From Serinicoccus kebangsaanensis (lineage in GTDB: Bacteria > Actinomycetota > Actinomycetes > Actinomycetales > Dermatophilaceae), in the NCBI RefSeq assembly GCF_008919445.1, contig NZ_VSLG01000002.1, positions 62,001 through 126,000 of the forward strand: DNA of 64,000 bases. Direction: 5' to 3'. Under the pieces are notes generated by a model. The model was given only the letters and a program-made list of their open reading frames with translations. It was not told the DNA's origin and did not search any database. Made by a program: the position numbers and the translations under genes. Shown here in pieces: positions 1 through 64,000 of this stretch. Position 1 is the first letter of the stretch. Each line of letters starts with the position of its first letter.

Positions 1-1549
1 GGGTCTGGTGGAGCTCGACCGTCCACCCGTCCTGGGCGGCGAGTGCGGTCGCGATCTCCTCGACGCCGACGTAGGCCTCGGGGTCCCACATCCGGGTCTG
101 CTCGGCGGGGTCGACCGGCTCGCGCAGCGGGGTCAGGTCGTGGCTGACCACGAGCAGCGTCCCGCCGGGGGCGACCGCGCCCAGCAGGTTGCCCAGGCCC
201 CGGCCCTCCGGGGTGCGGAGGAACGAGCCGTACTGCAGCGAGACCAGGTCGTAGGTCCGGCCGTCGAAGGCACCGGGTGCGTTGGCGTCCGTGCGCAGCA
301 GCGTGACCGGCAGGCCCCGGGCCTGTGCCGCGGCACCGACGTGCCCCAGGGCGTTGCCCGAGATGTCGGAGGCGGTCACCTCCCACCCCTGCTCGGCGAG
401 CCAGAGCACGTCGCCGCCCTCGCCGGCGCCGACGTCGAGCGCCCGGCCGGGCGGCATACCGGTCACCTGGGCGACCAGGGTGCCGTTCGGGTTGCCGCTC
501 CACATGCGGGCCTCGCCGGCGTAGCGGTGGTCCCAGTCGCCCTCCTCGCCGGACGGGCGCTGCTGCGCGCGGACGTCCTCATCGGCCAGGCTGAAGGAGA
601 TCATGGCGCCGATCCGGCTGCCGTGCGCCGCGGACGGGAGCACCTGCAGCGAGGGGTCGGTGACGTTGCCGGCGGCATACACCCCGGGGACCGCGGTCTG
701 GCCCGTCATCGGGTCCACCTCCAGCACGTCGCCCATGCCGCTGGCGTGCGGGGTGGCCTCCAGGCCGAGCGAGGCGAGAGCGCCGAGGCGGGCGTGGAAG
801 CGGGTGCCGACCAGCACCGAGTCGGCCTCGAGGGTGGAGCCGTCGGCGAGCTCCACGCCGGTCACCGCGCCGTCCGGACCGGTCGTGACCCGGCGCACCG
901 CCGTGCGCACGACGGGCACGCCGGCGCCCTCCAGTCCGCTCAGGGCCGCCTCGGCGTGGTCGTCCAGCCCGTCGACGTCGTGCAGGACGACGGTCAGCCG
1001 GTCGGTGAGGTGGCGCAGCAGGGGGCTGGGGTGCAGCCCCATCGGGTGGGTGACGATCTGGACCAGACGCTGGTCGCGCACCTCGTAGCCGTGGCAGAAC
1101 GGGCAGTGGATCACGTCCTGCCCCCAGCGCGGCGCGAGCCCCTCGATGTCGGGGAGCTCGTCGACGATCCCGGTGGCGGCGAGCACCCGACGCGCCAGGA
1201 GGGTATGCCCCCCGCTGAGCTCGACCCGGAAGCGCCCGTCGTCGCCGGCGCGGACGGCCAGCGCACGCCCGGTGAGCACCTCACCGCCGTAGCTGCGCAC
1301 CTCCTCGCGGCCCACGGCCACGAGCTCCGAGGGCGCGGCGCCCTCCCGCCCGAGGTAGCCGTGCATGTGCGCCGCGGGGGCGTTGCGGGGCGTGCCGTCG
1401 TCGACGACGATGACGGTGCGCCGCTGCCGGGCGATCTGCAGGGCCCCGGCCAGGCCGGCGGCGGAGCCACCGATCACCGCCACGTCGCAGTGGCGCTCGA
1501 CAGGGGGTGGGGCGGCGTGGTCGTGGGAGTGGGCGTGCTCAGCGGTCAT
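1..1549 (-). CDS. NAD(P)/FAD-dependent oxidoreductase fused to SAM methyltransferase (partial)
   Basis: The gene starts at ATG 1549 and runs off the left edge of the window, giving 516 residues without a stop. Residues about 22-320 are a thioredoxin-reductase-like flavoprotein: an N-terminal dinucleotide-binding GGSAAG motif near residue 27 and a CPFC redox pair at C149/C152 followed by HGYE. From about residue 330 a class I methyltransferase follows, with a motif I of the type ALDVGAGEGGDV. Such oxidoreductase-methyltransferase fusions are known in actinobacteria, but the substrate is not established; metal or metalloid detoxification has been a common guess and remains inference. A His-rich N-terminus (several HxH in the first 20 residues) could bind metal. 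It diverges from the XRE-cupin gene at 1626 across a 76-bp spacer that carries a palindromic operator, so control by that regulator is likely. Confidence 0.85.
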   Translation of the reverse strand, partial: MTAEHAHSHDHAAPPPVERHCDVAVIGGSAAGLAGALQIARQRRTVIVVDDGTPRNAPAAHMHGYLGREGAAPSELVAVGREEVRSYGGEVLTGRALAVRAGDDGRFRVELSGGHTLLARRVLAATGIVDELPDIEGLAPRWGQDVIHCPFCHGYEVRDQRLVQIVTHPMGLHPSPLLRHLTDRLTVVLHDVDGLDDHAEAALSGLEGAGVPVVRTAVRRVTTGPDGAVTGVELADGSTLEADSVLVGTRFHARLGALASLGLEATPHASGMGDVLEVDPMTGQTAVPGVYAAGNVTDPSLQVLPSAAHGSRIGAMISFSLADEDVRAQQRPSGEEGDWDHRYAGEARMWSGNPNGTLVAQVTGMPPGRALDVGAGEGGDVLWLAEQGWEVTASDISGNALGHVGAAAQARGLPVTLLRTDANAPGAFDGRTYDLVSLQYGSFLRTPEGRGLGNLLGAVAPGGTLLVVSHDLTPLREPVDPAEQTRMWDPEAYVGVEEIATALAAQDGWTVELHQT

Positions 1550-1590
1550 GGGTCAACGGTACGCCCGCCATGCGGTAAGTGAGAACACGT

Positions 1591-1605
1591 TTGCAGAATT
1601 CGCAA
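1591..1605. promoter_or_regulatory. Palindromic operator in divergent promoter
   Basis: TTGCAGAATTCGCAA is a nearly perfect 15-bp palindrome (one mismatched pair) in the 76-bp gap between the divergent oxidoreductase-methyltransferase gene and the XRE-cupin regulator. Its position lets one bound dimer control both promoters. That the XRE-cupin protein is the binder is inferred from adjacency. Confidence 0.55.
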
Positions 1606-1625
1606 GACTGCGGCACGCTTGCCCC

Positions 1626-2183
1626 ATGAGCGCCGCGAAGGACGTCGAGGACCTGGCCCGGTCCCGGCTGCGCAGCCTGCGCACGACCCTCGGCTACTCG
1701 TTGGAGGAGCTGGCCGACCGCACCCGCCTGAGCCCCTCCACGATCAGCAGGGTCGAGACCGGCAAGCGCGCCCTGGGTCTGGACGTGCTGGTGCCGCTCG
1801 CCCAGGCGCTCGGCGTCAGCCTCGACGCGCTCTTCGAGATGCCCGGCGACGAGGACGTGGTGATCCGCCCGGCGCCGCACAGCTCCGGGGGCCACACCAC
1901 GTGGCCGCTGAGCCGCTCCGACGGACGCACCATCGCGGTCAAGATGCGGATCGAGCCGACGGGAGGCAGGCCGGACCAGCGGGTGCACCCGGGGCACGAC
2001 TGGTTCGTGGTCATCGAGGGTCGGGTGCGGCTGCACCTGGGAGACCGCGAGATCGAGGTCGGCACCGGTGAGGCCGCGGAGTTCTCCACCATGACGCCGC
2101 ACTCCATCGGGGCGATCGGTGGGCCCGCCGAGCTGATCATGATCTTCGACCGTGAGGGGCAGCGCGCGCACGTGCACCAGTGA
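1626..2183 (+). CDS. XRE-family transcriptional regulator with C-terminal cupin
   Basis: This 185-residue protein has an N-terminal helix-turn-helix of the Cro/CI type (residues about 11-65, with EELADRTRLSPSTISRVETG) and a C-terminal cupin_2 barrel (about 100-175, with HPGHDWFVVIEG). XRE-cupin regulators are cytoplasmic ligand-responsive repressors or activators. The ATG at 1626 is chosen because it begins just before the HTH and leaves room for the divergent promoter; an in-frame upstream extension would run through the operator. The divergent partner encodes the fused oxidoreductase-methyltransferase, its probable target. The ligand is unknown. Confidence 0.9.
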   Translation: MSAAKDVEDLARSRLRSLRTTLGYSLEELADRTRLSPSTISRVETGKRALGLDVLVPLAQALGVSLDALFEMPGDEDVVIRPAPHSSGGHTTWPLSRSDGRTIAVKMRIEPTGGRPDQRVHPGHDWFVVIEGRVRLHLGDREIEVGTGEAAEFSTMTPHSIGAIGGPAELIMIFDREGQRAHVHQ

Positions 2184-2379
2184 GCCCTGGGCCGTGCCAG
2201 CGGGGTTGTTGACCCGCGCCAGACCAGATCGCCATCGGCGCGCCGCGCGATGTTGACGGGGTCGTGGTCAGGGCATCCAGGGGCGTTCACCGACGTCCCC
2301 TTGGCTGGAGCGTGGCCGATGCCGCACGAGATCAGCGCGGCGCAGCCGCCTCATGTCAGCCGACCGAAAAGAGCGGACC

Positions 2380-4485
2380 GTGAAACGTCACGTCTTCCAA
2401 CCAGCACTGCTCATGCTCGCCCTCACCGCCAGCGGGGCGAGCATCACCCTCGACGACCCGACCCCGGGCCCGACCACCGACACCACGAGCCGGCCGGAGG
2501 TGGGCGCGTCCGAGGACGGGGCGCCCGCGCTGGCGGGGGAGCAGCCGGGCGAGCACCGCCAGGCGGCCTCCGAGCTCGACTACCGCGCCAGCCTCGAGGT
2601 GATCCCCGCCGAGGCCGGCGCGACCGCCGCCGCGCAGGCGGACACGATCGACGGTCTGGTCTTCTACGACCGCAACCAGGACGGTCAGCACCAGGAGCGC
2701 AGCGAGCCCGGCATCGAGGACGTCCGGGTGACCAACGGCCGCGAGGTCGTGCTGACCGACGAGGACGGCCGCTACTCCCTGCCCGTCGACGACGACATGG
2801 CCCTCACCGTCAGCAAGCCGGCCAACTACATGGTCCCCATGGACGAGGACAACATCCCGCAAATGTCCTACCAGCACAAGCCCGAGGGCTCGCCGGACCT
2901 GCGCTTCGGTGGCCTGGAACCGACCGGGCCGTTGCCGGAGGCGGTGAACTTCCCGATGCTGCCGACGCGGGTGACCGACGAGTTCAGCTGCGCCGCCCTC
3001 GGTGACGTGCAGACCTACTCCGGCAACGAGGTCGGCTACGCACGGGACAGCGCGGTCGCCGACCTGCTCGGCTCGGACCTCTCGGAGCACGAGTGCATGC
3101 TCCTGCTCGGCGACGTCGCGGGTGACGACCTCGGGCTGTACCCCCGGATCAAGAACACGATGTCGGCCGTCGGGCTGCCGCAGTACTGGACCCACGGCAA
3201 CCACGACCTGGACTTCGACGCCACCACGGACGAGGACTCCGCGGACACCTACCGGCGGGAGTACGGGCCGGCCTACTACAGCTTCGACATCGGCCAGGTG
3301 CACTTCGTGGTGCTGGACAACGTCGTCTACCCGTGCACCGAGGAGGACCGGGAGAACGGCCGCACCCAGTGCGGCGACCCGGACGACACGGCATACAACG
3401 GGCGGGTCACCGACCAGCAGATGGAGTGGCTGGCCAACGACCTGGCGACCGTCCCGGAGGACAAGCTCGTCGTGCTGAACCACCACATACCGATGCTGTC
3501 CTTCGTGGACAACGAGCAGGTGATCCACCAGACCGACAACGCGGCGGACATCTACGAGCTGCTGGAGGGCCGCGAGGCGCTGTCGCTGTCCGGCCACACC
3601 CACACCATCGAGCAGCTGCTGCCCGACGAGGAGTATGCCGGGTGGCAGGAGGCGGTCGGGGTCGAGGAGGCGCCGTTCCACCACCTCGTCGCCGGCGCGG
3701 TCTCCGGCAACTGGTACACCGGTGAGCTGGACCGGGACGGCATCCCCGAGGCGACCGGCCGGCTGGGCGAGCCGCGCGGCTACTTCACCATCGACTTCGA
3801 CGGCGCGAGCTACGAGGAGTCCTTCCACGCCTCCGGCCAGGCCGACCGCCAGATGGCGCTGTCGTTCAACACCCCCCAGTTCCGCGAGTGGTACGACCAG
3901 CTGTGGTCCTGGCACCAGGAGAACCCGCCGACCACCGACGAGATCCCCCCGGTGAACGTCAACGACCTGCCCGACCTGCACCTGTTCACCCCGCGCGACC
4001 TGCGCGACGGCGTCTCGCTGACGGCGAACGTGTGGGCGGGCAGCCGCGACTCGGAGGTCTCGGTGCGGATCAACGGCGGCGAGCCGCTGGAGCTGGAGCG
4101 CACCCAGGAGGGTCGCGGCGAGGAGGTGCTGCTGGGCGTGGAGTATGCCGACCCGGCCGCCGTGGTGCGGCAGCTGCAGGTCGCGCGCTACGCCTACCAG
4201 AGCACGTCCGGCAACGAGGACGCGCAGGGCTGGCAGGCCTATTCCGGCTCGCAGTTCGGGCCCGGCGCGCCGCAGTCGATCGGGCTGGGCGGCGTGGCGA
4301 ACAAGTCCAGCCACCTGTGGACGGTGCCGCTGCCGCGGGACCTGCCGACCGGCACCCACGTGGCCGACGTCACCTCCGTCGACCGCTACGGCAACCCGAG
4401 CACCGACCAGGTCATCTTCGAGGTGCGCGAGGAGCGCCCGGAACAGTTCTGGCGCGAGGGTCCGTGGGAGGACTCCGAGGGCTGA
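2380..4485 (+). CDS. Secreted calcineurin-like metallophosphoesterase
   Basis: The product has a signal peptide (KRH then a hydrophobic stretch ending near ASG), an SdrD B-like/MetallophosN domain (about 85-160; DGLVFYDRNQDG), a central metallophosphoesterase domain and a MetallophosC-type C-terminal region. Metal-binding motifs are visible: LGDV, GNHD, LNHHIPM and GHTHT. It probably hydrolyses phosphoesters outside the membrane; the substrate is unknown. I prefer GTG 2380, which puts positive residues directly before the hydrophobic segment and has an AAGAG-like stretch upstream; ATG 2353 in the same frame is the alternative. No co-transcribed partner is evident, and a strong hairpin follows at 4515. 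Confidence 0.88.
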   Translation: MKRHVFQPALLMLALTASGASITLDDPTPGPTTDTTSRPEVGASEDGAPALAGEQPGEHRQAASELDYRASLEVIPAEAGATAAAQADTIDGLVFYDRNQDGQHQERSEPGIEDVRVTNGREVVLTDEDGRYSLPVDDDMALTVSKPANYMVPMDEDNIPQMSYQHKPEGSPDLRFGGLEPTGPLPEAVNFPMLPTRVTDEFSCAALGDVQTYSGNEVGYARDSAVADLLGSDLSEHECMLLLGDVAGDDLGLYPRIKNTMSAVGLPQYWTHGNHDLDFDATTDEDSADTYRREYGPAYYSFDIGQVHFVVLDNVVYPCTEEDRENGRTQCGDPDDTAYNGRVTDQQMEWLANDLATVPEDKLVVLNHHIPMLSFVDNEQVIHQTDNAADIYELLEGREALSLSGHTHTIEQLLPDEEYAGWQEAVGVEEAPFHHLVAGAVSGNWYTGELDRDGIPEATGRLGEPRGYFTIDFDGASYEESFHASGQADRQMALSFNTPQFREWYDQLWSWHQENPPTTDEIPPVNVNDLPDLHLFTPRDLRDGVSLTANVWAGSRDSEVSVRINGGEPLELERTQEGRGEEVLLGVEYADPAAVVRQLQVARYAYQSTSGNEDAQGWQAYSGSQFGPGAPQSIGLGGVANKSSHLWTVPLPRDLPTGTHVADVTSVDRYGNPSTDQVIFEVREERPEQFWREGPWEDSEG

Positions 4486-4514
4486 GCCCCGACCACCGCC
4501 ACCCCCATCGGGGA

Positions 4515-4548
4515 CGTCCCGTGTCCGCGATCCCGCGGGCACGGGACG
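4515..4548. terminator. Stem-loop after the metallophosphoesterase gene
   Basis: Arms CGTCCCGTG and CACGGGACG with an inner CCGCG/CGCGG pair enclose a 4-nt loop. It sits 30 bp after the stop at 4485 and before the next start at 4582. There is no T tract, as is common for actinobacterial terminators. Confidence 0.6.
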
Positions 4549-4581
4549 CGGTGCGTCACCATCCCGGGTACGGTCGCCGCC

Positions 4582-5304
4582 ATGGACATGCTCATGGGGG
4601 ACGCCATCGCCGCCGCCAAGCTGGCCGACTGGGTGAAGCTCGCCCAGGGCCTGCACGCCCGCTACCTCGTCGACGACTTCGGCGCCGGGGCGCGCTTCCT
4701 CGCGGCCGTCGGTGAGGCGGGTGCTGCCGTCGACCACTACCCGACCGTGGCGATGAGTGCCGGCCACGTCGACCTCAAGCTGGTCACCGCCGACGCGATC
4801 TACCGCGAGGAGGACGGCACCGAGCACGTCGTGGAGTGGCCGACGCAGCAGGATCTCGACCTGGCCCGACGGATCACGGAGGTGGCCGCCGAGCACCGGC
4901 TCACGCCCGACCCGAAGAGCGTCAGCGTCATCGAGCTCGGGCTGGACACGGCGGACTCCGGGACGATCGCCCCGGTCTGGGCCGCGCTGCTGGCCGGTGA
5001 GGCGCAGGCCCAAGGCCGAGGCACGCCGAGCGACGAGATCCGGGACGCCACCGGGCGGGTGCCGAACCTGTGGTTCGGCGGCGCGTCCGAGGAGGACTCG
5101 CGCCAGCGGTTCCACGTCGAGGTCTACCTCGGCCCCGAGGAGGCCAAGGAGCGGATCGCGGCCGCGCTCGCCGCGGGCGGGACGGTGGCCGACGACAGCG
5201 AGGCGCCCGGTATGACCGTGGTCGCCGACCAGGACGGCAACCTCGGCGTCATCTGCGTCGACACCTCGGCCGTGGCGGGCGACGACCCGACCGGGCAGGC
5301 GTAG
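4582..5304 (+). CDS. VOC-family protein with pterin dehydratase-like N-terminus
   Basis: The product is 240 residues. Residues about 10-110 resemble a degenerate pterin-4a-carbinolamine dehydratase fold (pattern HYPTVAM then HVDLKLVTAD), and residues about 115-235 resemble a glyoxalase/VOC module (VIELGLDTAD near 115; FHVEVYLGPEEA near 185). This two-part arrangement is seen in many actinobacterial proteins annotated only as VOC family. No catalytic activity can be assigned. ATG 4582 is the first start after the upstream terminator. It ends 8 bp before the next gene, so the two are probably co-transcribed. Confidence 0.75.
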   Translation: MDMLMGDAIAAAKLADWVKLAQGLHARYLVDDFGAGARFLAAVGEAGAAVDHYPTVAMSAGHVDLKLVTADAIYREEDGTEHVVEWPTQQDLDLARRITEVAAEHRLTPDPKSVSVIELGLDTADSGTIAPVWAALLAGEAQAQGRGTPSDEIRDATGRVPNLWFGGASEEDSRQRFHVEVYLGPEEAKERIAAALAAGGTVADDSEAPGMTVVADQDGNLGVICVDTSAVAGDDPTGQA

Positions 5305-5312
5305 GCCGCGCG

Positions 5313-8293
<2,981 letters not shown>

Positions 8294-8298
8294 GAGGA

Positions 8299-8712
8299 TC
8301 ACCCCTCGCCGGCGTGCTCCTCGAGCATCTGGGTCAGCTGGATGAGGTTGCCGCACGTGTCGTCGAGCACCGCGGTGCGCACCGTGCCCATGTCCGTGGG
8401 TGGCTGGGTGAAGCGCACCCCCTTGTCCGTCAGCTCCGCGTAGGCGGCCTCGACGTCGGCGACACCGAACATGGTCAGCGGAATGCCGTCGGCGACGAGG
8501 GCGTCCTTGAACGACCGGACCGCAGGGTGACCTGACGGCTCCAGCAACAGCTCGACCCCGTCGGGGGCCTCGCTGCTCACGACGGCCAGCCACCGGTCCT
8601 CACCGAGGTCGATGTCGGTCTTCGTCACGAATCCGAGGACGGTGGTGTAGAAGCTGAGCGCCTTGGCCTGGTCGTCGACGTAGACGGACGTGTGCGTGAT
8701 CGCGGGGTTCAT
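8299..8712 (-). CDS. VOC-family (glyoxalase/bleomycin-resistance-like) protein
   Basis: This is a 137-residue single VOC module: ITHTSVYVDDQAKALSFYTTVLGF at the N-terminus and VRTAVLDDTCGNLIQLTQ at the C-terminus. The pattern is that of small glyoxalase-like proteins, often annotated as lactoylglutathione lyase-related but functionally diverse. It starts 8 bp after the stop of the ArsR-type gene on the same strand, so it is probably the gene that regulator controls. It converges on dgdA with a 5-bp gap. Confidence 0.85.
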   Translation of the reverse strand: MNPAITHTSVYVDDQAKALSFYTTVLGFVTKTDIDLGEDRWLAVVSSEAPDGVELLLEPSGHPAVRSFKDALVADGIPLTMFGVADVEAAYAELTDKGVRFTQPPTDMGTVRTAVLDDTCGNLIQLTQMLEEHAGEG

Positions 8713-8720
8713 CTGGCTCC

Positions 8721-8996
8721 TCAGGTGGGGTCGACCGGCCAGCGGTCATGGATCTCGCGCAACGGCGAAGGGGTGAAGTGGTGCACCTTGCTGCGGCCGA
8801 CTCGTGCTGTCTCGACGAGGCCGGCCGACGTGAGCACCGAGATGTGCTGCGAGATGGCCTGCCTGCTCATGCTCACTCCGTGCACGGTGACGAGCCGGGC
8901 GCAGAGCTCGAAGAGGGTCTGCCCGTCACGTCGCTGCAGCTCGTCGAGGACGAGTCGTCGCGTGGGATCGGCCAGTGCTGCATAGACGTCTCCCAC
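8721..8996 (-). CDS. ArsR-family HTH repressor
   Basis: The product is a small winged-helix protein (91 residues from GTG 8996). The pattern VYAALADPTRRLVLDELQ followed by MSRQAISQHISVLTSAGLV is the ArsR recognition helix region. No clustered metal-binding Cys set is seen, so it resembles the SdpR/non-metal subgroup. A longer in-frame start at ATG 9032 exists, but its first codons would be made of the palindromic operator at 9008-9027, so I prefer the GTG at 8996. It forms a two-gene unit with the downstream VOC gene. Confidence 0.82.
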   Translation of the reverse strand: MGDVYAALADPTRRLVLDELQRRDGQTLFELCARLVTVHGVSMSRQAISQHISVLTSAGLVETARVGRSKVHHFTPSPLREIHDRWPVDPT

Positions 8997-9007
8997 ACGT
9001 GGAGCAT

Positions 9008-9027
9008 ATGCAAGCGTGTGCTTGCAT
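9008..9027. promoter_or_regulatory. Probable ArsR operator
   Basis: Perfect 8-bp arms ATGCAAGC and GCTTGCAT are separated by GTGT, immediately upstream of the preferred start of the ArsR gene. Position and symmetry suggest autorepression of the ArsR-VOC unit. Confidence 0.6.
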
Positions 9028-9061
9028 GTCAAGGATCGGCGAGCCGGCTCGCGACCGGGAC

Positions 9062-9623
9062 CTACGGCCGTGGGCGGTAGCGCAGGGCGGCCGCCCCCGA
9101 CCCGAACTGCTGCCGGTCGACGAGCTCGAGCTGGACGCGGTCGTGCAGACCGGCGAGGAGGGTCGGCCCGTGCCCCGCGATGACCGGCTGCACCACGAAG
9201 ACGTACTCGTCGATCAGGCCGAGATCCGCCAGGGCCAGCGGGAGGGTCACACCGCCCACGAAGAGCCCCTCACCCGGTTCCTGCTTGAGCCGCTGGATCT
9301 CCCGCCCCAGGTCGCCCCCTAGACGCTGGGCATTCCAGTCGACGTCATCCAGGGTGCTCGACACCACGCACTTGGCAGCCCGGTCGATGATGTCGGCGAA
9401 CGGGATCTGCCACTCGACCATCCAGGCCGGCCAGCTCCCCGAGGCCGGACGCCGCCAGGCCGACTCCATCATCTGGTAGGTCACCCTGCCGAAGATCAGT
9501 GCGTCGGCCCGTGCCAGCTCGGCGGTCCAGAACCGCATCGACTCCTCGTCGGGCGGAAAGGCCCGCCTCGTGGTGGCAGCAGCCGTCGAGCGTGACGTTG
9601 ATCGCGTAGCGAAGTGGCCTCAT
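9062..9623 (-). pseudogene. RibD/DHFR-family reductase with a frameshift
   Basis: ATG 9623 begins MRPLRYAINVTLDGCCHHEAG, the typical start of the RibD C-terminal/DHFR-like family. After about 21 codons the frame must change to continue with PPDEESMRFWTAELARADAL and GRVTYQMMES, GGVTLPLALADLGLIDEY and a normal C-terminus ending at 9062. A single extra base in the AAA run at 9557-9559 (plus strand) accounts for the shift. Removing it gives one uninterrupted protein of about 186 residues, the usual family size. It is either a recent pseudogene or a sequencing error. A downstream ATG at 9538 opens only a truncated 158-residue protein lacking the first strand. Confidence 0.8.
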
Positions 9624-9673
9624 CTCACGCCCCTGACCGCGCGTGGACGTCGCTGCCCCCGACGGACAGGGGC

Positions 9674-10279
9674 TCAGGGCACGACTGCCCGGACCCATTG
9701 ATAGTGGCCACCGTCATCCATCCACTCCCATGTGTCGAAGTCCACGACGGTCCCGAGACACGTCAGTTCGGCCCGGAGATCGCCATCAGTGCGGTGCCGG
9801 AAGTACCGCCCGTCGTCCCCGGTCCATTCACGGTTCTGAGTGTGGCCCCACACGCCGATCTCGACCAGCCCGCCGGGGCGGACGACGCGGGAGATCTCCG
9901 CGAGTGCCGAGGCGAGGTCCTCCCCGGGCAGGTGCATCAGGGTGCTCATCGACCAGGCCGCGTCGAAGGAGGCAGCCGCGAAGGGGAGGGAGGTGGCATC
10001 GGCCTCCAGCGCGTGCAGCCCGCGTCCTGTGCAGTGCTGGACTGCGGCGGTCGAGAGATCCATCCCTGCGTAGTCGAAACCTGCGCGCGCGATGAGCATC
10101 CCGTCACGGCCGGCGCCGCACCCGATCTCCAGCACCGACCTGAGCCCGCGAACGCGCAGCTGCTCGAGAAAGGCCGTGAGGGCACGGCTGCGACGCTCAC
10201 CCAGGGGTCGAGCGGCTCGGTGCTGCATCTCCCGCGCGTCGTAGTGCGCACAGAGGTTCTCGCGCACATCGGGTCCCAT
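9674..10279 (-). CDS. Class I SAM-dependent methyltransferase
   Basis: The product is 201 residues with a clear motif I VLEIGCGAGRDG (about residues 49-60), the acidic end of strand 2 (GMDLS), and the motif III/post III region FDAAWSMSTLMHLPGEDL and EISRVVRPGGLVEIGVWG. It is a cytoplasmic methyltransferase of the Methyltransf_11 type with unknown substrate. ATG 10279 is the first start. It lies downstream of the response regulator on the same strand with an 80-bp gap. Confidence 0.85.
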   Translation of the reverse strand: MGPDVRENLCAHYDAREMQHRAARPLGERRSRALTAFLEQLRVRGLRSVLEIGCGAGRDGMLIARAGFDYAGMDLSTAAVQHCTGRGLHALEADATSLPFAAASFDAAWSMSTLMHLPGEDLASALAEISRVVRPGGLVEIGVWGHTQNREWTGDDGRYFRHRTDGDLRAELTCLGTVVDFDTWEWMDDGGHYQWVRAVVP

Positions 10280-10359
10280 GCGCCGACACTAGGGCAGCCG
10301 CACCCCGGCTGTGCGCGGCCGCCGTCAGGACTCGCCACATGGCGGCCAACCGGGGGCGA

Positions 10360-11013
10360 TCACGGTCGCACGCGCCGGGTGTCGTAGGCCCACATCGCGA
10401 TCTCGACCCGGTTGCGGGCACCCAGCTTGGCCATCAGGGAGGCGATGTGGCTCTTGACGGTGCTCAGGCCGATGAAGAGCTCGCCGGCGATCTCTGCATT
10501 GGTATGCCCGCGGGCGACCAGCAGCAGCACCTCCTCCTCCCGTCCGGTAAGGGGATCGACCGGTTGGGCCGGTGTCGCGGGCGCGTGGTCGGCGAAGGTG
10601 GCCAGCAGCCGGCGGGTGACGTTGGGCGCGATCAGCGCGTCCCCGTGGGCCGCGGCCCGGATCGCCTGCGCAAGGAGCTCCGGACCCGCGTCCTTGAGGA
10701 GGAAGCCACGTGCACCAGCGCGAAGGGCCCCCAGGACATACTCGTCGAGGTCGAAGGTCGTGATCACCACGACCGCCATCGGATCAGCCACGTCCGGCCC
10801 GGCCAGGCGGCGCGTGACCTCCACACCGTCGAGGCCAGGCATCCTGATGTCCACGAGGAGGACGTCGGGCCGCAGCCGGGTCGCCGCCTCGAGCGCCGCT
10901 GGCCCGTCCGCCGCCTCCCCCACCACCTCGAGGTCGGGCTCTTCGGCCAGGATCATCACGAGACCGGTCCGCACCAGGTCCTGGTCGTCGGCCACCACGA
11001 CACGGATGGTCAC
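10360..11013 (-). CDS. NarL/FixJ-type response regulator
   Basis: This 217-residue protein has an N-terminal receiver domain (VVVADDQDLVRTGL acidic pair; LVDIRMPG phospho-acceptor Asp near residue 55; ITTF; LLKD Lys near 105) and a C-terminal LuxR helix-turn-helix (LTGREEEVLLLVARGHTNAEIA). GTG 11013 is chosen because VTIRVVVADD is the normal start; upstream codons belong to non-family sequence. The partner sensor kinase should lie just upstream, but only its last 29 codons remain at 11040-11129. The regulator is therefore an orphan, and whether it is still phosphorylated is open. Confidence 0.88.
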   Translation of the reverse strand: MTIRVVVADDQDLVRTGLVMILAEEPDLEVVGEAADGPAALEAATRLRPDVLLVDIRMPGLDGVEVTRRLAGPDVADPMAVVVITTFDLDEYVLGALRAGARGFLLKDAGPELLAQAIRAAAHGDALIAPNVTRRLLATFADHAPATPAQPVDPLTGREEEVLLLVARGHTNAEIAGELFIGLSTVKSHIASLMAKLGARNRVEIAMWAYDTRRVRP

Positions 11014-11039
11014 AACCGTGCCACCGCTGGGAAAGTGGA

Positions 11040-11129
11040 CTAGACGACCCAGCCACCACCGGGTCCTGGGACCACAGCGAAGGTGCCGCCCAGCAGTTGC
11101 ACGCGTTCCGACATACCCGTGAGGCCCCA
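11040..11129 (-). pseudogene. C-terminal stub of a NarL-type sensor histidine kinase
   Basis: Read on the minus strand, this stretch encodes WGLTGMSERVQLLGG, then TFAVVPGPGGGWVV and a stop. This is the typical end of a HATPase_c domain of a HisKA_3 kinase (GxGLxGMxERV). It ends 26 bp before the response regulator start, exactly where the kinase gene should be. Upstream of the Trp codon the similarity stops and no kinase sequence continues. The stub marks the breakpoint where unrelated accessory DNA begins. Confidence 0.72.
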
Positions 11130-11368
11130 GCAAGTCGGACAAGGCAGACTGGGAAAGGGCCATCGGTGAGATCTCCTCTGGTGAGTACTTGGCGGTACAC
11201 ACCGAGCATCTCGCCGATGACCCCTCTACGTCAGGGAGCCACACCCACTCCCCAAACCCCACACCCCACGGGACTCCTACCTTCGGCAGCAAGCCGTTCT
11301 CGGGGGCCAACGCGTTCCTTGAGGAGGACGGGCGCGAGCCGATCGACTGGCGGATCCCGGATCTGTAA
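11123..11368 (+). pseudogene. Possible C-terminal fragment of an unknown gene
   Basis: On the plus strand an open frame of 81 codons follows the kinase breakpoint and has no start codon after the preceding TGA. Its composition looks coding: KADWERAIGEISSGEYLAV near the beginning and FLEEDGREPIDWRIPDL at the end. I do not recognise the family. It is probably the tail of a gene truncated when the accessory block was formed. The following 11369-11580 shows nothing I can assign. Confidence 0.3.
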
Positions 11369-11580
11369 TGGTCGGGACTCGAGCGAGGTGCCCAGACCAA
11401 TTCGTCGTCGGGTAGTCAGAGCCGATGAGCTCGATCGGGCTGAGCGGCACGCCGCCAGCCTCATGGACTTCGCGGACCGCGGGACCACGACTGTGATTCC
11501 GCCTTCGCGCCGTCCGTTCGGAGGGTCGGGCTCAAAGGGCTCGACCAGCCATCAGCGACGCGCTGGCCACGGCCTTCACC

Positions 11581-12333
11581 TCACGCGATCATCGCCTCGA
11601 GCGCTTCGACCACCGACTCCAAGGCCTCGAGGTCTTGCTTGACCTCTGTCACGGTGAGCGGTGCCCGGCCCCGACCGTGTCGGTCCCCGGTGTGCACGAT
11701 CTTGTTCCGCCGCTTGGTGATGCGCTCCAGGAGGTCGAATGAGGTTCCCTTCGGGACCTTGCGATGGTGGTCCATCTGATTGGTCCACTTGGTGATCCCG
11801 ATGAGTGACAGCAGTTCGCCCAACTTGGAGGGCGAGGTGCTGGCCAGTTCGTTGATATGACGCACCATCACGCGTTCACGCAGTCCTCGGCGCCGACGTT
11901 GGTAGTCGGTCTCGATGTCGAGCCAGTCTCCCACCGTGAGAGGCACCTTGCGCATCCGGTCAGTCGCGCTCATGTTCGCCCTGAGCAGTACGCCGGCGCG
12001 CTCGATGGCCTTGTCCGACAGGTACGTCTCGGTGGCTGCGCATGCAGCAACCAGCGCTTGACGCAGGAGTGGCTTGTGGTCTGAGAAGTGTGCACGGCTG
12101 AGTCCTGAGCCGGGTTTGAACACGACGAGGACGTCGCCGCTCTCAAGGCAGTCCAACTCGCCGCGTTGCTTGGCAGGGATCCGCATGGCATCGCCCACCC
12201 GCTCACGGAGCTCGCGGCGCATCCGGTAGGCACGTTGATTGGTGAAGCCTTCGGCCAGGCGCACGAGGTGGTGAGCGTCCTCCATGTTCGCCTTGAAGGA
12301 CTCCAGGGGCGACAGCTTCGCGACGCCGCTCAC
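11581..12333 (-). CDS. HEPN-like protein of a helicase operon
   Basis: This 250-residue, highly charged and mostly helical protein has R209 and H214 in RNKIVH, the Rx4-6H signature of HEPN ribonucleases, set in the usual context RITKRRNKIVHTGDR near the C-terminus. HEPN proteins commonly act as RNase toxins in abortive defence systems. The GTG start overlaps the stop of the helicase gene by 4 bp (GTGA), indicating translational coupling. The exact subfamily is not recognised; the RxxxxH motif alone can occur by chance, but the helical context and operon support it. No antitoxin-like nucleotidyltransferase is adjacent, so the helicase or HAD protein may control it. Confidence 0.65.
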   Translation of the reverse strand: MSGVAKLSPLESFKANMEDAHHLVRLAEGFTNQRAYRMRRELRERVGDAMRIPAKQRGELDCLESGDVLVVFKPGSGLSRAHFSDHKPLLRQALVAACAATETYLSDKAIERAGVLLRANMSATDRMRKVPLTVGDWLDIETDYQRRRRGLRERVMVRHINELASTSPSKLGELLSLIGITKWTNQMDHHRKVPKGTSFDLLERITKRRNKIVHTGDRHGRGRAPLTVTEVKQDLEALESVVEALEAMIA

Positions 12334-15300
12334 ACCGACTCCTCGAACACTCCGCGGGCTAGTTGCTCGATCTGAGCGGCGTCGATGCCGTCGGGTGGTT
12401 GGCCTTCGGTCGACCAGACGAGTGTTCCCTCAGGGCCTCCGCCTTCGGTCCACGGGGCGATCCCGTGGTTGGCGTACCACTGCCTCTTGGCCTCCCAATC
12501 GGCGCGGTAGCCAGCCTTGTCCAGCATTCCCAGGTGCTCCCAGTAGGTCGGCGTAGTTCCGGGGCGATGGATGGTGAAGTCCGGGAGTCGGCGGGTTCCG
12601 TCTGGCATCACGAGTGGCTGCTCGTACAGGTATTCCACACCCAGTGACCTCAGTGTGTTGGCCACGATGACCTCGGACTTAGAGATGACGAGTTCTCCGT
12701 TGGCCGTGCGGTGGACATGCGCCCCGTCGCGCAGACGGCCGTCTGCGGCCTCGAATGGCGATGGCGGGCGGAAGAGGCGCGTAAGTCGCCGCCCGGTCTC
12801 CGATTCGAGCGGACCGGCGACGCGTCGGAGGTCGGACGGATCTCCCTGGATGAGGAGCACGCACTTGCGTTGGTGTCTGGTCAGTGCGGTGTACAGCAAC
12901 TCCGGGGACAGGAGTGGGCAAGGGTTGGGGACGACGACGAACGTGAGCCCGAATTGGGATCCTTGGGACTTGTGGACCGTGACCGCGTAGGCGAGTTCGA
13001 GTTCCTCGACTCCGTCGTTGTCGCCGTTGAGGTCGGATGCCCAGAAGATGAAGTGCAGGCCAGGCTGGGTGGACAACTCGACCTTGAGGCCCTTGTTCCC
13101 TGCCCACCAGGTGGCAATGCCGATCTCGCCGTTGGCTACCTCGGCCTTGACCTTGGCTTTGTCGGCGATGCGCTCGGCCTTCATGCCGTGATTGCGGACC
13201 ACCATCACCTTGTCGTGGTAGAGGATCTCGTCGGCGCCCATCGGTGGGGGCAACCTGTAGTTGTCCCTGGCGCTGGCCGCGTCCTGGCGCCGCCACGTCC
13301 GCCGCACCAGCCGGTTGAGGCCGTCAACGCCACCTTTCCTGGCCCGGACCGGTGACAGGAGTTGCCAGTTCTCGGCTCCCTCGCCGCCCGTGCCGAAGTC
13401 GAATGCGGGTCGGCCCATGTAGCTCGAGGTCGCGCCAAGGGATTCCTTCAGCGCATCGGAGGTGCCAGGGGCGAGTCGGTACTCATCGACAAGCGTGTCG
13501 ACGACAAGGTCGTGTAGTTCCTCTTCGGTCTCCCACCGCTTGATCAACACAGAGCCGTCGCCGGTGCCGTTCAACACGCGGGCGAACGCCTCGTCGGCGG
13601 CGGGGTGGGCGGAGTCGGTGGCGAAGAAGGCGGCGACGGCGAGGTCGTCTCGACCCGAGTCAGAGCCGGTGATCGTTCCCGTGGTGCCGCGCTGCCGCCG
13701 GCCGATGGTGAGCTGGGCGATCCCGCCTCCCGTGGGCTGTGCCTCGACGCCAGCAGAGGACGATGCGTTGAGATCGGCCAGGTGGCGGATGAGGTCTGCG
13801 AATGGCCGGCCCGCCCCGATGGGTGGGAGCTGGCGGTGGTCGCCGCAGAGGATGAGTCGGTCGACTCCGGTGACCGCGGCGAGGAGCGCGGCGAGCATCT
13901 CCTCCGTGAGCATGGATGCTTCGTCGACGATGACCGTGTGGTAGGAGCCGATCTTGGCCGCGCCGTCCTTGATGTGGTAGCCGAACTCGTAGTCCCAGCG
14001 GCCGGAGGGGCGTAGGAAACTGGCGAGAGTCGCCGCCCTTTCACCGGTCTTGTCGCCGAGTTGGACGCGGGCCTTGCCGGTAGGCGCCAGGAGAAGCACG
14101 CGTCCGCGGATCTCCGGTTGGCTGCACAGTGCCTTGAGGAGTGTGGTCTTACCGGTGCCGGCGGGGCCGACGAGTGCCGATACGCGTGCTTGAGCCAGCG
14201 TCTGAAGCGCGAGCGACTTCTCGGCTCTGGCCAGGGGCTCGTCGACATCCGTCGGGTCGATGGGTTGAGCAATCGCCTCATCGACTGCTTGGGCCCAGTC
14301 CCAGGTGACGTCGAGTGGGCCTAGGTGAATGCGCTGACCAATCTCGTCTGCGATGAGGTCGCCAGCAGCGGCCAGCCGATCCAGTTGCCAGCCCCGGCCA
14401 CTCTCGGCGAGCGGCGTCTCCGCGAGAAAGGGGTGGAACTCGTCTGTGGCGAGCTCGAACAGATCGGTTTCCGGGTCACAGGTGGGTTCCAGGCCCAGGT
14501 TGCTGATTCGCCTCCTGAGTTGCGGCTCGTCGAGGAGTGTGTGCCCCTCGTCGATCGCTCGTTCCAAGACGTGGACGCATGCGGCTCGGACACGCCTATC
14601 GTCCGCCGCCTCACCGATCGGGTCGGGAAGTGGGCATCGATCGAGCGTCGCCTGGGCGTTCGCGGATCGAGGGAACAGGCCGCGGTCGATGGTGCCGAGG
14701 GTCAGGCCGTCGCGACGCCGTCGGTCGATCTCGTAGAGCTGGTACGGGTTGGCCAAGAGCTCGGAGTCGGTGACGATCGAGCCATCGATGCTCCGCTCGG
14801 TTTGGTCGAACAGTCGCCGTGCCTGATCCCTGGTGAGGTCAAAGCGTGCGAGGAGTCTCAGGAGTTCGTATCGTTCTGGTTGTTCCGCTAGCCGCTCCCA
14901 GGCCTTCCTGGCCATGCGGTGGACCAACCCGGTTGCCGGTCCCTTGCCCGAGGCCGCGTCCTTGATCGCGGACTCAAGGGCAGGCCAAGGGTCGTCTGCG
15001 GGGTCATCGAGTGAAGCGACCACCCGGTGCGCAATGACCGCTCCCCGAGCGAGTCCGGCAGCGGTAAGAACTGCACCGAGTCCCGGGTAGGCGCCACGCT
15101 GCGCCCACGCGTCGGCGATCCGGTCCTCGAGCCAGGTCGCGACCTGGTTCCACGGACCGTCGACGATTCCGGGAAGCATCTCCACTACGCGTGCGAGTTC
15201 GGTCAGTGCCTGGACAGCGGTGTCGTGGCTGACCAGTTCGGTGACGTATGAGAACTCCTCGAAGGAGTCCGGCGGCGCGATGGCAACGAACCGGGCGAGG

Positions 15301-16103
15301 TCATTGCCGCTGAGCTTCGGGTCGGCCAAGAGCTGCTGGTACGGAAGGAGGAAGCCGTCGGTGCAGTTTGGCGTGATCGAGTGAGCAACCGCGCGTTCCC
15401 ACATGATCGAGCGCAGCGGACCGGTGCCGTCGTACTCCCATTCGCTGGGCGGCGCCACTGACGTCACCAAGCCCGCGCCCACCAGGACGCGGCCACCGGG
15501 TGGTCGATCTTCGAGGAGCGGAACGTCCTTGGCGTAGATGAAGACCAGCGACCTCGTGGGAACAATGGCGGAGAAGAACGAGTCGAGCATCGCCAACTGG
15601 TTGCGGTGGTCTTGGACCCAATTCGTCTCGGTGCGCTTCTCGATGATCTCGTCGGCCCGGTCTTCCAAGGACCGGTCGTACTGAATGCCCCAGATGTCGG
15701 CGATCAGCTCAGCCTGGTCGCGCATCACCCAGCGATACGGCGTCGCCTCGAACGAGTACGCCGGCATGGTGTGCGTCGTGGTTGCGAAGTGCGCGTGCGA
15801 CCGCGTCCACCCACCGGCATAGGCATGGTCCCGGTCGATGGAGTAGGCACTCTCGCGCATGAAGCCGCCCCGCTCGAACACGCATGGAGGCACCCGCCGG
15901 CGGGGGAGGTCCGACCAAACCATGCCGCTGTCGTCGGACTCGGTCTCGGAGTCCTTGTTCTCCTTGATGTTCTTCAACACCGAGCAGAAGTGGTTCTCTC
16001 CAGGCTTGTCGCACACGCGCCCGGTCCAGTCGGTGTCGTGCCAAGGCACGCGTACGGACAGGTGCATCGGCGCGAGTTGCACGGCGCCTTCGGCAAGTGG
16101 CAT
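12330..16103 (-). CDS. RecD-like helicase with C-terminal PD-(D/E)xK-type nuclease
   Basis: The product is 1257 residues. The N-terminal 620 residues are unassigned and include PWHDTDW and a C-x6-H-x-C cluster (C31, H38, C40) that may bind metal. A superfamily 1 helicase follows: Walker A GPAGTGKTT at 646-654, DEAS at 727-730, GDHRQLPP at 754-761, and a UvrD_C_2 segment with TVHKSQGSQF and LLYTALTRH. Residues about 1145-1220 resemble a restriction-type nuclease: LPDFT near 1173, YWEHLG near 1187, and nearby Lys residues. ATG 16103 has GGGGAG nine bases upstream and immediately follows the HAD stop. DNA unwinding and cutting in anti-phage defence is inference. It overlaps HEPN by 4 bp. Confidence 0.78.
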   Translation of the reverse strand: MPLAEGAVQLAPMHLSVRVPWHDTDWTGRVCDKPGENHFCSVLKNIKENKDSETESDDSGMVWSDLPRRRVPPCVFERGGFMRESAYSIDRDHAYAGGWTRSHAHFATTTHTMPAYSFEATPYRWVMRDQAELIADIWGIQYDRSLEDRADEIIEKRTETNWVQDHRNQLAMLDSFFSAIVPTRSLVFIYAKDVPLLEDRPPGGRVLVGAGLVTSVAPPSEWEYDGTGPLRSIMWERAVAHSITPNCTDGFLLPYQQLLADPKLSGNDLARFVAIAPPDSFEEFSYVTELVSHDTAVQALTELARVVEMLPGIVDGPWNQVATWLEDRIADAWAQRGAYPGLGAVLTAAGLARGAVIAHRVVASLDDPADDPWPALESAIKDAASGKGPATGLVHRMARKAWERLAEQPERYELLRLLARFDLTRDQARRLFDQTERSIDGSIVTDSELLANPYQLYEIDRRRRDGLTLGTIDRGLFPRSANAQATLDRCPLPDPIGEAADDRRVRAACVHVLERAIDEGHTLLDEPQLRRRISNLGLEPTCDPETDLFELATDEFHPFLAETPLAESGRGWQLDRLAAAGDLIADEIGQRIHLGPLDVTWDWAQAVDEAIAQPIDPTDVDEPLARAEKSLALQTLAQARVSALVGPAGTGKTTLLKALCSQPEIRGRVLLLAPTGKARVQLGDKTGERAATLASFLRPSGRWDYEFGYHIKDGAAKIGSYHTVIVDEASMLTEEMLAALLAAVTGVDRLILCGDHRQLPPIGAGRPFADLIRHLADLNASSSAGVEAQPTGGGIAQLTIGRRQRGTTGTITGSDSGRDDLAVAAFFATDSAHPAADEAFARVLNGTGDGSVLIKRWETEEELHDLVVDTLVDEYRLAPGTSDALKESLGATSSYMGRPAFDFGTGGEGAENWQLLSPVRARKGGVDGLNRLVRRTWRRQDAASARDNYRLPPPMGADEILYHDKVMVVRNHGMKAERIADKAKVKAEVANGEIGIATWWAGNKGLKVELSTQPGLHFIFWASDLNGDNDGVEELELAYAVTVHKSQGSQFGLTFVVVPNPCPLLSPELLYTALTRHQRKCVLLIQGDPSDLRRVAGPLESETGRRLTRLFRPPSPFEAADGRLRDGAHVHRTANGELVISKSEVIVANTLRSLGVEYLYEQPLVMPDGTRRLPDFTIHRPGTTPTYWEHLGMLDKAGYRADWEAKRQWYANHGIAPWTEGGGPEGTLVWSTEGQPPDGIDAAQIEQLARGVFEESV

Positions 16104-16700
16104 CTACAGCATCTCCCCATGTGGCGCTGAGCGGCAGAGGAGCACGCCTGTGGGGAGATGGTGGTGCTCCGTGGCCTGCAGCCCGTACGTGCCCGTGTAC
16201 CGACCAGTCCTCAGGTCCTCCGGATCGACCCCCGCAGCAACATCGTGGTCCGGAGATGGGTACAGCACGTCGATGACTCCGTCAAGACCCGTGTGCCGGA
16301 GGCGCGACTCCGTCCAGTACGCGCCGGACTCGGGATAGGCAACGATCCGTAGTCCTCGGTTCTTCAGGGCACGGAGCTTCTCGTCCACTCCGGGGTACAG
16401 CCTCGTCGTGTGCTTGCGCGCCGAATTCTGGGCATGCAGTGCGTCGTTGAAGACATCGAAAGGGTCACGTCCATCTGCGAACTCGACCAGTGCGGGGACC
16501 TCGCGGATCAAGTTGGAGTACTCCGTGGTGCCTCGCTGTTGGTGAACCGCCTTGATCTGCTGTTCCAGAGTCTGCCGGTTCGCCCCACTTATGGAGACGA
16601 GCCCGTCGAGCAGGGCGCTGAACGACTGATACCACGCCTCGAACCAGTCCCAGAGCGTGTTGTCCAGGTCCGTGATCAGCATGCGAGGTCCCACCGTCAT
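16104..16700 (-). CDS. HAD-like hydrolase, C-terminally short
   Basis: The N-terminal DLDNTLW is HAD motif I (DxDxT), with an alpha-helical cap region and a motif II-type strand (RIVAYPESGAYW). The normal HAD second half, with the motif III lysine and the acidic motif IV (GDxxxD), is absent: after HLPTGVL the frame ends in CRSAPHGEML. The stop directly abuts the helicase ATG. The protein may be truncated, or it may have lost catalysis and kept a binding role. Several starts exist (TTG 16730; ATG 16718, 16706, 16700, 16682); ATG 16700 has an AGGGTGA stretch upstream. It is the first gene of the HAD-helicase-HEPN operon. Confidence 0.65.
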   Translation of the reverse strand: MTVGPRMLITDLDNTLWDWFEAWYQSFSALLDGLVSISGANRQTLEQQIKAVHQQRGTTEYSNLIREVPALVEFADGRDPFDVFNDALHAQNSARKHTTRLYPGVDEKLRALKNRGLRIVAYPESGAYWTESRLRHTGLDGVIDVLYPSPDHDVAAGVDPEDLRTGRYTGTYGLQATEHHHLPTGVLLCRSAPHGEML

Positions 16701-16857
16701 GCTCATCACCCTAGTCATGGGTACCGACAAGAGCCTGAGTCCGAGCAGCTCTCAGGCGCGTTTCTGCAGGGCGGAGGCGAGCCCGTACTGCTGCTGGGGG
16801 TCGAGGGAGTACCCACCACGATGCCTGACCAGCATCCCGAGCGCCGAGGTGGCGCCT

Positions 16858-17256
16858 TTGAAGCGAACCTTGCAGACTTACCTGCAGTCCGTCGCGGACC
16901 CGTCGGCGACCGACGTCGTACGCGGCTTGGACGAGACCGTGCAGCCGGGGACCGGGTACCGGTGCCTGAATCCCGTGTGCGATCAGATGTGCGCGTGGCC
17001 CTCCGGCTACGCGGCCGGCAGACCGACCAGGTTCTGCTCGCGTAGCCGCCGTCAGATGTTCGACCGGGTGCAAGCACGTCTCGCCTGGGAGGTCGACACG
17101 TTGGAGGCGTGGCTGCAGCAGGCCGATCTACTGGCCAAGGATCGCGCCGTCCTCGAACGCGCCGCCGGCCAGCCCCGGTGGGCCCTGGAGCGCTACCCCG
17201 ACACCGGGGTGGGGGTCGGCCGGCCCACGTCCTCACCCGGGAGCAGCTCAGGCTGA
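16858..17256 (+). CDS. Small zinc-ribbon-like protein
   Basis: This 132-residue protein starts at TTG 16858 with GAGGTG about seven bases upstream. It contains four closely spaced cysteines (CLNPVC, then QMC, then RFC after about 15 residues) that look like a zinc ribbon, followed by a helical charged segment (QMFDRVQARLAWEVDTLEAW) that may form a coiled coil. I do not recognise the family. It diverges from the HAD operon and converges on hsdR with a 9-bp overlap of the ends, so it sits between two defence modules. The start is uncertain, but codon use inside the frame looks coding. Confidence 0.5.
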   Translation: MKRTLQTYLQSVADPSATDVVRGLDETVQPGTGYRCLNPVCDQMCAWPSGYAAGRPTRFCSRSRRQMFDRVQARLAWEVDTLEAWLQQADLLAKDRAVLERAAGQPRWALERYPDTGVGVGRPTSSPGSSSG

Positions 17257-20200
17257 CTCGCGCAGGGTCTCCCAGAGCTTCATCATTCCCATGATCGCCA
17301 GGATCTCCTCGCGGGAACGGTCGGCGGCGAGGCGCTCCAGTCCGCGCTGCTGACTGTCGGTGGCCTCGACGATGACCTCCTGGATGGTGCGCCACAGGTC
17401 CGGTCCGGAGAAGAAGTCGAGCTTGTTGTTGGCGGCAGCCTGGGCGCGCAGGTCCTCGTTCTCGAGCATCTTGCGCAGCACCGTCTCGACCGCGGAGACC
17501 TGGTCGCCGTCGGAGAGGCCGTCGCCGTCGAAGAGGGTGTTGATGTGGGCCAGCACCTCCGACCACGGCACCAGGTCGGCCTCGTGGCGGCCACGGGATC
17601 CGGCTGCCAGGACGGACGCGAGCCCCTCGGCCTGCCCGGTCGCCAGGTCGAGTTCCTGCTCGGGCTGCTTGTGCAGCGCGTGGTGGGTCAGGGTGACGTC
17701 GGAGAGGTCGATGGTGTCCTCGTGCCGGTTGGAGTCCTTGAGGGCCTCGGCGAGCAGCCGCGCGAAGGTCGCACGCTTCTCCAGCTCGACGTCGTCGTAG
17801 TCGACGATCGCGGCGAGGAAGTCATACGTGCCGACGAAGGTGCGCAGGTCACGGCGGAAGGTGTCGAGCCGGTCGACCTCGCTGTCGTCACGACTCTGCA
17901 GTGCCCGCCGGTATGCCGTGTTGAACCTTTCCTTGACCGGCGCCAGCGCGGCGGACAGTTTCCCCTGGCTGGGTTTGGTGGTCCCGTCACCCCAGTACGC
18001 CTTGGCGCACCCGTCGACGTCCATGGCGTCGAAGAGGGCGACCCCGGCGAGCTTGTCCCACTGGTCGAAGACGATGTTGGGGTCGCTTGCCTGCGTGAGG
18101 TAGGCGCCCTCGTAGTAGACCTTGAACGCGTCGAGCACGTCCTCGGCCTGGTTGACGAAGTCCAGCACGTAGGTGGTCTTGCCCGGATACACCCTGTTGA
18201 GCCGGGACAGGGTCTGGACGCACTGCACACCGTCGAGGCGCTTGTCGACATACATCGCGCACAGCAGCGGCTGGTCGAACCCGGTCTGGTACTTGTTCGC
18301 CACGATGAGCACCTGGTGCTCCCGCGTCCCCAGCGCCTCCGGGATGGTCCGGCCGCGCAGGTCGGTGTTCATCGAGTGCTCGGTGAACTCCTCCGGCCCG
18401 GACTCGGGGTCCTCGACCGAGCCGGAGAACGCGACCAGGGTGGCGACGTCGGTGAGGTGGTGCTCGGCGATGTACTTGTCCATCGCCAGCTTGTAGCGCA
18501 CCGCAGACTTGCGGGAGTCGGTGACCACCATGGCCTTCGCATGACCGTCCAGCAGCGGCGCGACGTTAACGCGGAAGTGCTCGACGATGATCGCGACCTT
18601 CTGGCTGATGTTGTAGGGGTGCAGCTTGACCCACTGCATCACTGACTTCATGGCCTTGGACTTGTCGACCGTCTCGGAGTCGTAGTCCTGTCCACCGTGG
18701 ACCAGCCGGAACGCCGTCCGGTAGGTCGTGTAGTTCTTGAGCACGTCGAGGATGAAGCCCTCCTCGATGGCCTGCTGCATCGAGTACAGGTGGAACGGGA
18801 CCTTGTCGACCTCCCCTCCGGTGTCGGAGGTGCCGAACAGCTGGAGCGTCTTGCCCTTCGGGGTTGCGGTGAAGGCGAAGAAGGAGACGTTCGGCAGCGC
18901 ACCCCGCCCCTCGAGCTCCAGCCGCACCAGGTCGTCGACGCCGACCGTGTCGTCCTCTTCGGTGACGTCGTCGAGAACCTTGCCCGACAGGGTCTGTCGC
19001 AGCTTGTTGGCCGACTCCCCGGTCTGAGAGGAGTGGGCCTCGTCGATGATCACGGCGAACCGCTTGCCCGCCAGCGACTTCGACTCCCGGATCGCCTCTA
19101 GCGCGAACGGCACCGTCTGGATCGTGACGACGATGATCGCCCCGCCGGTGGTCAGCGCCTCGGTCAAGGCCTGCGACTTGGAGGAGAACCGTTTCGCGAA
19201 GTCGCTGTCGGTGCCCTGCCCGATGGGCAGCACCACGCCCCGCTTGTGGTCGATCTGGTAGATCGCGTCCTGCAGCTGGTCGTCCAGCACCGTGCGGTCG
19301 GTGATCACCAGGATCGAGTCGAAGACCTTGTCCGAGCTGGCGTCGTGCAGCGTGGACAGCTGGTGCGAGAGCCACGCGATGGAGTTGGTCTTGCCCGACC
19401 CGGCCGAGTGCTGGACCAGGTAGCGCTGCCCTGGCCCCTTCTCCTTCGCATCCGCTAGGAGCGTGGTGACCGCATCGTGCTGGTGGTAGCGCGGGAAGAT
19501 CACCGTCGAGGACCGGGTGACCCTGCCGGTCGCCGGGTCCTTGCGCTTGTTCACCTGCACGTGCATGAACTTGCCGAGGATGTTGAGCCAGGTGTCCTTT
19601 GCCAGCACCTCTTCCCACAGGTATGCCGTGGCAGCCCCGTCCGGGTTCGGCGGGTTCCCGGCATGACCGGCGTTGCCGCGGTTGAACGGCAGGAAGGGCG
19701 TCTCCGGACCATCGAGCCGGGTGGTCATGTAGACCTCGCTGTTGTCCACCGCGAAGTGCACGAGGGCCCGGTGCCCTGGAGCCAGCAGCGGTTCCCGGCG
19801 GCGGGTCTTGGGGTCCACCGGCGGGCGGTCATGGCGGTACTGGCGGATCGCCTCGTGCACGTCCTGCTGGAACTCGCTCTTCAGCTCGGCTGTCGCCACC
19901 GGCAGCCCATTGACGAAGAACACCAGGTCGATCGAGTCGGTCTTGTTCTCCGAGTAGTAGACCTGCCGGGCGACCCGAAGCCGGTTCTGGGCGTAACGCT
20001 TCGTCGTCGTCGGGTTCATCGACTCAGCCGGACGGAACTGGCACAGGTCCAGTTGCTTGGTGGACTTGAACCCGTAGCGCAACGCGGCCAGAGTCCCGCC
20101 GCCCGCGTCCAAGGGGCGGTCCAGCGACTCGGCAAGCCGGTCCAGCAGTCGCTCCCGGTCCTTATCGGTCTTCACGATTGCAGCGAGTGTTTCCGGCTGG

Positions 20201-20346
20201 GTGGCCTCCAGCCAGGCGAACAGGTCATCGGCCCACAGCGCCCGCTTCTTGTCGTAGCCGGTGGAGCCTGGCTCGTAGACCCACCCATGCGCCCCGAGGT
20301 GGTCGCACAACTCGTCCTCGAGCTGCCGCTCGTGCTCCACCGCCAC
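17248..20346 (-). CDS. hsdR: Type I restriction endonuclease R subunit
   Basis: The product is 1032 residues. The N-terminal nuclease domain shows D140 followed by E154-L-K156 (PD-ExK pattern in a GLPVATAELK context). The translocase shows QHSAGSGKTNSIAWL (Walker A), VIIDEAHSSQ (DEAH-type box) and FTATPKGKT, followed by a second RecA-like domain (VANKYQTGFDQPLL) and a helical C-terminus. HsdR translocates DNA and cuts at a distance when bound to HsdM2S. It starts at GTG 20346, 3 bp after the hsdS stop, in the order M-S-R. It appears complete and should be active. Confidence 0.95.
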   Translation of the reverse strand: MAVEHERQLEDELCDHLGAHGWVYEPGSTGYDKKRALWADDLFAWLEATQPETLAAIVKTDKDRERLLDRLAESLDRPLDAGGGTLAALRYGFKSTKQLDLCQFRPAESMNPTTTKRYAQNRLRVARQVYYSENKTDSIDLVFFVNGLPVATAELKSEFQQDVHEAIRQYRHDRPPVDPKTRRREPLLAPGHRALVHFAVDNSEVYMTTRLDGPETPFLPFNRGNAGHAGNPPNPDGAATAYLWEEVLAKDTWLNILGKFMHVQVNKRKDPATGRVTRSSTVIFPRYHQHDAVTTLLADAKEKGPGQRYLVQHSAGSGKTNSIAWLSHQLSTLHDASSDKVFDSILVITDRTVLDDQLQDAIYQIDHKRGVVLPIGQGTDSDFAKRFSSKSQALTEALTTGGAIIVVTIQTVPFALEAIRESKSLAGKRFAVIIDEAHSSQTGESANKLRQTLSGKVLDDVTEEDDTVGVDDLVRLELEGRGALPNVSFFAFTATPKGKTLQLFGTSDTGGEVDKVPFHLYSMQQAIEEGFILDVLKNYTTYRTAFRLVHGGQDYDSETVDKSKAMKSVMQWVKLHPYNISQKVAIIVEHFRVNVAPLLDGHAKAMVVTDSRKSAVRYKLAMDKYIAEHHLTDVATLVAFSGSVEDPESGPEEFTEHSMNTDLRGRTIPEALGTREHQVLIVANKYQTGFDQPLLCAMYVDKRLDGVQCVQTLSRLNRVYPGKTTYVLDFVNQAEDVLDAFKVYYEGAYLTQASDPNIVFDQWDKLAGVALFDAMDVDGCAKAYWGDGTTKPSQGKLSAALAPVKERFNTAYRRALQSRDDSEVDRLDTFRRDLRTFVGTYDFLAAIVDYDDVELEKRATFARLLAEALKDSNRHEDTIDLSDVTLTHHALHKQPEQELDLATGQAEGLASVLAAGSRGRHEADLVPWSEVLAHINTLFDGDGLSDGDQVSAVETVLRKMLENEDLRAQAAANNKLDFFSGPDLWRTIQEVIVEATDSQQRGLERLAADRSREEILAIMGMMKLWETLRESA

Positions 20347-20349
20347 GCC

Positions 20350-21597
20350 TCAGCCCGCCTTCCCGTAGGTGGTGACGTCCAACTTGCCCGTCACCGCCGC
20401 CGTGATCAAGGCCGCACGCCGCTCCCTCAGCTTGGAGCTCAGCTCCTGTGCCTTGGCCACCATCGCATCAACCTTGGGTGCATCGGCCGCCAACGCGCGC
20501 GCCACCTCGACCTGAGACTCCACGTGCGGCAATGGCATGGGCAAGTTGAGGAGGTCTTCCTTGCTGACGTTCTGCATCGAGTGGCTGGCCCCTGTTGCCT
20601 CCAGTTCGATTGCCTGACGAATGCGGGGGGTTCCCAGGAACGACGAGACGAACCAGGGATCGGCGACCCGTCGGTCCACCGTGATCGCGTAGGTTTTGTC
20701 GCTCAGCATCAGACGCGGGTAGTCAGCCTCCACCACTGCGGCACTTCCCACGAGGTCCCTTGTACTTGCTCGCGACATGACGATCTCCCCACGGCGGACG
20801 ACAGTCTCGACGCGCGGTTCAGCGTCCGCGGGCAGCAACTTGTTCTCCTGAGGCCGGAAGACTCCACCATTGACACAGCCCGTCTTGAGCACACCCCACT
20901 CCGTCACCCCGTCGGCCGGGACCGACTCACACTGCGGGCTCCACCCCTGCCGCATCTCGGTCACGAAGTGCTTGAGGCGTGCCCCAGACTCAAGGTCGAG
21001 CACCGATTCCACAGCTTGCGCGTTCGCTGACCGGTGATGTTCGCGAAGGCGGGCGACCAGCGCATCCTGCTTGCCGAGGAGCGCGTCAATCTTCGCCGTC
21101 TCGCGGTCCAGGAAATCTGCGATAACAGCCTGTTGCTGCAGGTCCGGCATCCAGATCGAGAGCTTGCCGATGTCGCTCTGGCGAAGCCCTACTCTGGTTA
21201 CTCCAGTGGCGAGAACCTGCCATTGCTGTGCCGCGGCCGACGACGCCAAGGACCAGTAGAGGTAGCGGGGGTGGACGGCACGCTCGCTTGGTCTGGCGAT
21301 CGCAACGTGGTAGCCACACACCAGCGGCGAAGAGGTCTGGACGTAGGCCGGCACGCCGATGTCATCTGCCGTCTCCGAGTCCTTCGTGAACAAGGTATCG
21401 CCTGGCGCGATGGAGAATCTCCTGATCTCGTCTGGCGTCGCCGTGGCGCTCATGAAGATGAGCCCGTCCACGATGGCGTTGTTCTTGTAGACATCCACGT
21501 AGTTGCACAGCCGAACGGGTACCTCCCCCTCGACCGTGTGCTTGTCCACCGTGCTCACCGAGACCTCGGCGACGTGACTGAGGCGGCTGAACGTCAC
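20350..21597 (-). CDS. hsdS: Type I restriction specificity subunit
   Basis: This 415-residue protein has two target-recognition domains, each followed by a helical spacer. The first spacer begins LQQQAVIADFLDRETAKIDALL (about 155-175); the second is ESQVEVARALAADAPKVDAMV near the C-terminus. This is the family's usual pseudo-symmetric layout and determines the bipartite DNA target, which cannot be read from the sequence. GTG 21597 overlaps the hsdM stop by 4 bp, implying coupled translation. The recognition domains show no sign of truncation. Confidence 0.92.
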   Translation of the reverse strand: MTFSRLSHVAEVSVSTVDKHTVEGEVPVRLCNYVDVYKNNAIVDGLIFMSATATPDEIRRFSIAPGDTLFTKDSETADDIGVPAYVQTSSPLVCGYHVAIARPSERAVHPRYLYWSLASSAAAQQWQVLATGVTRVGLRQSDIGKLSIWMPDLQQQAVIADFLDRETAKIDALLGKQDALVARLREHHRSANAQAVESVLDLESGARLKHFVTEMRQGWSPQCESVPADGVTEWGVLKTGCVNGGVFRPQENKLLPADAEPRVETVVRRGEIVMSRASTRDLVGSAAVVEADYPRLMLSDKTYAITVDRRVADPWFVSSFLGTPRIRQAIELEATGASHSMQNVSKEDLLNLPMPLPHVESQVEVARALAADAPKVDAMVAKAQELSSKLRERRAALITAAVTGKLDVTTYGKAG

Positions 21598-23573
21598 GAG
21601 TCGAGCTCCGCGAAGAGGTCCTGGATCTCGACGATGAGCCGCTTGACGTCCGCGTCGATCTCCTCCAGCGGGCGGGGCGGGACGTACTCGTAGAAGTGCC
21701 GGGGGAAGGGGATCTCGTACCCGATCTTGGTCTTCGCGTGGTCGACCCAGGCGTCGGGGACATAGGGGAGGACTTCGCGGGCGACATACTCGTCGATGTC
21801 CTGGCCGAGAGGGACGTTCTCGGTGTCCCGGAGCTTGGAGTCCGGCTCGGTGTTTCCCTTGGCGTCGGTGCAGACCTCCGCGGTCTCGTCACGCTCGCCC
21901 AGTGCTGCGTGGATGGCCTTGCGGACCGGGGATCCGACCTGGAGGTCGGCTTCACCGAGTGCCTTGCCCAAGGCCTGGTCGAACGCGGGCCGCTCCTTCC
22001 ACACCGTCTTGCGGTCGAGGGTCTGCAGGGCCCGGCGCAGCTGCTCCTGGGTGGTCTCGTCGAGCTTCTGCACCGCCTTGGCCTCGATTGCCGCATCGAT
22101 CCGCTCGGCCGTGGCCTGGAACGACAGCCGCAGCGGACGTTCAACGGTGATCGTGTGGAAGCCAAACGCCTCGCCCGGGAAGACCTTGGAGCGCTTGTCG
22201 TCGACGTCGTCGAACGCGGCATACAGCTTGACGAGGGTCTCGATGTCGGTCGGTGACAGCTCCTTGCGCTTGGACCCCAGCGACTTGCGCATCTTGGTGA
22301 ACATCTGCGAGCCGTCGATGAGTTGGACGTAGCCGCGGCGCTCGACGGGCTTCTTGCGGTCGAGCACCCAGATGTAGGTGGCGATGTCGGTGTTGTAGAA
22401 CATGTCGGTCGGCAGGGCGATGATCGCATCCAGCAGGTCTGACTCGATGACCCACCGGCGGATCTCTGACTCACCGGAACCGGCCCGTCCGGTGAACAGC
22501 GGGGACCCGTTGAGGACGATCGCGGCCCGTCCGCGGACGTTCTCGTCGTCGGGGTCGACGGTGCGCATCTTGTCGATCAGGTGGAGCAGGAACAGCATGG
22601 ACCCGTCGGAGACGGCGGGCAGGCCGGGGCCGAAGCGTCCGTTGAAGCCGAGCTGCTTGTGCTCCTTGACGACCTCGCGCTGCGAGGTCTTCCACTCCAC
22701 TCCGAACGGCGGGTTGGACAGGCAGTAGTGGAAGTCCTTGCCCGCGTGGGCGTCGTCGGTGAGAGTGTTGCCCAGGGCGATGGCGTCCACCGGCTGGCCC
22801 TTGATAATCATGTCCGCCTTGCACACGGCATACGAGCTGGGGTTGATCTCCTGACCGGCCATCAGCAGGCGGGCAGACGGGTTCTGCTCCCGCAGGTGCT
22901 CGTCCATCGTCGAGAGCATCCCGCCGGTGCCCGCGGCTGGGTCGTAGACGCGGCGGTTCACGGCCTTGCCCGGGGTGGTCGCATCCTCGTCGCCGACCAG
23001 CAGCAGGTCGACCATGAGCGCGATGACCTCACGCGGGGTGAAGTGCTCACCAGCGGTCTCGTTGCTCGCCTCCGCGAACTTGCGGATCAGCTCCTCGAAC
23101 ACCGAGCCCATCTCGGTGTTGCTGACGTGCTGGGGGCGCAGGTCCAGCTTGGAGAACTCCTGGACCACCAAGTAGAGGGCGTTGGCCTCCTCGAGCCGCT
23201 GCACCTGCTCCTCGAACCCGAACCGGGTGAAGACGTCGCGGACGTTGTCGCTGAAGCCGTCGACGTAGGAAAGCAGGTTGGCCTTGATGTTGGCGCTGTC
23301 GCCAGTCAGCGACGGGAGCGTGTAGGGCGAGGTGTTGTAGAACGAGTACTTCGAGGCCTTGCGCAGTTTGACGTCCAGCAGGTCCTTGGCCGTGCGTTCA
23401 CCTGAGCGCTCCTGCTCGGCCAGCACCGCGTCCTTCGTCGCCGCCAGGACGCAGTCCAGCCGGCGCAGGATCGTCATCGGCAAGACGACGTCGCCGTACT
23501 CCTTGGGCTTGTACGGCCCGCGCAGCAGGTTGGCGATCGACCAGATGAAGTTGGCGTCCGGCTTCGACGGCAC
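21594..23573 (-). CDS. hsdM: Type I DNA methyltransferase M subunit
   Basis: From GTG 23573 the product is about 659 residues. It has an N-terminal HsdM helical domain (SKPDANFIWSIANLLRG), SAM-binding motif I DPAAGTGGML, catalytic motif IV NPPFG preceded by HYCLS, and a longer than usual C-terminal region. It is an N6-adenine methyltransferase that pairs with HsdS. I prefer GTG 23573, preceded by GAGAGG, over the upstream ATG 23606, which adds eleven residues not expected in the family. It leads the M-S-R operon. A strong hairpin lies upstream at 23638-23675. Confidence 0.93.
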   Translation of the reverse strand: MPSKPDANFIWSIANLLRGPYKPKEYGDVVLPMTILRRLDCVLAATKDAVLAEQERSGERTAKDLLDVKLRKASKYSFYNTSPYTLPSLTGDSANIKANLLSYVDGFSDNVRDVFTRFGFEEQVQRLEEANALYLVVQEFSKLDLRPQHVSNTEMGSVFEELIRKFAEASNETAGEHFTPREVIALMVDLLLVGDEDATTPGKAVNRRVYDPAAGTGGMLSTMDEHLREQNPSARLLMAGQEINPSSYAVCKADMIIKGQPVDAIALGNTLTDDAHAGKDFHYCLSNPPFGVEWKTSQREVVKEHKQLGFNGRFGPGLPAVSDGSMLFLLHLIDKMRTVDPDDENVRGRAAIVLNGSPLFTGRAGSGESEIRRWVIESDLLDAIIALPTDMFYNTDIATYIWVLDRKKPVERRGYVQLIDGSQMFTKMRKSLGSKRKELSPTDIETLVKLYAAFDDVDDKRSKVFPGEAFGFHTITVERPLRLSFQATAERIDAAIEAKAVQKLDETTQEQLRRALQTLDRKTVWKERPAFDQALGKALGEADLQVGSPVRKAIHAALGERDETAEVCTDAKGNTEPDSKLRDTENVPLGQDIDEYVAREVLPYVPDAWVDHAKTKIGYEIPFPRHFYEYVPPRPLEEIDADVKRLIVEIQDLFAELDS

Positions 23574-23637
23574 AGTGGGGCGTCCTCTCGTGGTGCGTGG
23601 ACCCATCCTTGCCCATCAGGCCAGCCTCTCGGTGGAG

Positions 23638-23675
23638 CGGTCTTGCCCGCGCCGTGCGAGGCGCGGGCAAGACCG
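23638..23675. terminator. Strong hairpin between Cys-rich gene and hsdM
   Basis: Perfect 16-bp arms CGGTCTTGCCCGCGCC and GGCGCGGGCAAGACCG enclose a 6-nt loop. It begins 4 bp after the small gene ends (minus-strand sense) and lies 64 bp before the hsdM start. No T tract follows. It may be a terminator that insulates hsdM, or an attenuator of readthrough into it. Confidence 0.65.
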
Positions 23676-23679
23676 AAGG

Positions 23680-23931
23680 TCAGGCCGCCCGAATCAGCAC
23701 GAAGCCTCGGCGGCGGCTCTCCTGAAGGTTGTCTCTCAGCTCGCGGGCGATCAACTCGTCGAACCCCTCCGGAGTCCGGCAGCCGCAGGATGAGCCACCC
23801 CCAGGGCCGTAGCCCCTAGGAGCCGAGTCCTCACAGCGCAGGTCCGGCGGGACCCCTCGCTGCAGGGTGACACAGAGGTCGTGCTCGCAGGCTCGACCCA
23901 CCAGTTTGACGCGACAGCGATGCGGTGACAT
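23680..23931 (-). CDS. Small Cys-rich protein upstream of hsdM
   Basis: This 83-residue protein has seven cysteines (HRCRVKLVGRACEHDLC, LRCEDS, SSCGCR) and a helical C-terminus (FDELIARELRDNLQESRRRG). An excellent ribosome site AAGGAGGT lies five bases before ATG 23931, so translation is likely. A GTG at 23937 is in frame but overlaps that site. The family is not recognised; the Cys pattern suggests zinc binding and a regulatory or structural role. It precedes the hsdMSR operon on the same strand, separated by the strong hairpin, and could be its regulator or an independent passenger. Confidence 0.7.
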   Translation of the reverse strand: MSPHRCRVKLVGRACEHDLCVTLQRGVPPDLRCEDSAPRGYGPGGGSSCGCRTPEGFDELIARELRDNLQESRRRGFVLIRAA

Positions 23932-23937
23932 CGCCAC

Positions 23938-24305
23938 CTCCTTCTCGACCCAAGTTGGGCCGGGTCTGGGAGGCCTCTAGACTTGGCGACTGCTACATCG
24001 AGGTTGTCTAGATGACCTCCGGCGGGGCGAGCGTTGCAAGCGCTCGTCCCGCTTCTTCTTGTGGACATGGACCCGTCTCTGCGGGCGGGCCCATCCTGAC
24101 AGCCACCACTGACAGCTGCCGGGCTCTCGGGGTAGGCCACGCGGTTGCGCGACGCTCCGGCGACCTGACCATTCATAACCAAATCTTTGCTTTCCACCGC
24201 TCATTGATAAGCGGCAGGAATGTTACATACGGACGGTCGCTGCGCAAGATTGGCTGCATCTCGACACCGGGATCCGGCAGCTCCACGACGTCCTCGTGAC
24301 CCGGC
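23938..24305. other. Intergenic region between dnaB and the island
   Basis: This 368-bp stretch has no convincing gene. It contains two tandem stem-loops (24022-24052 and 24067-24094), a separated inverted pair CTAGAC...GTCTAG around 23979-24012, and a relatively AT-rich patch near 24170-24240. On the minus strand an open tail ending in NERWKAKIWL at 24176 has no supportable start and could be a gene remnant. It is the best place to look for the right boundary of the accessory block. Confidence 0.4.
24022..24061. terminator. Stem-loop downstream of dnaB
   Basis: Twelve-base arms GCGGGGCGAGCG and CGCTCGTCCCGC (one G-U pair) enclose TTGCAAG and are followed on the plus strand by a pyrimidine run TTCTTCTT. 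A second hairpin (ATGGACCCG/CGGGCCCAT) follows at 24067-24094. No plus-strand gene ends here, so they probably serve the minus-strand dnaB transcript. Confidence 0.45.
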
Positions 24306-27300
24306 TCAGAAGTTGCTGGCCATGTTGGTGAAGCGGCTGTAGTGCCCCTGGAAGGCCACGACAACCGTGTCGGTCGGGCCATTCCTGTGTTTGGCGACAA
24401 TGACGTCAGCCTCGCCCTCGCGAGGAGACTCCCGTTCGTAGAGTGACTCGCGGTGCAGCAGGATCACGACGTCGGCGTCCTGCTCGATCGAGTTGTGGAC
24501 CGCGATGCCGTTGGCCACGAAGTTGTGGCCTCCGAGCACGGTGGCGTCGTAGACCTCCTCGACGCCCACCAGCTCCACCGACCGCACCTCGTCCCAGAAG
24601 ACGTCGTTCACGGCGTGGAGCTCGAGGTCGGCGCTGCCCAGCACGGTGGCGATCCGTCCCAGCCGCTCCCGAGAGGGCGCGCTCTTGTAGAGCGTGGACC
24701 CGCAGTACTGCGTACCTATCGCGGCCTGGAACTCGCGCGTCGTCATGCCCTGCTCGCTCATGACCCGTCGGACATCGCCCCACACCTCGCGGGGCACGGT
24801 GTCGACGTTGGTGTTGGCCTGCCGGTCGCGGATGATCTCCAACAGCTGCGCGGCAGACGCAGAGCGCCCTCCGAAGACCCCGATCTCCTGCAGGAAGCGT
24901 CGCTGCGAGTCGGACCCTGAGATGTCGAGGGTGTACCCCGGCCGATAGCCCTGCTTGTTGACGGTCCTCACCCGCCCGGAGATGCCGAACCGCAGCAGGA
25001 GGCGGCTGACGTCGTCGATCAGGCGACGGGAGGTTGACGCGTAGTAGATGCGGCCGCCGTTCTGGTGCTTGTCGACGGTCACCGAACCATCCGTCGACCA
25101 GAGGTGGTGCAGGAACAGGGAGATCTGACGCTTGGACAGCGAGAACACAGGGTCGGGCACGTACTTCTCATGACTGCGCAGGCCGAAGACACCGAGATCG
25201 TCGAGCCACTCAGCGATGGGGTTCCGCCGTCCCCGAGCCAGCCGGAAGGGTGCTCGCAGCCGCAACGTCGTGCACCTGGCGGCGGCATACTCGTCGCGCA
25301 CGGCGACCACACCGAACGACAGCGCCGCCGCGGTGACCGCGCGCAGGTTCTCCTCGTCGATCGACGCATACCGCAGCGGCTGCCGCTTGACCATCGAACC
25401 GTCACCCAGCATGTGCGCGAGCAGCACCACACGGTGGTCGTCGGCCCACGGCTCGTGCTGCTCGGGGGCTGGCACGTGGCGTGGCACCGCGATGCGGTCA
25501 CCGGCATGCAGGTCGCCGAGGGCCTTCCAGCCGTCGTAGGCCAGGAAGGGATGGTTCTCCGTCGCCGTCAGGGTCTTGCCGGAGGTGAGCGTGAGCCGGA
25601 ACACCGGCCGGGTCCCTGTGGCGAAGACATGGGTGAGGTGCCGCCGGACATGCCGCAAGGACTCGTCCAGCGACCAGACCGGCACGTCCGTGGCGCCGTC
25701 GGCGTGCAGCTCCCCGAGGGTGACCTCCGCCCCCGTGTCGGCGCGCAGCACGCGCGTGTCGGCCGTGAGGCAGCCGGACTCGCGCAGATCGCTCATCTGC
25801 GGTTTCTTGTCCGTCCGCTGCTCGGGACCACGGTTGAGCTGCGACAACGCGATGACCGGCACCTCGAGCTCCTTGGCGAGCAGCTTGAGCGCCCGGGAGA
25901 ACTCCGCGACCTCCTGCTGACGCGACTCGACCCGCTTGCCCGAGCTCATCAGCTGCAGGTAGTCGATGATCACGAGCTTGAGGTTGTTGCGCTGCTTGAG
26001 CCGCCGGCACTTGGCCCGGATCTCCATGAGCGACATGTTCGGGCTGTCGTCGACGAAGAGCGGCGCATCTGTGATCCGGCCCTGGGTCTCGGCCAGCCGG
26101 GTCCAGTCGCGGTCGCGCATGTTGCCCTTGCGCATGTTCTGCAGCGGGATCTCGGACTCGGCCGACAGCAGCCGCATGGTGATCTCGGTGCGGCTCATCT
26201 CCAGGGAGAAGACGACGGTCGCCATCTGGTGCTTGATCGCCGCCGAGCGGGCCACGTCCAGGGCCAGTGTCGAATTGTGCGTCGGGATCATCGACCGGCC
26301 CGCGAGATATAGATGGTCAGCAGCCTCGACCTGCACGCAGCGGACCGGGACCGACTCCAGAGCGCGCACTTCGCGGATCTGCCAGCTGTCGGCGTCCTCT
26401 CCCCCGCGCTCCACGCCCATCAGGATCCCCGACTCGAGGGCTCGCCCGACCTCGCCCGTGGTGAGCACCTGGCTCCCCTCCGGTCCGCGAACCGCCCACA
26501 AGTGCTCCTCGTCCGCCACGATCACCGAGCCGTCCGAGAACTCGACCTCGTAGCAAGGTCTGCCCTCCATCACCTCGGTCGCCGCGACGACCCTCGTGGG
26601 GCGACCGTCAGCACCCAGCAGCGCGTCGCCCACGGTCACCTCGCCCATCGTGGTCCAGCCGGCGGGCGTCGGCAGCGGTGTGTCCAGCGCGAGCGCCTTG
26701 CCCACAGCTGGCCTGGCAGCCACGATCACCATCTGCCCCGGGTGCAGCCCGTTGGTCAGCTCGTCCAGCTCGGTGAAGCCGGTCGGCACCCCGGTCATCT
26801 CCCCCGAGGACCCGGCGGCGTGCTCGATCTCGTCCATCGTGGGCTCGATGAGCATGCCGAGCGCCTGGTAGTCCTCGCCCCCGCGCTTGTCGGCGACGGC
26901 ATACACCTCGGCCTGGGCCGCGTTGACGATGTCCTCGACGTCACCGCCCTGGTAGCCGATCTGCACGATCCTCGTGCCGGCGTCCACCAGCCGCCGCAGC
27001 ACCGCGCGCTCGGCGACGATCTCGGCGTAGAAAGCTGCGTTGGCCGCGGTGGGCACCTCCGCGATCAGCTGGTGCAGGTATGCCGTGCCCCCCACCCGTT
27101 GCAGGTCGCCCCGCTTGGTCAGCTCGTCGCCGACGGTGATCGCGTCGACCGGCTCCCCCCGCGAGTAGAGGTCGACGCAGGCCTCGAAGATCATCTCGTG
27201 CGCGGGGCGGTAGAAGTCGGGCGCCCGCACCATCTCCGAGCACTCGGCGATGGCGTCCTTGGACAGCATCATCGAGCCCAGAGCGCTGCGCTCGGCGGCG

Positions 27301-27386
27301 ACGTCCTGCGGCGGGAGGCGGTCCTCCGGGCCGCTCGGCGGACCCTGGTCCGGCGGTCCGTAGACCTCCACATCGCTCAGCGTCAT
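24306..27386 (-). CDS. dnaB: Replicative DNA helicase DnaB with two inteins
   Basis: The precursor is 1026 residues; removing inteins at 231-371 and 539-965 leaves a normal 458-residue DnaB. The N-extein holds the primase-interacting N-terminal domain (PPQDVAAERSALGSMM) and ends in AARPAVGK. The next extein starts STLALDVARS and includes VIIDYLQLM and LSQLNRGPEQR. The last extein begins SIEQDADVV and ends FTNMASNF. It is the hexameric helicase that opens the replication fork. ATG 27386 has GGAGG five bases upstream. Both inteins sit at essential motifs, so replication depends on splicing. It diverges from a MATE transporter across a DnaA-box-like cluster. Confidence 0.97.
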   Translation of the reverse strand: MTLSDVEVYGPPDQGPPSGPEDRLPPQDVAAERSALGSMMLSKDAIAECSEMVRAPDFYRPAHEMIFEACVDLYSRGEPVDAITVGDELTKRGDLQRVGGTAYLHQLIAEVPTAANAAFYAEIVAERAVLRRLVDAGTRIVQIGYQGGDVEDIVNAAQAEVYAVADKRGGEDYQALGMLIEPTMDEIEHAAGSSGEMTGVPTGFTELDELTNGLHPGQMVIVAARPAVGKALALDTPLPTPAGWTTMGEVTVGDALLGADGRPTRVVAATEVMEGRPCYEVEFSDGSVIVADEEHLWAVRGPEGSQVLTTGEVGRALESGILMGVERGGEDADSWQIREVRALESVPVRCVQVEAADHLYLAGRSMIPTHNSTLALDVARSAAIKHQMATVVFSLEMSRTEITMRLLSAESEIPLQNMRKGNMRDRDWTRLAETQGRITDAPLFVDDSPNMSLMEIRAKCRRLKQRNNLKLVIIDYLQLMSSGKRVESRQQEVAEFSRALKLLAKELEVPVIALSQLNRGPEQRTDKKPQMSDLRESGCLTADTRVLRADTGAEVTLGELHADGATDVPVWSLDESLRHVRRHLTHVFATGTRPVFRLTLTSGKTLTATENHPFLAYDGWKALGDLHAGDRIAVPRHVPAPEQHEPWADDHRVVLLAHMLGDGSMVKRQPLRYASIDEENLRAVTAAALSFGVVAVRDEYAAARCTTLRLRAPFRLARGRRNPIAEWLDDLGVFGLRSHEKYVPDPVFSLSKRQISLFLHHLWSTDGSVTVDKHQNGGRIYYASTSRRLIDDVSRLLLRFGISGRVRTVNKQGYRPGYTLDISGSDSQRRFLQEIGVFGGRSASAAQLLEIIRDRQANTNVDTVPREVWGDVRRVMSEQGMTTREFQAAIGTQYCGSTLYKSAPSRERLGRIATVLGSADLELHAVNDVFWDEVRSVELVGVEEVYDATVLGGHNFVANGIAVHNSIEQDADVVILLHRESLYERESPREGEADVIVAKHRNGPTDTVVVAFQGHYSRFTNMASNF
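24492..25772 (-). mobile_element. DnaB intein 2: class 1 with LAGLIDADG endonuclease
   Basis: It covers residues 539-965 (427 aa), inserted between SDLRESG and SIEQDADVV. Splicing residues are visible: Cys1 in CLTADTRVL, block B TENH, block F/G VEEVYDATVLGGHNFVANG and the terminal HN, with Ser as the +1 residue. Two endonuclease motifs are visible, AHMLGDGS and HHLWSTDGS, each with an acidic catalytic Asp, so homing activity may persist. Confidence 0.9.
26274..26696 (-). mobile_element. DnaB intein 1: class 3 mini-intein in the Walker A loop
   Basis: It covers residues 231-371 (141 aa), inserted between GK and ST of the P-loop. It begins with Ala (ALALDTPLPTPAGW) rather than Cys or Ser. It carries the class 3 W-C-T triplet: Trp in EEHLWAVR, Cys in PVRCVQVE and Thr in MIPTHN, with Ser as +1. 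Block B lacks the usual TxxH layout. No homing endonuclease is present. The internal Cys120 is the expected first nucleophile. Confidence 0.88.
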
Positions 27387-27495
27387 GCCGCCTCCACACC
27401 TGTCGTCAGCTCGTGCGAGAAGTCCAGCACCCACCGCCGACAGACCCGCAATCGGCCCACCGTACGGCCACCACGACGTGCGCGCAGCATCCCCG

Positions 27496-27646
27496 TGTGG
27501 ACGACCTGGGGACACCGTGTGGACGCCGTGGGGACAACCGACGCAACGGCCCAGCACGGGGTGTGGACACACCTGTGGAAACTCACGGAACTTTCGTCAC
27601 ACCGGGCCTCTGACCTGCGGCGATGCGGCGCCACCGCTGTGGATGA
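27496..27646. promoter_or_regulatory. Cluster of DnaA-box-like sites between dnaB and the MATE gene
   Basis: Five TGTGGA-type 9-mers occur in 150 bp, all in the same orientation: 27496 (TGTGGACGA), 27518 (TGTGGACGC), 27562 (TGTGGACAC), 27574 (TGTGGAAAC) and 27638 (TGTGGATGA). The actinobacterial DnaA box is close to TTGTCCACA (TGTGGACAA on the other strand). None is a perfect match. The location suggests DnaA control of dnaB. Confidence 0.45.
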
Positions 27647-27679
27647 AAGAAAGTCGGTGGCCCGTGACAGACTCACGGC

Positions 27680-29026
27680 GTGGCGGAGCGAGACCGGGGC
27701 GGCGTGGGCGGCCAGGGCCAGGCGCGGGAGATCCTGCGCCTCGCCGTGCCTGCCTTCCTGGCGCTGGTGGCCGAGCCGCTCTTCCTGCTCGCCGACTCGG
27801 CGATCGTCGGCCACCTCGGCACCTCGGCCCTCGCCGGTCTCGGCGTCGCCAGCGCGGTGCTGCTGACCGCGGTCAACATCTTCATCTTCCTCGCCTACGG
27901 CACCACCGCCGTCGTCGCGCGCCGGCTGGGGGCGGGCGACGAGCGCGGCGCGGTCAGCGCCGGCGTCGACGGCATCTGGCTCGCCCTGCTGCTCGGCGCC
28001 GTCGGCGCCGTGGTCACGGCCGTGCTCGCGCAGCCGCTCGTCGAGCTCTTCGGCGCCGGCCCGGCCGTCGTCGCCGAGGCGGTGACCTATCTGCGCTGGT
28101 CGGCCATCGGCATACCCCCGATGCTGGTCGTCCTGGCGGCCACCGGCGTGCTCCGCGGCCTGCAGGACACCCGCACCCCGCTGGTCGCCTCGGTCGTCGG
28201 CTTCACCGGCAACGCCGCGCTCTCGCTGCTCCTCGTGCACGGCGTCGGGTGGGGCATCGCCGGCGCCGCGATCGGGACGGTGATCGCCCAGACCGGTATG
28301 GCGCTCGGCCTCGTCCTCGTGGTCGTCCGGGGAGCGCGACGGCTGGGCTCCTCGCTCACCTTCCACGGGGCCGGGGTGCTCCGGGCGGCGCGCGGGGGCA
28401 TACCCCTGCTGGTCCGGACCATCGCGCTGCGTGCCGCGCTGCTGCTCACCACCTGGTCGGCGGCGGGGCTCGGGGACGAGCAGCTCGCCGCGCACCAGGT
28501 GGCGCTGACCGTGTGGTCGACCCTGGCCTTCGCCCTGGACGCGCTCGCCATCGCCGCCCAGGCCCTGACGGGCAAGACCCTGGGCGCCAGCGACGTGGAC
28601 GGCACCCGCGCGGCGACCAGGCTGATGGTGAGGTGGTCGATCTGGTTCGGCGTCATCCTCGCCGTGCTCATCGTCGCCCTGCACCGGGTCATCCCGCTGG
28701 GCTTCAGCCAGGACGGCGAGGTGCGCTCCGCCCTCGCCGCCGCGCTCATCGTGGTGGCGATCGGGCAGCCGATCGCCGGGATCGCGTTCATCCTCGACGG
28801 CGTCCTCATCGGTGCCGGCGACACCCGCTGGCTCGCGTGGGCGCAGACCGCCGCGACGGTGGCCTACCTGCCGATGGTGCTCGGGGTGCGGCTGAGCGGC
28901 GTCGACGGCACCGTCGGGCTGGTCTGGCTGTGGGTCGCCTTCACCGGCTTCATGACCGTGCGGTCGGTGCTGATGTGGCGCCGTGCACGGGGCGAGGCGT
29001 GGATGGTCGTCGGCGCCGAGCGCTGA
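27680..29026 (+). CDS. MATE-family efflux transporter (DinF-like)
   Basis: The 448-residue product has 12 predicted membrane helices arranged as two six-helix halves, beginning ILRLAVPAFLALVAEPLFLLADS with the DinF-type early Asp, and LRGLQDTRTPL in the loop region. MATE proteins export cationic drugs or metabolites using H+ or Na+ gradients. GTG 27680 is the first plausible start before the hydrophobic core. It is divergent from dnaB and ends 3 bp before the convergent glycosidase gene. The substrate is unknown. Confidence 0.9.
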   Translation: MAERDRGGVGGQGQAREILRLAVPAFLALVAEPLFLLADSAIVGHLGTSALAGLGVASAVLLTAVNIFIFLAYGTTAVVARRLGAGDERGAVSAGVDGIWLALLLGAVGAVVTAVLAQPLVELFGAGPAVVAEAVTYLRWSAIGIPPMLVVLAATGVLRGLQDTRTPLVASVVGFTGNAALSLLLVHGVGWGIAGAAIGTVIAQTGMALGLVLVVVRGARRLGSSLTFHGAGVLRAARGGIPLLVRTIALRAALLLTTWSAAGLGDEQLAAHQVALTVWSTLAFALDALAIAAQALTGKTLGASDVDGTRAATRLMVRWSIWFGVILAVLIVALHRVIPLGFSQDGEVRSALAAALIVVAIGQPIAGIAFILDGVLIGAGDTRWLAWAQTAATVAYLPMVLGVRLSGVDGTVGLVWLWVAFTGFMTVRSVLMWRRARGEAWMVVGAER

Positions 29027-29029
29027 CCC

Positions 29030-31051
29030 TCAGCCGCGACGCCCACCCCTGCCCAGACGCTCCCGGGTCACGGTGAAGCCGCGCGACGGCACGACCACCC
29101 TCCGCCCCGCAGGCTGCCAGCCCTCGAAGTCGCCGTCCGCGTCGAAGCGCGCCCCGGCCGTGTCACCCAGAGCGGAGACCCGGGCCCGCGCCGGGGTGGA
29201 GCCGGCATACAGCACCGCGCTGTCGCCCGTCGTGGCGTAGGTGACGGTCGCGACGGCGGGGCGGATCACGAGCGCGTCCAGCCGCAGCGCACCATCGCTC
29301 GTGCACCGGACGGTCACCGGCCCACCGGGCAGCGACGTGGGGAGGAGCTGCGGGACCAGGCTCCCGTCGACCTCGGTCAGGCCCGCCGGGCCCGTGCCGC
29401 CGTTGGCGGTGCTGCCCAGGTCGGCACCACCGACGACCTCCCAGGAGGCAGACCCCGCCTCCTCGGCCCGTCGCCAGGACAGCGGATGCGCCCAGCTGCC
29501 CTCGGCGACGTCCAGGTCGAACTCGACCCACTCGCCCTCCGGCACCTCGACGTAGCCGCCCCCGACGAGGTTGCCCTCGCCCGTCCACGCCCCTTCCTCC
29601 CGCTGCACGACCCGGCACCCCGGGCTGAGCCGGGCCGACTCGGCGTCCAGGGCCTGCAGCCCGTCGAAGGACTCGATGCCCCTGATCGACCTGGCGACCG
29701 CGGCGACGCGTGGGTGGTCGTCGAGCAGCATCATCGTCAGCAGCCCGTGGATGGTCGACTCCGCGCCGGAGTTGCGGTTCACCCGACCATCGGTCTCCAC
29801 GCCGTCGAAGGTGACGCCCGTGGCCGGGTCGTAGGTGGCCGTGCCCGCCGTGTTCGCGCCGAAGAACCAGCCCGCCGCCAGCCCGGCGAGCTCCCTCAGC
29901 CCCGGGCCACCACCCGCGTCCGCAGCGGCCAGCGCACCAGCGACCCGGCCGTGCGCGCCGTAGGCGATCTGCGCCTCCGCGGGGACCGGCGCCCAGGCGT
30001 TGTGCGGCCCTCCCGTCGTCAGCACCTGCGGGGTGAAGGTCCCGGCGTCGGCCACCGCGGCCCGCACCCAGTCGCGGCGGCGGCGCCAGCGGCCCGCCAG
30101 CGCCAGCGCCTCCGGCGCGGCGGCGCCCCAGGCGTGCCAGAAGCCGAGAGAGCCGGTCCACGGCAGGACGGCGCCGAACGGCCAGGCACCGTCGCGGCTG
30201 GTCCCCATCGCGGCGATCGCCTCGGTGTAGCGGTGCGCCGCCCGGCCGATCCGCCGGTCGTGCGGGCAGGCCCGGGCAGCCGCCACCAGCCCCAGCACCG
30301 CCTCGGCGGTGGCGTCGGCCCCACCGGCGATCAGCCATCCGGGCAACGGCACCCCGTCGCTGGTCACCCACCGGCCGTAGCGCCCCAGCGACTCCCGCTC
30401 GAGCGCGTCGAGGCACAGCCGCAGCCGGCGGAGCAGGAAGCGCCCGAAGGCCGGCTCGCCCCGCCGGAAGGCGGCATACCCCTCACCCAGCGCCCAGACG
30501 GTCCGCGCCAGCCAGTAGGACTCCGCGGAGTCGGAGGGATCAGGCAGCTCCACCGGCTCCGCGCTGGGGTTGAGCGTGCCGTCCGCCTGCTGCCACAGCA
30601 CCACCCGGCCGGCGTCCGGTCCGCTGTCGTTCTGCAGGTAGGTGAGGGTGCGCAGCAGCTGGTAGGCCTGCTGCTTGCTCCGCCGGTCGCCGGTCCGGCG
30701 CCAGTCCCGGACGAAGACCACGGCGGCGCGCGCGATGTCGTCGGTGTTGTAGGCACCCTGGGTGTAGTGGCCGGTGGCCGGGTCCAGCGTCCCGCCCCCG
30801 ACGCGACGGAAGCCGTCCCCGTCCGCATCGGCATACGTCCACGGGGCCAGCCCGGTCGGGTCGTCGTCGAGGTCGAAGGTCGTGTGCGTCGCGAGCGGTG
30901 GCAACGGCACCTCGTCCAGCAGGAAGCGCAGGTGGGCGAGGTTGGTCAGCCGCCGCCTGCTCCGCGGAGGGCCCGCAAGCGCGGGTGGCGCGAGGAGCGT
31001 CCCGGCGGGAGCGGCGGCGGACACGGCGAGGAAGGTGCGACGGGTGGTCAT
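29030..31051 (-). CDS. Tat-secreted six-hairpin-type glycosidase-like protein
   Basis: The product is 673 residues. The N-terminus has a twin-arginine signal (TTRRTFLAVSAAAPAG...ALAGPP). Residues about 45-470 show repeated helical hairpin segments rich in Trp, Tyr and acidic residues (AYNTDDIARAAVVFVRDW; GEGYAAFRRGEPAFG; GADATAEAVLGLVAAAR), consistent with an alpha/alpha toroid glycosidase. The C-terminal 200 residues are beta-rich (EVPEGEWVEFDLDVAEG) like a carbohydrate-binding module. No catalytic pair can be named. ATG 31051 overlaps the GH130 stop by 4 bp (ATGA). As the last gene of the sugar operon it probably trims the polymer outside the cell before import. Confidence 0.7.
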   Translation of the reverse strand: MTTRRTFLAVSAAAPAGTLLAPPALAGPPRSRRRLTNLAHLRFLLDEVPLPPLATHTTFDLDDDPTGLAPWTYADADGDGFRRVGGGTLDPATGHYTQGAYNTDDIARAAVVFVRDWRRTGDRRSKQQAYQLLRTLTYLQNDSGPDAGRVVLWQQADGTLNPSAEPVELPDPSDSAESYWLARTVWALGEGYAAFRRGEPAFGRFLLRRLRLCLDALERESLGRYGRWVTSDGVPLPGWLIAGGADATAEAVLGLVAAARACPHDRRIGRAAHRYTEAIAAMGTSRDGAWPFGAVLPWTGSLGFWHAWGAAAPEALALAGRWRRRRDWVRAAVADAGTFTPQVLTTGGPHNAWAPVPAEAQIAYGAHGRVAGALAAADAGGGPGLRELAGLAAGWFFGANTAGTATYDPATGVTFDGVETDGRVNRNSGAESTIHGLLTMMLLDDHPRVAAVARSIRGIESFDGLQALDAESARLSPGCRVVQREEGAWTGEGNLVGGGYVEVPEGEWVEFDLDVAEGSWAHPLSWRRAEEAGSASWEVVGGADLGSTANGGTGPAGLTEVDGSLVPQLLPTSLPGGPVTVRCTSDGALRLDALVIRPAVATVTYATTGDSAVLYAGSTPARARVSALGDTAGARFDADGDFEGWQPAGRRVVVPSRGFTVTRERLGRGGRRG

Positions 31052-32043
31052 GCGCGGATCTCCTGCTCGGTTGCGGCGCCCAGGGAGGACCCCCAGCGCT
31101 CGTTCGGGTCGTGCACGGCGACGGCGAGAGTCGTGTCGGACTGGCCGTAGTAGGCGAACCACAGGCCCCGGAAGTGCACGAGTCCCTCGACGAAGGTGAC
31201 GTTGGACACCAGGCCGTGGGTGTCTTCGAAGGACTGGGGGCGCAGCCACGGCTCCTGCAGCCGGGCCAGCACCCGGGTCGGATGGTCGGGGTCGATCGCG
31301 ATCTGGCCGCACCGGTAGTCGACGTCGACCGATCCGTCGTCGTGCACCGTGCGGGTCGCCCCGTTGGTCAGCATGAGCAGCAGACCGTTGTCGGTCAGCA
31401 CGGGTGAGGTGCCGATCTCCACCAGGTCGGCGTCGAAGGAGCCGGGCGTCGGGGCATACATCGGCTCGGTGTCCGGCGTGCCCGGCGTCCAGTGGATCAG
31501 GTCCTCGCTGGTCGCCCAGTAGATCCCGCCCTCGCCGAAGTACATCCACCACTTCCCCTGCATCTGCACCGGCACGATCACCCCGGCCTTGGACCAGTTG
31601 AAGCCGCGGGGGTCGACGGTCGCGAAGGTGTCGAAGTCGGCGAACAGCGGCCCGTGCTTGGTCCAGGTATGCAGGTCGGTCGAGGTCGCCAGGCACAGCT
31701 GCGCGCTGTGCCTGTCCCAGCCGGTGTAGGTGAGGTAGTAGGTGCCGTCGACGAGCGCGATCCGGGGGTCCTCGCAGCCGTAGCGCTCGTAGTCCTCGCT
31801 CGGCGACAGGATCGGCTCCTCCTCCCGCTCGAAGGTGTAGCCGTCACGGCTCCGGGCCAGGCCGACGTGGGAGACGATGTCCTCCGCGTGGGCCCGGTAG
31901 AGCAGCACCACCTCGTCCCCGTCGACCAGGGCGGCCGGGTTGTAGAGGTTGGCCGACTCCCAGGAACCCCCGCGCGGCCGCAGGATGGGGTTGTGCTCGT
32001 AGGGCACGAAGGGACCCAGGGGGAAGTGCGCTCCGGTGAACAT
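31048..32043 (-). CDS. GH130-family beta-mannoside phosphorylase/hydrolase
   Basis: The product is 331 residues with the five-bladed beta-propeller pattern of GH130: NPILRPRGGSWESANLYNPA, VLLYRA, YGCEDPRIALVDGTYYLTYTG with the conserved EDPR, and WSKAGVIVPVQ. Known members phosphorolyse beta-1,4- or beta-1,2-mannosides to mannose-1-phosphate. No signal peptide is present, so it acts in the cytoplasm. ATG 32043 lies 5 bp after the permease stop. The gene links the ABC importer to intracellular breakdown and suggests a mannose-containing substrate; the linkage is unknown. Confidence 0.85.
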   Translation of the reverse strand: MFTGAHFPLGPFVPYEHNPILRPRGGSWESANLYNPAALVDGDEVVLLYRAHAEDIVSHVGLARSRDGYTFEREEEPILSPSEDYERYGCEDPRIALVDGTYYLTYTGWDRHSAQLCLATSTDLHTWTKHGPLFADFDTFATVDPRGFNWSKAGVIVPVQMQGKWWMYFGEGGIYWATSEDLIHWTPGTPDTEPMYAPTPGSFDADLVEIGTSPVLTDNGLLLMLTNGATRTVHDDGSVDVDYRCGQIAIDPDHPTRVLARLQEPWLRPQSFEDTHGLVSNVTFVEGLVHFRGLWFAYYGQSDTTLAVAVHDPNERWGSSLGAATEQEIRA

Positions 32044-32048
32044 GAGGA

Positions 32049-32882
32049 TCAACCCTTCACGGCGGTGCCGAGGTCTGAGGCGGTGAAGTACCGCTGGAAC
32101 AGAACGAACAGGACGACGACGGGGAAGGCCAGCGCAGCCGCGCCAGCCAGGATGGCGCCGTTGGGGTTGGCGGTGGACTGGGCCACGTTCGAGATGTAGT
32201 TGGCGAGCGAGACGGCCATCGGCTGCAGGCTGGCGTCTTTGGTGATGAGGAAGGGCCAGAGGAACTCGTTCCACGGGCCGATGAAGGTCACGAGGATCAC
32301 GGTGACCAGGGCCGGCCGCACCAGCGGCGCCGCGATGGAGGTGAGGATCCGCAGCTCGCCGGCACCGTCGATCCGGGCTGCCTCGAACATCTCCTGCGGG
32401 AGGGCCTTGAAGAACTGGGTGAAGATGAACACCGCGGTGGTGTTGATCGCGAACGGCGCGATCATCCCGAGATAGGTGTCACCCAGTCCGAAGCCCCGGG
32501 TGATCTGCACGTAGAGCGGGATCATGAGCAGCTGGAAGGGGACCATCTGGACCAGCAGCATCAGGACCCAGGTCGCCCCGCGACCGCGGAAGTCCAGGCG
32601 GGCCATGGCATACCCCGCCAGGAGCCCGAAGACGACGGTGCCGAGCAGAACCCCGCTGGTGAAGATGAGCGAGTTCAGCAGGGACCTGACCAGGTCGACC
32701 CGGGCGTCGATCGCCGCGAAGTTGCCCAACGTCCACCCCGAGGTGGGGAAGAGGTTGTCCGGGGTGTTGGTCGGGGCCTCCTGGAAGGCGCCGACCACCA
32801 TGAAGTAGAAGGGGAAGGCGAAGATCAGCGCGGCGGTGGTGAGCAGCAGGTAGCGCACCCAGACGAAGCGGGGCCGTCCCAT
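32049..32882 (-). CDS. Carbohydrate ABC transporter permease, MalG type
   Basis: This 277-residue membrane protein has six predicted helices and the ATPase-contact EAA loop EAARIDGAGELRI (about residues 190-202). The early segment YLLLTTAALIFAFPFYFMV is the first helix. It is the second permease of the CUT1-type importer and follows the MalF-type gene by 1 bp. There is no ATPase gene in the operon, so a shared MsiK-like ATPase encoded elsewhere must energise transport; this is the usual situation in actinobacteria. Confidence 0.92.
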   Translation of the reverse strand: MGRPRFVWVRYLLLTTAALIFAFPFYFMVVGAFQEAPTNTPDNLFPTSGWTLGNFAAIDARVDLVRSLLNSLIFTSGVLLGTVVFGLLAGYAMARLDFRGRGATWVLMLLVQMVPFQLLMIPLYVQITRGFGLGDTYLGMIAPFAINTTAVFIFTQFFKALPQEMFEAARIDGAGELRILTSIAAPLVRPALVTVILVTFIGPWNEFLWPFLITKDASLQPMAVSLANYISNVAQSTANPNGAILAGAAALAFPVVVLFVLFQRYFTASDLGTAVKG

Positions 32883-32883
32883 G

Positions 32884-33795
32884 TCAGGCCTCCCTGTTGA
32901 CCCGGTTGGCGACCAGCGAGAGCAGGCCCACGACGATGACCAGCAGCATGCCGATCGCCGCCGCCGTGTCGGGGTTCTGCTGCTGGATGCCCTGCTGGTA
33001 GATGAGCAGGACGGGGGTCGCCGACGCGCCGTCGGGCCCGCCGCCGTTGGTGAGCAGGTAGGGCTCGGTGAAGAGGTTGGCGCCGGTGATGATGGCCAGG
33101 ATGAGCACGAGCGTCGTCACCGACCGCACGCCGGGGACCGTCACGTGCACGAAGCGTTCCCAGGCGTTGGCCCCGTCGGTCATGGCCGACTCGTGCCGCT
33201 CCCTCGGCACGTTCTGCAGCGCGGCGAGGTAGAGCAGGATGTAGAAGCCGAGCTGCTTCCAGGTCACGTAGAGCGCGATCGTCGGCATCGCCAACGCCGA
33301 GTTGATGAGCCACGACGGCGACGGTGCCAGCGGTCCGAGGACGCTGTTGACCAGACCTCCCGAGGAGAAGAGCAGCATCCACACACCCACCAGCGAGACG
33401 CTGGCCGTGAGGTAGGGGACGTAGAAGGCGATGCGGTATGCCGACACCCACCGGACCCCGCTGTCGAGCGCGGTCGCCAGCACCAGGGCGAGCACGACGG
33501 TCAGCGGCACGTTGATGACCAGGAAGACCGCGGTGTTGCGGAAGGAGCGCAGCACCTGCGGGTCGGTGAGCACGCTGACGAAGTTGTCGAAGCCGACGAA
33601 GGGCTTGGCCACGTCGACACCGGGCGCGGTGAAGAAGTAGTCGTGGAAGGCGATGTAGACCGCGAAGCCCAGCGGGTAGGCGAAGATCACCCCCACGAAG
33701 ACGAGGTAGGGCAGCGCGAACAGCCCGCCGATCGGCTGCGCACCCAGCACCCGGGTGCGCAGCCGGACACGGTCGGCTGCCGGGGCAGCGGTCAC
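32884..33795 (-). CDS. Carbohydrate ABC transporter permease, MalF type
   Basis: The 303-residue protein has an N-terminal tail, six predicted helices and an EAA-type loop (ERHESAMTDGANAWERF) in the fourth cytoplasmic segment. It partners with the MalG-type permease directly downstream. It lies 4 bp after the binding-protein stop, so the binding protein and both permeases are read together. The alanine of the canonical EAA is changed to Ser (ESAMTDGA), a common CUT1 variant. Confidence 0.92.
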   Translation of the reverse strand: MTAAPAADRVRLRTRVLGAQPIGGLFALPYLVFVGVIFAYPLGFAVYIAFHDYFFTAPGVDVAKPFVGFDNFVSVLTDPQVLRSFRNTAVFLVINVPLTVVLALVLATALDSGVRWVSAYRIAFYVPYLTASVSLVGVWMLLFSSGGLVNSVLGPLAPSPSWLINSALAMPTIALYVTWKQLGFYILLYLAALQNVPRERHESAMTDGANAWERFVHVTVPGVRSVTTLVLILAIITGANLFTEPYLLTNGGGPDGASATPVLLIYQQGIQQQNPDTAAAIGMLLVIVVGLLSLVANRVNREA

Positions 33796-33799
33796 GTCG

Positions 33800-35077
33800 T
33801 CAGCCCTGCGCGAGCTCGTCGACCTCGGTCGACGTCTGGCTGAGGAAGTCCTCGATCGACGTCGACCCGAAGATGACGGCCGCCGAGTAGCCGTCCCGGA
33901 AGGCCTGCCATGCCTCGACCGAGTTCGGGATGCTCGGCACGTCCCCCACGCGCTCCGCCTGCTCGGCGAAGGCCACGTAGTCGGGGTTGGCCTCGAAGTA
34001 GTCGGCGTAGGTGCCGGCCAGGTCCGTGCGCAGCGGCATCTGGCCGGTCAGCTCGAGCAGCTGGCCGTCGCTGTCGGTGCTGGTCGCGAACTTGAGGAAC
34101 TCCCACGCCGTGCCCTGGTTCTCGCAGGTGGTGAACATCGACACGTTCTTGGAGTCCGCGAAGGTGTAGACGTCCTCGGTCCCCGAGCTGGTGGGGACCG
34201 GCATGAAGCCGACGTCGACGGTCTCGGCATACGAGGGGATGGCCCAGGGGCCGGCCAGCTGCATGGCCGTCGTGCCTGCTGACATGGCGTCGTCCGTCGA
34301 CGCCTCCTTCGGGGCCAGCCCGTCCTCGTAGACCGTGGCCCAGAACTCCGCGACGGCACGGCCCTCGTCGCTGTCGAAGGTCGCCGCACCCTCCTCGACC
34401 AGCGTGGTGCCGCCGGTCTCGGCGAGATAGAGCGGGTAGAAGTCGAACCAGGGCTGGTAGAACTCGTTCGTGGGCGAGGGCCAGATCGCGCTGTCGGACG
34501 CCCCGGACTCGACGATCTGCCGTGCCCCGGCGAGGAAGTCCTCGTGGGTGGTCATCCCCGGGTCCTCCGGGTCCAGCCCCGCCTCCTCGAAGAGGGTCTT
34601 GTTGTACATGATCATCACCGGGTTGGACTTCCACGGGAGCTGGTAGTAGCTGCCGTCGATCGCATACGCCCCGGCGCCCTCGCCGCCCCGCTCCTCGATG
34701 TAGCTCGTGCCGTCCTCGAACGAGGACAGGTCCACCAGCCCACCCTGCCGCACCCAGCCGGACACGGCCGCGGTGGCGATGTTGAACACCAGGCACGGCG
34801 CCGTGCCGGCGGTGATGGCCGCGGTGATGGCCTCCTCGGAGGAGGAGCCCGCGGGGATCTCCTGCGCCGTGACCTGCTGGTCGGGGTTGTCGGCGTTCCA
34901 GGCCTCGACCACCGACTCGCCCCAGGCGAGCTCCTGCTCGTTGTTGGACAACCAGATCTCGATCGCCCCGGTCGCCGCAGCAGCCTCGCTGTCTCCGCCG
35001 CTCTCGCTGCCACCGCCGCCGCACGACGCGACCAGCAGTCCGCTCGTCACCAGGGCACAGGGTCGGATGAATCTCAT
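33800..35077 (-). CDS. Sugar ABC transporter substrate-binding lipoprotein
   Basis: The 425-residue product has a lipoprotein signal with lipobox LLVASC (Cys near residue 19) followed by a Gly/Ser-rich linker, then a family 1 solute-binding fold (IEIWLSNNEQELAWGESVVEAW near residue 43). It captures the oligosaccharide outside the membrane for the two permeases. ATG 35077 has AAGGAG six bases upstream and lies 26 bp after the LacI stop, which places the transport genes on the regulator's transcript. Confidence 0.93.
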   Translation of the reverse strand: MRFIRPCALVTSGLLVASCGGGGSESGGDSEAAAATGAIEIWLSNNEQELAWGESVVEAWNADNPDQQVTAQEIPAGSSSEEAITAAITAGTAPCLVFNIATAAVSGWVRQGGLVDLSSFEDGTSYIEERGGEGAGAYAIDGSYYQLPWKSNPVMIMYNKTLFEEAGLDPEDPGMTTHEDFLAGARQIVESGASDSAIWPSPTNEFYQPWFDFYPLYLAETGGTTLVEEGAATFDSDEGRAVAEFWATVYEDGLAPKEASTDDAMSAGTTAMQLAGPWAIPSYAETVDVGFMPVPTSSGTEDVYTFADSKNVSMFTTCENQGTAWEFLKFATSTDSDGQLLELTGQMPLRTDLAGTYADYFEANPDYVAFAEQAERVGDVPSIPNSVEAWQAFRDGYSAAVIFGSTSIEDFLSQTSTEVDELAQG

Positions 35078-35103
35078 GGTTACTCCTTGGATGAGGTGTG
35101 GTT

Positions 35104-36102
35104 TCAGCGCCGGGACGCTGTGCTGTCCCGGAGCCGCAGGCGGGTGCAGTCGAGGGTGACCGACCGAGGGGTTCCACCGGCGATGTCGTGCAGCAGGTGC
35201 TCCGCCGCCACCTCGCCGCGCCGGTGCGGATCGGTGGAGACACTGGTCAGGCCGGGCGAGAGGTGGGCGGAGAGATGGTCGTCGTCGAAACCGGCCACGG
35301 CCAGGTCGTCCGGCACGCGCAGTCCGAGCGACCGCGCGTAGGACAGACCGGCGATCGCCATCGTGTCGTTGGCATAGACGATCGCGCTCGGCCGGTCAGG
35401 GAGCTGGAGCAGCTCGGCGGTGAGGTCGCGGCCGCTGCGGGCCGTGAAGTCCCCCTGGCGCAGCAGTTCCTCGTCGCCGACGCGCTCGAGGTAGGCCTGG
35501 GCGCGGACCCGGGAGTGGACGTAGCCCATCGGCCCCGAGACGTGGGCGATGCGGGTATGCCCGTGCGCCAGCAGGTGGTCGATGAGCTCGTGGACCGGTG
35601 CGGCGTCGTCGGTGCGGACGCACGAGAAGGAGCTCTGGCCGTCGTAGGCGCCGAGCAGCACCGCCGGGGTCCCGAGACCCTGGAGGAGCGGCACCCTCCA
35701 GTCGTCCTGGTGCAGATCCAGCACGATCACGCCGTCGGCCCTCCCCTGCGCGATCGCCCGGTAGGCACGCTCCTCACCGGACCGCGTCCTCGCGACCTGG
35801 AGCACGAGGGCCACCTCGCGCGGCGCGAGGACCGACTCGACGCCGGCGATGAAGGCGGGGAAGAACGTGTCGGAGGCGAGGATCTCCGGGTCGCGGGCGA
35901 GCACGATGCCGATGGCGTTGGCCCGACGGGTGGCGAGGGCCCGAGCGGGCGAGCTCGGCACCCAGTTGAGCTCCTCCGCTGCCGCGATGACGCGCGCCTT
36001 GGTGGCCTCGCTGATGGGCCGCTTGCCGCTGAAGGCGTGCGAGACGGTCGCCTTCGTCACGCCAGCTGCGCTGGCGACGTCACCGATCGTCGGTCGACCC
36101 AT
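35104..36102 (-). CDS. LacI-family repressor of the sugar operon
   Basis: The 332-residue protein starts with the LacI HTH (PTIGDVASAAGVTKATVSHAFSG, hinge helix SPARALATRR) and has a periplasmic-binding-type sensor domain (ANAIGIVLARDPE; VIVLDLHQDD; VAGFDDDHLS). ATG 36102 is supported by AAGGAG upstream. It is the first gene of the operon, and two AAACCGGTTT-type operators lie over its own promoter at 36138-36168, so the whole operon is probably autoregulated. The inducer is probably a breakdown product of the imported glycan. Confidence 0.92.
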   Translation of the reverse strand: MGRPTIGDVASAAGVTKATVSHAFSGKRPISEATKARVIAAAEELNWVPSSPARALATRRANAIGIVLARDPEILASDTFFPAFIAGVESVLAPREVALVLQVARTRSGEERAYRAIAQGRADGVIVLDLHQDDWRVPLLQGLGTPAVLLGAYDGQSSFSCVRTDDAAPVHELIDHLLAHGHTRIAHVSGPMGYVHSRVRAQAYLERVGDEELLRQGDFTARSGRDLTAELLQLPDRPSAIVYANDTMAIAGLSYARSLGLRVPDDLAVAGFDDDHLSAHLSPGLTSVSTDPHRRGEVAAEHLLHDIAGGTPRSVTLDCTRLRLRDSTASRR

Positions 36103-36137
36103 CACACGCTCCTTGTGCGGTTGGACCTGGTCAGAGT

Positions 36138-36168
36138 AAACCGGTTTGACAGCAGAGGTCAACCGGTT
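36138..36168. promoter_or_regulatory. Two LacI operators over the sugar-operon promoter
   Basis: The palindrome AAACCGGTTT (36138-36147) and a second AACCGGTT core (36161-36168), both followed by TGACA on the plus strand, are spaced 23 bp centre to centre, about two helical turns. On the minus strand TTGACC and TTACTC-like elements 17 bp apart overlap both sites, giving a plausible promoter. The motif is typical of LacI-family repressors. Confidence 0.75.
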
Positions 36169-36187
36169 TGACAACTCTTTCCCACGT

Positions 36188-36237
36188 TTTCGACATCTGC
36201 TTTCGTCGCCATGGCGACGATTCGAGAGGTCGAATTC
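36188..36237. repeat. Palindromic repeat copy 3
   Basis: A perfect inner palindrome CGTCGCCATGGCGACG is flanked by a good right arm (ATTCGAGAGGTCGAA) and a diverged left arm (TTTCGACATCTGCTTT). Unlike the other copies it lies in a divergent promoter region, between the LacI operators and the AbiEi-like gene. Confidence 0.8.
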
Positions 36238-36301
36238 GGGCAGGTCGCTGGCCTGTGGACGACGAACCCGGTCCTGGGGCGGACTCGGCAACACTGGCGG
36301 T

Positions 36302-37252
36302 ATGCCGTCCCGCACCGAGCGCGCTGCTCTCGCCAGGCTGGAGCACCACCGCCGCCATCGCCTCGCGCGGGAGCTCGCCGCGCCCTACGACGGGGTCGTG
36401 ACGCTGAAGATGCTGGGCAGGCACGGGCTCACCCGCGGCCAGATCCTGGTGGAGATCGAGCGGGGAGCGTGGAGCAAGCGGGGCGTGCACACCGTGCAGG
36501 TCGACGACCTCGGGCCGAGGGCCGCGTCGTGGTGCGCGCTGTGGGAGTCCGGCGCCAGCGCCGTGCTGGACGGTCCGAGCTCGTTGATCGACGCGGGCCT
36601 CACCGGGTGGACGGAGGACCTGATCCACGTCAGCGTGCGCAACGGCGCGATCGTGCGAGACCTCCCAGGGGTGCGGCACCACCGGCTGCGCGACACCGGT
36701 CCGCGCATCGACCAGGGCATGCGCCGCACGCGATCCGAGGTCGCCGTCGTCCGGGGAGCCCAGTGGGCCACCACCGACCGTGCCGCGGCGACCCTGGTGG
36801 CGATGACGGTGCAGCAACGGCTGGTCCCGCCCGCGGCGCTCCTCGACCGGTGGGACGCCGTCGGGTACTCCGCCCGCCGGGCGGTGCTGGACGGGATCAT
36901 CCGGGACGTCTGCGACGGCGCGCACTCCCTGAACGAGCTCGACTTCGCCCAGGCGTGCCGCCACCGCGGCCTGCCCGAACCCAGCCGACAGGTCGTGCGC
37001 ACGGGGCCGAAGGGACAGGTATACCTCGACGTCCTCTGGGAAGAGCTCGGCGTGCACGTCGAGATCCACGGCGCGCAGCACTACCAGGGCACGGCGGTGA
37101 TCGACGACGCCCTGCGGGTCAACGACCTGGGGCTGCGCGACCGGGCGCTCATCAGCCTGCAGATCCCGGTGCTGGGCCTGCGTACGACGCCGGAGCCCTT
37201 CTTCCGGCAGCTCCGCCAGGCCCTCGAGGAAGGCGCCCGCCGCGCCGGCTGA
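36302..37252 (+). CDS. AbiEi-like/DUF559-type protein
   Basis: The 316-residue protein has an N-terminal winged-helix-like region (VVTLKMLGRHGLTRGQILVEIERGAW) resembling the AbiEi antitoxin N-domain and a C-terminal region like DUF559/Vsr endonuclease folds (YLDVLWEELGVHVEIHGAQHYQG), with D and E residues in the expected places. Such single genes are abundant in actinobacteria; a role in defence or DNA repair is suggested by the folds only. No AbiEii nucleotidyltransferase toxin is adjacent. The gene is bracketed by palindromic repeat copies at 36188 and 37311/37386. Confidence 0.72.
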   Translation: MPSRTERAALARLEHHRRHRLARELAAPYDGVVTLKMLGRHGLTRGQILVEIERGAWSKRGVHTVQVDDLGPRAASWCALWESGASAVLDGPSSLIDAGLTGWTEDLIHVSVRNGAIVRDLPGVRHHRLRDTGPRIDQGMRRTRSEVAVVRGAQWATTDRAAATLVAMTVQQRLVPPAALLDRWDAVGYSARRAVLDGIIRDVCDGAHSLNELDFAQACRHRGLPEPSRQVVRTGPKGQVYLDVLWEELGVHVEIHGAQHYQGTAVIDDALRVNDLGLRDRALISLQIPVLGLRTTPEPFFRQLRQALEEGARRAG

Positions 37253-37310
37253 TCCCCTGGGCGTGAGCTGCTCAGGTGGGTGCCGGGTCCTGCTCCTGCG
37301 CGCCCACCGC

Positions 37311-37367
37311 CGGATTTCGACCTCTCGAAGCGTCGCCATGGCAGGCAGAAGCACAGTCGAATTCCGG
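37311..37367. repeat. Palindromic repeat copy 4 (degenerate)
   Basis: The outer arms CGGATTTCGAC and GTCGAATTCCG differ by one base. The left inner arm CTCTCGAAGCGTCGCC is intact, but the right inner arm has been scrambled (AGGCAGAAGCACA). It precedes the intact copy 5 in the same convergent gap. Confidence 0.7.
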
Positions 37368-37385
37368 CAGCCGCCCCACCCGCAG

Positions 37386-37437
37386 GATTTCGACCTCTCG
37401 AAGCGTCGCCATGGCAGACATTCGAGAGGTCGAAATC
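37386..37437. repeat. Palindromic repeat copy 5
   Basis: Perfect 17-bp arms GATTTCGACCTCTCGAA and TTCGAGAGGTCGAAATC enclose 18 nt with GCCATGGC. It lies between the convergent ends of the AbiEi-like gene and mnhG and could terminate both transcripts. Confidence 0.85.
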
Positions 37438-37500
37438 GGGCAGGAGGGGGCCGGGCTGTCGGCGGCCGGGTGCGGCAGGGCTGGGCGTGTCGGTGCCCGG

Positions 37501-37839
37501 TCAGGCGGGGTCGTCCCGGCGGCCGGGGTGGATGTCGGTGGGGGCGACCTGGCCGGTGCGGAAGCCGGCCCGGCCGACCATGTGCGACCCGGCCGGGATG
37601 GTCAGCAGCTGGAAGACGCCGATGAGCAGCAGCATCCCCACGTCGAGGCCGGAGCGGCTGCGCAGGCCGACCCCGACGAGCACCAGCAGCAGGCCCAGGA
37701 CCTGCGGCTTGGTGCCCGCGTGCATCCGGGTGAGCAGGTCGGGGAAGCGGAGCAGCCCGATCGCCGCGGCCAGGCAGAGCAGCGCCCCGAGGAGCAGGAA
37801 GACCAGCCCGAGGACGTCGAGGGCGTCGGTGAGGGTCAC
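37501..37839 (-). CDS. mnhG: Mrp-type Na+/H+ antiporter subunit G
   Basis: This 112-residue membrane protein has three predicted helices and the MnhG/PhaG signature region GLLRFPDLLTRMHAGTKPQ. It is the last gene of the Mrp operon. GTG 37839 overlaps the mnhF stop (GTGA), has a GAGGAG site upstream and gives the normal family length. The Mrp complex exports Na+ in exchange for H+ and supports pH and salt homeostasis. Confidence 0.92.
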   Translation of the reverse strand: MTLTDALDVLGLVFLLLGALLCLAAAIGLLRFPDLLTRMHAGTKPQVLGLLLVLVGVGLRSRSGLDVGMLLLIGVFQLLTIPAGSHMVGRAGFRTGQVAPTDIHPGRRDDPA

Positions 37840-38159
37840 GACTCCTCCTCCAGCCGGTCGGGCACCGGGTCGGGGGCCGGGGCGTCGCGGTCGCGCGCCA
37901 CGAAGCGGGCCACCGCGACCGACCCGAGGAAGCCCACCAGCGACAGCGAGATGAGCAGCGGCAGCGTGGTCCAGGCGTCGGTCAGCGCGGCGTAGGCCCC
38001 GAGCGCGCACACGACGATCGAGACGAGCACGTCGGTCGCGATCACCCGGTCCAGCACGCTCGGGCCGATGGTGATGCGCACCAGGGTCAGGGCGGCGGAG
38101 GCCGCGAGCAGTCCACCGACCAGCCAGGTCAGCACCACCTCCAGCAGGTCCAGGGTCAT
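37836..38159 (-). CDS. mnhF: Mrp-type Na+/H+ antiporter subunit F
   Basis: This 107-residue protein has three predicted helices and the MnhF core LVRITIGPSVLDRVIATDVL. Its start overlaps the mnhE stop by 4 bp and its end overlaps mnhG, showing coupled translation. It is a small membrane subunit of the Mrp complex. Confidence 0.92.
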   Translation of the reverse strand: MTLDLLEVVLTWLVGGLLAASAALTLVRITIGPSVLDRVIATDVLVSIVVCALGAYAALTDAWTTLPLLISLSLVGFLGSVAVARFVARDRDAPAPDPVPDRLEEES

Positions 38160-38761
38160 CCGGTCACCTCCGCGCCCGGGGTATGCCGTCGGCGCCGTGG
38201 GTCGAGCAGCGCCTCCGGGTCGGGGTGCAGCGCCCGCAGCACCCGCGCCTCCTGCGCGCGCACCTTGTGCCGCACCCGCTCGGCCTGCGCGCGGGTGCGC
38301 ACCCCGAGGGCGTGCAGGGTGAGCAGGCGGGTGCCCGGCTCGAGGTCGATCACCACCGAGCCGGGGACGAGCGAGACCATCTCGGCGGTGAGGGTTTGCA
38401 GGAAGGCGTCGTCGCTGGCCAGCTCCAGGTCCATCACCACACCACGACTCACCGGTCCCGGTCGCACCGCCAGCCAGGCCACCTCGACCGAGGCCCGAAC
38501 TAGGTCGGCCAGGAAGCGGACGACCAGGATCGTGAACGCCAGCGGCCGCAGCCGCAGCCGCAGGTCCACCCGAGGCAGCGGGAAGAGCACGAGCACGACG
38601 AGGGCCACCAGCACCCCGCCGACGACGTTGAGCACGTCGAGGCTGCCCCAGAGCAGCACCCAGACCGCCGTCAGCCAGAGCACCGCCGCGGGCGACACCC
38701 CGGGCAGTCGGCGCCGGGCCCTGCTCAGCCGGTCGCGCGCACCCACGCCTCCCGCGCTCAC
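38156..38761 (-). CDS. mnhE: Mrp-type Na+/H+ antiporter subunit E
   Basis: This 201-residue protein has two N-terminal helices (AVLWLTAVWVLLWGSLDVLN), the MnhE fold with SLVPGSVVIDLEPGTRLLTLHAL, and an extended Arg-rich C-terminus. GTG 38761 overlaps the mnhD stop by 4 bp. The extension after the conserved domain (about 25 residues) is lineage-specific. Confidence 0.9.
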   Translation of the reverse strand: MSAGGVGARDRLSRARRRLPGVSPAAVLWLTAVWVLLWGSLDVLNVVGGVLVALVVLVLFPLPRVDLRLRLRPLAFTILVVRFLADLVRASVEVAWLAVRPGPVSRGVVMDLELASDDAFLQTLTAEMVSLVPGSVVIDLEPGTRLLTLHALGVRTRAQAERVRHKVRAQEARVLRALHPDPEALLDPRRRRHTPGAEVTG

Positions 38762-40311
38762 GGCGCTCCCCCGCTCCCGAGCACCGCGAGCAGGTAGGGC
38801 TCGCGCAGCGTCAGGTCGACCGCCGCCCGGGTCGCCACGTCGAAGAGCGGCCCGGCCAGCACGGTCAGCGCCAGGCCGACCACGACCAGGGCGGCGGTGG
38901 GCACCAGCACCCCGGCCTCCAGCGCCTGGTGGTGCCCGCCCCGCAGCGGCCCGCCGCCGGTGATCCCCGCGACGTTCTCGGACCAGAACGCGCGCCCCCA
39001 CACCTTGGCGACGGCATACAGGGTGAGCAGGGAGGTCAGCACCGACCCGGCCACGAGCAGCAGCGCCAGCCACGACCCCTCCGCGACCCCGGCCTGCACC
39101 AGCCCCACCTTGCCGAGGAAGCCGCTGAACGGCGGGATGCCGGCGAGGTTCATCGCGGGCACGAAGAAGAGCACGCCCACGACCGGGGAGATCCGGGCCA
39201 GGTCACCGAGCTTCGTGGTGTCCGAGGACCCGCCGACGCGCTCGACCAGCCCCAGGACGAGGAAGAGGGTCGTCTGCACGGTGATGTGGTGGATGACGTA
39301 GAAGATGGCCGAGGCCAGGCCGTGGGTGCTCCCGACGGCGATGCCGAAGATGAGGAAGCCGATGTGGCTGACCAGGGTGAAGCTCAGCATCCGCTTGATG
39401 TCGTCCTGCGCGATGGCCCCCAGGATCCCCACGATCATCGTCAGCAGGGCGGCCACCAGCAGCAGGTCGTCGAACCGCGCCTGCGGGAAGAGCAGGGTCT
39501 GGGTCCGGATCATCGCGTAGACACCGACCTTGGTGAGCAGGCCGGCGAAGACGGCGGTGACCGGCGCGGGCGCGGTCGGGTAGGACTCCGGCAGCCAGCC
39601 CGACATGGGGAAGACCGCCGCCTTGACCGCGAAGCCGATGAGCAGCATCAGGTTGAGCAGCGCCACCGTGCCCAGCGGGATCTCCCCCAGCCGCTCGCTC
39701 AGCAGCGCCAGGTTGATCGTGCCGGTGGCGGCATACACCAGCCCGATCGCGGCGAGGAAGATCACCGAGCTCAGCAACGAGACCAGGACGTAGGTCGTGC
39801 CGGCCCGGACCCGCTCCACCGTGCCGCCCAGCGTGAGCAGCACGAAGCTGGCGGACAGCAGCATCTCGAAACCGACGTAGAGGTGGAACAGGTCGCCCGA
39901 GATGAAGGTGGTGGTGACCCCGGCCGCGAGCACCAGCAGGGCGGGGTGGAAGACCGGCAGCGGTGAGTGCCCGTCGCTCTCCTCGTCGAAGCTGCTGGCG
40001 CCCTGACCGACGGAGTAGGACAGCACCGCGAGCATGACCACGCTGGACACGATGATCATGAGGGCGGCCAGCCGGTCCACCACGAGCACGATGCCCTCGG
40101 TGGCCGTCCAGCCCCCGACGAAGACCACCTGCGGGCCCTGGGTGTCCGCCGCCCACAGCAGCACCGCCGCCAGGCCCGTCATCCCGACGAGGACTGTGAG
40201 GCTCACGGCGCGCTGCACGACGGTGCGGCCGGCGGCCGCGAGCGTCAGGCCGGCACCGATGAGCGGCAGCACCACCATGAGCGGCACCAGCGGGGCGTAG
40301 TCCGGACTCAC
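38758..40311 (-). CDS. mnhD: Mrp-type Na+/H+ antiporter subunit D
   Basis: This 517-residue protein has about 14 predicted helices, related to NADH dehydrogenase ND4/NuoM. The conserved lysine-bearing segments are present: LYVGFEMLLSASFVLLTLGG, GFAVKAAVFPMSGWLPES and LLTKVGVYAMIRT. It is one of the two large proton/sodium-translocating subunits. It starts at GTG 40311, overlapping mnhC by 4 bp. Confidence 0.95.
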   Translation of the reverse strand: MSPDYAPLVPLMVVLPLIGAGLTLAAAGRTVVQRAVSLTVLVGMTGLAAVLLWAADTQGPQVVFVGGWTATEGIVLVVDRLAALMIIVSSVVMLAVLSYSVGQGASSFDEESDGHSPLPVFHPALLVLAAGVTTTFISGDLFHLYVGFEMLLSASFVLLTLGGTVERVRAGTTYVLVSLLSSVIFLAAIGLVYAATGTINLALLSERLGEIPLGTVALLNLMLLIGFAVKAAVFPMSGWLPESYPTAPAPVTAVFAGLLTKVGVYAMIRTQTLLFPQARFDDLLLVAALLTMIVGILGAIAQDDIKRMLSFTLVSHIGFLIFGIAVGSTHGLASAIFYVIHHITVQTTLFLVLGLVERVGGSSDTTKLGDLARISPVVGVLFFVPAMNLAGIPPFSGFLGKVGLVQAGVAEGSWLALLLVAGSVLTSLLTLYAVAKVWGRAFWSENVAGITGGGPLRGGHHQALEAGVLVPTAALVVVGLALTVLAGPLFDVATRAAVDLTLREPYLLAVLGSGGAP

Positions 40312-40709
40312 GGCGACTCCTCCCCCTCCGCCACGTCCCCGCCGTCCTCGATCTCGGCCCGGGCGTGGATCCGGGCCGACTCGGTGTCGTCGGTGACGAG
40401 GTCGTCCCGCGCCAGCTGCCAGCTCCGGTGCGCCAGCGCGAGCACGAAGGCCGTCATCGCCAGGGTGATGACGATGGCGGTCAGGACCAGGGCCTGCGGC
40501 ACCGGGTCGGCCATCGGCCCCCCGTCCCCGGCGCCCACGATCGGCGGCGACCCGGCCGGCCCGGAGCCGATGACGAAGAGCAGGTTGACGCCGTTGCCCA
40601 TGAGCAGGAAGCCCATGAGCGCGCGGATCAGGGAGCGGGACAGGAAGAGGTATGCCCCGGTGCCGACGAGCACGCTGGCCACCACGACGAGGGTCAGGTT
40701 GGCGGTCAT
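40308..40709 (-). CDS. mnhC: Mrp-type Na+/H+ antiporter subunit C
   Basis: This 133-residue NuoK-like subunit has three predicted helices (LIRALMGFLLMGNGVNLLFV; VPQALVLTAIVITLAMTAFVLAL) and an acidic C-terminal tail (DDTESARIHARAEIED). ATG 40709 overlaps the mnhA stop by 4 bp. Confidence 0.93.
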   Translation of the reverse strand: MTANLTLVVVASVLVGTGAYLFLSRSLIRALMGFLLMGNGVNLLFVIGSGPAGSPPIVGAGDGGPMADPVPQALVLTAIVITLAMTAFVLALAHRSWQLARDDLVTDDTESARIHARAEIEDGGDVAEGEESP

Positions 40710-43621
40710 CGGGTCCCCCTGCCGGCCGTCTCGCGCTCGGTCGCGATCTGGGCGTCCAGCCCGGACCCGAGGCTGCGCAGCACGTCGAGCATCAGCCCGA
40801 TCACCACGAGGTAGACACCGAGGTCGAAGAGCAACGAGGTGACCAGGTGCACCTCCCCGACCAGCGGGATCGTGAGGTAGGCGTCCCAGGTCCGCAGGGC
40901 CGGCGACCCGAGCAGCATCGGGATGACGGCCGAGCCCGCGGCGATGAACAGGCCGGTGCCGAGCACGGCCGCGGGCATCACCGGGAGCGCGGCACCGAGC
41001 TCGTAGCCGCGACCCGCCAGGAAGCGCAGGCACAGCGCCAGGCCGGCCACGATCCCGGCCGCGAAGCCTCCGCCCGGCTGGTTGTGGCCGGCGAGCAGCA
41101 GGTAGACCGACCAGAGCAGGATGGTGTGGAAGACCATCCGGGTGACGATCTCCAGGATGACCGAGCGCCGCTCCGGGTCGAGCCGGTCCGCCACCGCGAT
41201 CCACCGGCTGGTCGGGAGCGACCCGGTGTCCGTCGGGACCGGCCGGGCGCGCCACCCCGCCCGGGCCCCGCGGGCCGAGCGGAGCCCCTTGCGCACCCCC
41301 TCGAGCGCCTCCTCGCGCAGCCAGACCAGGCTCGCCACGCCGGTCGCGCAGGCCAGCACCACGGAGAGCTCGCCCATGGTGTCCCACGCGCGGATGTCGA
41401 CGAGGATGACGTTGACGATGTTCTTCCCCGCGCCGTAGTCGACCGACCGTTCGGGCAGACCTGCCCCGGCCGGCTCATGGATGCGGGACGAGGTGGCGAC
41501 GACGGCGAGCAGCCCGACCACCAGCCCGACCCCGGCCCCCAGCGCCGCCCGCAGCCGCCGGGTGAGCACGCTCGGGTCGTCCGGGAAGCGTCCCGACAGC
41601 CGCCGCAGCACCAGGACCAGCACGACGAGCGAGACGGTCTCGACCAGGATCTGGGTCAGCGCCAGGTCGGGTGCACCGTGCAGCAGGAAGAGCATGGCGC
41701 AGCCGTAGCCGGTGACGCCCACGAGGAAGACGGCCCGGAGCCGGCGGCGCGCCCGGGTCGCGAGGACGGCGGCGGCGATGACGAGCAGCGCCACGGCCAC
41801 CTGGGCCGCGCTGTCCGCGAGCCGGAGCCGCGAGGGCCAGGTCGTCCCGCCCAGCGCGAGCTGCAGCCCGGGCAGGACGAGCAGCACCACGAAGATGGTC
41901 CCCAGCAGGACCGGCAGCGACCCGCGGGACAGGAAGCCGGTGCTCTCCAGCGCGGCCCGGTCCACGCCCCGCATCAGCCGGTCGTAGGCGCGGCCCGCAT
42001 CCACCCGCACCAACGGTGCCGTCGCGCGCTCCGGGTCCCTCGTCCGCCACCACCAGAGCGCGCCGAGGACCCACACGCAGACGGAGACGAGCAGCGGCAG
42101 CGACAGCCCGTGCCACAGGCCGAGGTGGACCTCGGGGCCGGGCAGCAGGGACACCGTGGAGGTATGCCGCGCCAGCACCTCCTCGAGCGCGGTGGAGGTC
42201 ACGCCGAGGGCGAGGCCGCCCAGCGCCAGGGCGAGCGGGATGCCGACGAGGAGGGGTCCGGGTGCGTGCCAGGAGTGCGCGCCCGAGCCCGCCCCTGGTG
42301 CGCTCCCGCCACCCGGAGACCCGGGGCCGAAGGCCCCCACCACGTAGCGCAGCGAGTAGGCGACGGTGAGCACGGACCCGGCGACGAAGGACGCGGCCGC
42401 GACCCCCTGCAGGGACAGCCAGCCCGGGGCGGGCTCCAGCAGGGCGGCGAGCGCCGCCTCCTTGCCGACGAAGCCGATGAGCACCGGCAGCCCGGCCATC
42501 GACATGGCCGCCAGCACCCCGGCCAGGGCGAGCCACGGGGCGGCGCGCCCGACGCCGTGCAGCCGCCGGATGTCACGGGTCCCGGTGGCGTGGTCGATCG
42601 CCCCCGTCGCCAGGAAGAGCGAGGACTTGAACAACGCGTGACCGACGAGCAGCGTGAGCCCGGCCAGCGCGGCGGCCTCGCTGCCGTAGCCCACCAGCAG
42701 CACGAGCATGCCCAGCTGGCTGACGGTGCCGTAGGCCAGCAGCAGCTTGAGGTCGGTCTGCCGGGTCGCGCGGAAGCCGCCCAACAGCATCGTCGCCGAC
42801 CCCAGGACGAGCACCATGACCTGCCAGACCGGCAGGTCGGCATACCCCGGCGCGAAGCGCGCGACCAGGTAGACGCCCGCCTTGACCATCGCCGCGGCGT
42901 GCAGGTAGGCGCTGACCGGTGTGGGCGCAGCCATCGCGCCCGGCAGCCAGAAGTGGAACGGCACCAGGGCCGACTTGGTCACCGCACCCACGAGCAGCAG
43001 ACCGACGCCCCACGCCACGGCGGCACCCGAGGCCCCTGGTCCGGCGACCAGCTCGCTGATCCGGTAGGTCCCCGCGCCCTCGCCCAGCAGCACCAGGCCG
43101 ACCAGCATCGTCAGACCGCCGGCGGCGGTGACGAGCAGGGCCTGGCGGGCCGCCCGGGTGCTGACCGCACTCGTCGTCAGGTAGCCGACGAGCAGGTAGG
43201 ACAGGATCGTCGTGATCTCCCAGAAGACGTAGAGCAGCAGCAGGTCGTCGGTGGTGACCAGCCCGAGCATCGCCCCGGCGAAGCCGACGAGGGCCCCGCC
43301 GAGCAGCCGGGGGCTCCCCGCGGTGGAGCGCGGGTCGATGTAGGCCGCGCAGTAGAGCAGGACCAGGGCACCGATGCCGGAGACGATCAGGCTCATCACC
43401 ACGGCGAGGGTGTCGAGCCGGAAGGACAGCTCGAGACCGAGCTCGCCGACCCAGCCGGTGCGCTCCACCCGGACCGGTCCGAGGAGGGCCGTGGCCACCC
43501 ATGCGGCGGTCCCGGCCGGGACCAGCGCCAGCACAGCGAACCCCCGCCTCCCCAGCGTCCGCACGAGCGGGCCGGCGAGGACCGCGGCGAGGAGGTGCAT
43601 TCCGATGAAGGTCAGGACCAT
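40706..43621 (-). CDS. mnhA: Mrp-type Na+/H+ antiporter subunit A, fused with B domain
   Basis: The product is 971 residues. The N-terminal 500 residues are NuoL-like (YVFWEITTILSYLLVGY; AVTKSALVPFHFWLPGAMAAPTPVSAYLHAA split over two helices; KSSLFLATGAIDHATGTRD). The C-terminal 200 residues carry the MnhB domain (VTRMVFHTILLWSVYLLLAGHNQPGGGFAAG), explaining the absence of a separate mnhB gene. ATG 43621 has GGGAGG upstream and begins directly before the first helix. It is the first gene of the A-C-D-E-F-G operon. Confidence 0.95.
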   Translation of the reverse strand: MVLTFIGMHLLAAVLAGPLVRTLGRRGFAVLALVPAGTAAWVATALLGPVRVERTGWVGELGLELSFRLDTLAVVMSLIVSGIGALVLLYCAAYIDPRSTAGSPRLLGGALVGFAGAMLGLVTTDDLLLLYVFWEITTILSYLLVGYLTTSAVSTRAARQALLVTAAGGLTMLVGLVLLGEGAGTYRISELVAGPGASGAAVAWGVGLLLVGAVTKSALVPFHFWLPGAMAAPTPVSAYLHAAAMVKAGVYLVARFAPGYADLPVWQVMVLVLGSATMLLGGFRATRQTDLKLLLAYGTVSQLGMLVLLVGYGSEAAALAGLTLLVGHALFKSSLFLATGAIDHATGTRDIRRLHGVGRAAPWLALAGVLAAMSMAGLPVLIGFVGKEAALAALLEPAPGWLSLQGVAAASFVAGSVLTVAYSLRYVVGAFGPGSPGGGSAPGAGSGAHSWHAPGPLLVGIPLALALGGLALGVTSTALEEVLARHTSTVSLLPGPEVHLGLWHGLSLPLLVSVCVWVLGALWWWRTRDPERATAPLVRVDAGRAYDRLMRGVDRAALESTGFLSRGSLPVLLGTIFVVLLVLPGLQLALGGTTWPSRLRLADSAAQVAVALLVIAAAVLATRARRRLRAVFLVGVTGYGCAMLFLLHGAPDLALTQILVETVSLVVLVLVLRRLSGRFPDDPSVLTRRLRAALGAGVGLVVGLLAVVATSSRIHEPAGAGLPERSVDYGAGKNIVNVILVDIRAWDTMGELSVVLACATGVASLVWLREEALEGVRKGLRSARGARAGWRARPVPTDTGSLPTSRWIAVADRLDPERRSVILEIVTRMVFHTILLWSVYLLLAGHNQPGGGFAAGIVAGLALCLRFLAGRGYELGAALPVMPAAVLGTGLFIAAGSAVIPMLLGSPALRTWDAYLTIPLVGEVHLVTSLLFDLGVYLVVIGLMLDVLRSLGSGLDAQIATERETAGRGTR

Positions 43622-43898
43622 GCTGACCTCCCAGAATGTGTATGACGCGTCCCCCAAGTCTATCGGACCCGTCGCCCGCCCCTGGCGCGCGCCCGCGCGC
43701 GCGAATCGTCCCGCGGATCCGCGGGAGAACAACCCTCTGCGTCCTCAAGGATCGCAGTCGTCACCGCATCGTGACCCGACCGTGACCGACGGGTCACTTC
43801 CGCTTGCAATCCCGCCGGAGACCCGCATAGATGGGGGACCGGTCGGCCCGACCGCGGCCGGGCCGACGTCTCCGAGATCCCGCCAGGCAGGGTGCGCT

Positions 43899-44539
43899 GT
43901 GTGGCAGTTCGTCACCGATCGCTGGCTGGACATCGCCTACCGGTCCTACCAGCACGTGAGCCTGGTCGTGCAGTCCGTCGCCCTGGCGACGGTGATCGCC
44001 ATCGCCCTCGCCCTGCTCGTGACGAGCTACCGGCGGCTCGAGCCGGTGGCCAACTTCGTCAGCAGCGTCGGGCTCACCATCCCCTCGCTCGCCCTGCTCG
44101 GCATCATGCTCCCCGTCGTCGGGATCGGCACCATCCCCGCCGTCGTGGTGGTGACCTTCTACGCCAGCCTGCCGATCCTGCGCAACGCCGTGGTCGGTCT
44201 CCAGGGAGTGGACCGCAATCTCGTGGAGTCCGCGCGCGGCATGGGGATGAACGGCTGGACGACGTTCCGCCGGGTCCGCCTGCCCCTGGCCTGGCCGGTC
44301 ATCCTGGCCGGGCTCCGGGTCTCCACCCAGATGTCCATGGGTGTCGCGGCGATCGCGGCGTATGCCCTCGGTCCCGGGCTCGGCAGCTACATCTTCACCG
44401 GCCTCACCCAGATCGGCGGCGTCAACGCCGTCAACTACGCCCTCGTCGCCACCATCGCCATCATCATCCTCGCCCTCCTGCTCGACGCACTGCTGCTCGT
44501 GCTCGGGCGGGTCACCACCTCGGAGGGGATCCGCGTCTC

Positions 44540-44543
<4 letters not shown>
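43899..44543 (+). CDS. Osmoprotectant ABC transporter permease 1
   Basis: This 214-residue OpuBB/OpuCB-type permease has five to six predicted helices and the EAA-like loop NLVESARGMGMNGWTTFRRV. It begins at GTG 43899, and VWQFVTDRWLDIAYRSYQH resembles the short N-terminus of this family. It is the first gene of a four-gene importer for betaine- or choline-like osmolytes. Its stop overlaps the ATPase start (ATGA). Confidence 0.9.
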
Positions 44544-45799
<1,256 letters not shown>

Positions 45800-45805
45800 G
45801 CCACC

Positions 45806-46579
45806 ATGTCCACCGAGACCACCACCGCACGGTCCGAGCGCAGGTCCCGCCTGTCCCGGGAGGACCTCGGGCTGCTCCTGGGGCTGCCGATCCTGTGCGC
45901 CGTCGTGCTCGGGGCCTGGGCCATCTGGCGGGCCACCGCCGACCTCGACGACATCGAGAGCCGCGCCCTGGCCTGGGGCAACATCCTCACCCTCGCCGGC
46001 GAGCACCTGCTGCTGACGGTCGTCGGCGCCCTCGTCGTGGTCGCCACCGCCGTGCCGATCGGCATCGCGCTCACCCGGCCCGGCATGAAGCGTTTCGCGA
46101 CGCCCGTCGTCGGCGTCGCCAACGCCGGGCAGGCCGCCCCGGTGATCGGCGTCATCGTGCTCTTCGCGATGTGGCTCTCGTTCGGCTTCTGGACGGCGAT
46201 CCTGGCCCTGTCGCTCTACTCCTTCCTCCCCGTGCTGCGCAACACCATCGTCCGGCTGCAGTCGGTGGACCCCACCCTGGTCGAGGCGGCGCGGGGCACG
46301 GGGATGTCCAACGCGACCGTGCTGCGCCGGGTGGAGCTGCCGCTGGCGATGCCGGTCATCATGACCGGCGTCCGCACCGCCCTGGTGCTGCTGGTCGGCA
46401 CCGCCGCCTTCGGCACCTTCATCAGCGCCGGCGGCCTCGGGGCGCTCATCGTCGTCGGGATCACGTTGTTCCGCAGCCCGATCCTCATCAGCGGCGGGTT
46501 GCTCATGGCGGTGCTGGCGCTGCTCGTGGACTGGGCCGGGCGCGTCCTGGAGTTCCTCGCGACACCGAAGGGGATGTGA
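45806..46579 (+). CDS. Osmoprotectant ABC transporter permease 2
   Basis: This 257-residue permease is of the same family as permease 1, with a longer N-terminus and the EAA-like loop TLVEAARGTGMSNATVLRRV. The presence of two distinct permeases indicates a heterodimeric channel as in OpuC. It lies 6 bp after the ATPase, and its stop overlaps the start of the binding protein (TGATG). Confidence 0.92.
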   Translation: MSTETTTARSERRSRLSREDLGLLLGLPILCAVVLGAWAIWRATADLDDIESRALAWGNILTLAGEHLLLTVVGALVVVATAVPIGIALTRPGMKRFATPVVGVANAGQAAPVIGVIVLFAMWLSFGFWTAILALSLYSFLPVLRNTIVRLQSVDPTLVEAARGTGMSNATVLRRVELPLAMPVIMTGVRTALVLLVGTAAFGTFISAGGLGALIVVGITLFRSPILISGGLLMAVLALLVDWAGRVLEFLATPKGM

Positions 46580-47601
46580 TGGCTCACCGCACAGGAGGTA
46601 GGCGGCTGGCCGCGGCGAGCGGCGCGGCTCTGCTCTCGCTCGGGCTGGCCGGCTGCGGGCTCGGCACCGGGGGCGGTTTCGTGCCCAGCGGCGAGCTCGC
46701 CGGGCCGCTGGCCGAGGTGCCGACGATGGAGGACGCGGAGGTCGCCGTCGGCAGCAAGAACTTCTCCGAGCAGCTGCTCGTGGGCAAGATGGCCGTCATC
46801 CTCTTCAAGTCGGCCGGGGCCCAGGTGCAGGACTACACCAACATCCCCGGCTCCTCGAGCACCCGGCAGGCGCTGCTCGGCGACGAGCTGGACATGGTGT
46901 GGGAGTACACCGGGACCGCCTGGATCGCCTACCTGGGCGAGACCGACCCGATCCCGGACGAGCAGGAGCAGTGGCAGGCGGTGAAGGAGGCGGACGCCGA
47001 GTTCGACCTGGTCTGGCTGCCGCCCGCGCCGATGAACAACACCTACGGCTTCGCGATGACGCAGGAGAGCGCCGACGAGCTCGGCATCACCAAGCTCTCC
47101 GAGATCCAGGACATCCCGGAGGAGGAACGCACCTTCTGCGTGGAGTCGGAGTTCAACAACCGCAACGACGGCTTCGGGCCGATGCTGGAGACCTACGACA
47201 TCCCCCGTGGGGACGGGGTCCCGGACGACAACGTGCGGCTCTACGACACCGGCGCCATCTACGCCGCCACCGCGCAGGGCGACTGCACCTTCGGCGAGGT
47301 CTTCACGACCGACGGCCGGATCCAGGCGCTGGAGCTGGTGGTGCTGGAGGACGACCGCAAGTTCTTCCCGGCATACAACCTCTCGCCGGTGGTGCAGGAG
47401 GAGCTGCTCGCGGAGTATCCCCAGGTCGAGGGGCTCTTCGGGCCGGTCAGCGAGGCGCTGACGGACGAGGTGCTGCTCGAGCTCAACGCGCAGATCGACG
47501 TGGACGGCCGCGAGCCCGGCCAGGTCGCCTTCGACTGGCTCGTCGAGGAGGGCTTCCTCACCGAGGCGCAGGAGGCGCAGGCCCTCGCCCCCAGCGACTG
47601 A
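46579..47601 (+). CDS. Osmoprotectant-binding lipoprotein
   Basis: This 340-residue lipoprotein has lipobox LGLAGC (Cys near residue 26) and the OpuAC/OpuBC fold: VAVGSKNFSEQLLVGKMAVI is the family's N-terminal mark and DMVWEYTGTAW gives the aromatic-bearing ligand region. It binds quaternary amines such as glycine betaine or choline; the exact ligand is not predictable. It ends the operon, and a near-perfect 54-bp palindrome begins 5 bp after its stop. Confidence 0.92.
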   Translation: MAHRTGGRRLAAASGAALLSLGLAGCGLGTGGGFVPSGELAGPLAEVPTMEDAEVAVGSKNFSEQLLVGKMAVILFKSAGAQVQDYTNIPGSSSTRQALLGDELDMVWEYTGTAWIAYLGETDPIPDEQEQWQAVKEADAEFDLVWLPPAPMNNTYGFAMTQESADELGITKLSEIQDIPEEERTFCVESEFNNRNDGFGPMLETYDIPRGDGVPDDNVRLYDTGAIYAATAQGDCTFGEVFTTDGRIQALELVVLEDDRKFFPAYNLSPVVQEELLAEYPQVEGLFGPVSEALTDEVLLELNAQIDVDGREPGQVAFDWLVEEGFLTEAQEAQALAPSD

Positions 47602-47605
47602 CCTA

Positions 47606-47659
47606 CGAATTCGACTACTCGAATCGTCGCCATGGCGATGATTCGAGTAGTCGAATTCG
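47606..47659. repeat. Palindromic repeat copy 6 (variant)
   Basis: This 54-bp palindrome has a single mismatched pair, with arms beginning CGAATTCGACTACTCGAAT and a GCCATGGC centre. It carries compensating changes in both arms (ACTACT/AGTAGT instead of ACCTCT/AGAGGT), so the stem has been maintained while its sequence changed. It lies between convergent genes. Confidence 0.87.
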
Positions 47660-47712
47660 GGAGGGGCGCCGGGAAGGGCATGGAAGACGGTCTCCGAGAC
47701 CGCGGTATGCCG

Positions 47713-47747
47713 ACGGCCCCGGCTCCTCGTGGAGAAACCGGGGCCGT
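47713..47747. terminator. Terminator of the rpsF-rplI operon
   Basis: Perfect arms ACGGCCCCGG and CCGGGGCCGT, with inner CTCC/GGAG around TCGT, lie 33 bp after the rplI stop in minus-strand sense. Confidence 0.7.
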
Positions 47748-47779
47748 CCGATATGCGTGCGCGAGGCGCGGAGCGCCGC

Positions 47780-48229
47780 TCAGGAGGCGGCGACCACGCT
47801 CACGGTCACGTCGGCGTCCACGTCGTCGTGCAGGTGCACGTGCACGGCGTGGTCACCGATGTTGCGGATCGGGGTGCGGACCTCGATCCGGCGCTTGTCC
47901 ACCGCGGGGCCGCCGCCGGCCGCGATCGCCTCGGCGATCTCGGAGGGGGTGACGGCGCCGAAGAGGCGGCCGCTGTCCCCGGCGCGGGCGGTCACGGTCA
48001 CCGGAGAACCCTCGAGCCGGGCCTTGGCGGCCGCGGCGTCCTCGGCGCTCCTGACGGCGCGCTTCTCCCGGCCGGCCTTGATCGCGTCGACCTGCTTCTG
48101 CCCGCCCTTGGTCCAGGCGGTGGCCACCTTGCGGGGCAGCAGGAAGTTGCGCGCGTAGCCGTCCTTGACGTCGAGGACGTCACCGGCGTCACCGAGGCCC
48201 GTGACGGGCTGGGTCAGAATGATCTTCAT
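47780..48229 (-). CDS. rplI: 50S ribosomal protein L9
   Basis: The 149-residue product begins MKIILTQPVTGLGDAGDVLDVKDGYARNFLLPR, in which the L9 N-domain signature GDAGDVLDVKDGYARN is unmistakable. A long connecting helix and the C-terminal 23S rRNA-binding domain (GRLFGAVTPSEIAEAI) follow. It is the last gene of the rpsF-ssb-rpsR-rplI operon. Confidence 0.98.
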   Translation of the reverse strand: MKIILTQPVTGLGDAGDVLDVKDGYARNFLLPRKVATAWTKGGQKQVDAIKAGREKRAVRSAEDAAAAKARLEGSPVTVTARAGDSGRLFGAVTPSEIAEAIAAGGGPAVDKRRIEVRTPIRNIGDHAVHVHLHDDVDADVTVSVVAAS

Positions 48230-48253
48230 GATGCGCTCCTGGTGCGACCGGGC

Positions 48254-48490
48254 TCAGCGGGCGGAGCTGCTGTAGGGCAGCAGCGCCATCTCGCGGGCGT
48301 TCTTCACGGCGTTGGCGATCAGGCGCTGCTCCTGGACGGAGACGCCGGTCACCCGACGGGCGCGGATCTTGCCCCGGTCGGAGATGAACTTGCGCAGCAG
48401 CGCGGTGTCCTTGTAGTCGATCGCCTCGATCTTGGCGGACTTGAGCGGGTTCGCCTTCTTCTTCGGCTTACGCATGACGGGCTTGGCCAT
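48254..48490 (-). CDS. rpsR: 30S ribosomal protein S18
   Basis: The 78-residue product has the S18 core [19 protein letters not shown] followed by [19 protein letters not shown]. The Cys residues of zinc-type S18 are absent, so this is the zinc-independent form. It follows ssb by 86 bp on the same strand. Confidence 0.98.
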
Positions 48491-48576
48491 CGTGGTGCTC
48501 TCCCCTTTCGTGAGAGCCCGAGCGCATCGCTCGGGATGGTGGGTGTGATCTGTGTGTGCTGGTGGTGGGTCGTCGG

Positions 48577-49179
48577 TCAGAACGGCGGCTCGTCGTAGGA
48601 CGGCGCGCCGCCCCAGCCGGAGCCCCCACCGGAGTTGCCGGCGTTGCCGCCGGTGCTGCTGTTGCCGCCGGTGGCCCACGGGTCGGTGCCGGAGGACTGC
48701 TGGCCCGGGCCGCCGGCCTGCTGGCCGCCGCCCTGGCCGCCTTGGCCACCCTGCGGGCCGCCCTGGCCGCCGGAGCCGCCTCCCTGCCAACCGCCGCCGG
48801 AGCCACCCTGGCCGCGCTGGGCCTTGGTGACCTGGGCCGTGGCATACCGCATGGACGGGCCGACCTCGTCGACCTGCATCTCCATGACCGTGCGGTTCTC
48901 GCCCTCCGGCGTCTGCCAGGAGCGGGACACCAGCCGGCCGGTGGCGATGACGCGGTCACCGCGGTGCAGCGACTCCGAGACGTGCTCGGCAGCCTCGCGC
49001 CACACGGAGCAGCGCATGAACAGCGTCTCCCCGTCCTTCCAGTCGTTGCTCTGCCGGTCGAACTGCCGCGGGGTGGAGGCCACGGTGAAGTTCGCGACCG
49101 CCGCACCACTGGGGGTGAAGCGCAGCTCGGGGTCGGCGGTCAGGTTGCCGACGACGGTGATCGGAGTCTCTCCGGCCAT
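48577..49179 (-). CDS. ssb: Single-stranded DNA-binding protein
   Basis: The 200-residue product has an OB fold in residues 1-110 ([32 protein letters not shown]), a long Gly/Gln-rich linker and the acidic protein-interaction tip ending DEPPF. It coats single-stranded DNA and recruits repair and replication proteins. It lies between rpsF and rpsR, the classical actinobacterial position. Confidence 0.98.
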
Positions 49180-49240
49180 CTCAGGTGCTCCTAGCGTTGA
49201 CGTCTGGCGGGTGGGGCGCTCGGGTATGCCGGGTCGCGAC

Positions 49241-49528
49241 TCAGGCGTCGCGGCGCAGCAGCTTGGTCCGCAGGACGGACTCGTTCAGGCCCAGCTGGCG
49301 GTCCAGCTCCTGGGCGGTCGCGGGCTCGGCGGTCATCTGCACCACGGCGTAGATGCCCTCGGCCTGCTTCTTGATCTCGTAGGCGAGCCGGCGGCGGCCC
49401 ATGATGTCGATCTCGTCGACGGAGCCACCATCCTTGCCGACGACGGCGAGCATCTTCTCCAGCGTGGGCTGGAGGGTGCGCTCCTCGGTCTCGGGCTCGA
49501 GGATGATCATGAGTTCGTACTGACGCAT
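49241..49528 (-). CDS. rpsF: 30S ribosomal protein S6
   Basis: The 95-residue product starts [20 protein letters not shown] with the S6 core [25 protein letters not shown] 49528 is preceded by GGAGGTG. It is the first gene of the operon; the region upstream (49529-49798) carries the divergent promoters of this operon and ugd. Confidence 0.98.
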
Positions 49529-49798
49529 GCTGAAGACCCACCTCCTTCGGTCTGTAGCGGTCACGGTCTCTCCGTGACAGGAGGGTTTCACACGTCTCAC
49601 CGCCCCCTGCCAGGATGCCACCGTCGTGATGGTCCGTGCAGGCGTCGTCCACAGCCGTCGGGGATGACCCGGGGTCGCGGAACGCGATGAACCCGACCAC
49701 GATACCGGCCGCGCCGGGGCACCACCTAATCAGCCGGGTCCTCATCCGCCTCTCACCTGCCTCACGACATACTGTCCGGACCGAGGAGAGGGAGAAGC

Positions 49799-50965
49799 AT
49801 GAAGATCGCCGTCGCCGGCACCGGCTACGTGGGGATGTCCCTGGCCGTCATCCTGGCCCAGCACCACGAGGTGTCCGCCCTGGACATCGACCCCGCCAAG
49901 GTCGACCAGATCAACGCCCGCCGCAGCCCGATCCAGGACCCGGAGACCAGCGACTACCTCGCCTCGCGCGAGCTGGACCTGCGCGCCACGACCGACCCGG
50001 AGGAGGCCTACGCCGACGCCGAGTGGGTGGTCGTCGCGACGCCGACCGACTACGACACCGAGACCAACTTCTTCGACACCCGCAGCGTCGAGGCCGTCAT
50101 CTCCGACGTGCGCCGGATCAACCCGCGGGCCGCGATCGCCATCAAGTCCACCATCCCGGTGGGATACACCGAGGGGTTGCGCGCGGAGCACCCGGACGCG
50201 GACATCCTCTTCAGCCCCGAGTTCCTGCGCGAGGGCCGCGCGCTGCACGACAACCTGCACCCCTCCCGCATCATCGTGGGCGACCCGACCGACCGCGGTC
50301 GGCGCTTCGCCGACCTGCTGCTCGAGGGTGCGCTGGACGACGAGGTGCCGGTCCTGCTGACGGGATCCACCGAGGCGGAGGCGATCAAGCTGTTCGCCAA
50401 CACCTACCTGGCGATGCGGGTCGCCTTCTTCAACGAGCTGGACACCTACGCCCAGACGCGGGAGCTGGACAGCCGGCAGATCATCGAGGGTGTCGGCCTG
50501 GACCCCAGGATCGGCGCCCACTACAACAACCCGAGCTTCGGCTACGGCGGCTACTGCCTGCCCAAGGACACCCGGCAGCTGCTGGCCAACTACGGCACCG
50601 TGCCGCAGACCCTCATCACCGCGGTCGTCGACGCCAACACCACCCGGATGGACTTCATCGCGGCCGACATCCTGGACCGGCACCCGGGCCGGGTCGGGAT
50701 CTACCGCCTCATCATGAAGGCCGGGTCGGACAACTTCCGGGCCTCCAGCGTCCAGGGCGTCATGTCCCGGCTGCAGGCCCGCGGCGTCGAGATCGTCATC
50801 TACGAGCCCTCCTACGAGGGCGACACCTTCCAGGGGTGCCGCGTGCTGCGCGACCTGCCCTCGTTCACCGACGCGGCCGACGTCATCATCGCCAACCGGC
50901 TGGACGAGCACAGCGACGAGTTCGGCGACAAGCTCTACACCCGGGACCTCTACGGTCGCGACTGA
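49799..50965 (+). CDS. ugd: UDP-glucose 6-dehydrogenase
   Basis: The 388-residue product is equal in length to the E. coli enzyme and similar along its whole length: NAD-binding GTGYVGMS at the N-terminus, [43 protein letters not shown], and the catalytic cysteine in [11 protein letters not shown]. It oxidises UDP-glucose to UDP-glucuronate, supplying acidic sugar for the surface polymer encoded nearby. ATG 49799 has a GGAGAGGGAG site upstream. Its end overlaps the convergent glycosyltransferase gene by 16 bp. Confidence 0.95.
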
Positions 50966-52089
50966 ACGCCGCCGTCGTCCGCGAGCTGCTCCAGGACGGT
51001 CACGAAGTCCGGCCCGAGCCGGGTCCAGTCGAACTCCTCCCGCGCCACGGCGTGGCCACGGCTCCCCAGCGTCGCCGCCTCGCCCGGGTCCGCCGACCAG
51101 CGCAGGATCGTGGCGAGCGTCTCCTCCACGTCCCCGAAGGGCACCACCACGCCGGCACCGGAGCGCTCGACCAGCCGGGCGGGCACCGGCAGGGGGGTGG
51201 TGATCGCCGGGACCCCGTGGGCGAGGTACTCGATCACCTTGGTGGGCATGCTCGGCCGGAAGTTCGCCTCGTCGTGCAGCAGGGACAGCCCGGCGAGCGC
51301 GCCGTCGAGCAGCTGCAAGGCCTGGTGACCCGGGACGAAGCCGTGCCACCGCAGGTCGCCGCGACGCACCGCTGCCTCGAGGACGGCCACGGCAGCGCCG
51401 TGGGCCGGGCCGATGACCTCGAGCCGCACCCGGCCCCCGGTCTGCGCCCGCAGCCGTCCACCGAGGGCGACCATCTCGTGCACGCCACGCTCGACCGTGA
51501 CCGACCCGAGATACATCACCCGCTGGACGCCCTCGGCGTCCCGCGCACCCGCCGGGACCGGCGCGTCCGGCACCACGGTGGTGTTGCGGATCACCGGGTG
51601 GGCCCTGGCGAAGCGGTCGGCGTAGTGGTCGTCGGCCAGCAGCAGGTGCATCCTTCGCTCCGCGTGCCGCTCCAGGCCGACCGCGGCGCGGGCCAGCACC
51701 GAGCGGCTGGAGTCCGGGACCCAGGTGCGGATGGCGATCGTCGCCGGGGTGTCCTCGTGCACGTCCCACACCACGGGCGGCAGGCTCAGGCCGAGGGTCC
51801 AGGGCACCAGCTCCGGGTCGTGCAGCAGCACCAGGTCGTGCTGCGGGCCGAGCTCGCGCAGCACCGACCGGGCACGGTATGCCGCGCCTAGGCGCCGCCG
51901 GCCCGAGGAGCGGCGCAGGTCCACGGTCCGGGTCAGCCGCTCGTCCCGCGCGGGCAGGCCGTAGTCCGTGAACGGCGCGGCGTAGGTGACCTCCCAGCCG
52001 GCCTCCAGCAGGGCGCCGATCTGCCGCAGGTAGATCCGCGCGTCGTGCGGGTGGTGCACGATCGTCATGACCAGGATGCGACGCGGCAT
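50950..52089 (-). CDS. Family 4 glycosyltransferase
   Basis: This 379-residue GT-B enzyme has an N-terminal acceptor domain ([24 protein letters not shown]) and a C-terminal donor domain ([17 protein letters not shown] and [17 protein letters not shown], the usual Glu-containing donor motif area). It probably adds a sugar during surface polymer synthesis. It ends the minus-strand dehydrogenase-permease-ATPase-glycosyltransferase group and starts 1 bp from the ATPase stop. Confidence 0.87.
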
Positions 52090-52920
52090 TCAGGACGCCT
52101 CGTCGGCGGCCTCGTCCGCCGCCTTCGCAGCCCGCTGGGCGCGAGCCTTCCGCCCGAACTTGGCGGAGTAGGCGTCGACGACCTCGTCCACCGGGCCGTC
52201 CATGATGAGCTCGCCCTTCTCCATCCACATGGCCCGGCGCGCGATCTCCTTCATCGTGGCCGCGTTGTGCGCGACGAGGAAGACGGTGCCGGCCTGCTCG
52301 CGGATCTCGGCGATCCGCTCGGTGGCTCGGGCCTTGAACTCCGCGTCCCCGGTCGCCAGGGCCTCGTCGACGACGAGGATGTCGGGCACCGACGCGGTGG
52401 AGATCGCGAACCGCAGCCGGGCCGCCATGCCGGAGGAGTAGGAGTTCATCGGCAGGTCGATGAAGTCGCCGATGCCGGAGAACTCGACGATGTCGTCGAA
52501 CTTGGCCCGTGCCTGCGCCGCGCTCATCCCCAGCGCCTGGCAGCCGATCATGACGTTGCGGGCGCCGGTGAGCTTGCTCATCAGCACCGCGTTGACCCCC
52601 AGCAGCCGCGGCTCCCCCGCGATCCACAGCGACCCCGTCGTGGGCGGCATCAGCCCGGCGACGGTCCGGAGCAGGGTCGACTTGCCGGAGCCGTTGCGGC
52701 CGACCAGGCAGATCGCCTCGCCGTGCCGGGCGACGAAGGACAGGTCCTTGACCGCCTCCACCTCGCGCACCCCGACCGCCCGGGTGCTGCGCCCGAAGGC
52801 TCGCTGCCACCACGCGTGCTCGTCCTGCTCGCGGTAGCCCGACCCGGCACCGAAGACGCGGTAGGTCAGCCCGAGGTGGGAGGCCACCACCGTCGGTGTC
52901 CCCCGCTCACGCGCGGCCAT
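52090..52920 (-). CDS. Polysaccharide ABC exporter ATPase (Wzt/TagH-like)
   Basis: The product is 276 residues. Walker A GRNGSGKST, signature YSSGMAARLRFAIS and Walker B ILVVDEALATGD are of the ABC-2 polysaccharide exporter type, in which the signature lacks the usual LSGGQ. ATG 52920 overlaps the permease end by 14 bp. It drives export of a lipid-linked polymer together with the permease. No Wzt-type C-terminal carbohydrate-binding domain is present. Confidence 0.92.
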   Translation of the reverse strand: MAARERGTPTVVASHLGLTYRVFGAGSGYREQDEHAWWQRAFGRSTRAVGVREVEAVKDLSFVARHGEAICLVGRNGSGKSTLLRTVAGLMPPTTGSLWIAGEPRLLGVNAVLMSKLTGARNVMIGCQALGMSAAQARAKFDDIVEFSGIGDFIDLPMNSYSSGMAARLRFAISTASVPDILVVDEALATGDAEFKARATERIAEIREQAGTVFLVAHNAATMKEIARRAMWMEKGELIMDGPVDEVVDAYSAKFGRKARAQRAAKAADEAADEAS

Positions 52921-53803
52921 AGTCGGCCTCCCCACGCCAGAACACGACGGTCCCCACGACGAGGAAGAGGACCGCCCAGCCACCGCTGACCGCCCAGGTC
53001 TCCCACCTCAGCGGCATCGAGCCCAGCAGGGTCTCGCGCACCATGGTCAGCGAGATCGCCACCGGCTGGTAGGCCAGGATGACCGACCAGATGCCGCTGG
53101 CGTAGGACTCGATGCTGAAGAAGACGCCGCTGACGTAGCGCAGCATGCGCACCAGCAGCGGCATGAGGTTGCCGGTGTCGCGCACCGCGTGCAGCACCCG
53201 CGCCAGGATCATCACCACGCCCAGGAACATCATCCCGATGATGAGGACGGCGACCGGGAAGAGCAGCCACTCCAGGCTCGGTGTCTCCCCGGTGAGCAGC
53301 GCGATGACGACGATGATCGCGAACGCCGGCAGCGCCTGGAGCAGCTCGGCCGCGGTGACCGCGGACGGCAGGATGATCCGGGGGAAGCGCAGCGACCGCA
53401 CCAGACCCATCCGGCCGATGATCGACCGAGAGCCCGAGGTGAGCGCCCCGGCGATGAAGATGAAGGTGAACAGGCCCGAGGTGAGGAACAGGACGTAGTT
53501 GTCCGTCCCCCGCGTGGTCTCGAGCAGCACGCCGAAGATGAGGTAGTAGGCCCCCCCGAGCAGCATCGGGTTGAGGATCGCCCACAGCATGCCCAGGTAG
53601 TTGTTCTGGTGGCGGGAGACGAAGTCGCCCTCGGCGAGGGTGAGGACGAACCTGCGCCGCCGCCACAGGTCGGCCAGGTATGCCCCGAACCCGGGCCGCT
53701 CCCCGACGCGCGACATCCCGTGCTCCCGGGCGAGTGCGGCAGCCTCCTCCACGCCCAGGGCATCGGGGCGCGGAGCCGGGGTCGGTCCACCCGGCGAGGT
53801 CAC
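52907..53803 (-). CDS. Polysaccharide ABC exporter permease (Wzm/TagG-like)
   Basis: This 298-residue ABC-2 type permease has a cytoplasmic N-terminus and six predicted helices (MLWAILNPMLLGGAYYLIFG; TSGLFTFIFIAGALTSGSRS; FPVAVLIIGMMFLGVVMIL). It pairs with the ATPase directly downstream. ATG 53803 overlaps the dehydrogenase stop by 4 bp, so precursor synthesis and export genes are translated together. Confidence 0.92.
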   Translation of the reverse strand: MTSPGGPTPAPRPDALGVEEAAALAREHGMSRVGERPGFGAYLADLWRRRRFVLTLAEGDFVSRHQNNYLGMLWAILNPMLLGGAYYLIFGVLLETTRGTDNYVLFLTSGLFTFIFIAGALTSGSRSIIGRMGLVRSLRFPRIILPSAVTAAELLQALPAFAIIVVIALLTGETPSLEWLLFPVAVLIIGMMFLGVVMILARVLHAVRDTGNLMPLLVRMLRYVSGVFFSIESYASGIWSVILAYQPVAISLTMVRETLLGSMPLRWETWAVSGGWAVLFLVVGTVVFWRGEADYGRA

Positions 53804-55059
53804 AGGCGGGAGACCCTCTCACCCTCGGTGGAGACCCCGCGCGTGTCGAAGAACAGCCGGGCTGCCCCGGCCAGCGCGTCCACGTCGTACTCCCGGTGGT
53901 TCTGCACCAGGATGGTCAGGTCCGCCTCGGCCACCGCGCTGGCGGCGTCGTCCACCTTGACGGCGTCCGGCACCGACTGCCAGCGCTCCACGTGCGGGTC
54001 GTGGAACTGCACCACGGCACCCTTGGCGGCCAGCTGCCGGGCCAGCGGCGCCGCCGGGGACTCACGCTGGTCCGCGATGTTCGGCTTGTAGGTCACGCCC
54101 AGCAGCAGCACGGTCGAGCCGCGCAGCGCCTTGGCGTCCTCGTTGAGCAGGTCCTGCGCGCGGGAGAGCACGTAGGCCGGCATCTGGGAGTTGATCTCCT
54201 GGGCCAGCTCGACGAAGCGGAAGGGGTAGCCCAGCCGGGCCCGGACGTTGTGCGAGAGGTAGTTCGGGTCGATCGGGATGCAGTGCCCGCCCACTCCCGG
54301 CCCGGGGTAGAACGCCTGGAACCCGAACGGCTTGGACCTCGCCGCGTTGATGACGTCCCACAGGTCGATGTCCAGCTCGTGGCAGAACCGCGCCATCTCG
54401 TTCACCAGCGCGATGTTGATGTGCCGGTAGGTGTTCTCCAGCAGCTTGGCGGTCTCCGCCTCCCGGGTGCCCTTGGCGCGCACGACGGTGTCGACGAAGG
54501 CGCCGTAGAACTCGGCCGCGGCGTCGCTGCACGCCGGGGTGTGCCCACCGACCACCTTGGGCGTGTTCTTCGCGCCGAACTTCTCGTTGCCGGGGTCGAT
54601 GCGCTCCGGCGAGAAGGCCAGGTGGAAGTCCCGACCGGCGACCAGGCCACCGGCCTCGAGCGCCGGGCGGACGACCTCGTCGGTCGTGCCCGGATAGGTC
54701 GTGGACTCCAGGACCACCAGCATCCCGGCCGTGAGGTGACGGGCGATCCCGGCGACGGCGGCCTCCACGGCACGCAGGTCCGGGCCGCCCTCCTTGGACA
54801 GCGGCGTGGGGACGCAGATGACGGCGGTGCTCGCCTCGGCGATCCGGGACTCGTCAGTCGTGGCCTCGAAGCCGCCGGCCAGCATCTCGGCGATGTCGTC
54901 GTCGGAGAGGTCGTCGACGTGCGAGACCCCGGCATTGAGCGAGGCCACGACCTCCTCGTCGATGTCGAACCCCAGAACCTTCCTGCCCGCCCTGGTGGCC
55001 TCCTGGGCCAGCGGCAGCCCTACGTAGCCGAGTCCGACGATGACAGCATCGACAGCCAC
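53800..55059 (-). CDS. Nucleotide sugar dehydrogenase (WecC/WbpA-like)
   Basis: This 419-residue protein of the UDP-glucose/GDP-mannose dehydrogenase superfamily has GLGYVGLPLA, STTYPGTTDEV, the catalytic cysteine in PGPGVGGHCIPIDPNYL and a C-terminal UDP-binding domain (LLLGVTYKPNIADQRESPA). The PxYL after the catalytic region points to UDP-N-acetyl-hexosamine substrates (WbpA, TviB, WecC), making a uronic acid from an N-acetyl sugar. GTG 55059 has AGGAGG upstream. With ugd it gives the locus two different uronic acid donors. Confidence 0.9.
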   Translation of the reverse strand: MAVDAVIVGLGYVGLPLAQEATRAGRKVLGFDIDEEVVASLNAGVSHVDDLSDDDIAEMLAGGFEATTDESRIAEASTAVICVPTPLSKEGGPDLRAVEAAVAGIARHLTAGMLVVLESTTYPGTTDEVVRPALEAGGLVAGRDFHLAFSPERIDPGNEKFGAKNTPKVVGGHTPACSDAAAEFYGAFVDTVVRAKGTREAETAKLLENTYRHINIALVNEMARFCHELDIDLWDVINAARSKPFGFQAFYPGPGVGGHCIPIDPNYLSHNVRARLGYPFRFVELAQEINSQMPAYVLSRAQDLLNEDAKALRGSTVLLLGVTYKPNIADQRESPAAPLARQLAAKGAVVQFHDPHVERWQSVPDAVKVDDAASAVAEADLTILVQNHREYDVDALAGAARLFFDTRGVSTEGERVSRL

Positions 55060-55146
55060 AGTGGCGTCTCCTCCTGAATGGCGCAGTTTTCGGCGGGCGT
55101 CCGACAGACGGTGTCGATGGTAGCGCGCTGTGCCATCATCCCTGTC

Positions 55147-56262
55147 ATGCCCGTCACCACCGCAGCGCAGGCACCGCCTGCCGCGGCGTCGGTGCTGCTG
55201 GTGTCCAGCAACGGGGCGGGGATGGGGCACCTGACCCGGCTGCTGGCCTATGCCCGTCGGCTCCCCGCCACGACGCGGCGCCACGTGCTCTCGCTGTCCC
55301 AGGCCGTGCCCGTCGTGGCCTCCGAGGGTCTGCCCTGGGAGTACCTCCCCAGCCATGGGGCGACCGGCCTGCGCCCGGCGAGCTGGCGCGCGTTGTTCGC
55401 CGAGCGGCTGGCCCGGACGCTGGACCGGCTGGACCCCGACGTCCTGGTGTTCGACGGCACGCACCCCTACACCGGGCTGGACGCGGCGCTGGCGGCCCAC
55501 CCCCGCACCCGGGCCGTCTGGTCCCGGCGCGGGATGTGGAAGACCGGGCGCAACGTGGACCAGCTGGCCAAGTCCTCGTGGTTCGACCTGGTCCTGGAGC
55601 CGGGCGACCTGGCCGGCGCCGTCGACCCGGGGGCGAGCGCCGACGCCACCGGTGCCGCCGCGGCGCACCGGGTCGCGCCGGTCACGCTGGTCGACCGCGC
55701 GGAGCTCACCAGCCGGCAGCTGGCCCGGGAGGCGCTGGGTCTGCCGGCCGAGGGTCCGTTGGCCCTGGTGGCGCTGGGTGCGGGGAACATCAACGACACC
55801 GACGACGAGGTCGGTGCCGCAGCGGCCGCGCTGCGCGCCCAGGGTGTCGGCGTCTGCGTGACGGCCCCGTCCATCGCGGCGCGCGCCTACTCCGGGGCGG
55901 ACGTCCACCTCGTCCGGCACTTCCCGCTGTCCGAGCACTTCGCCGCCTTCGACCTGGCGGTGGCGGCCCCCGGCTACAACTCCTTCCACGAGGCGCTGCG
56001 GCTGGGTGTGCCGACAGCCTTCGTCCCCAACCGCGCCACGTCGCTGGACGACCAGGTGGCGCGGGCGCGGTATGCCGCGTCGCGCGGCTGGGCGCTGTCC
56101 GTCGACACGCTGACCGGAGGCGCGGCAGGCGGGGTCGTCGAGCAGCTGCTCACCGAGGGGTCCTCGCTCGCGGAGGCGGCCCTCGCCGCCGACCCGGGGA
56201 ACGGTGCGCAGGAGGCTGCCGACCTGATCCTGGGGACGGCCCGATCGGCGGCCGCCCGGTGA
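55147..56262 (+). CDS. MurG-like glycosyltransferase
   Basis: The 371-residue GT-B protein has an N-terminal SSNGAGMGHLTRLLAYARRL pattern (the G-x-G-H of MurG/UGT-like enzymes), and its C-terminal domain has VAAPGYNSFHEALRLGVPTAFVP, the donor-binding area. It starts at ATG 55147 in the promoter gap opposite the dehydrogenase. It overlaps the next gene by 4 bp (GTGA). It probably transfers an activated sugar in surface glycan assembly. Confidence 0.82.
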   Translation: MPVTTAAQAPPAAASVLLVSSNGAGMGHLTRLLAYARRLPATTRRHVLSLSQAVPVVASEGLPWEYLPSHGATGLRPASWRALFAERLARTLDRLDPDVLVFDGTHPYTGLDAALAAHPRTRAVWSRRGMWKTGRNVDQLAKSSWFDLVLEPGDLAGAVDPGASADATGAAAAHRVAPVTLVDRAELTSRQLAREALGLPAEGPLALVALGAGNINDTDDEVGAAAAALRAQGVGVCVTAPSIAARAYSGADVHLVRHFPLSEHFAAFDLAVAAPGYNSFHEALRLGVPTAFVPNRATSLDDQVARARYAASRGWALSVDTLTGGAAGGVVEQLLTEGSSLAEAALAADPGNGAQEAADLILGTARSAAAR

Positions 56263-56894
56263 GCGGGCCCTCGCCCCGGACGCGGGCGGTGCAGCAGCGG
56301 CTGGCCCGCACGGCCAAGCGGATGCCGGGCTACCAGCTGCTCGTCACCGAGGCGCTGCCCCGGGTCCGGCGCAACCCCGTCCTGTCGGACCTGGCCTGGC
56401 GGGTCTTCGCCCCGCGGCACGGGGCCGGGCAGGTCGACGTCCCGCTGCACGGCGGACGTCACCTCGTCGGCCGGGACCTCTCCCTGCTGCCGGTGGTCGG
56501 GGTCGTCGCCCTCGGCGCGGACGAGGACGGCGTGGACCGGCTGCTGGATCAGCTCGCCGACCTGCAGCGGACGCACCGGTCGTTCCGGCCCGTGCTCGTC
56601 CTCGACCTGGCCGCCTTCGCCGCCGTCCGGTCGCACGGGTACGTCGTCGAGCACGTGCTCGCACGGGCGGACTGGCCGCCGGAGGACCCCACCGGCTGGG
56701 AGCGCTACCTCGCGGAGCGGCTGGCCGGCCTGACCGACCACTACCAGCTGTGGACGATGCTGGACGCCGGGCCGGAGGGTCTGGGCCCGCGCGACCGCGC
56801 ACTCCTGGCGGCGCTCGCCGACCGTCTGCCCGAGGATCTCGACGTCCGCGTGGCTCCCGCCGCGCCGGACGACCCGGGCGCGGGGCACCGGTGA
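56259..56894 (+). CDS. Hypothetical protein of the glycan locus
   Basis: This 211-residue protein is not recognised. It is Arg-rich at the N-terminus and has an alpha/beta central part (VVGVVALGADEDGVDRLLDQL; FRPVLVLDLAAFAAVRSHGY) and an acidic C-terminus. It has no signal peptide or membrane helix. It is translationally coupled on both sides (GTGA overlaps with the upstream glycosyltransferase and the downstream asparagine synthase-like gene), so it acts in the same process. Confidence 0.7.
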   Translation: MSGPSPRTRAVQQRLARTAKRMPGYQLLVTEALPRVRRNPVLSDLAWRVFAPRHGAGQVDVPLHGGRHLVGRDLSLLPVVGVVALGADEDGVDRLLDQLADLQRTHRSFRPVLVLDLAAFAAVRSHGYVVEHVLARADWPPEDPTGWERYLAERLAGLTDHYQLWTMLDAGPEGLGPRDRALLAALADRLPEDLDVRVAPAAPDDPGAGHR

Positions 56895-58540
56895 CGCAGG
56901 TGGCCGACCTGGCTGGGCGGGTCCGACGCCGGCTGGGCCGGGAGCTGGTGCGTGCCGGCCGCCGGCTGACCGGGCCTCCCGCCGCGCCCAGCGCCCCGGC
57001 GCCGGGTCCTGCCGCGGCCCCGGGGACGATCGACCTCGAGCTCTACGCACGCGACGCCGACCCGGACCGGGCCGCCGCGATCCGCAGCGGCGCCTTCGGG
57101 CACGGCTACCTCGTCCGGACCGGGACCGAGGTGGTGCTCCCGGGCTTCCTCGGGGACTGGCGCCGACAGCAGGTGGGTCCGCTCCACCTGCACCTCGCCC
57201 CCCGCACCCAGGTCACCGTCGCCGGGCCCGCGGACCCGGGGCAGGCCGACACCGTGGTCGTCCTCGGTCAGCCCGTCGACGTCGACCACGGCAGCACCGA
57301 CGTCGCGGCCATCGCGGGCCGGCTGCGGCGCACGCTCGCCCGGTCGGGTCCGGACGCCCTGGTGCGGGAGGCGGCATACCTCGCCGGCCGATGGACGCTG
57401 CTGGCCCTCGGCGGCGACTCCCGGTCACCCGTGCTGACGGTGCTGCCCGATGCCATGGCCAGCAGGCCGGTGTTCTACCGGGCCGACGTCGACGGGCTGA
57501 CCCTGGCCTCCTCGGAGATCCTGGTGGCGCTGGCACACGACCTGCCCCCGTCCCGGGCCGAGGCGGAGGCGGTCGCCCACGGGCAGCTGCTGCGCACCGG
57601 GGTGGTCCACAGCCCGGGGACGCTCACGGCGGTCGAGGAGGTGCTGCCCCTCGTCCCGAACTGCCTGCTGCGCGCCTCGCTCGGTCCCGACGGCGTGCCC
57701 GGACGGGTCCGGCACGAACGGTTCTGGCCGTTCGAGCAGCGCGCGGAGGAGACGGACCTCGGGGAGGTGGCCGGCGCGTTCGCCGACCGGATGCGGGAGC
57801 ACCTCCGGCTGCTGGGAGAGCTGGGACCGCTGTGGTGGAGTCTCACGGGAGGTCTGGACAGTCGCGTCACCCTCGCCCACAGCAGCCCGTCGGTCCTCAC
57901 CGGCACCTTCACCTACCTCAACCCCCGCGACCTGCAGCGGTCCCCGGAGGTCGCGGACGACCTGTTCGTCCCCAACCGGCTGGCCGCCGGGCTCGGCGTC
58001 CCGCACCGGGTGCTGCGATGGCGGCAGGCGGCCGACGGCACGGTCTTCGACCGGCTGCACCGGGCGACCTACCCGCTGCGCCGGGCGTCGCACGGCGCGG
58101 CTCACGCCATGTGGGCCGACCTGCCGGGGGACATCGTCCAGGTGCAGTCCAACGGCGGGGAGATCGGGACCACGAACACCCGGGCGCGCACGGACGAGCC
58201 GATCTCCCCGAGCGCCCTGGCGGCGCTCTGGCTCGGACCGATGGCACGGGACGTGCCGGGCTTCGCGCCGATCTTCGCCGACTGGGCCGAGCACGCGCAG
58301 TTCCGGGACGACCGGCTCCTGGGCTACGACCGGCACGACCTCTTCTACTGGGAGCACCGGATGGGCCGGTGGGGTCACCGCAAGTTCCTGGACGGCGACC
58401 TCGGGCACCGGCTGATGCTGCCCTTCAACGACCGGCGGCTGCTCGAGATCATGCACCGGTCGCCGATCGAGCAACGGGTCGGCAAGGAGCTCTACGCCCG
58501 CGTGCTGGACGGACGGCCCGACCTGGACGCCGACCGCTAG
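56891..58540 (+). CDS. Asparagine synthase-like protein
   Basis: The product is 549 residues. The central part matches the asparagine synthase PP-loop ATPase (SLTGGLDSRVTLAH, about residues 316-330), and the preceding region resembles its N-terminal domain (LPDAMASRPVFYRADVDGLTLASSE). The Cys2 nucleophile needed for glutamine hydrolysis is absent, so ammonia or another amine must be used, or the protein ligates an amino group to a sugar uronate. Such genes are common in surface glycan loci. GTG 56891 overlaps the preceding gene by 4 bp. Its end overlaps the convergent gene. Confidence 0.82.
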   Translation: MTQVADLAGRVRRRLGRELVRAGRRLTGPPAAPSAPAPGPAAAPGTIDLELYARDADPDRAAAIRSGAFGHGYLVRTGTEVVLPGFLGDWRRQQVGPLHLHLAPRTQVTVAGPADPGQADTVVVLGQPVDVDHGSTDVAAIAGRLRRTLARSGPDALVREAAYLAGRWTLLALGGDSRSPVLTVLPDAMASRPVFYRADVDGLTLASSEILVALAHDLPPSRAEAEAVAHGQLLRTGVVHSPGTLTAVEEVLPLVPNCLLRASLGPDGVPGRVRHERFWPFEQRAEETDLGEVAGAFADRMREHLRLLGELGPLWWSLTGGLDSRVTLAHSSPSVLTGTFTYLNPRDLQRSPEVADDLFVPNRLAAGLGVPHRVLRWRQAADGTVFDRLHRATYPLRRASHGAAHAMWADLPGDIVQVQSNGGEIGTTNTRARTDEPISPSALAALWLGPMARDVPGFAPIFADWAEHAQFRDDRLLGYDRHDLFYWEHRMGRWGHRKFLDGDLGHRLMLPFNDRRLLEIMHRSPIEQRVGKELYARVLDGRPDLDADR

Positions 58541-59781
58541 CGTCGGCCCGCGGGACGGCACCAGCGGTCGCACCCGACGACGGTGGGGGCCCAGCTGCCC
58601 GGCCGTGCCGAGCGGGACACGTGCGACTCGTGGTAGAGGCTCGGCGCCTCGTGGCTGCCGTGCAGCACCCCTGCGGGGCGGCCGGCCAGCAGATCCATGT
58701 CGAGCCGGTAGACGGCCCGCTCCCAGGCGCGGCCCATCACCTGGTCCTGGTCGGCCCGGATCCGCTGCTCCCCGCCGGGCGCCCGGGTGATCTCGCCGAG
58801 GACGATGCCGCCCGGCGTGTCGTAGACGTCGACCCGGACGAAGGGGACGCCCATGGCGCGGGACAGGTGCTCCGCGACCTCGATGATCTCCGGCAGCCGC
58901 GCAGGCACCGGGATCGTCTCGTCCACGGGCACGCCCGCGACCACCTGCCCGAGGTCGCTCCCGTCCGGCCGCAGGTAGCGCCGCACGTGCGCGCCCCCGG
59001 CTCCGTGCTCGCTCACCCGGCGCACCAGGACCTGCTGCGCCTCGCCGTAGCAGGCATACACCTTGATGTCGTCCGGGATCGGGACGGCCTCGTCCTGGAC
59101 GAGGAACTCCTCGGCGAAGAAGGGGCGCATCACCTTCCTCCGCGTGAGCAGGTCGCGCATCTGCTCCCGCACCTCGTCGGCGGTGTAGTCCCGGGCGCCG
59201 TCGGCGGTGCGCCACCGACCCTGGCCCTGCGCCAGCAGCGGGAGCACGCCACGGCTCGCCGCGCCGCCGTCGGACTTCACCACGAAGGCCTCCGGCAACC
59301 CGTCGAGGTCGATCTGCTCCGGCTCCTTCCAGGTGCCGTAGACGGTGGGGACGGCGATGCCATGACTCGCCGCCAGCCGGTAGTTGCGCAGCTTGAACGG
59401 GATCTGCCGCAGCGGGTGACGGTAGTGCGGGTCGAGCTCGCGCAGCTCGGACGTGGTGCGGCGCAGGGTGAGCAGCTGGCGCCGGAAGGAGGGCTCGGCA
59501 AGGTAGTCGTCGACGTCCACCAGGCTCGCGGCGTGACGCTGCACCGCGTCCAGCTCGGCGCGGGTCTCCTCGAGCTGCGCGGAGCGCGCCCCCTCCTGCG
59601 CGGTGAGCTCCTCGATCTGCGCGGCCTGCGCGGAGATGGTCTCCTCGTGGGCCGCGGACCGCGCTCCGGCGTCCTTCACCTCCTGCCGCCGGACCAGCAG
59701 CTCCTCCTGCTGCCGCGCCAGCGCGGCGTCCCGCCACGCGAGCTGGGGGATCGCCCCCGCGAGGCGTCGGCGCAGCGTCAT
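58537..59781 (-). CDS. ATP-grasp TupA-like ligase
   Basis: The product is 414 residues. An N-terminal coiled coil (QEELLVRRQEVKDAGARSA through QLEETRAELDAVQ, about residues 25-85) is followed by a TupA-type ATP-grasp region: DPHYRHPLRQIPFKLRNY, AFVVKSDGGAASRG, FAEEFLVQDEA, IKVYACYGE and FVRVDVYD. TupA is linked to teichuronopeptide formation, so a role in attaching amino acids to uronic acids is plausible but inferred. ATG 59781 overlaps the upstream stop by 4 bp. Confidence 0.8.
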   Translation of the reverse strand: MTLRRRLAGAIPQLAWRDAALARQQEELLVRRQEVKDAGARSAAHEETISAQAAQIEELTAQEGARSAQLEETRAELDAVQRHAASLVDVDDYLAEPSFRRQLLTLRRTTSELRELDPHYRHPLRQIPFKLRNYRLAASHGIAVPTVYGTWKEPEQIDLDGLPEAFVVKSDGGAASRGVLPLLAQGQGRWRTADGARDYTADEVREQMRDLLTRRKVMRPFFAEEFLVQDEAVPIPDDIKVYACYGEAQQVLVRRVSEHGAGGAHVRRYLRPDGSDLGQVVAGVPVDETIPVPARLPEIIEVAEHLSRAMGVPFVRVDVYDTPGGIVLGEITRAPGGEQRIRADQDQVMGRAWERAVYRLDMDLLAGRPAGVLHGSHEAPSLYHESHVSRSARPGSWAPTVVGCDRWCRPAGRR

Positions 59782-62700
59782 GCGGTCTCCTCCGGTCCGG
59801 TCTGCAGGTCGGGCGCGACCGCCGCGCCCCGGAGCTCGGCCTGCAGCTGCAGCGGCGCGGAGCCGTCCCACCAGGCCACATCGTGCCACCCCGCCGGCAC
59901 CGGGCCGAGGACCTCCGACGGCACGGCCTGGCCCTCGTCGTCCGACCTGTCCACCCAGCGTCCTCGGGTGAGGGCCCGGCCCAGGCCCTCCTGCCGCAGC
60001 ACCAGCCCGACCACCCCGGCGGGGGCATCGTCCAGCAACGCCTGCACGTCCAGCCCGTGGCTGCCGCCCTCGACGACGTGGCCGCGGAGCCAGCAGGACA
60101 GCGCCGCGTCCGTGGAGCCGGCGTGCACCAGGGTGAGCCGGTCCGCGCGCTCGCCGTCGGCCGGCGAGCGCATCGGGACGGCGACGACCTCCAGCCCGGC
60201 GCCCTCCACCGCGTCCGGGCCGGTGCCGTCGGGCCCCGGCCGCCCCGGTCGCAGCACCCAGCTGTCGGTGGCGGGGACCGGGTCCTCGCGCGCGGGACCG
60301 GCCGGCCGCAGCTCGGCCCGGACCCGCTCGACGAAGGTGCCCCGTGAGAAGCGCTCCCGGACCGCCTGCTCGGTGCGCCGGACCCGGTCGGCATAGGCCT
60401 CCGGGTCGGCGGCGTAGCGCGCCAGGAGCTCGTCCACCTCCTCCGGACGGGCGTAGTCCAGGGCGTCGCCGAAGGTCTCCCGGTGCTTCGGGTGCGCCAC
60501 GGTGAGGACGCCGCTCGCGGCGGCCTCCAGCACGGTCCGGCCGAAGGCCTCGTGCGCCTCCGGGTGGTCCAGGTAGACGTAGAAGTCGAGGCCGGCGAGG
60601 AACTCCGGGACGTCCTGGCTGCCGTGCTGCAGGATGCGCCAGTGGTCCGGCACGGTGGGCAGCTCTCCCTCGCCCGCCGCCTGCCGCCGGAGCTCGTCGA
60701 TCGTCCGGCTCCCGCCCAGCATGCGCACCTCGGCGGCAGGCAGCGAGGGCACGGAGTAGCCGCGCACGAGGTCGGTCCAGGCCGTCGGGAACTTGATCCG
60801 GTCGTCGCGGGAGTGCCGTCCCACCACGCAGCGGCCCTCCGGGGGTCGCCGGGTGCCGGCGCGCCAGGCGTCGACGTCGATCAGGCCGGGGCTGTCCCAG
60901 CTGGTCAACGGCAGATCGGGGTCGTGCTCGAGGAGCAGCCGACGGATCGTCGGGCTCTGCGGTACCCAGCGGACCGGGGCGCCGAACAGCTCGGTGGCCC
61001 GCTCGGTCACGTCGCCGGGCAGGTAGCGCGGGTCGCTGCCGTCGGGCTCCGAGGGCGCCTGGTTGGCCACCACCAGGGTCTGCCGCACCCGCGGTCGACG
61101 GGCCAGCCACGGGGGGTACTGCAGGATCGGCGGGTAGCGGACGAGGAGCAGGTCGATGTCCACGTCGTCGTCCGGGAGCACCCACCGCACGGCGCCGGAG
61201 CGCACCAGGTCGACGACGGGGGCGGCCAGGTCCTCGTCCTTGCTGCCCATGAAGCGCAGCGCCTCCAGGTGCATCACCCCGACCCGCAGGCCGTCGGCGA
61301 CGGCGGCCTCGATCTCCTCCATCATGGAGCGCTGCGGGCCGCCGAAGCGGCGCCAGTCCCCCGCCAGCACCAGGTCCAGGTGCGGTGGCGGCTCGAGCAG
61401 CGGGTGGGTCGCGCGGGCCCACCGGTGCGGCTCGGGGTAGGGCCGCGGACCGTCCGGGTCGAGGTAGGGGGAGGCGGCGCCGTCGAGGACCTCGCGGTGC
61501 CAGCTCGAGTACACCTGCTTGTAGGCGTGCCGGGCAGGATGCCGCCAGCCGTTGCCGAACTCGTCGGAGGACAACGTCTCGCCGCCGCCGCGCAGCAGCG
61601 TGGTGGTCTCGCGGATGTCGAGGATCGCGGTGCCGAAGGCCGCCTCCAGCCGCCGGGCGTGCTCGTTGTCCGCACCCTTGCGGGTGGGGTCGTAGAACCC
61701 GATCCGGGCGAGGGTCTCCGGGAGCCGGAACAGCACGGTGGGTGCCGACGCCTTGCGCGGGCGGTAGCCCACCCTGCTGAGCCGCAGGTCAGGGGTCAGC
61801 CGCACCCCCTGGGCGCGGGTCGCCATCACGCCGGGCCGGCGCAGCAGCGGCTGGGCGAGCAGCTCCAGCGTCTGCGGGTGCCACCAGTCGTCGGAGTCGA
61901 TGACGATGGCGAAGTCCCCGGTGGCCTGGCGCAGTGCCGTGTTGCGGGCACGGTAGGTCCCACCGTTGACCGCCTTGCGGATGACCCGGACCCGCTCGTC
62001 CAACGCCTCCGCCGCGGCCAGCACCTCGGCATACCTCCCCTCCGGACCGGCGCCGGAGGCGTCGTCGACGACGAGCAGCTCCAGGTTGGTCCAGGTCTGG
62101 GCGAGGACCGTGCGTGCGGCGGTCAGCAGACTCTCGTCTCGGCGGAAGGCACTCATCAGGACGCTGATCCGCTGGGGTGCGTCGATCGAGGGCCTCGGCT
62201 CCACCCTCAGCGTGTCCAGGTCAGGGCCGGTGCGCGGGTCCGGGGCGAGGACGGGCGCCAGTGCAGGCCCGTGCAGCGCCTCGTCGAAGGCCTGCACCCA
62301 CCTGTCCAGATCCGCCTCGGCGCCCTCCGGCAGCACCGCGGGATGGAGGGAGTCCGCCAGGACGGCGGCCCCGACGTCGCGGCGCACCCGGGGGTCGTGG
62401 GCCAGCTCCCGCGCGCCCTCGAGGTCTCCCGCGAAGAGCCGCAGCTGGGCGAGCACCTCGACGTGCTCGGACCGCAGCTCGGGCCAGACCGGGTCCCGGA
62501 CGACGACCTCGTAGAGCGCCCGGGCGACCGCCTGGTCGACGGGTTCGGCCAGCTGGACGGCGAGCACCCGGGCGTAGTCGGCGATCCGCTCCGGGACCCC
62601 GCCCGGAGGGAGGTGGTGCCGAGCGGCACCCGAGTCCTCCAGCGCCCACCCGTCGAGCTGCGCCGGCGTGCGCCCCGGCCAGGCCAGCTCGGCCAGCACC

Positions 62701-62828
62701 TCCCGCGCGTGCACCGAGCGGGTCCGCAGCGCGGTGGCGACGAGCGCCCTGGGGTGGCGGCCCTCGGCGATGCGTGCGTAGGCCCGGGTGACCGCCGCCC
62801 GCCCGGGGGCGCCGGCCGGGTCACTCAC
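59778..62828 (-). CDS. Large bifunctional glycosyltransferase (GT2 plus GT4-like)
   Basis: The product is 1016 residues. Residues 1-215 are helical and unassigned. Residues 221-440 form a GT2 domain (RISVLMSAFRRDESLLTAAR; DSDDWW metal-binding motif near 312). Residues about 480-860 look like a GT-B enzyme (DLVLAGDWRRFGGPQRSM; HPEAHEAFGRTVLEAAASGV as the donor motif). The last 150 residues are beta-rich. Having two transferases in one chain suggests it builds a disaccharide repeat. GTG 62828 overlaps the preceding gene by 8 bp. Confidence 0.85.
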   Translation of the reverse strand: MSDPAGAPGRAAVTRAYARIAEGRHPRALVATALRTRSVHAREVLAELAWPGRTPAQLDGWALEDSGAARHHLPPGGVPERIADYARVLAVQLAEPVDQAVARALYEVVVRDPVWPELRSEHVEVLAQLRLFAGDLEGARELAHDPRVRRDVGAAVLADSLHPAVLPEGAEADLDRWVQAFDEALHGPALAPVLAPDPRTGPDLDTLRVEPRPSIDAPQRISVLMSAFRRDESLLTAARTVLAQTWTNLELLVVDDASGAGPEGRYAEVLAAAEALDERVRVIRKAVNGGTYRARNTALRQATGDFAIVIDSDDWWHPQTLELLAQPLLRRPGVMATRAQGVRLTPDLRLSRVGYRPRKASAPTVLFRLPETLARIGFYDPTRKGADNEHARRLEAAFGTAILDIRETTTLLRGGGETLSSDEFGNGWRHPARHAYKQVYSSWHREVLDGAASPYLDPDGPRPYPEPHRWARATHPLLEPPPHLDLVLAGDWRRFGGPQRSMMEEIEAAVADGLRVGVMHLEALRFMGSKDEDLAAPVVDLVRSGAVRWVLPDDDVDIDLLLVRYPPILQYPPWLARRPRVRQTLVVANQAPSEPDGSDPRYLPGDVTERATELFGAPVRWVPQSPTIRRLLLEHDPDLPLTSWDSPGLIDVDAWRAGTRRPPEGRCVVGRHSRDDRIKFPTAWTDLVRGYSVPSLPAAEVRMLGGSRTIDELRRQAAGEGELPTVPDHWRILQHGSQDVPEFLAGLDFYVYLDHPEAHEAFGRTVLEAAASGVLTVAHPKHRETFGDALDYARPEEVDELLARYAADPEAYADRVRRTEQAVRERFSRGTFVERVRAELRPAGPAREDPVPATDSWVLRPGRPGPDGTGPDAVEGAGLEVVAVPMRSPADGERADRLTLVHAGSTDAALSCWLRGHVVEGGSHGLDVQALLDDAPAGVVGLVLRQEGLGRALTRGRWVDRSDDEGQAVPSEVLGPVPAGWHDVAWWDGSAPLQLQAELRGAAVAPDLQTGPEETA

Positions 62829-63240
62829 CGGGGTCGCGGGGGTGCTCCGGCGCCGGACCCGAGCGGGGCAGCTGGGCCAGCGCGTGCTCGAGGGTCGTCT
62901 GCATCCGGTCCAGCCGTCCGGTGTACTGCGCCTGCATCACCCGCACCACCCCGAGGACGTCGTCCTGCGTCGGAGCCGGGGCCCGGTGCCGGGGGGCACT
63001 GGGCGCCGGGGCGACGACGGGCTGAGCGCCCGACCGCCGGATCTCGTCGCGCAGGTAGTTGCGCAGGGTCCGGGTCCGCCGCCAGGTGTCGACCTGGACC
63101 ACCAGGATGAGCGCACCGAAGACGCCGGCAGCCAGGCTGACCAGGACCCACTGCTCCTGCCACGTCCCGACCACGAGGAGCAGCGTCAGCAGCCCGGCCA
63201 CGAGGGCACCGGCGGCCAGGACCAGGCGCGGGTTCGACAT
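62821..63240 (-). CDS. Small membrane protein with cytoplasmic tail
   Basis: This 139-residue protein has two predicted helices (LVLAAGALVAGLLTLLLVVG; WVLVSLAAGVFGALILVVQV) followed by an Arg-rich segment and a Pro-rich, then helical tail (LGVVRVMQAQYTGRLDRMQT). The family is not recognised. It starts the minus-strand three-gene group with the bifunctional glycosyltransferase and the TupA-like ligase, and may anchor them at the membrane (inference). Confidence 0.7.
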   Translation of the reverse strand: MSNPRLVLAAGALVAGLLTLLLVVGTWQEQWVLVSLAAGVFGALILVVQVDTWRRTRTLRNYLRDEIRRSGAQPVVAPAPSAPRHRAPAPTQDDVLGVVRVMQAQYTGRLDRMQTTLEHALAQLPRSGPAPEHPRDPGE

Positions 63241-63408
63241 GGCGACCTTCCGGTGGGCAAGAGAGGGCTGAGCGTGCGTGCCGCGAGCCTCGCCACCATA
63301 GCAAGGCAGCCGCCTCTCGCCGGACCCCGCGGGCTAGGCTGGCGGGGACGATCCTGGGGTGGTCACGGCCCCCGCCACGAGGTCCTGAGCGACCGGGAGA
63401 GGAGCACG

Positions 63409-64000
63409 GTGTCCGGCACCCTCGACGCGGTCCTGGTCCCCCCCGGCGCGGGTGCACCGGGCGCCTGGACCACCACGCAGCTCACCGCGATCGCGCGCGA
63501 GCGCCCCGACGCCCTGGCCCAGCTCGGTCTGCGCACGACGAGCCCGTCGTGCGCCGACGCGCTCGCCCTGGTGGCCACGCGTGGTCGGCTCGACGCCAGG
63601 ACCCTGGCCGCCGCTCTCCCCGACGCCGCCGGGACGGTGGTCGACCCGCGGGCAGCAGCCGCCCTGGCGCAGCTGTGGGCCGGCGTGCGCCAGGGGCCGG
63701 GAGCCCCGGGTGGCACCGAGCGGCCCGACCTGCTGGGCGCCGGCGCGGATCTGTATGCCGTGCTGCTCGAGGTGGGAGCGCTGCCGGAGGTCGCGGCGCA
63801 CCACCAGGGCGCGGGCCAGGCGATGTTCCTCGCCGGGCGGCACGCGCTGCTGCGACGGGAGCTTCCCCGCCTCCCGCTGCTGCCGGACGACGTCCGGCAC
63901 GACCTGGTCACCGATCTCGCCCACCCCGCCCTGTCCGGCGCCGACGGCGAGGAGGAGTGGGTCCGGCTGCTGTCCCAGCCCTTCGTCGACGCGGGGCTGG
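63409..64000 (+). CDS. Unknown protein (partial, runs off the window)
   Basis: An open frame from GTG 63409, preceded by GAGAGGAG, runs to the right edge (197 codons) with typical high third-position GC. The sequence is Ala/Leu-rich and helical (TQLTAIARERPDALAQLGL; LAGRHALLRRELPRLPLLPDD). It resembles the helical N-terminal domains that precede glycosyltransferases in this locus, such as residues 1-215 of the bifunctional enzyme, but no catalytic motif is visible in the part present. It diverges from the small membrane protein gene. Confidence 0.6.
   Translation, partial: MSGTLDAVLVPPGAGAPGAWTTTQLTAIARERPDALAQLGLRTTSPSCADALALVATRGRLDARTLAAALPDAAGTVVDPRAAAALAQLWAGVRQGPGAPGGTERPDLLGAGADLYAVLLEVGALPEVAAHHQGAGQAMFLAGRHALLRRELPRLPLLPDDVRHDLVTDLAHPALSGADGEEEWVRLLSQPFVDAGL

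Follow-up and report, generated by a model that had tools for sequence, protein, structure and literature searches.

A gap-free cluster of three open reading frames (ORFs) in the window, the 64,000-nucleotide stretch of Serinicoccus kebangsaanensis DNA analysed here, is built around a helicase-nuclease of PDC-S68, a candidate family already catalogued in PADLOC. The reading we favour, tentatively and at somewhat less than an even chance, is that this protein is a reader-helicase-nuclease that would restrict foreign DNA beside restriction-modification systems. The features on which the argument rests are listed below.

11581-12333, minus strand: HEPN domain protein (PF18735, 250 aa) with the motif RNKIVH, a local partner at most
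12330-16103, minus strand: PDC-S68 family helicase-nuclease, 1257 aa, identified by a PADLOC profile match
12459-12716, minus strand: C-terminal PD-(D/E)xK-type nuclease of the helicase, residues about 1130-1215, from conserved residues and weak PADLOC matches
12849-14894, minus strand: RecD2-type SF1 motor with the preceding helical region, residues about 404-1085 (Pfam AAA_30, AAA_19 and UvrD_C_2)
15174-16079, minus strand: N-terminal region of the helicase, residues about 9-310, a predicted EVE/YTH (PUA-like) reader fold with C31, C40 and C74 conserved, from an AlphaFold2 model and VIA-align matches
16104-16730, minus strand: 3'-truncated HAD hydrolase remnant (PADLOC 'Hydrolase', PDLC03008, model positions 5-157 of 288 only)
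17248-20346, minus strand: HsdR, type I restriction subunit (Pfam HSDR_N and SWI2_SNF2; PADLOC REase_I)
20350-21597, minus strand: HsdS, specificity subunit (Pfam Methylase_S; PADLOC Specificity_I)
21594-23606, minus strand: HsdM, N6-adenine methyltransferase (Pfam N6_Mtase and HsdM_N; PADLOC MTase_I, 908 bits)
24206-24266, no strand assigned: att-like segment on the 3' side of dnaB, with second copies in relatives

The helicase matches PADLOC profile PDLC05065 along its full length (E 0, 1321.5 bits, residues 13-1253 on model positions 6-1219 of 1221) and is therefore already catalogued; to judge by its sequence, it belongs to a known family, a named single-gene PADLOC candidate. The first-pass annotation had not recognised the three-gene combination as a named system; the helicase alone does match one. 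Its view of the helicase-nuclease as defence-related and adjoining a type I restriction system is upheld. Relatives were found across many phyla of bacteria and in one archaeon. A scan of genome contigs with the single helicase protein as query gave zero matches, and the name PDC-S68 was not found in a literature search.

Conservation was assessed on an alignment from which 12 of 87 related loci, with helicase ORFs outside 1150-1330 aa, and additionally L034 and L048 had been removed. Across the 74 full-length sequences the motor motif residues that were checked are invariant or nearly so, and in the nuclease region E1144 is present in 73/74 and D1175, E1189, H1190 and K1206 in 74/74; because of this conservation in motor and nuclease, the gene is more than a chance ORF. 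The motifs initially reported for the protein are all present, namely PWHDTDW (residues 20-26), the Walker A motif (646-654), DEAS (from 727) and LPDFT...YWEHLG (about 1173-1192). RecD2 (3gp8) weakly matches residues 404-560 of an AlphaFold2 model at Z 6.4 (VIA-align), and HHH_RecD2 was matched by Pfam in 29 of 71 N-terminal members. The scores against the RecD2 and Exonuclease V alpha (RecD) families, 185.2 bits for TIGR01448 and 133.8 bits for TIGR01447, lie below the curated cut-offs of 500 and 310.15, respectively. The C-terminal region has no Pfam nuclease match, and its resemblance to PDC-S69 and HEAT_CxxC_PDDEXK in PADLOC is weak.

The N-terminal region may be an EVE/YTH-like modified-base reader, a new and testable idea that comes from structural modelling. 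The AlphaFold2 model of residues 1-560 has a pLDDT of 94.8, and residues about 9-330 give weak but consistent matches to EVE/YTH folds in VIA-align (rows 2-11, 14, 16, 20, 21 and 26; Z 3.2-5.7, below the tool's safe level of Z 8). Ranks 2-11, with Z 4.7-5.7 and 119-139 residues aligned at 3.6-5.3 Å, likewise below Z 8, include THYN1 (DUF55) and YTHDF2 among their titles; several untitled entries we take to be EVE-type structures, and McrB N-terminal domains stand at ranks 20-21. With Foldseek, nothing was found for the N-terminal model at E <=0.001 in the PDB (best E 0.45) or in a viral library (best E 0.28), and no readers were seen among the best 50 of 158 PDB matches up to E 10, many of them 14-3-3 and armadillo proteins, or among the best 50 of 73 viral matches. 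The 22 Pfam families matched by the 71 N-terminal members do not include EVE or YTH; a weak match of one member (0.022) to LON_substr_bdg, presumably PUA-like, was given no weight. Alignment of the region with six EVE-type proteins by hhalign gave probabilities of <=1%, and the best of 15 matches of its profile to PDB sequences (E 0.032) is an unrelated helical protein. The region is strongly conserved at individual positions: H14, R18, W21, G28, N37, L186, Y190 and W235 are invariant in the 74 sequences, and C31, C40 and C74 are each kept in 73/74. The C31-x6-H-x-C40 motif of the initial description is thus preserved in its cysteines, whereas its histidine position has no majority residue in the consensus.

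Upstream of the three-ORF cluster and on the same strand lies a type I set, hsdM-hsdS-hsdR. The att-like segment beyond it is found a second time, at a distance of about 56-57 kb, in two genomes of the same genus and forms a 58-bp perfect direct repeat in one genome (G808); the dnaB site is probably an integration hotspot. In the closest relative (L041), a phage integrase gene comes next on the downstream side.

The recurring feature of PDC-S68 loci is the presence of DNA methyltransferase genes nearby. In a tally of 50 of 80 loci (L041-L090), on contigs that are often short, at least 23 of 50 genomes encode a DNA methyltransferase no more than 10 kb from the helicase, compared with 2.99 expected from genome-wide densities. 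The wider set of 87 loci, 53 of which reach 19 kb, omits L100 (same neighbourhood as L091), L122 (72 residues matched) and L040 (no helicase). Type I subunit homologues occur at 14 of these loci, HsdM and HsdR together at nine, and in L072, L085 and L099 the helicase sits between hsdM and hsdS. Restriction or SNF2-like clusters are found at 47/87 loci, a raw count with no background control; none of the recurrent clusters of this kind is present at the other 40, or at 18 of the 53 loci that span 19 kb or more. PADLOC scans of 108/141 upstream (52 + 56) and 63/91 downstream proteins, with the 25 commonest families per scan considered, matched neighbours to DISARM-, type I-, type IIG- and Hma-like proteins.

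The close packing first described for the three minus-strand ORFs is real: the TAG of the HAD ORF directly adjoins the helicase ATG at 16103, which is preceded by GGGGAG, and the helicase TGA shares 4 nt with the GTG of an intact HEPN ORF. The HAD ORF, with possible starts at 16730 (TTG) and 16718 (ATG), carries motif I of the standard HAD definitions, DxDxT, as DLDNT (residues 21-25). Its homologues in L123, L125, L126 and L127 continue into motifs III (KP-type) and IV (YVGD..KD), while the window ORF ends before both and hence is not complete. Read from its sequence, it is what remains of another module and not itself a working partner, and a role for HAD as an active partner was rejected on account of the 3' truncation. 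It resembles the PADLOC 'Hydrolase' HAD family over the matched part of that model and differs from the L123 and L125 copies in being truncated and in having no counterpart of the short protein, apparently membrane-bound, encoded after HAD at those loci.

The HEPN ORF passes the curated Pfam cut-off for HEPN_RiboL-PSP (E 2.6e-7, 31.2 bits against a gathering threshold of 28.4; profile positions 121-187 of 191 only) and is for this reason more than a chance ORF. HEPN RNases carry the motif R-x4-6-H, and RNKIVH is found, as initially noted, at residues 209-214. A single-sequence model is poor (pLDDT 42.4) and mostly helical. The only close relative found, 43-44% identical, stands alone on a Streptomyces plasmid (S. 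cavourensis), where the motif reads RNLIAH with R and H kept. Among 396 genomes of the phylum, its own genome and one weak 21-bit match were recovered, and with a limit of E 1e-10 the 394 genomes searched from the class yielded its own genome (G000) only; none was found in viral contigs, phages or PDB sequences.

The first-pass annotation proposed that HAD, helicase and HEPN form a defence system of three genes, which the gap-free packing in the window would suit. This is very improbable: the HAD ORF is the remnant described above, and phmmer searches (E up to 0.01; many loci short) found homologues of HAD at 0/87 and of HEPN at 0/87 related helicase loci, so that the three genes are not conserved neighbours. 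A smaller unit, in which the helicase would sense phage DNA and a translation-coupled HEPN RNase would kill or stall the cell, draws on the 4-nt overlap and on the intact HEPN gene whose motif is kept in its one close homologue. We consider it decidedly improbable, given the absence of HEPN homologues beside the 87 helicases, the absence of HEPN_RiboL-PSP from the helicase contig in all 50 genomes searched (0/50), and the confinement of this HEPN to one of the 394 genomes searched from the class and to a plasmid in Streptomyces, where it stands alone. HEPN as a regular partner of the helicase was accordingly rejected.

Two further explanations concern the helicase itself. It may be blind to modifications and load on ends or single-stranded DNA produced by the restriction enzyme encoded nearby or during phage replication; it would then degrade the DNA and be a counterpart, specific to defence, of RecD2/RecBCD-type enzymes. 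The fusion of a nuclease to a RecD2-like motor, its location within or next to type I, methyltransferase and SNF2-type genes and the weak support for the reader fold are consistent with this; however, some 300 N-terminal residues with invariant positions and three cysteines kept in 73/74 suggest a specific site beyond end binding, and 40/87 loci have no recurrent restriction or SNF2-like neighbour. We regard it as rather unlikely. Alternatively, the N-terminal region might bind the m6A of a partner methyltransferase and so keep the nuclease inactive on host DNA, as could be suggested by the enrichment of methyltransferase genes near the helicase and by the m6A-DNA binding reported in PMC7641849 for an archaeal McrB-fused YTH domain. 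Against this, 27/50 genomes have no methyltransferase within 10 kb among the matches listed, on contigs that are often short, and the neighbouring methyltransferases come from several families, which does not imply one mark. This second explanation is improbable.

In the preferred reading, a reader-helicase-nuclease acting beside restriction-modification systems, a single chain would join an N-terminal DNA-reading region of predicted EVE/YTH-like fold to a RecD2-type SF1 motor and a C-terminal PD-(D/E)xK nuclease. How the bases of incoming DNA are modified would decide its binding by the reader region; the motor would then translocate along the DNA, and the nuclease would cut. The helicase would thereby form an extra layer of defence beside the type I system here and beside several kinds of methyltransferase system elsewhere, and HEPN, appended locally, may in this strain act as an RNase effector whose translation is coupled to that of the helicase. 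This reading draws on the full-length family match, the conserved motor and nuclease residues, the methyltransferase enrichment, the type I and other PADLOC-matched neighbours and the confident N-terminal model with its EVE/YTH and McrB matches; counting against it are the low Z scores and Foldseek results, the negative Pfam and hhalign searches for EVE/YTH similarity, the 40/87 loci without recurrent clusters and the integrase downstream in L041. A more specific version, in which a protein of this build targets DNA carrying modifications that overcome the methyltransferase-based restriction system next to it, with the HEPN RNase coupled here as a last-resort effector, is rather unlikely. No description of such an EVE/YTH reader, RecD2-type helicase and PD-(D/E)xK build was found in the open-licence literature. 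Should base modifications indeed be read by the N-terminal region, this would supply a mechanism for a candidate that is catalogued and widespread, and it would make testable how methyltransferase systems pair with a helicase-nuclease that senses modification. The locus also illustrates that a gap-free 'operon' can be assembled from a remnant, a mobile defence gene and a local neighbour.

Compared with known systems, the window copy differs from PDC-S68 as catalogued in having a coupled HEPN gene. RecD2, an SF1B helicase, shares the motor and the preceding helical domain, whereas PDC-S68 has about 400 extra N-terminal residues and a C-terminal nuclease, and scores well under the RecD2 cut-off. 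DISARM, ARMADA and BREX-related (Hma) operons are also helicase-rich and contain a methyltransferase, and PDC-S68 lies near matches to the DrmD, DrmMI and HmaA profiles; they differ in that a count of 'RecD' in the main texts of PMC12458937 and PMC12839542 gives 0. According to PMC7641849, the EVE and YTH domains of restriction systems recognise modified bases, and type IV restriction (McrBC, EVE/YTH-fused) offers a parallel. PDC-S68 is unlike it in using an SF1 DNA helicase rather than the McrB GTPase, in often lying near a methyltransferase and in its reader being putative; common to both would be a possible modified-base reader, an NTP-driven motor and a PD-(D/E)xK nuclease.

On the minus strand of the window, the genes of interest lie in the following order.

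21594–23606, minus strand, hsdM
20350–21597, minus strand, hsdS
17248–20346, minus strand, hsdR
16104–16730, minus strand, HAD ORF
12330–16103, minus strand, helicase (1257 residues)
11581–12333, minus strand, HEPN gene

The HAD TAG directly abuts the ATG of the helicase, and the helicase and HEPN genes share 4 nt, at the TGA of the former and the GTG of the latter, as the first-pass annotation had accurately described. The three-gene HAD/helicase/HEPN defence system that it proposed from this arrangement is unsupported. Searches by phmmer with the window HEPN and HAD proteins against ORFs of at least 60 aa gave no match at any of 87 loci encoding related helicases (88 less the duplicate L100), a co-occurrence search in which a more divergent HEPN family would be overlooked and many loci are short; the single HEPN match was to a positive control without the helicase (L040). 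A conserved system of the three genes is therefore rejected, since neither partner was matched beside the related helicases and the HAD ends before its conserved C-terminal blocks. These KP-type and YVGD..KD blocks are carried by the plasmid HAD homologues of L123, L125, L126 and L127, annotated at 301, 288, 497 and 278 aa, respectively (for L126 the first part only was used in the alignment), whereas the window protein can be aligned to about residue 198; read from this alignment, it is a stump. The Arthrobacter copy (L124) is broken too, with the C-terminal part running on in the next ORF, and in L123 and L125 the HAD is followed by a short protein with hydrophobic stretches, as judged by eye.

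The window HEPN is intact but is no regular partner of the helicase. Of 50 helicase-bearing genomes, 11 have PF18735 matches (7 above cut-off), and in all 50 the helicase contig is free of them. A profile built from the window and a Streptomyces HEPN matched our genome alone among 394 genomes of the class (1e-10), and the features annotated within 10 kb of the Streptomyces homologue include neither a helicase nor a HAD.

The helicase belongs to a family that is already catalogued, as the PADLOC candidate PDC-S68, which it matches end to end with 1321.5 bits (516 and 378 bits for two sister models); its scores are under the curated cut-offs for both RecD2 and RecD. In the available text of PMC12988326, PDCs are described as single-gene candidates that a guilt-by-embedding screen yielded, most of the core set still awaiting experimental validation, and the name PDC-S68 was not met in the literature searched. 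At 1e-30 the profile matches 39 of 396 same-phylum genomes, our own included, with 34 of these rows confined to the shared motor (within positions 477–794); full-length matches occur in our genome and G036, partial C-terminal ones in G042, G283 and G017. It also matches one of 14 control genomes at this threshold, M. jannaschii. A pattern search with the N-terminal region found 185 relatives on genome contigs, of which the best 80 were kept; these come from many bacterial phyla and, in one case, from an ANME-2 archaeon, the closest over the N-terminal 460 residues being Paraliomyxa miuraensis (60%) and Nonomuraea rhodomycinica (56%). On plasmids, eight records reach 1e-20, five of them covering at least 80% of the query, and two viral contigs match, one fully and the other over 72 residues. 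The helicase appears divided into two ORFs in 6 of the 87 loci (L033, L034, L044, L048, L101 and L107), and in L034 the nuclease part lies ∼1.9 kb past the motor.

Clustering of 900 neighbour ORFs, each of at least 100 aa, revealed SNF2-like proteins, mostly of ∼1000 residues, at 30 loci (the L111 member, when checked, matched SNF2, BrxH and DrmD profiles) and homologues of HsdR, HsdM and HsdS at 12, 10 and 9 loci. A PF01555-type methyltransferase (∼600–700 residues) occurs at 9 loci and a long Eco57I-type methyltransferase at 8, these clusters being named from positions coinciding with PF01555 and PF07669 matches in some members. A partner family of ∼1000 residues at 7 loci may, by analogy, be Res-like, and an IIG-like protein is present at three (L036 checked). 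Such recurrent restriction/SNF2-like clusters, the IIG-like one included, occur at 47 of the 87 loci, or at 35 when the 53 loci reaching 19 kb are taken, a count without background control. As a genome-wide control, PDC-S68 was located in the whole genomes of L041–L090, the first 50 loci among the 80, together with three methyltransferase families (PF02384, PF07669 and PF01555). A listed methyltransferase match lies within 10 kb of the helicase in at least 23 of the 50 genomes, a hand tally that may be an undercount, as for PF02384 and PF01555 it covers the matches listed and contigs are often short; PF02384 alone does so in at least 8. Genome-wide densities predict 2.99 and 1.04, and the tail probabilities (5e-17 and 5e-6, respectively) are too small because the genomes are not independent.

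In L072, L085 and L099 the helicase is flanked by hsdM on one side and hsdS on the other and shares 4 nt with the former, giving a four-gene form of the type I operon. The available text of PMC12255303 describes a toxin–antitoxin pair embedded between hsdS and hsdR of a type I system, and embedding in type I operons is therefore a known layout. Other neighbours were also seen. In three loci (L076, L080 and L112; two titled Lachnospiraceae, one Butyrivibrio), proteins of ∼840, 1190 and 1181–1212 residues precede the helicase in the same operon. One neighbour family is found in L068, L079, L113 and L121 and a second in L069, L095, L106 and L117, mostly of 1500–1700 residues (one member 562), the L068 member matching TmtA and helicase profiles. 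Directly upstream of the helicase in L065 and L087 (Virgisporangium and Dactylosporangium) is a protein kinase matching PD-T4-6 profiles.

The G+C content is 0.65–0.67 over 12–26 kb of the window, 0.68–0.75 to the left and mostly 0.70–0.77 to the right (0.67 at 32–34 kb). A 4.7-kb query spanning HEPN, helicase and HAD gave short matches only in 23 same-genus genomes, those listed being under 80 bases. The dnaB region was matched in every one of 17 same-genus genomes. In G808 and G807, an att-like segment at the 3′ side of dnaB (24206–24266 in the window; C1:169700–169820 in G807) has a second copy at a distance of ∼56–57 kb. In G808 the two copies form a perfect 58-bp direct repeat (C1:2133600–2133657 and C1:2190440–2190497), and homologues of the left flank of the window (8319–9627) lie ∼7 kb past the second. 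On these grounds the site 3′ of dnaB is probably an insertion hotspot whose cargo differs between strains. The window dnaB (24306–27572) contains an intein with a LAGLIDADG endonuclease domain. Separately, ∼158 bp at 11127–11285 recur at 92–94% identity in same-genus G803, G805 and G813 (twice), with 77 bp at 96% in G823.

Across 74 full-length sequences, motor residues K652, D727, E728, Q758, R803, H1044, Q1047 and R1076 are invariant, as are nuclease residues E1161, D1175, E1189, H1190 and K1206 (E1144 in 73) and H14, R18, W21, G28, N37, L186, Y190, W235, G250 and P254 of the N-terminal region. C31, C40 and C74 are each present in 73; all three are missing from the Vibrio plasmid copy (L035), which may point to a common metal or structural site.

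The structure model of residues 1–560 (71 sequences) is confident (pLDDT 94.8, pTM 0.93), and Foldseek gave no significant match to it. In a second look with VIA (990 chains aligned, 50 entries listed), rank 1 was RecD2 (Z 6.4, residues 404–560), followed at ranks 2–11 by ten consecutive rows on residues ∼9–330 (Z 4.7–5.7), including THYN1/DUF55, YTHDF2 and PH1033, the last and similar entries being EVE-type. YTHDF3 stands at rank 14, with N-terminal domains of McrB at ranks 20–21; we take all rows on ∼9–330 down to rank 26 to belong to the EVE/YTH superfamily. The individual Z values fall in the range that the tool warns about. Unrelated chains start at rank 27 (Z 3.2 and below). Profile-level searches gave no sequence support for EVE/YTH in this region, and hhalign against six EVE-type proteins reached a probability of at most 1%; three overlapping N-terminal segments nonetheless topped the nine tested (17.1–17.8 versus 9.0–14.2), the longest alignment pairing residues 175–220 with EVE 36–72 of a thin profile (Neff 2.2). 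An EVE/YTH fold is favoured because the leading VIA rows agree and cover most of each target, and on this modelling the N-terminal region more likely than not adopts it.

The word RecD does not occur in the available text of PMC7641849, or in that of the ARMADA and BREX/Hma papers (PMC12458937, PMC12839542). As far as the available text of PMC7641849 goes, EVE, YTH and related domains are modified-base readers in restriction, and a YTH domain fused to archaeal McrB binds m6A DNA. The window helicase is a good member of a defence candidate family that is already catalogued, and a reader domain is newly suggested for it.
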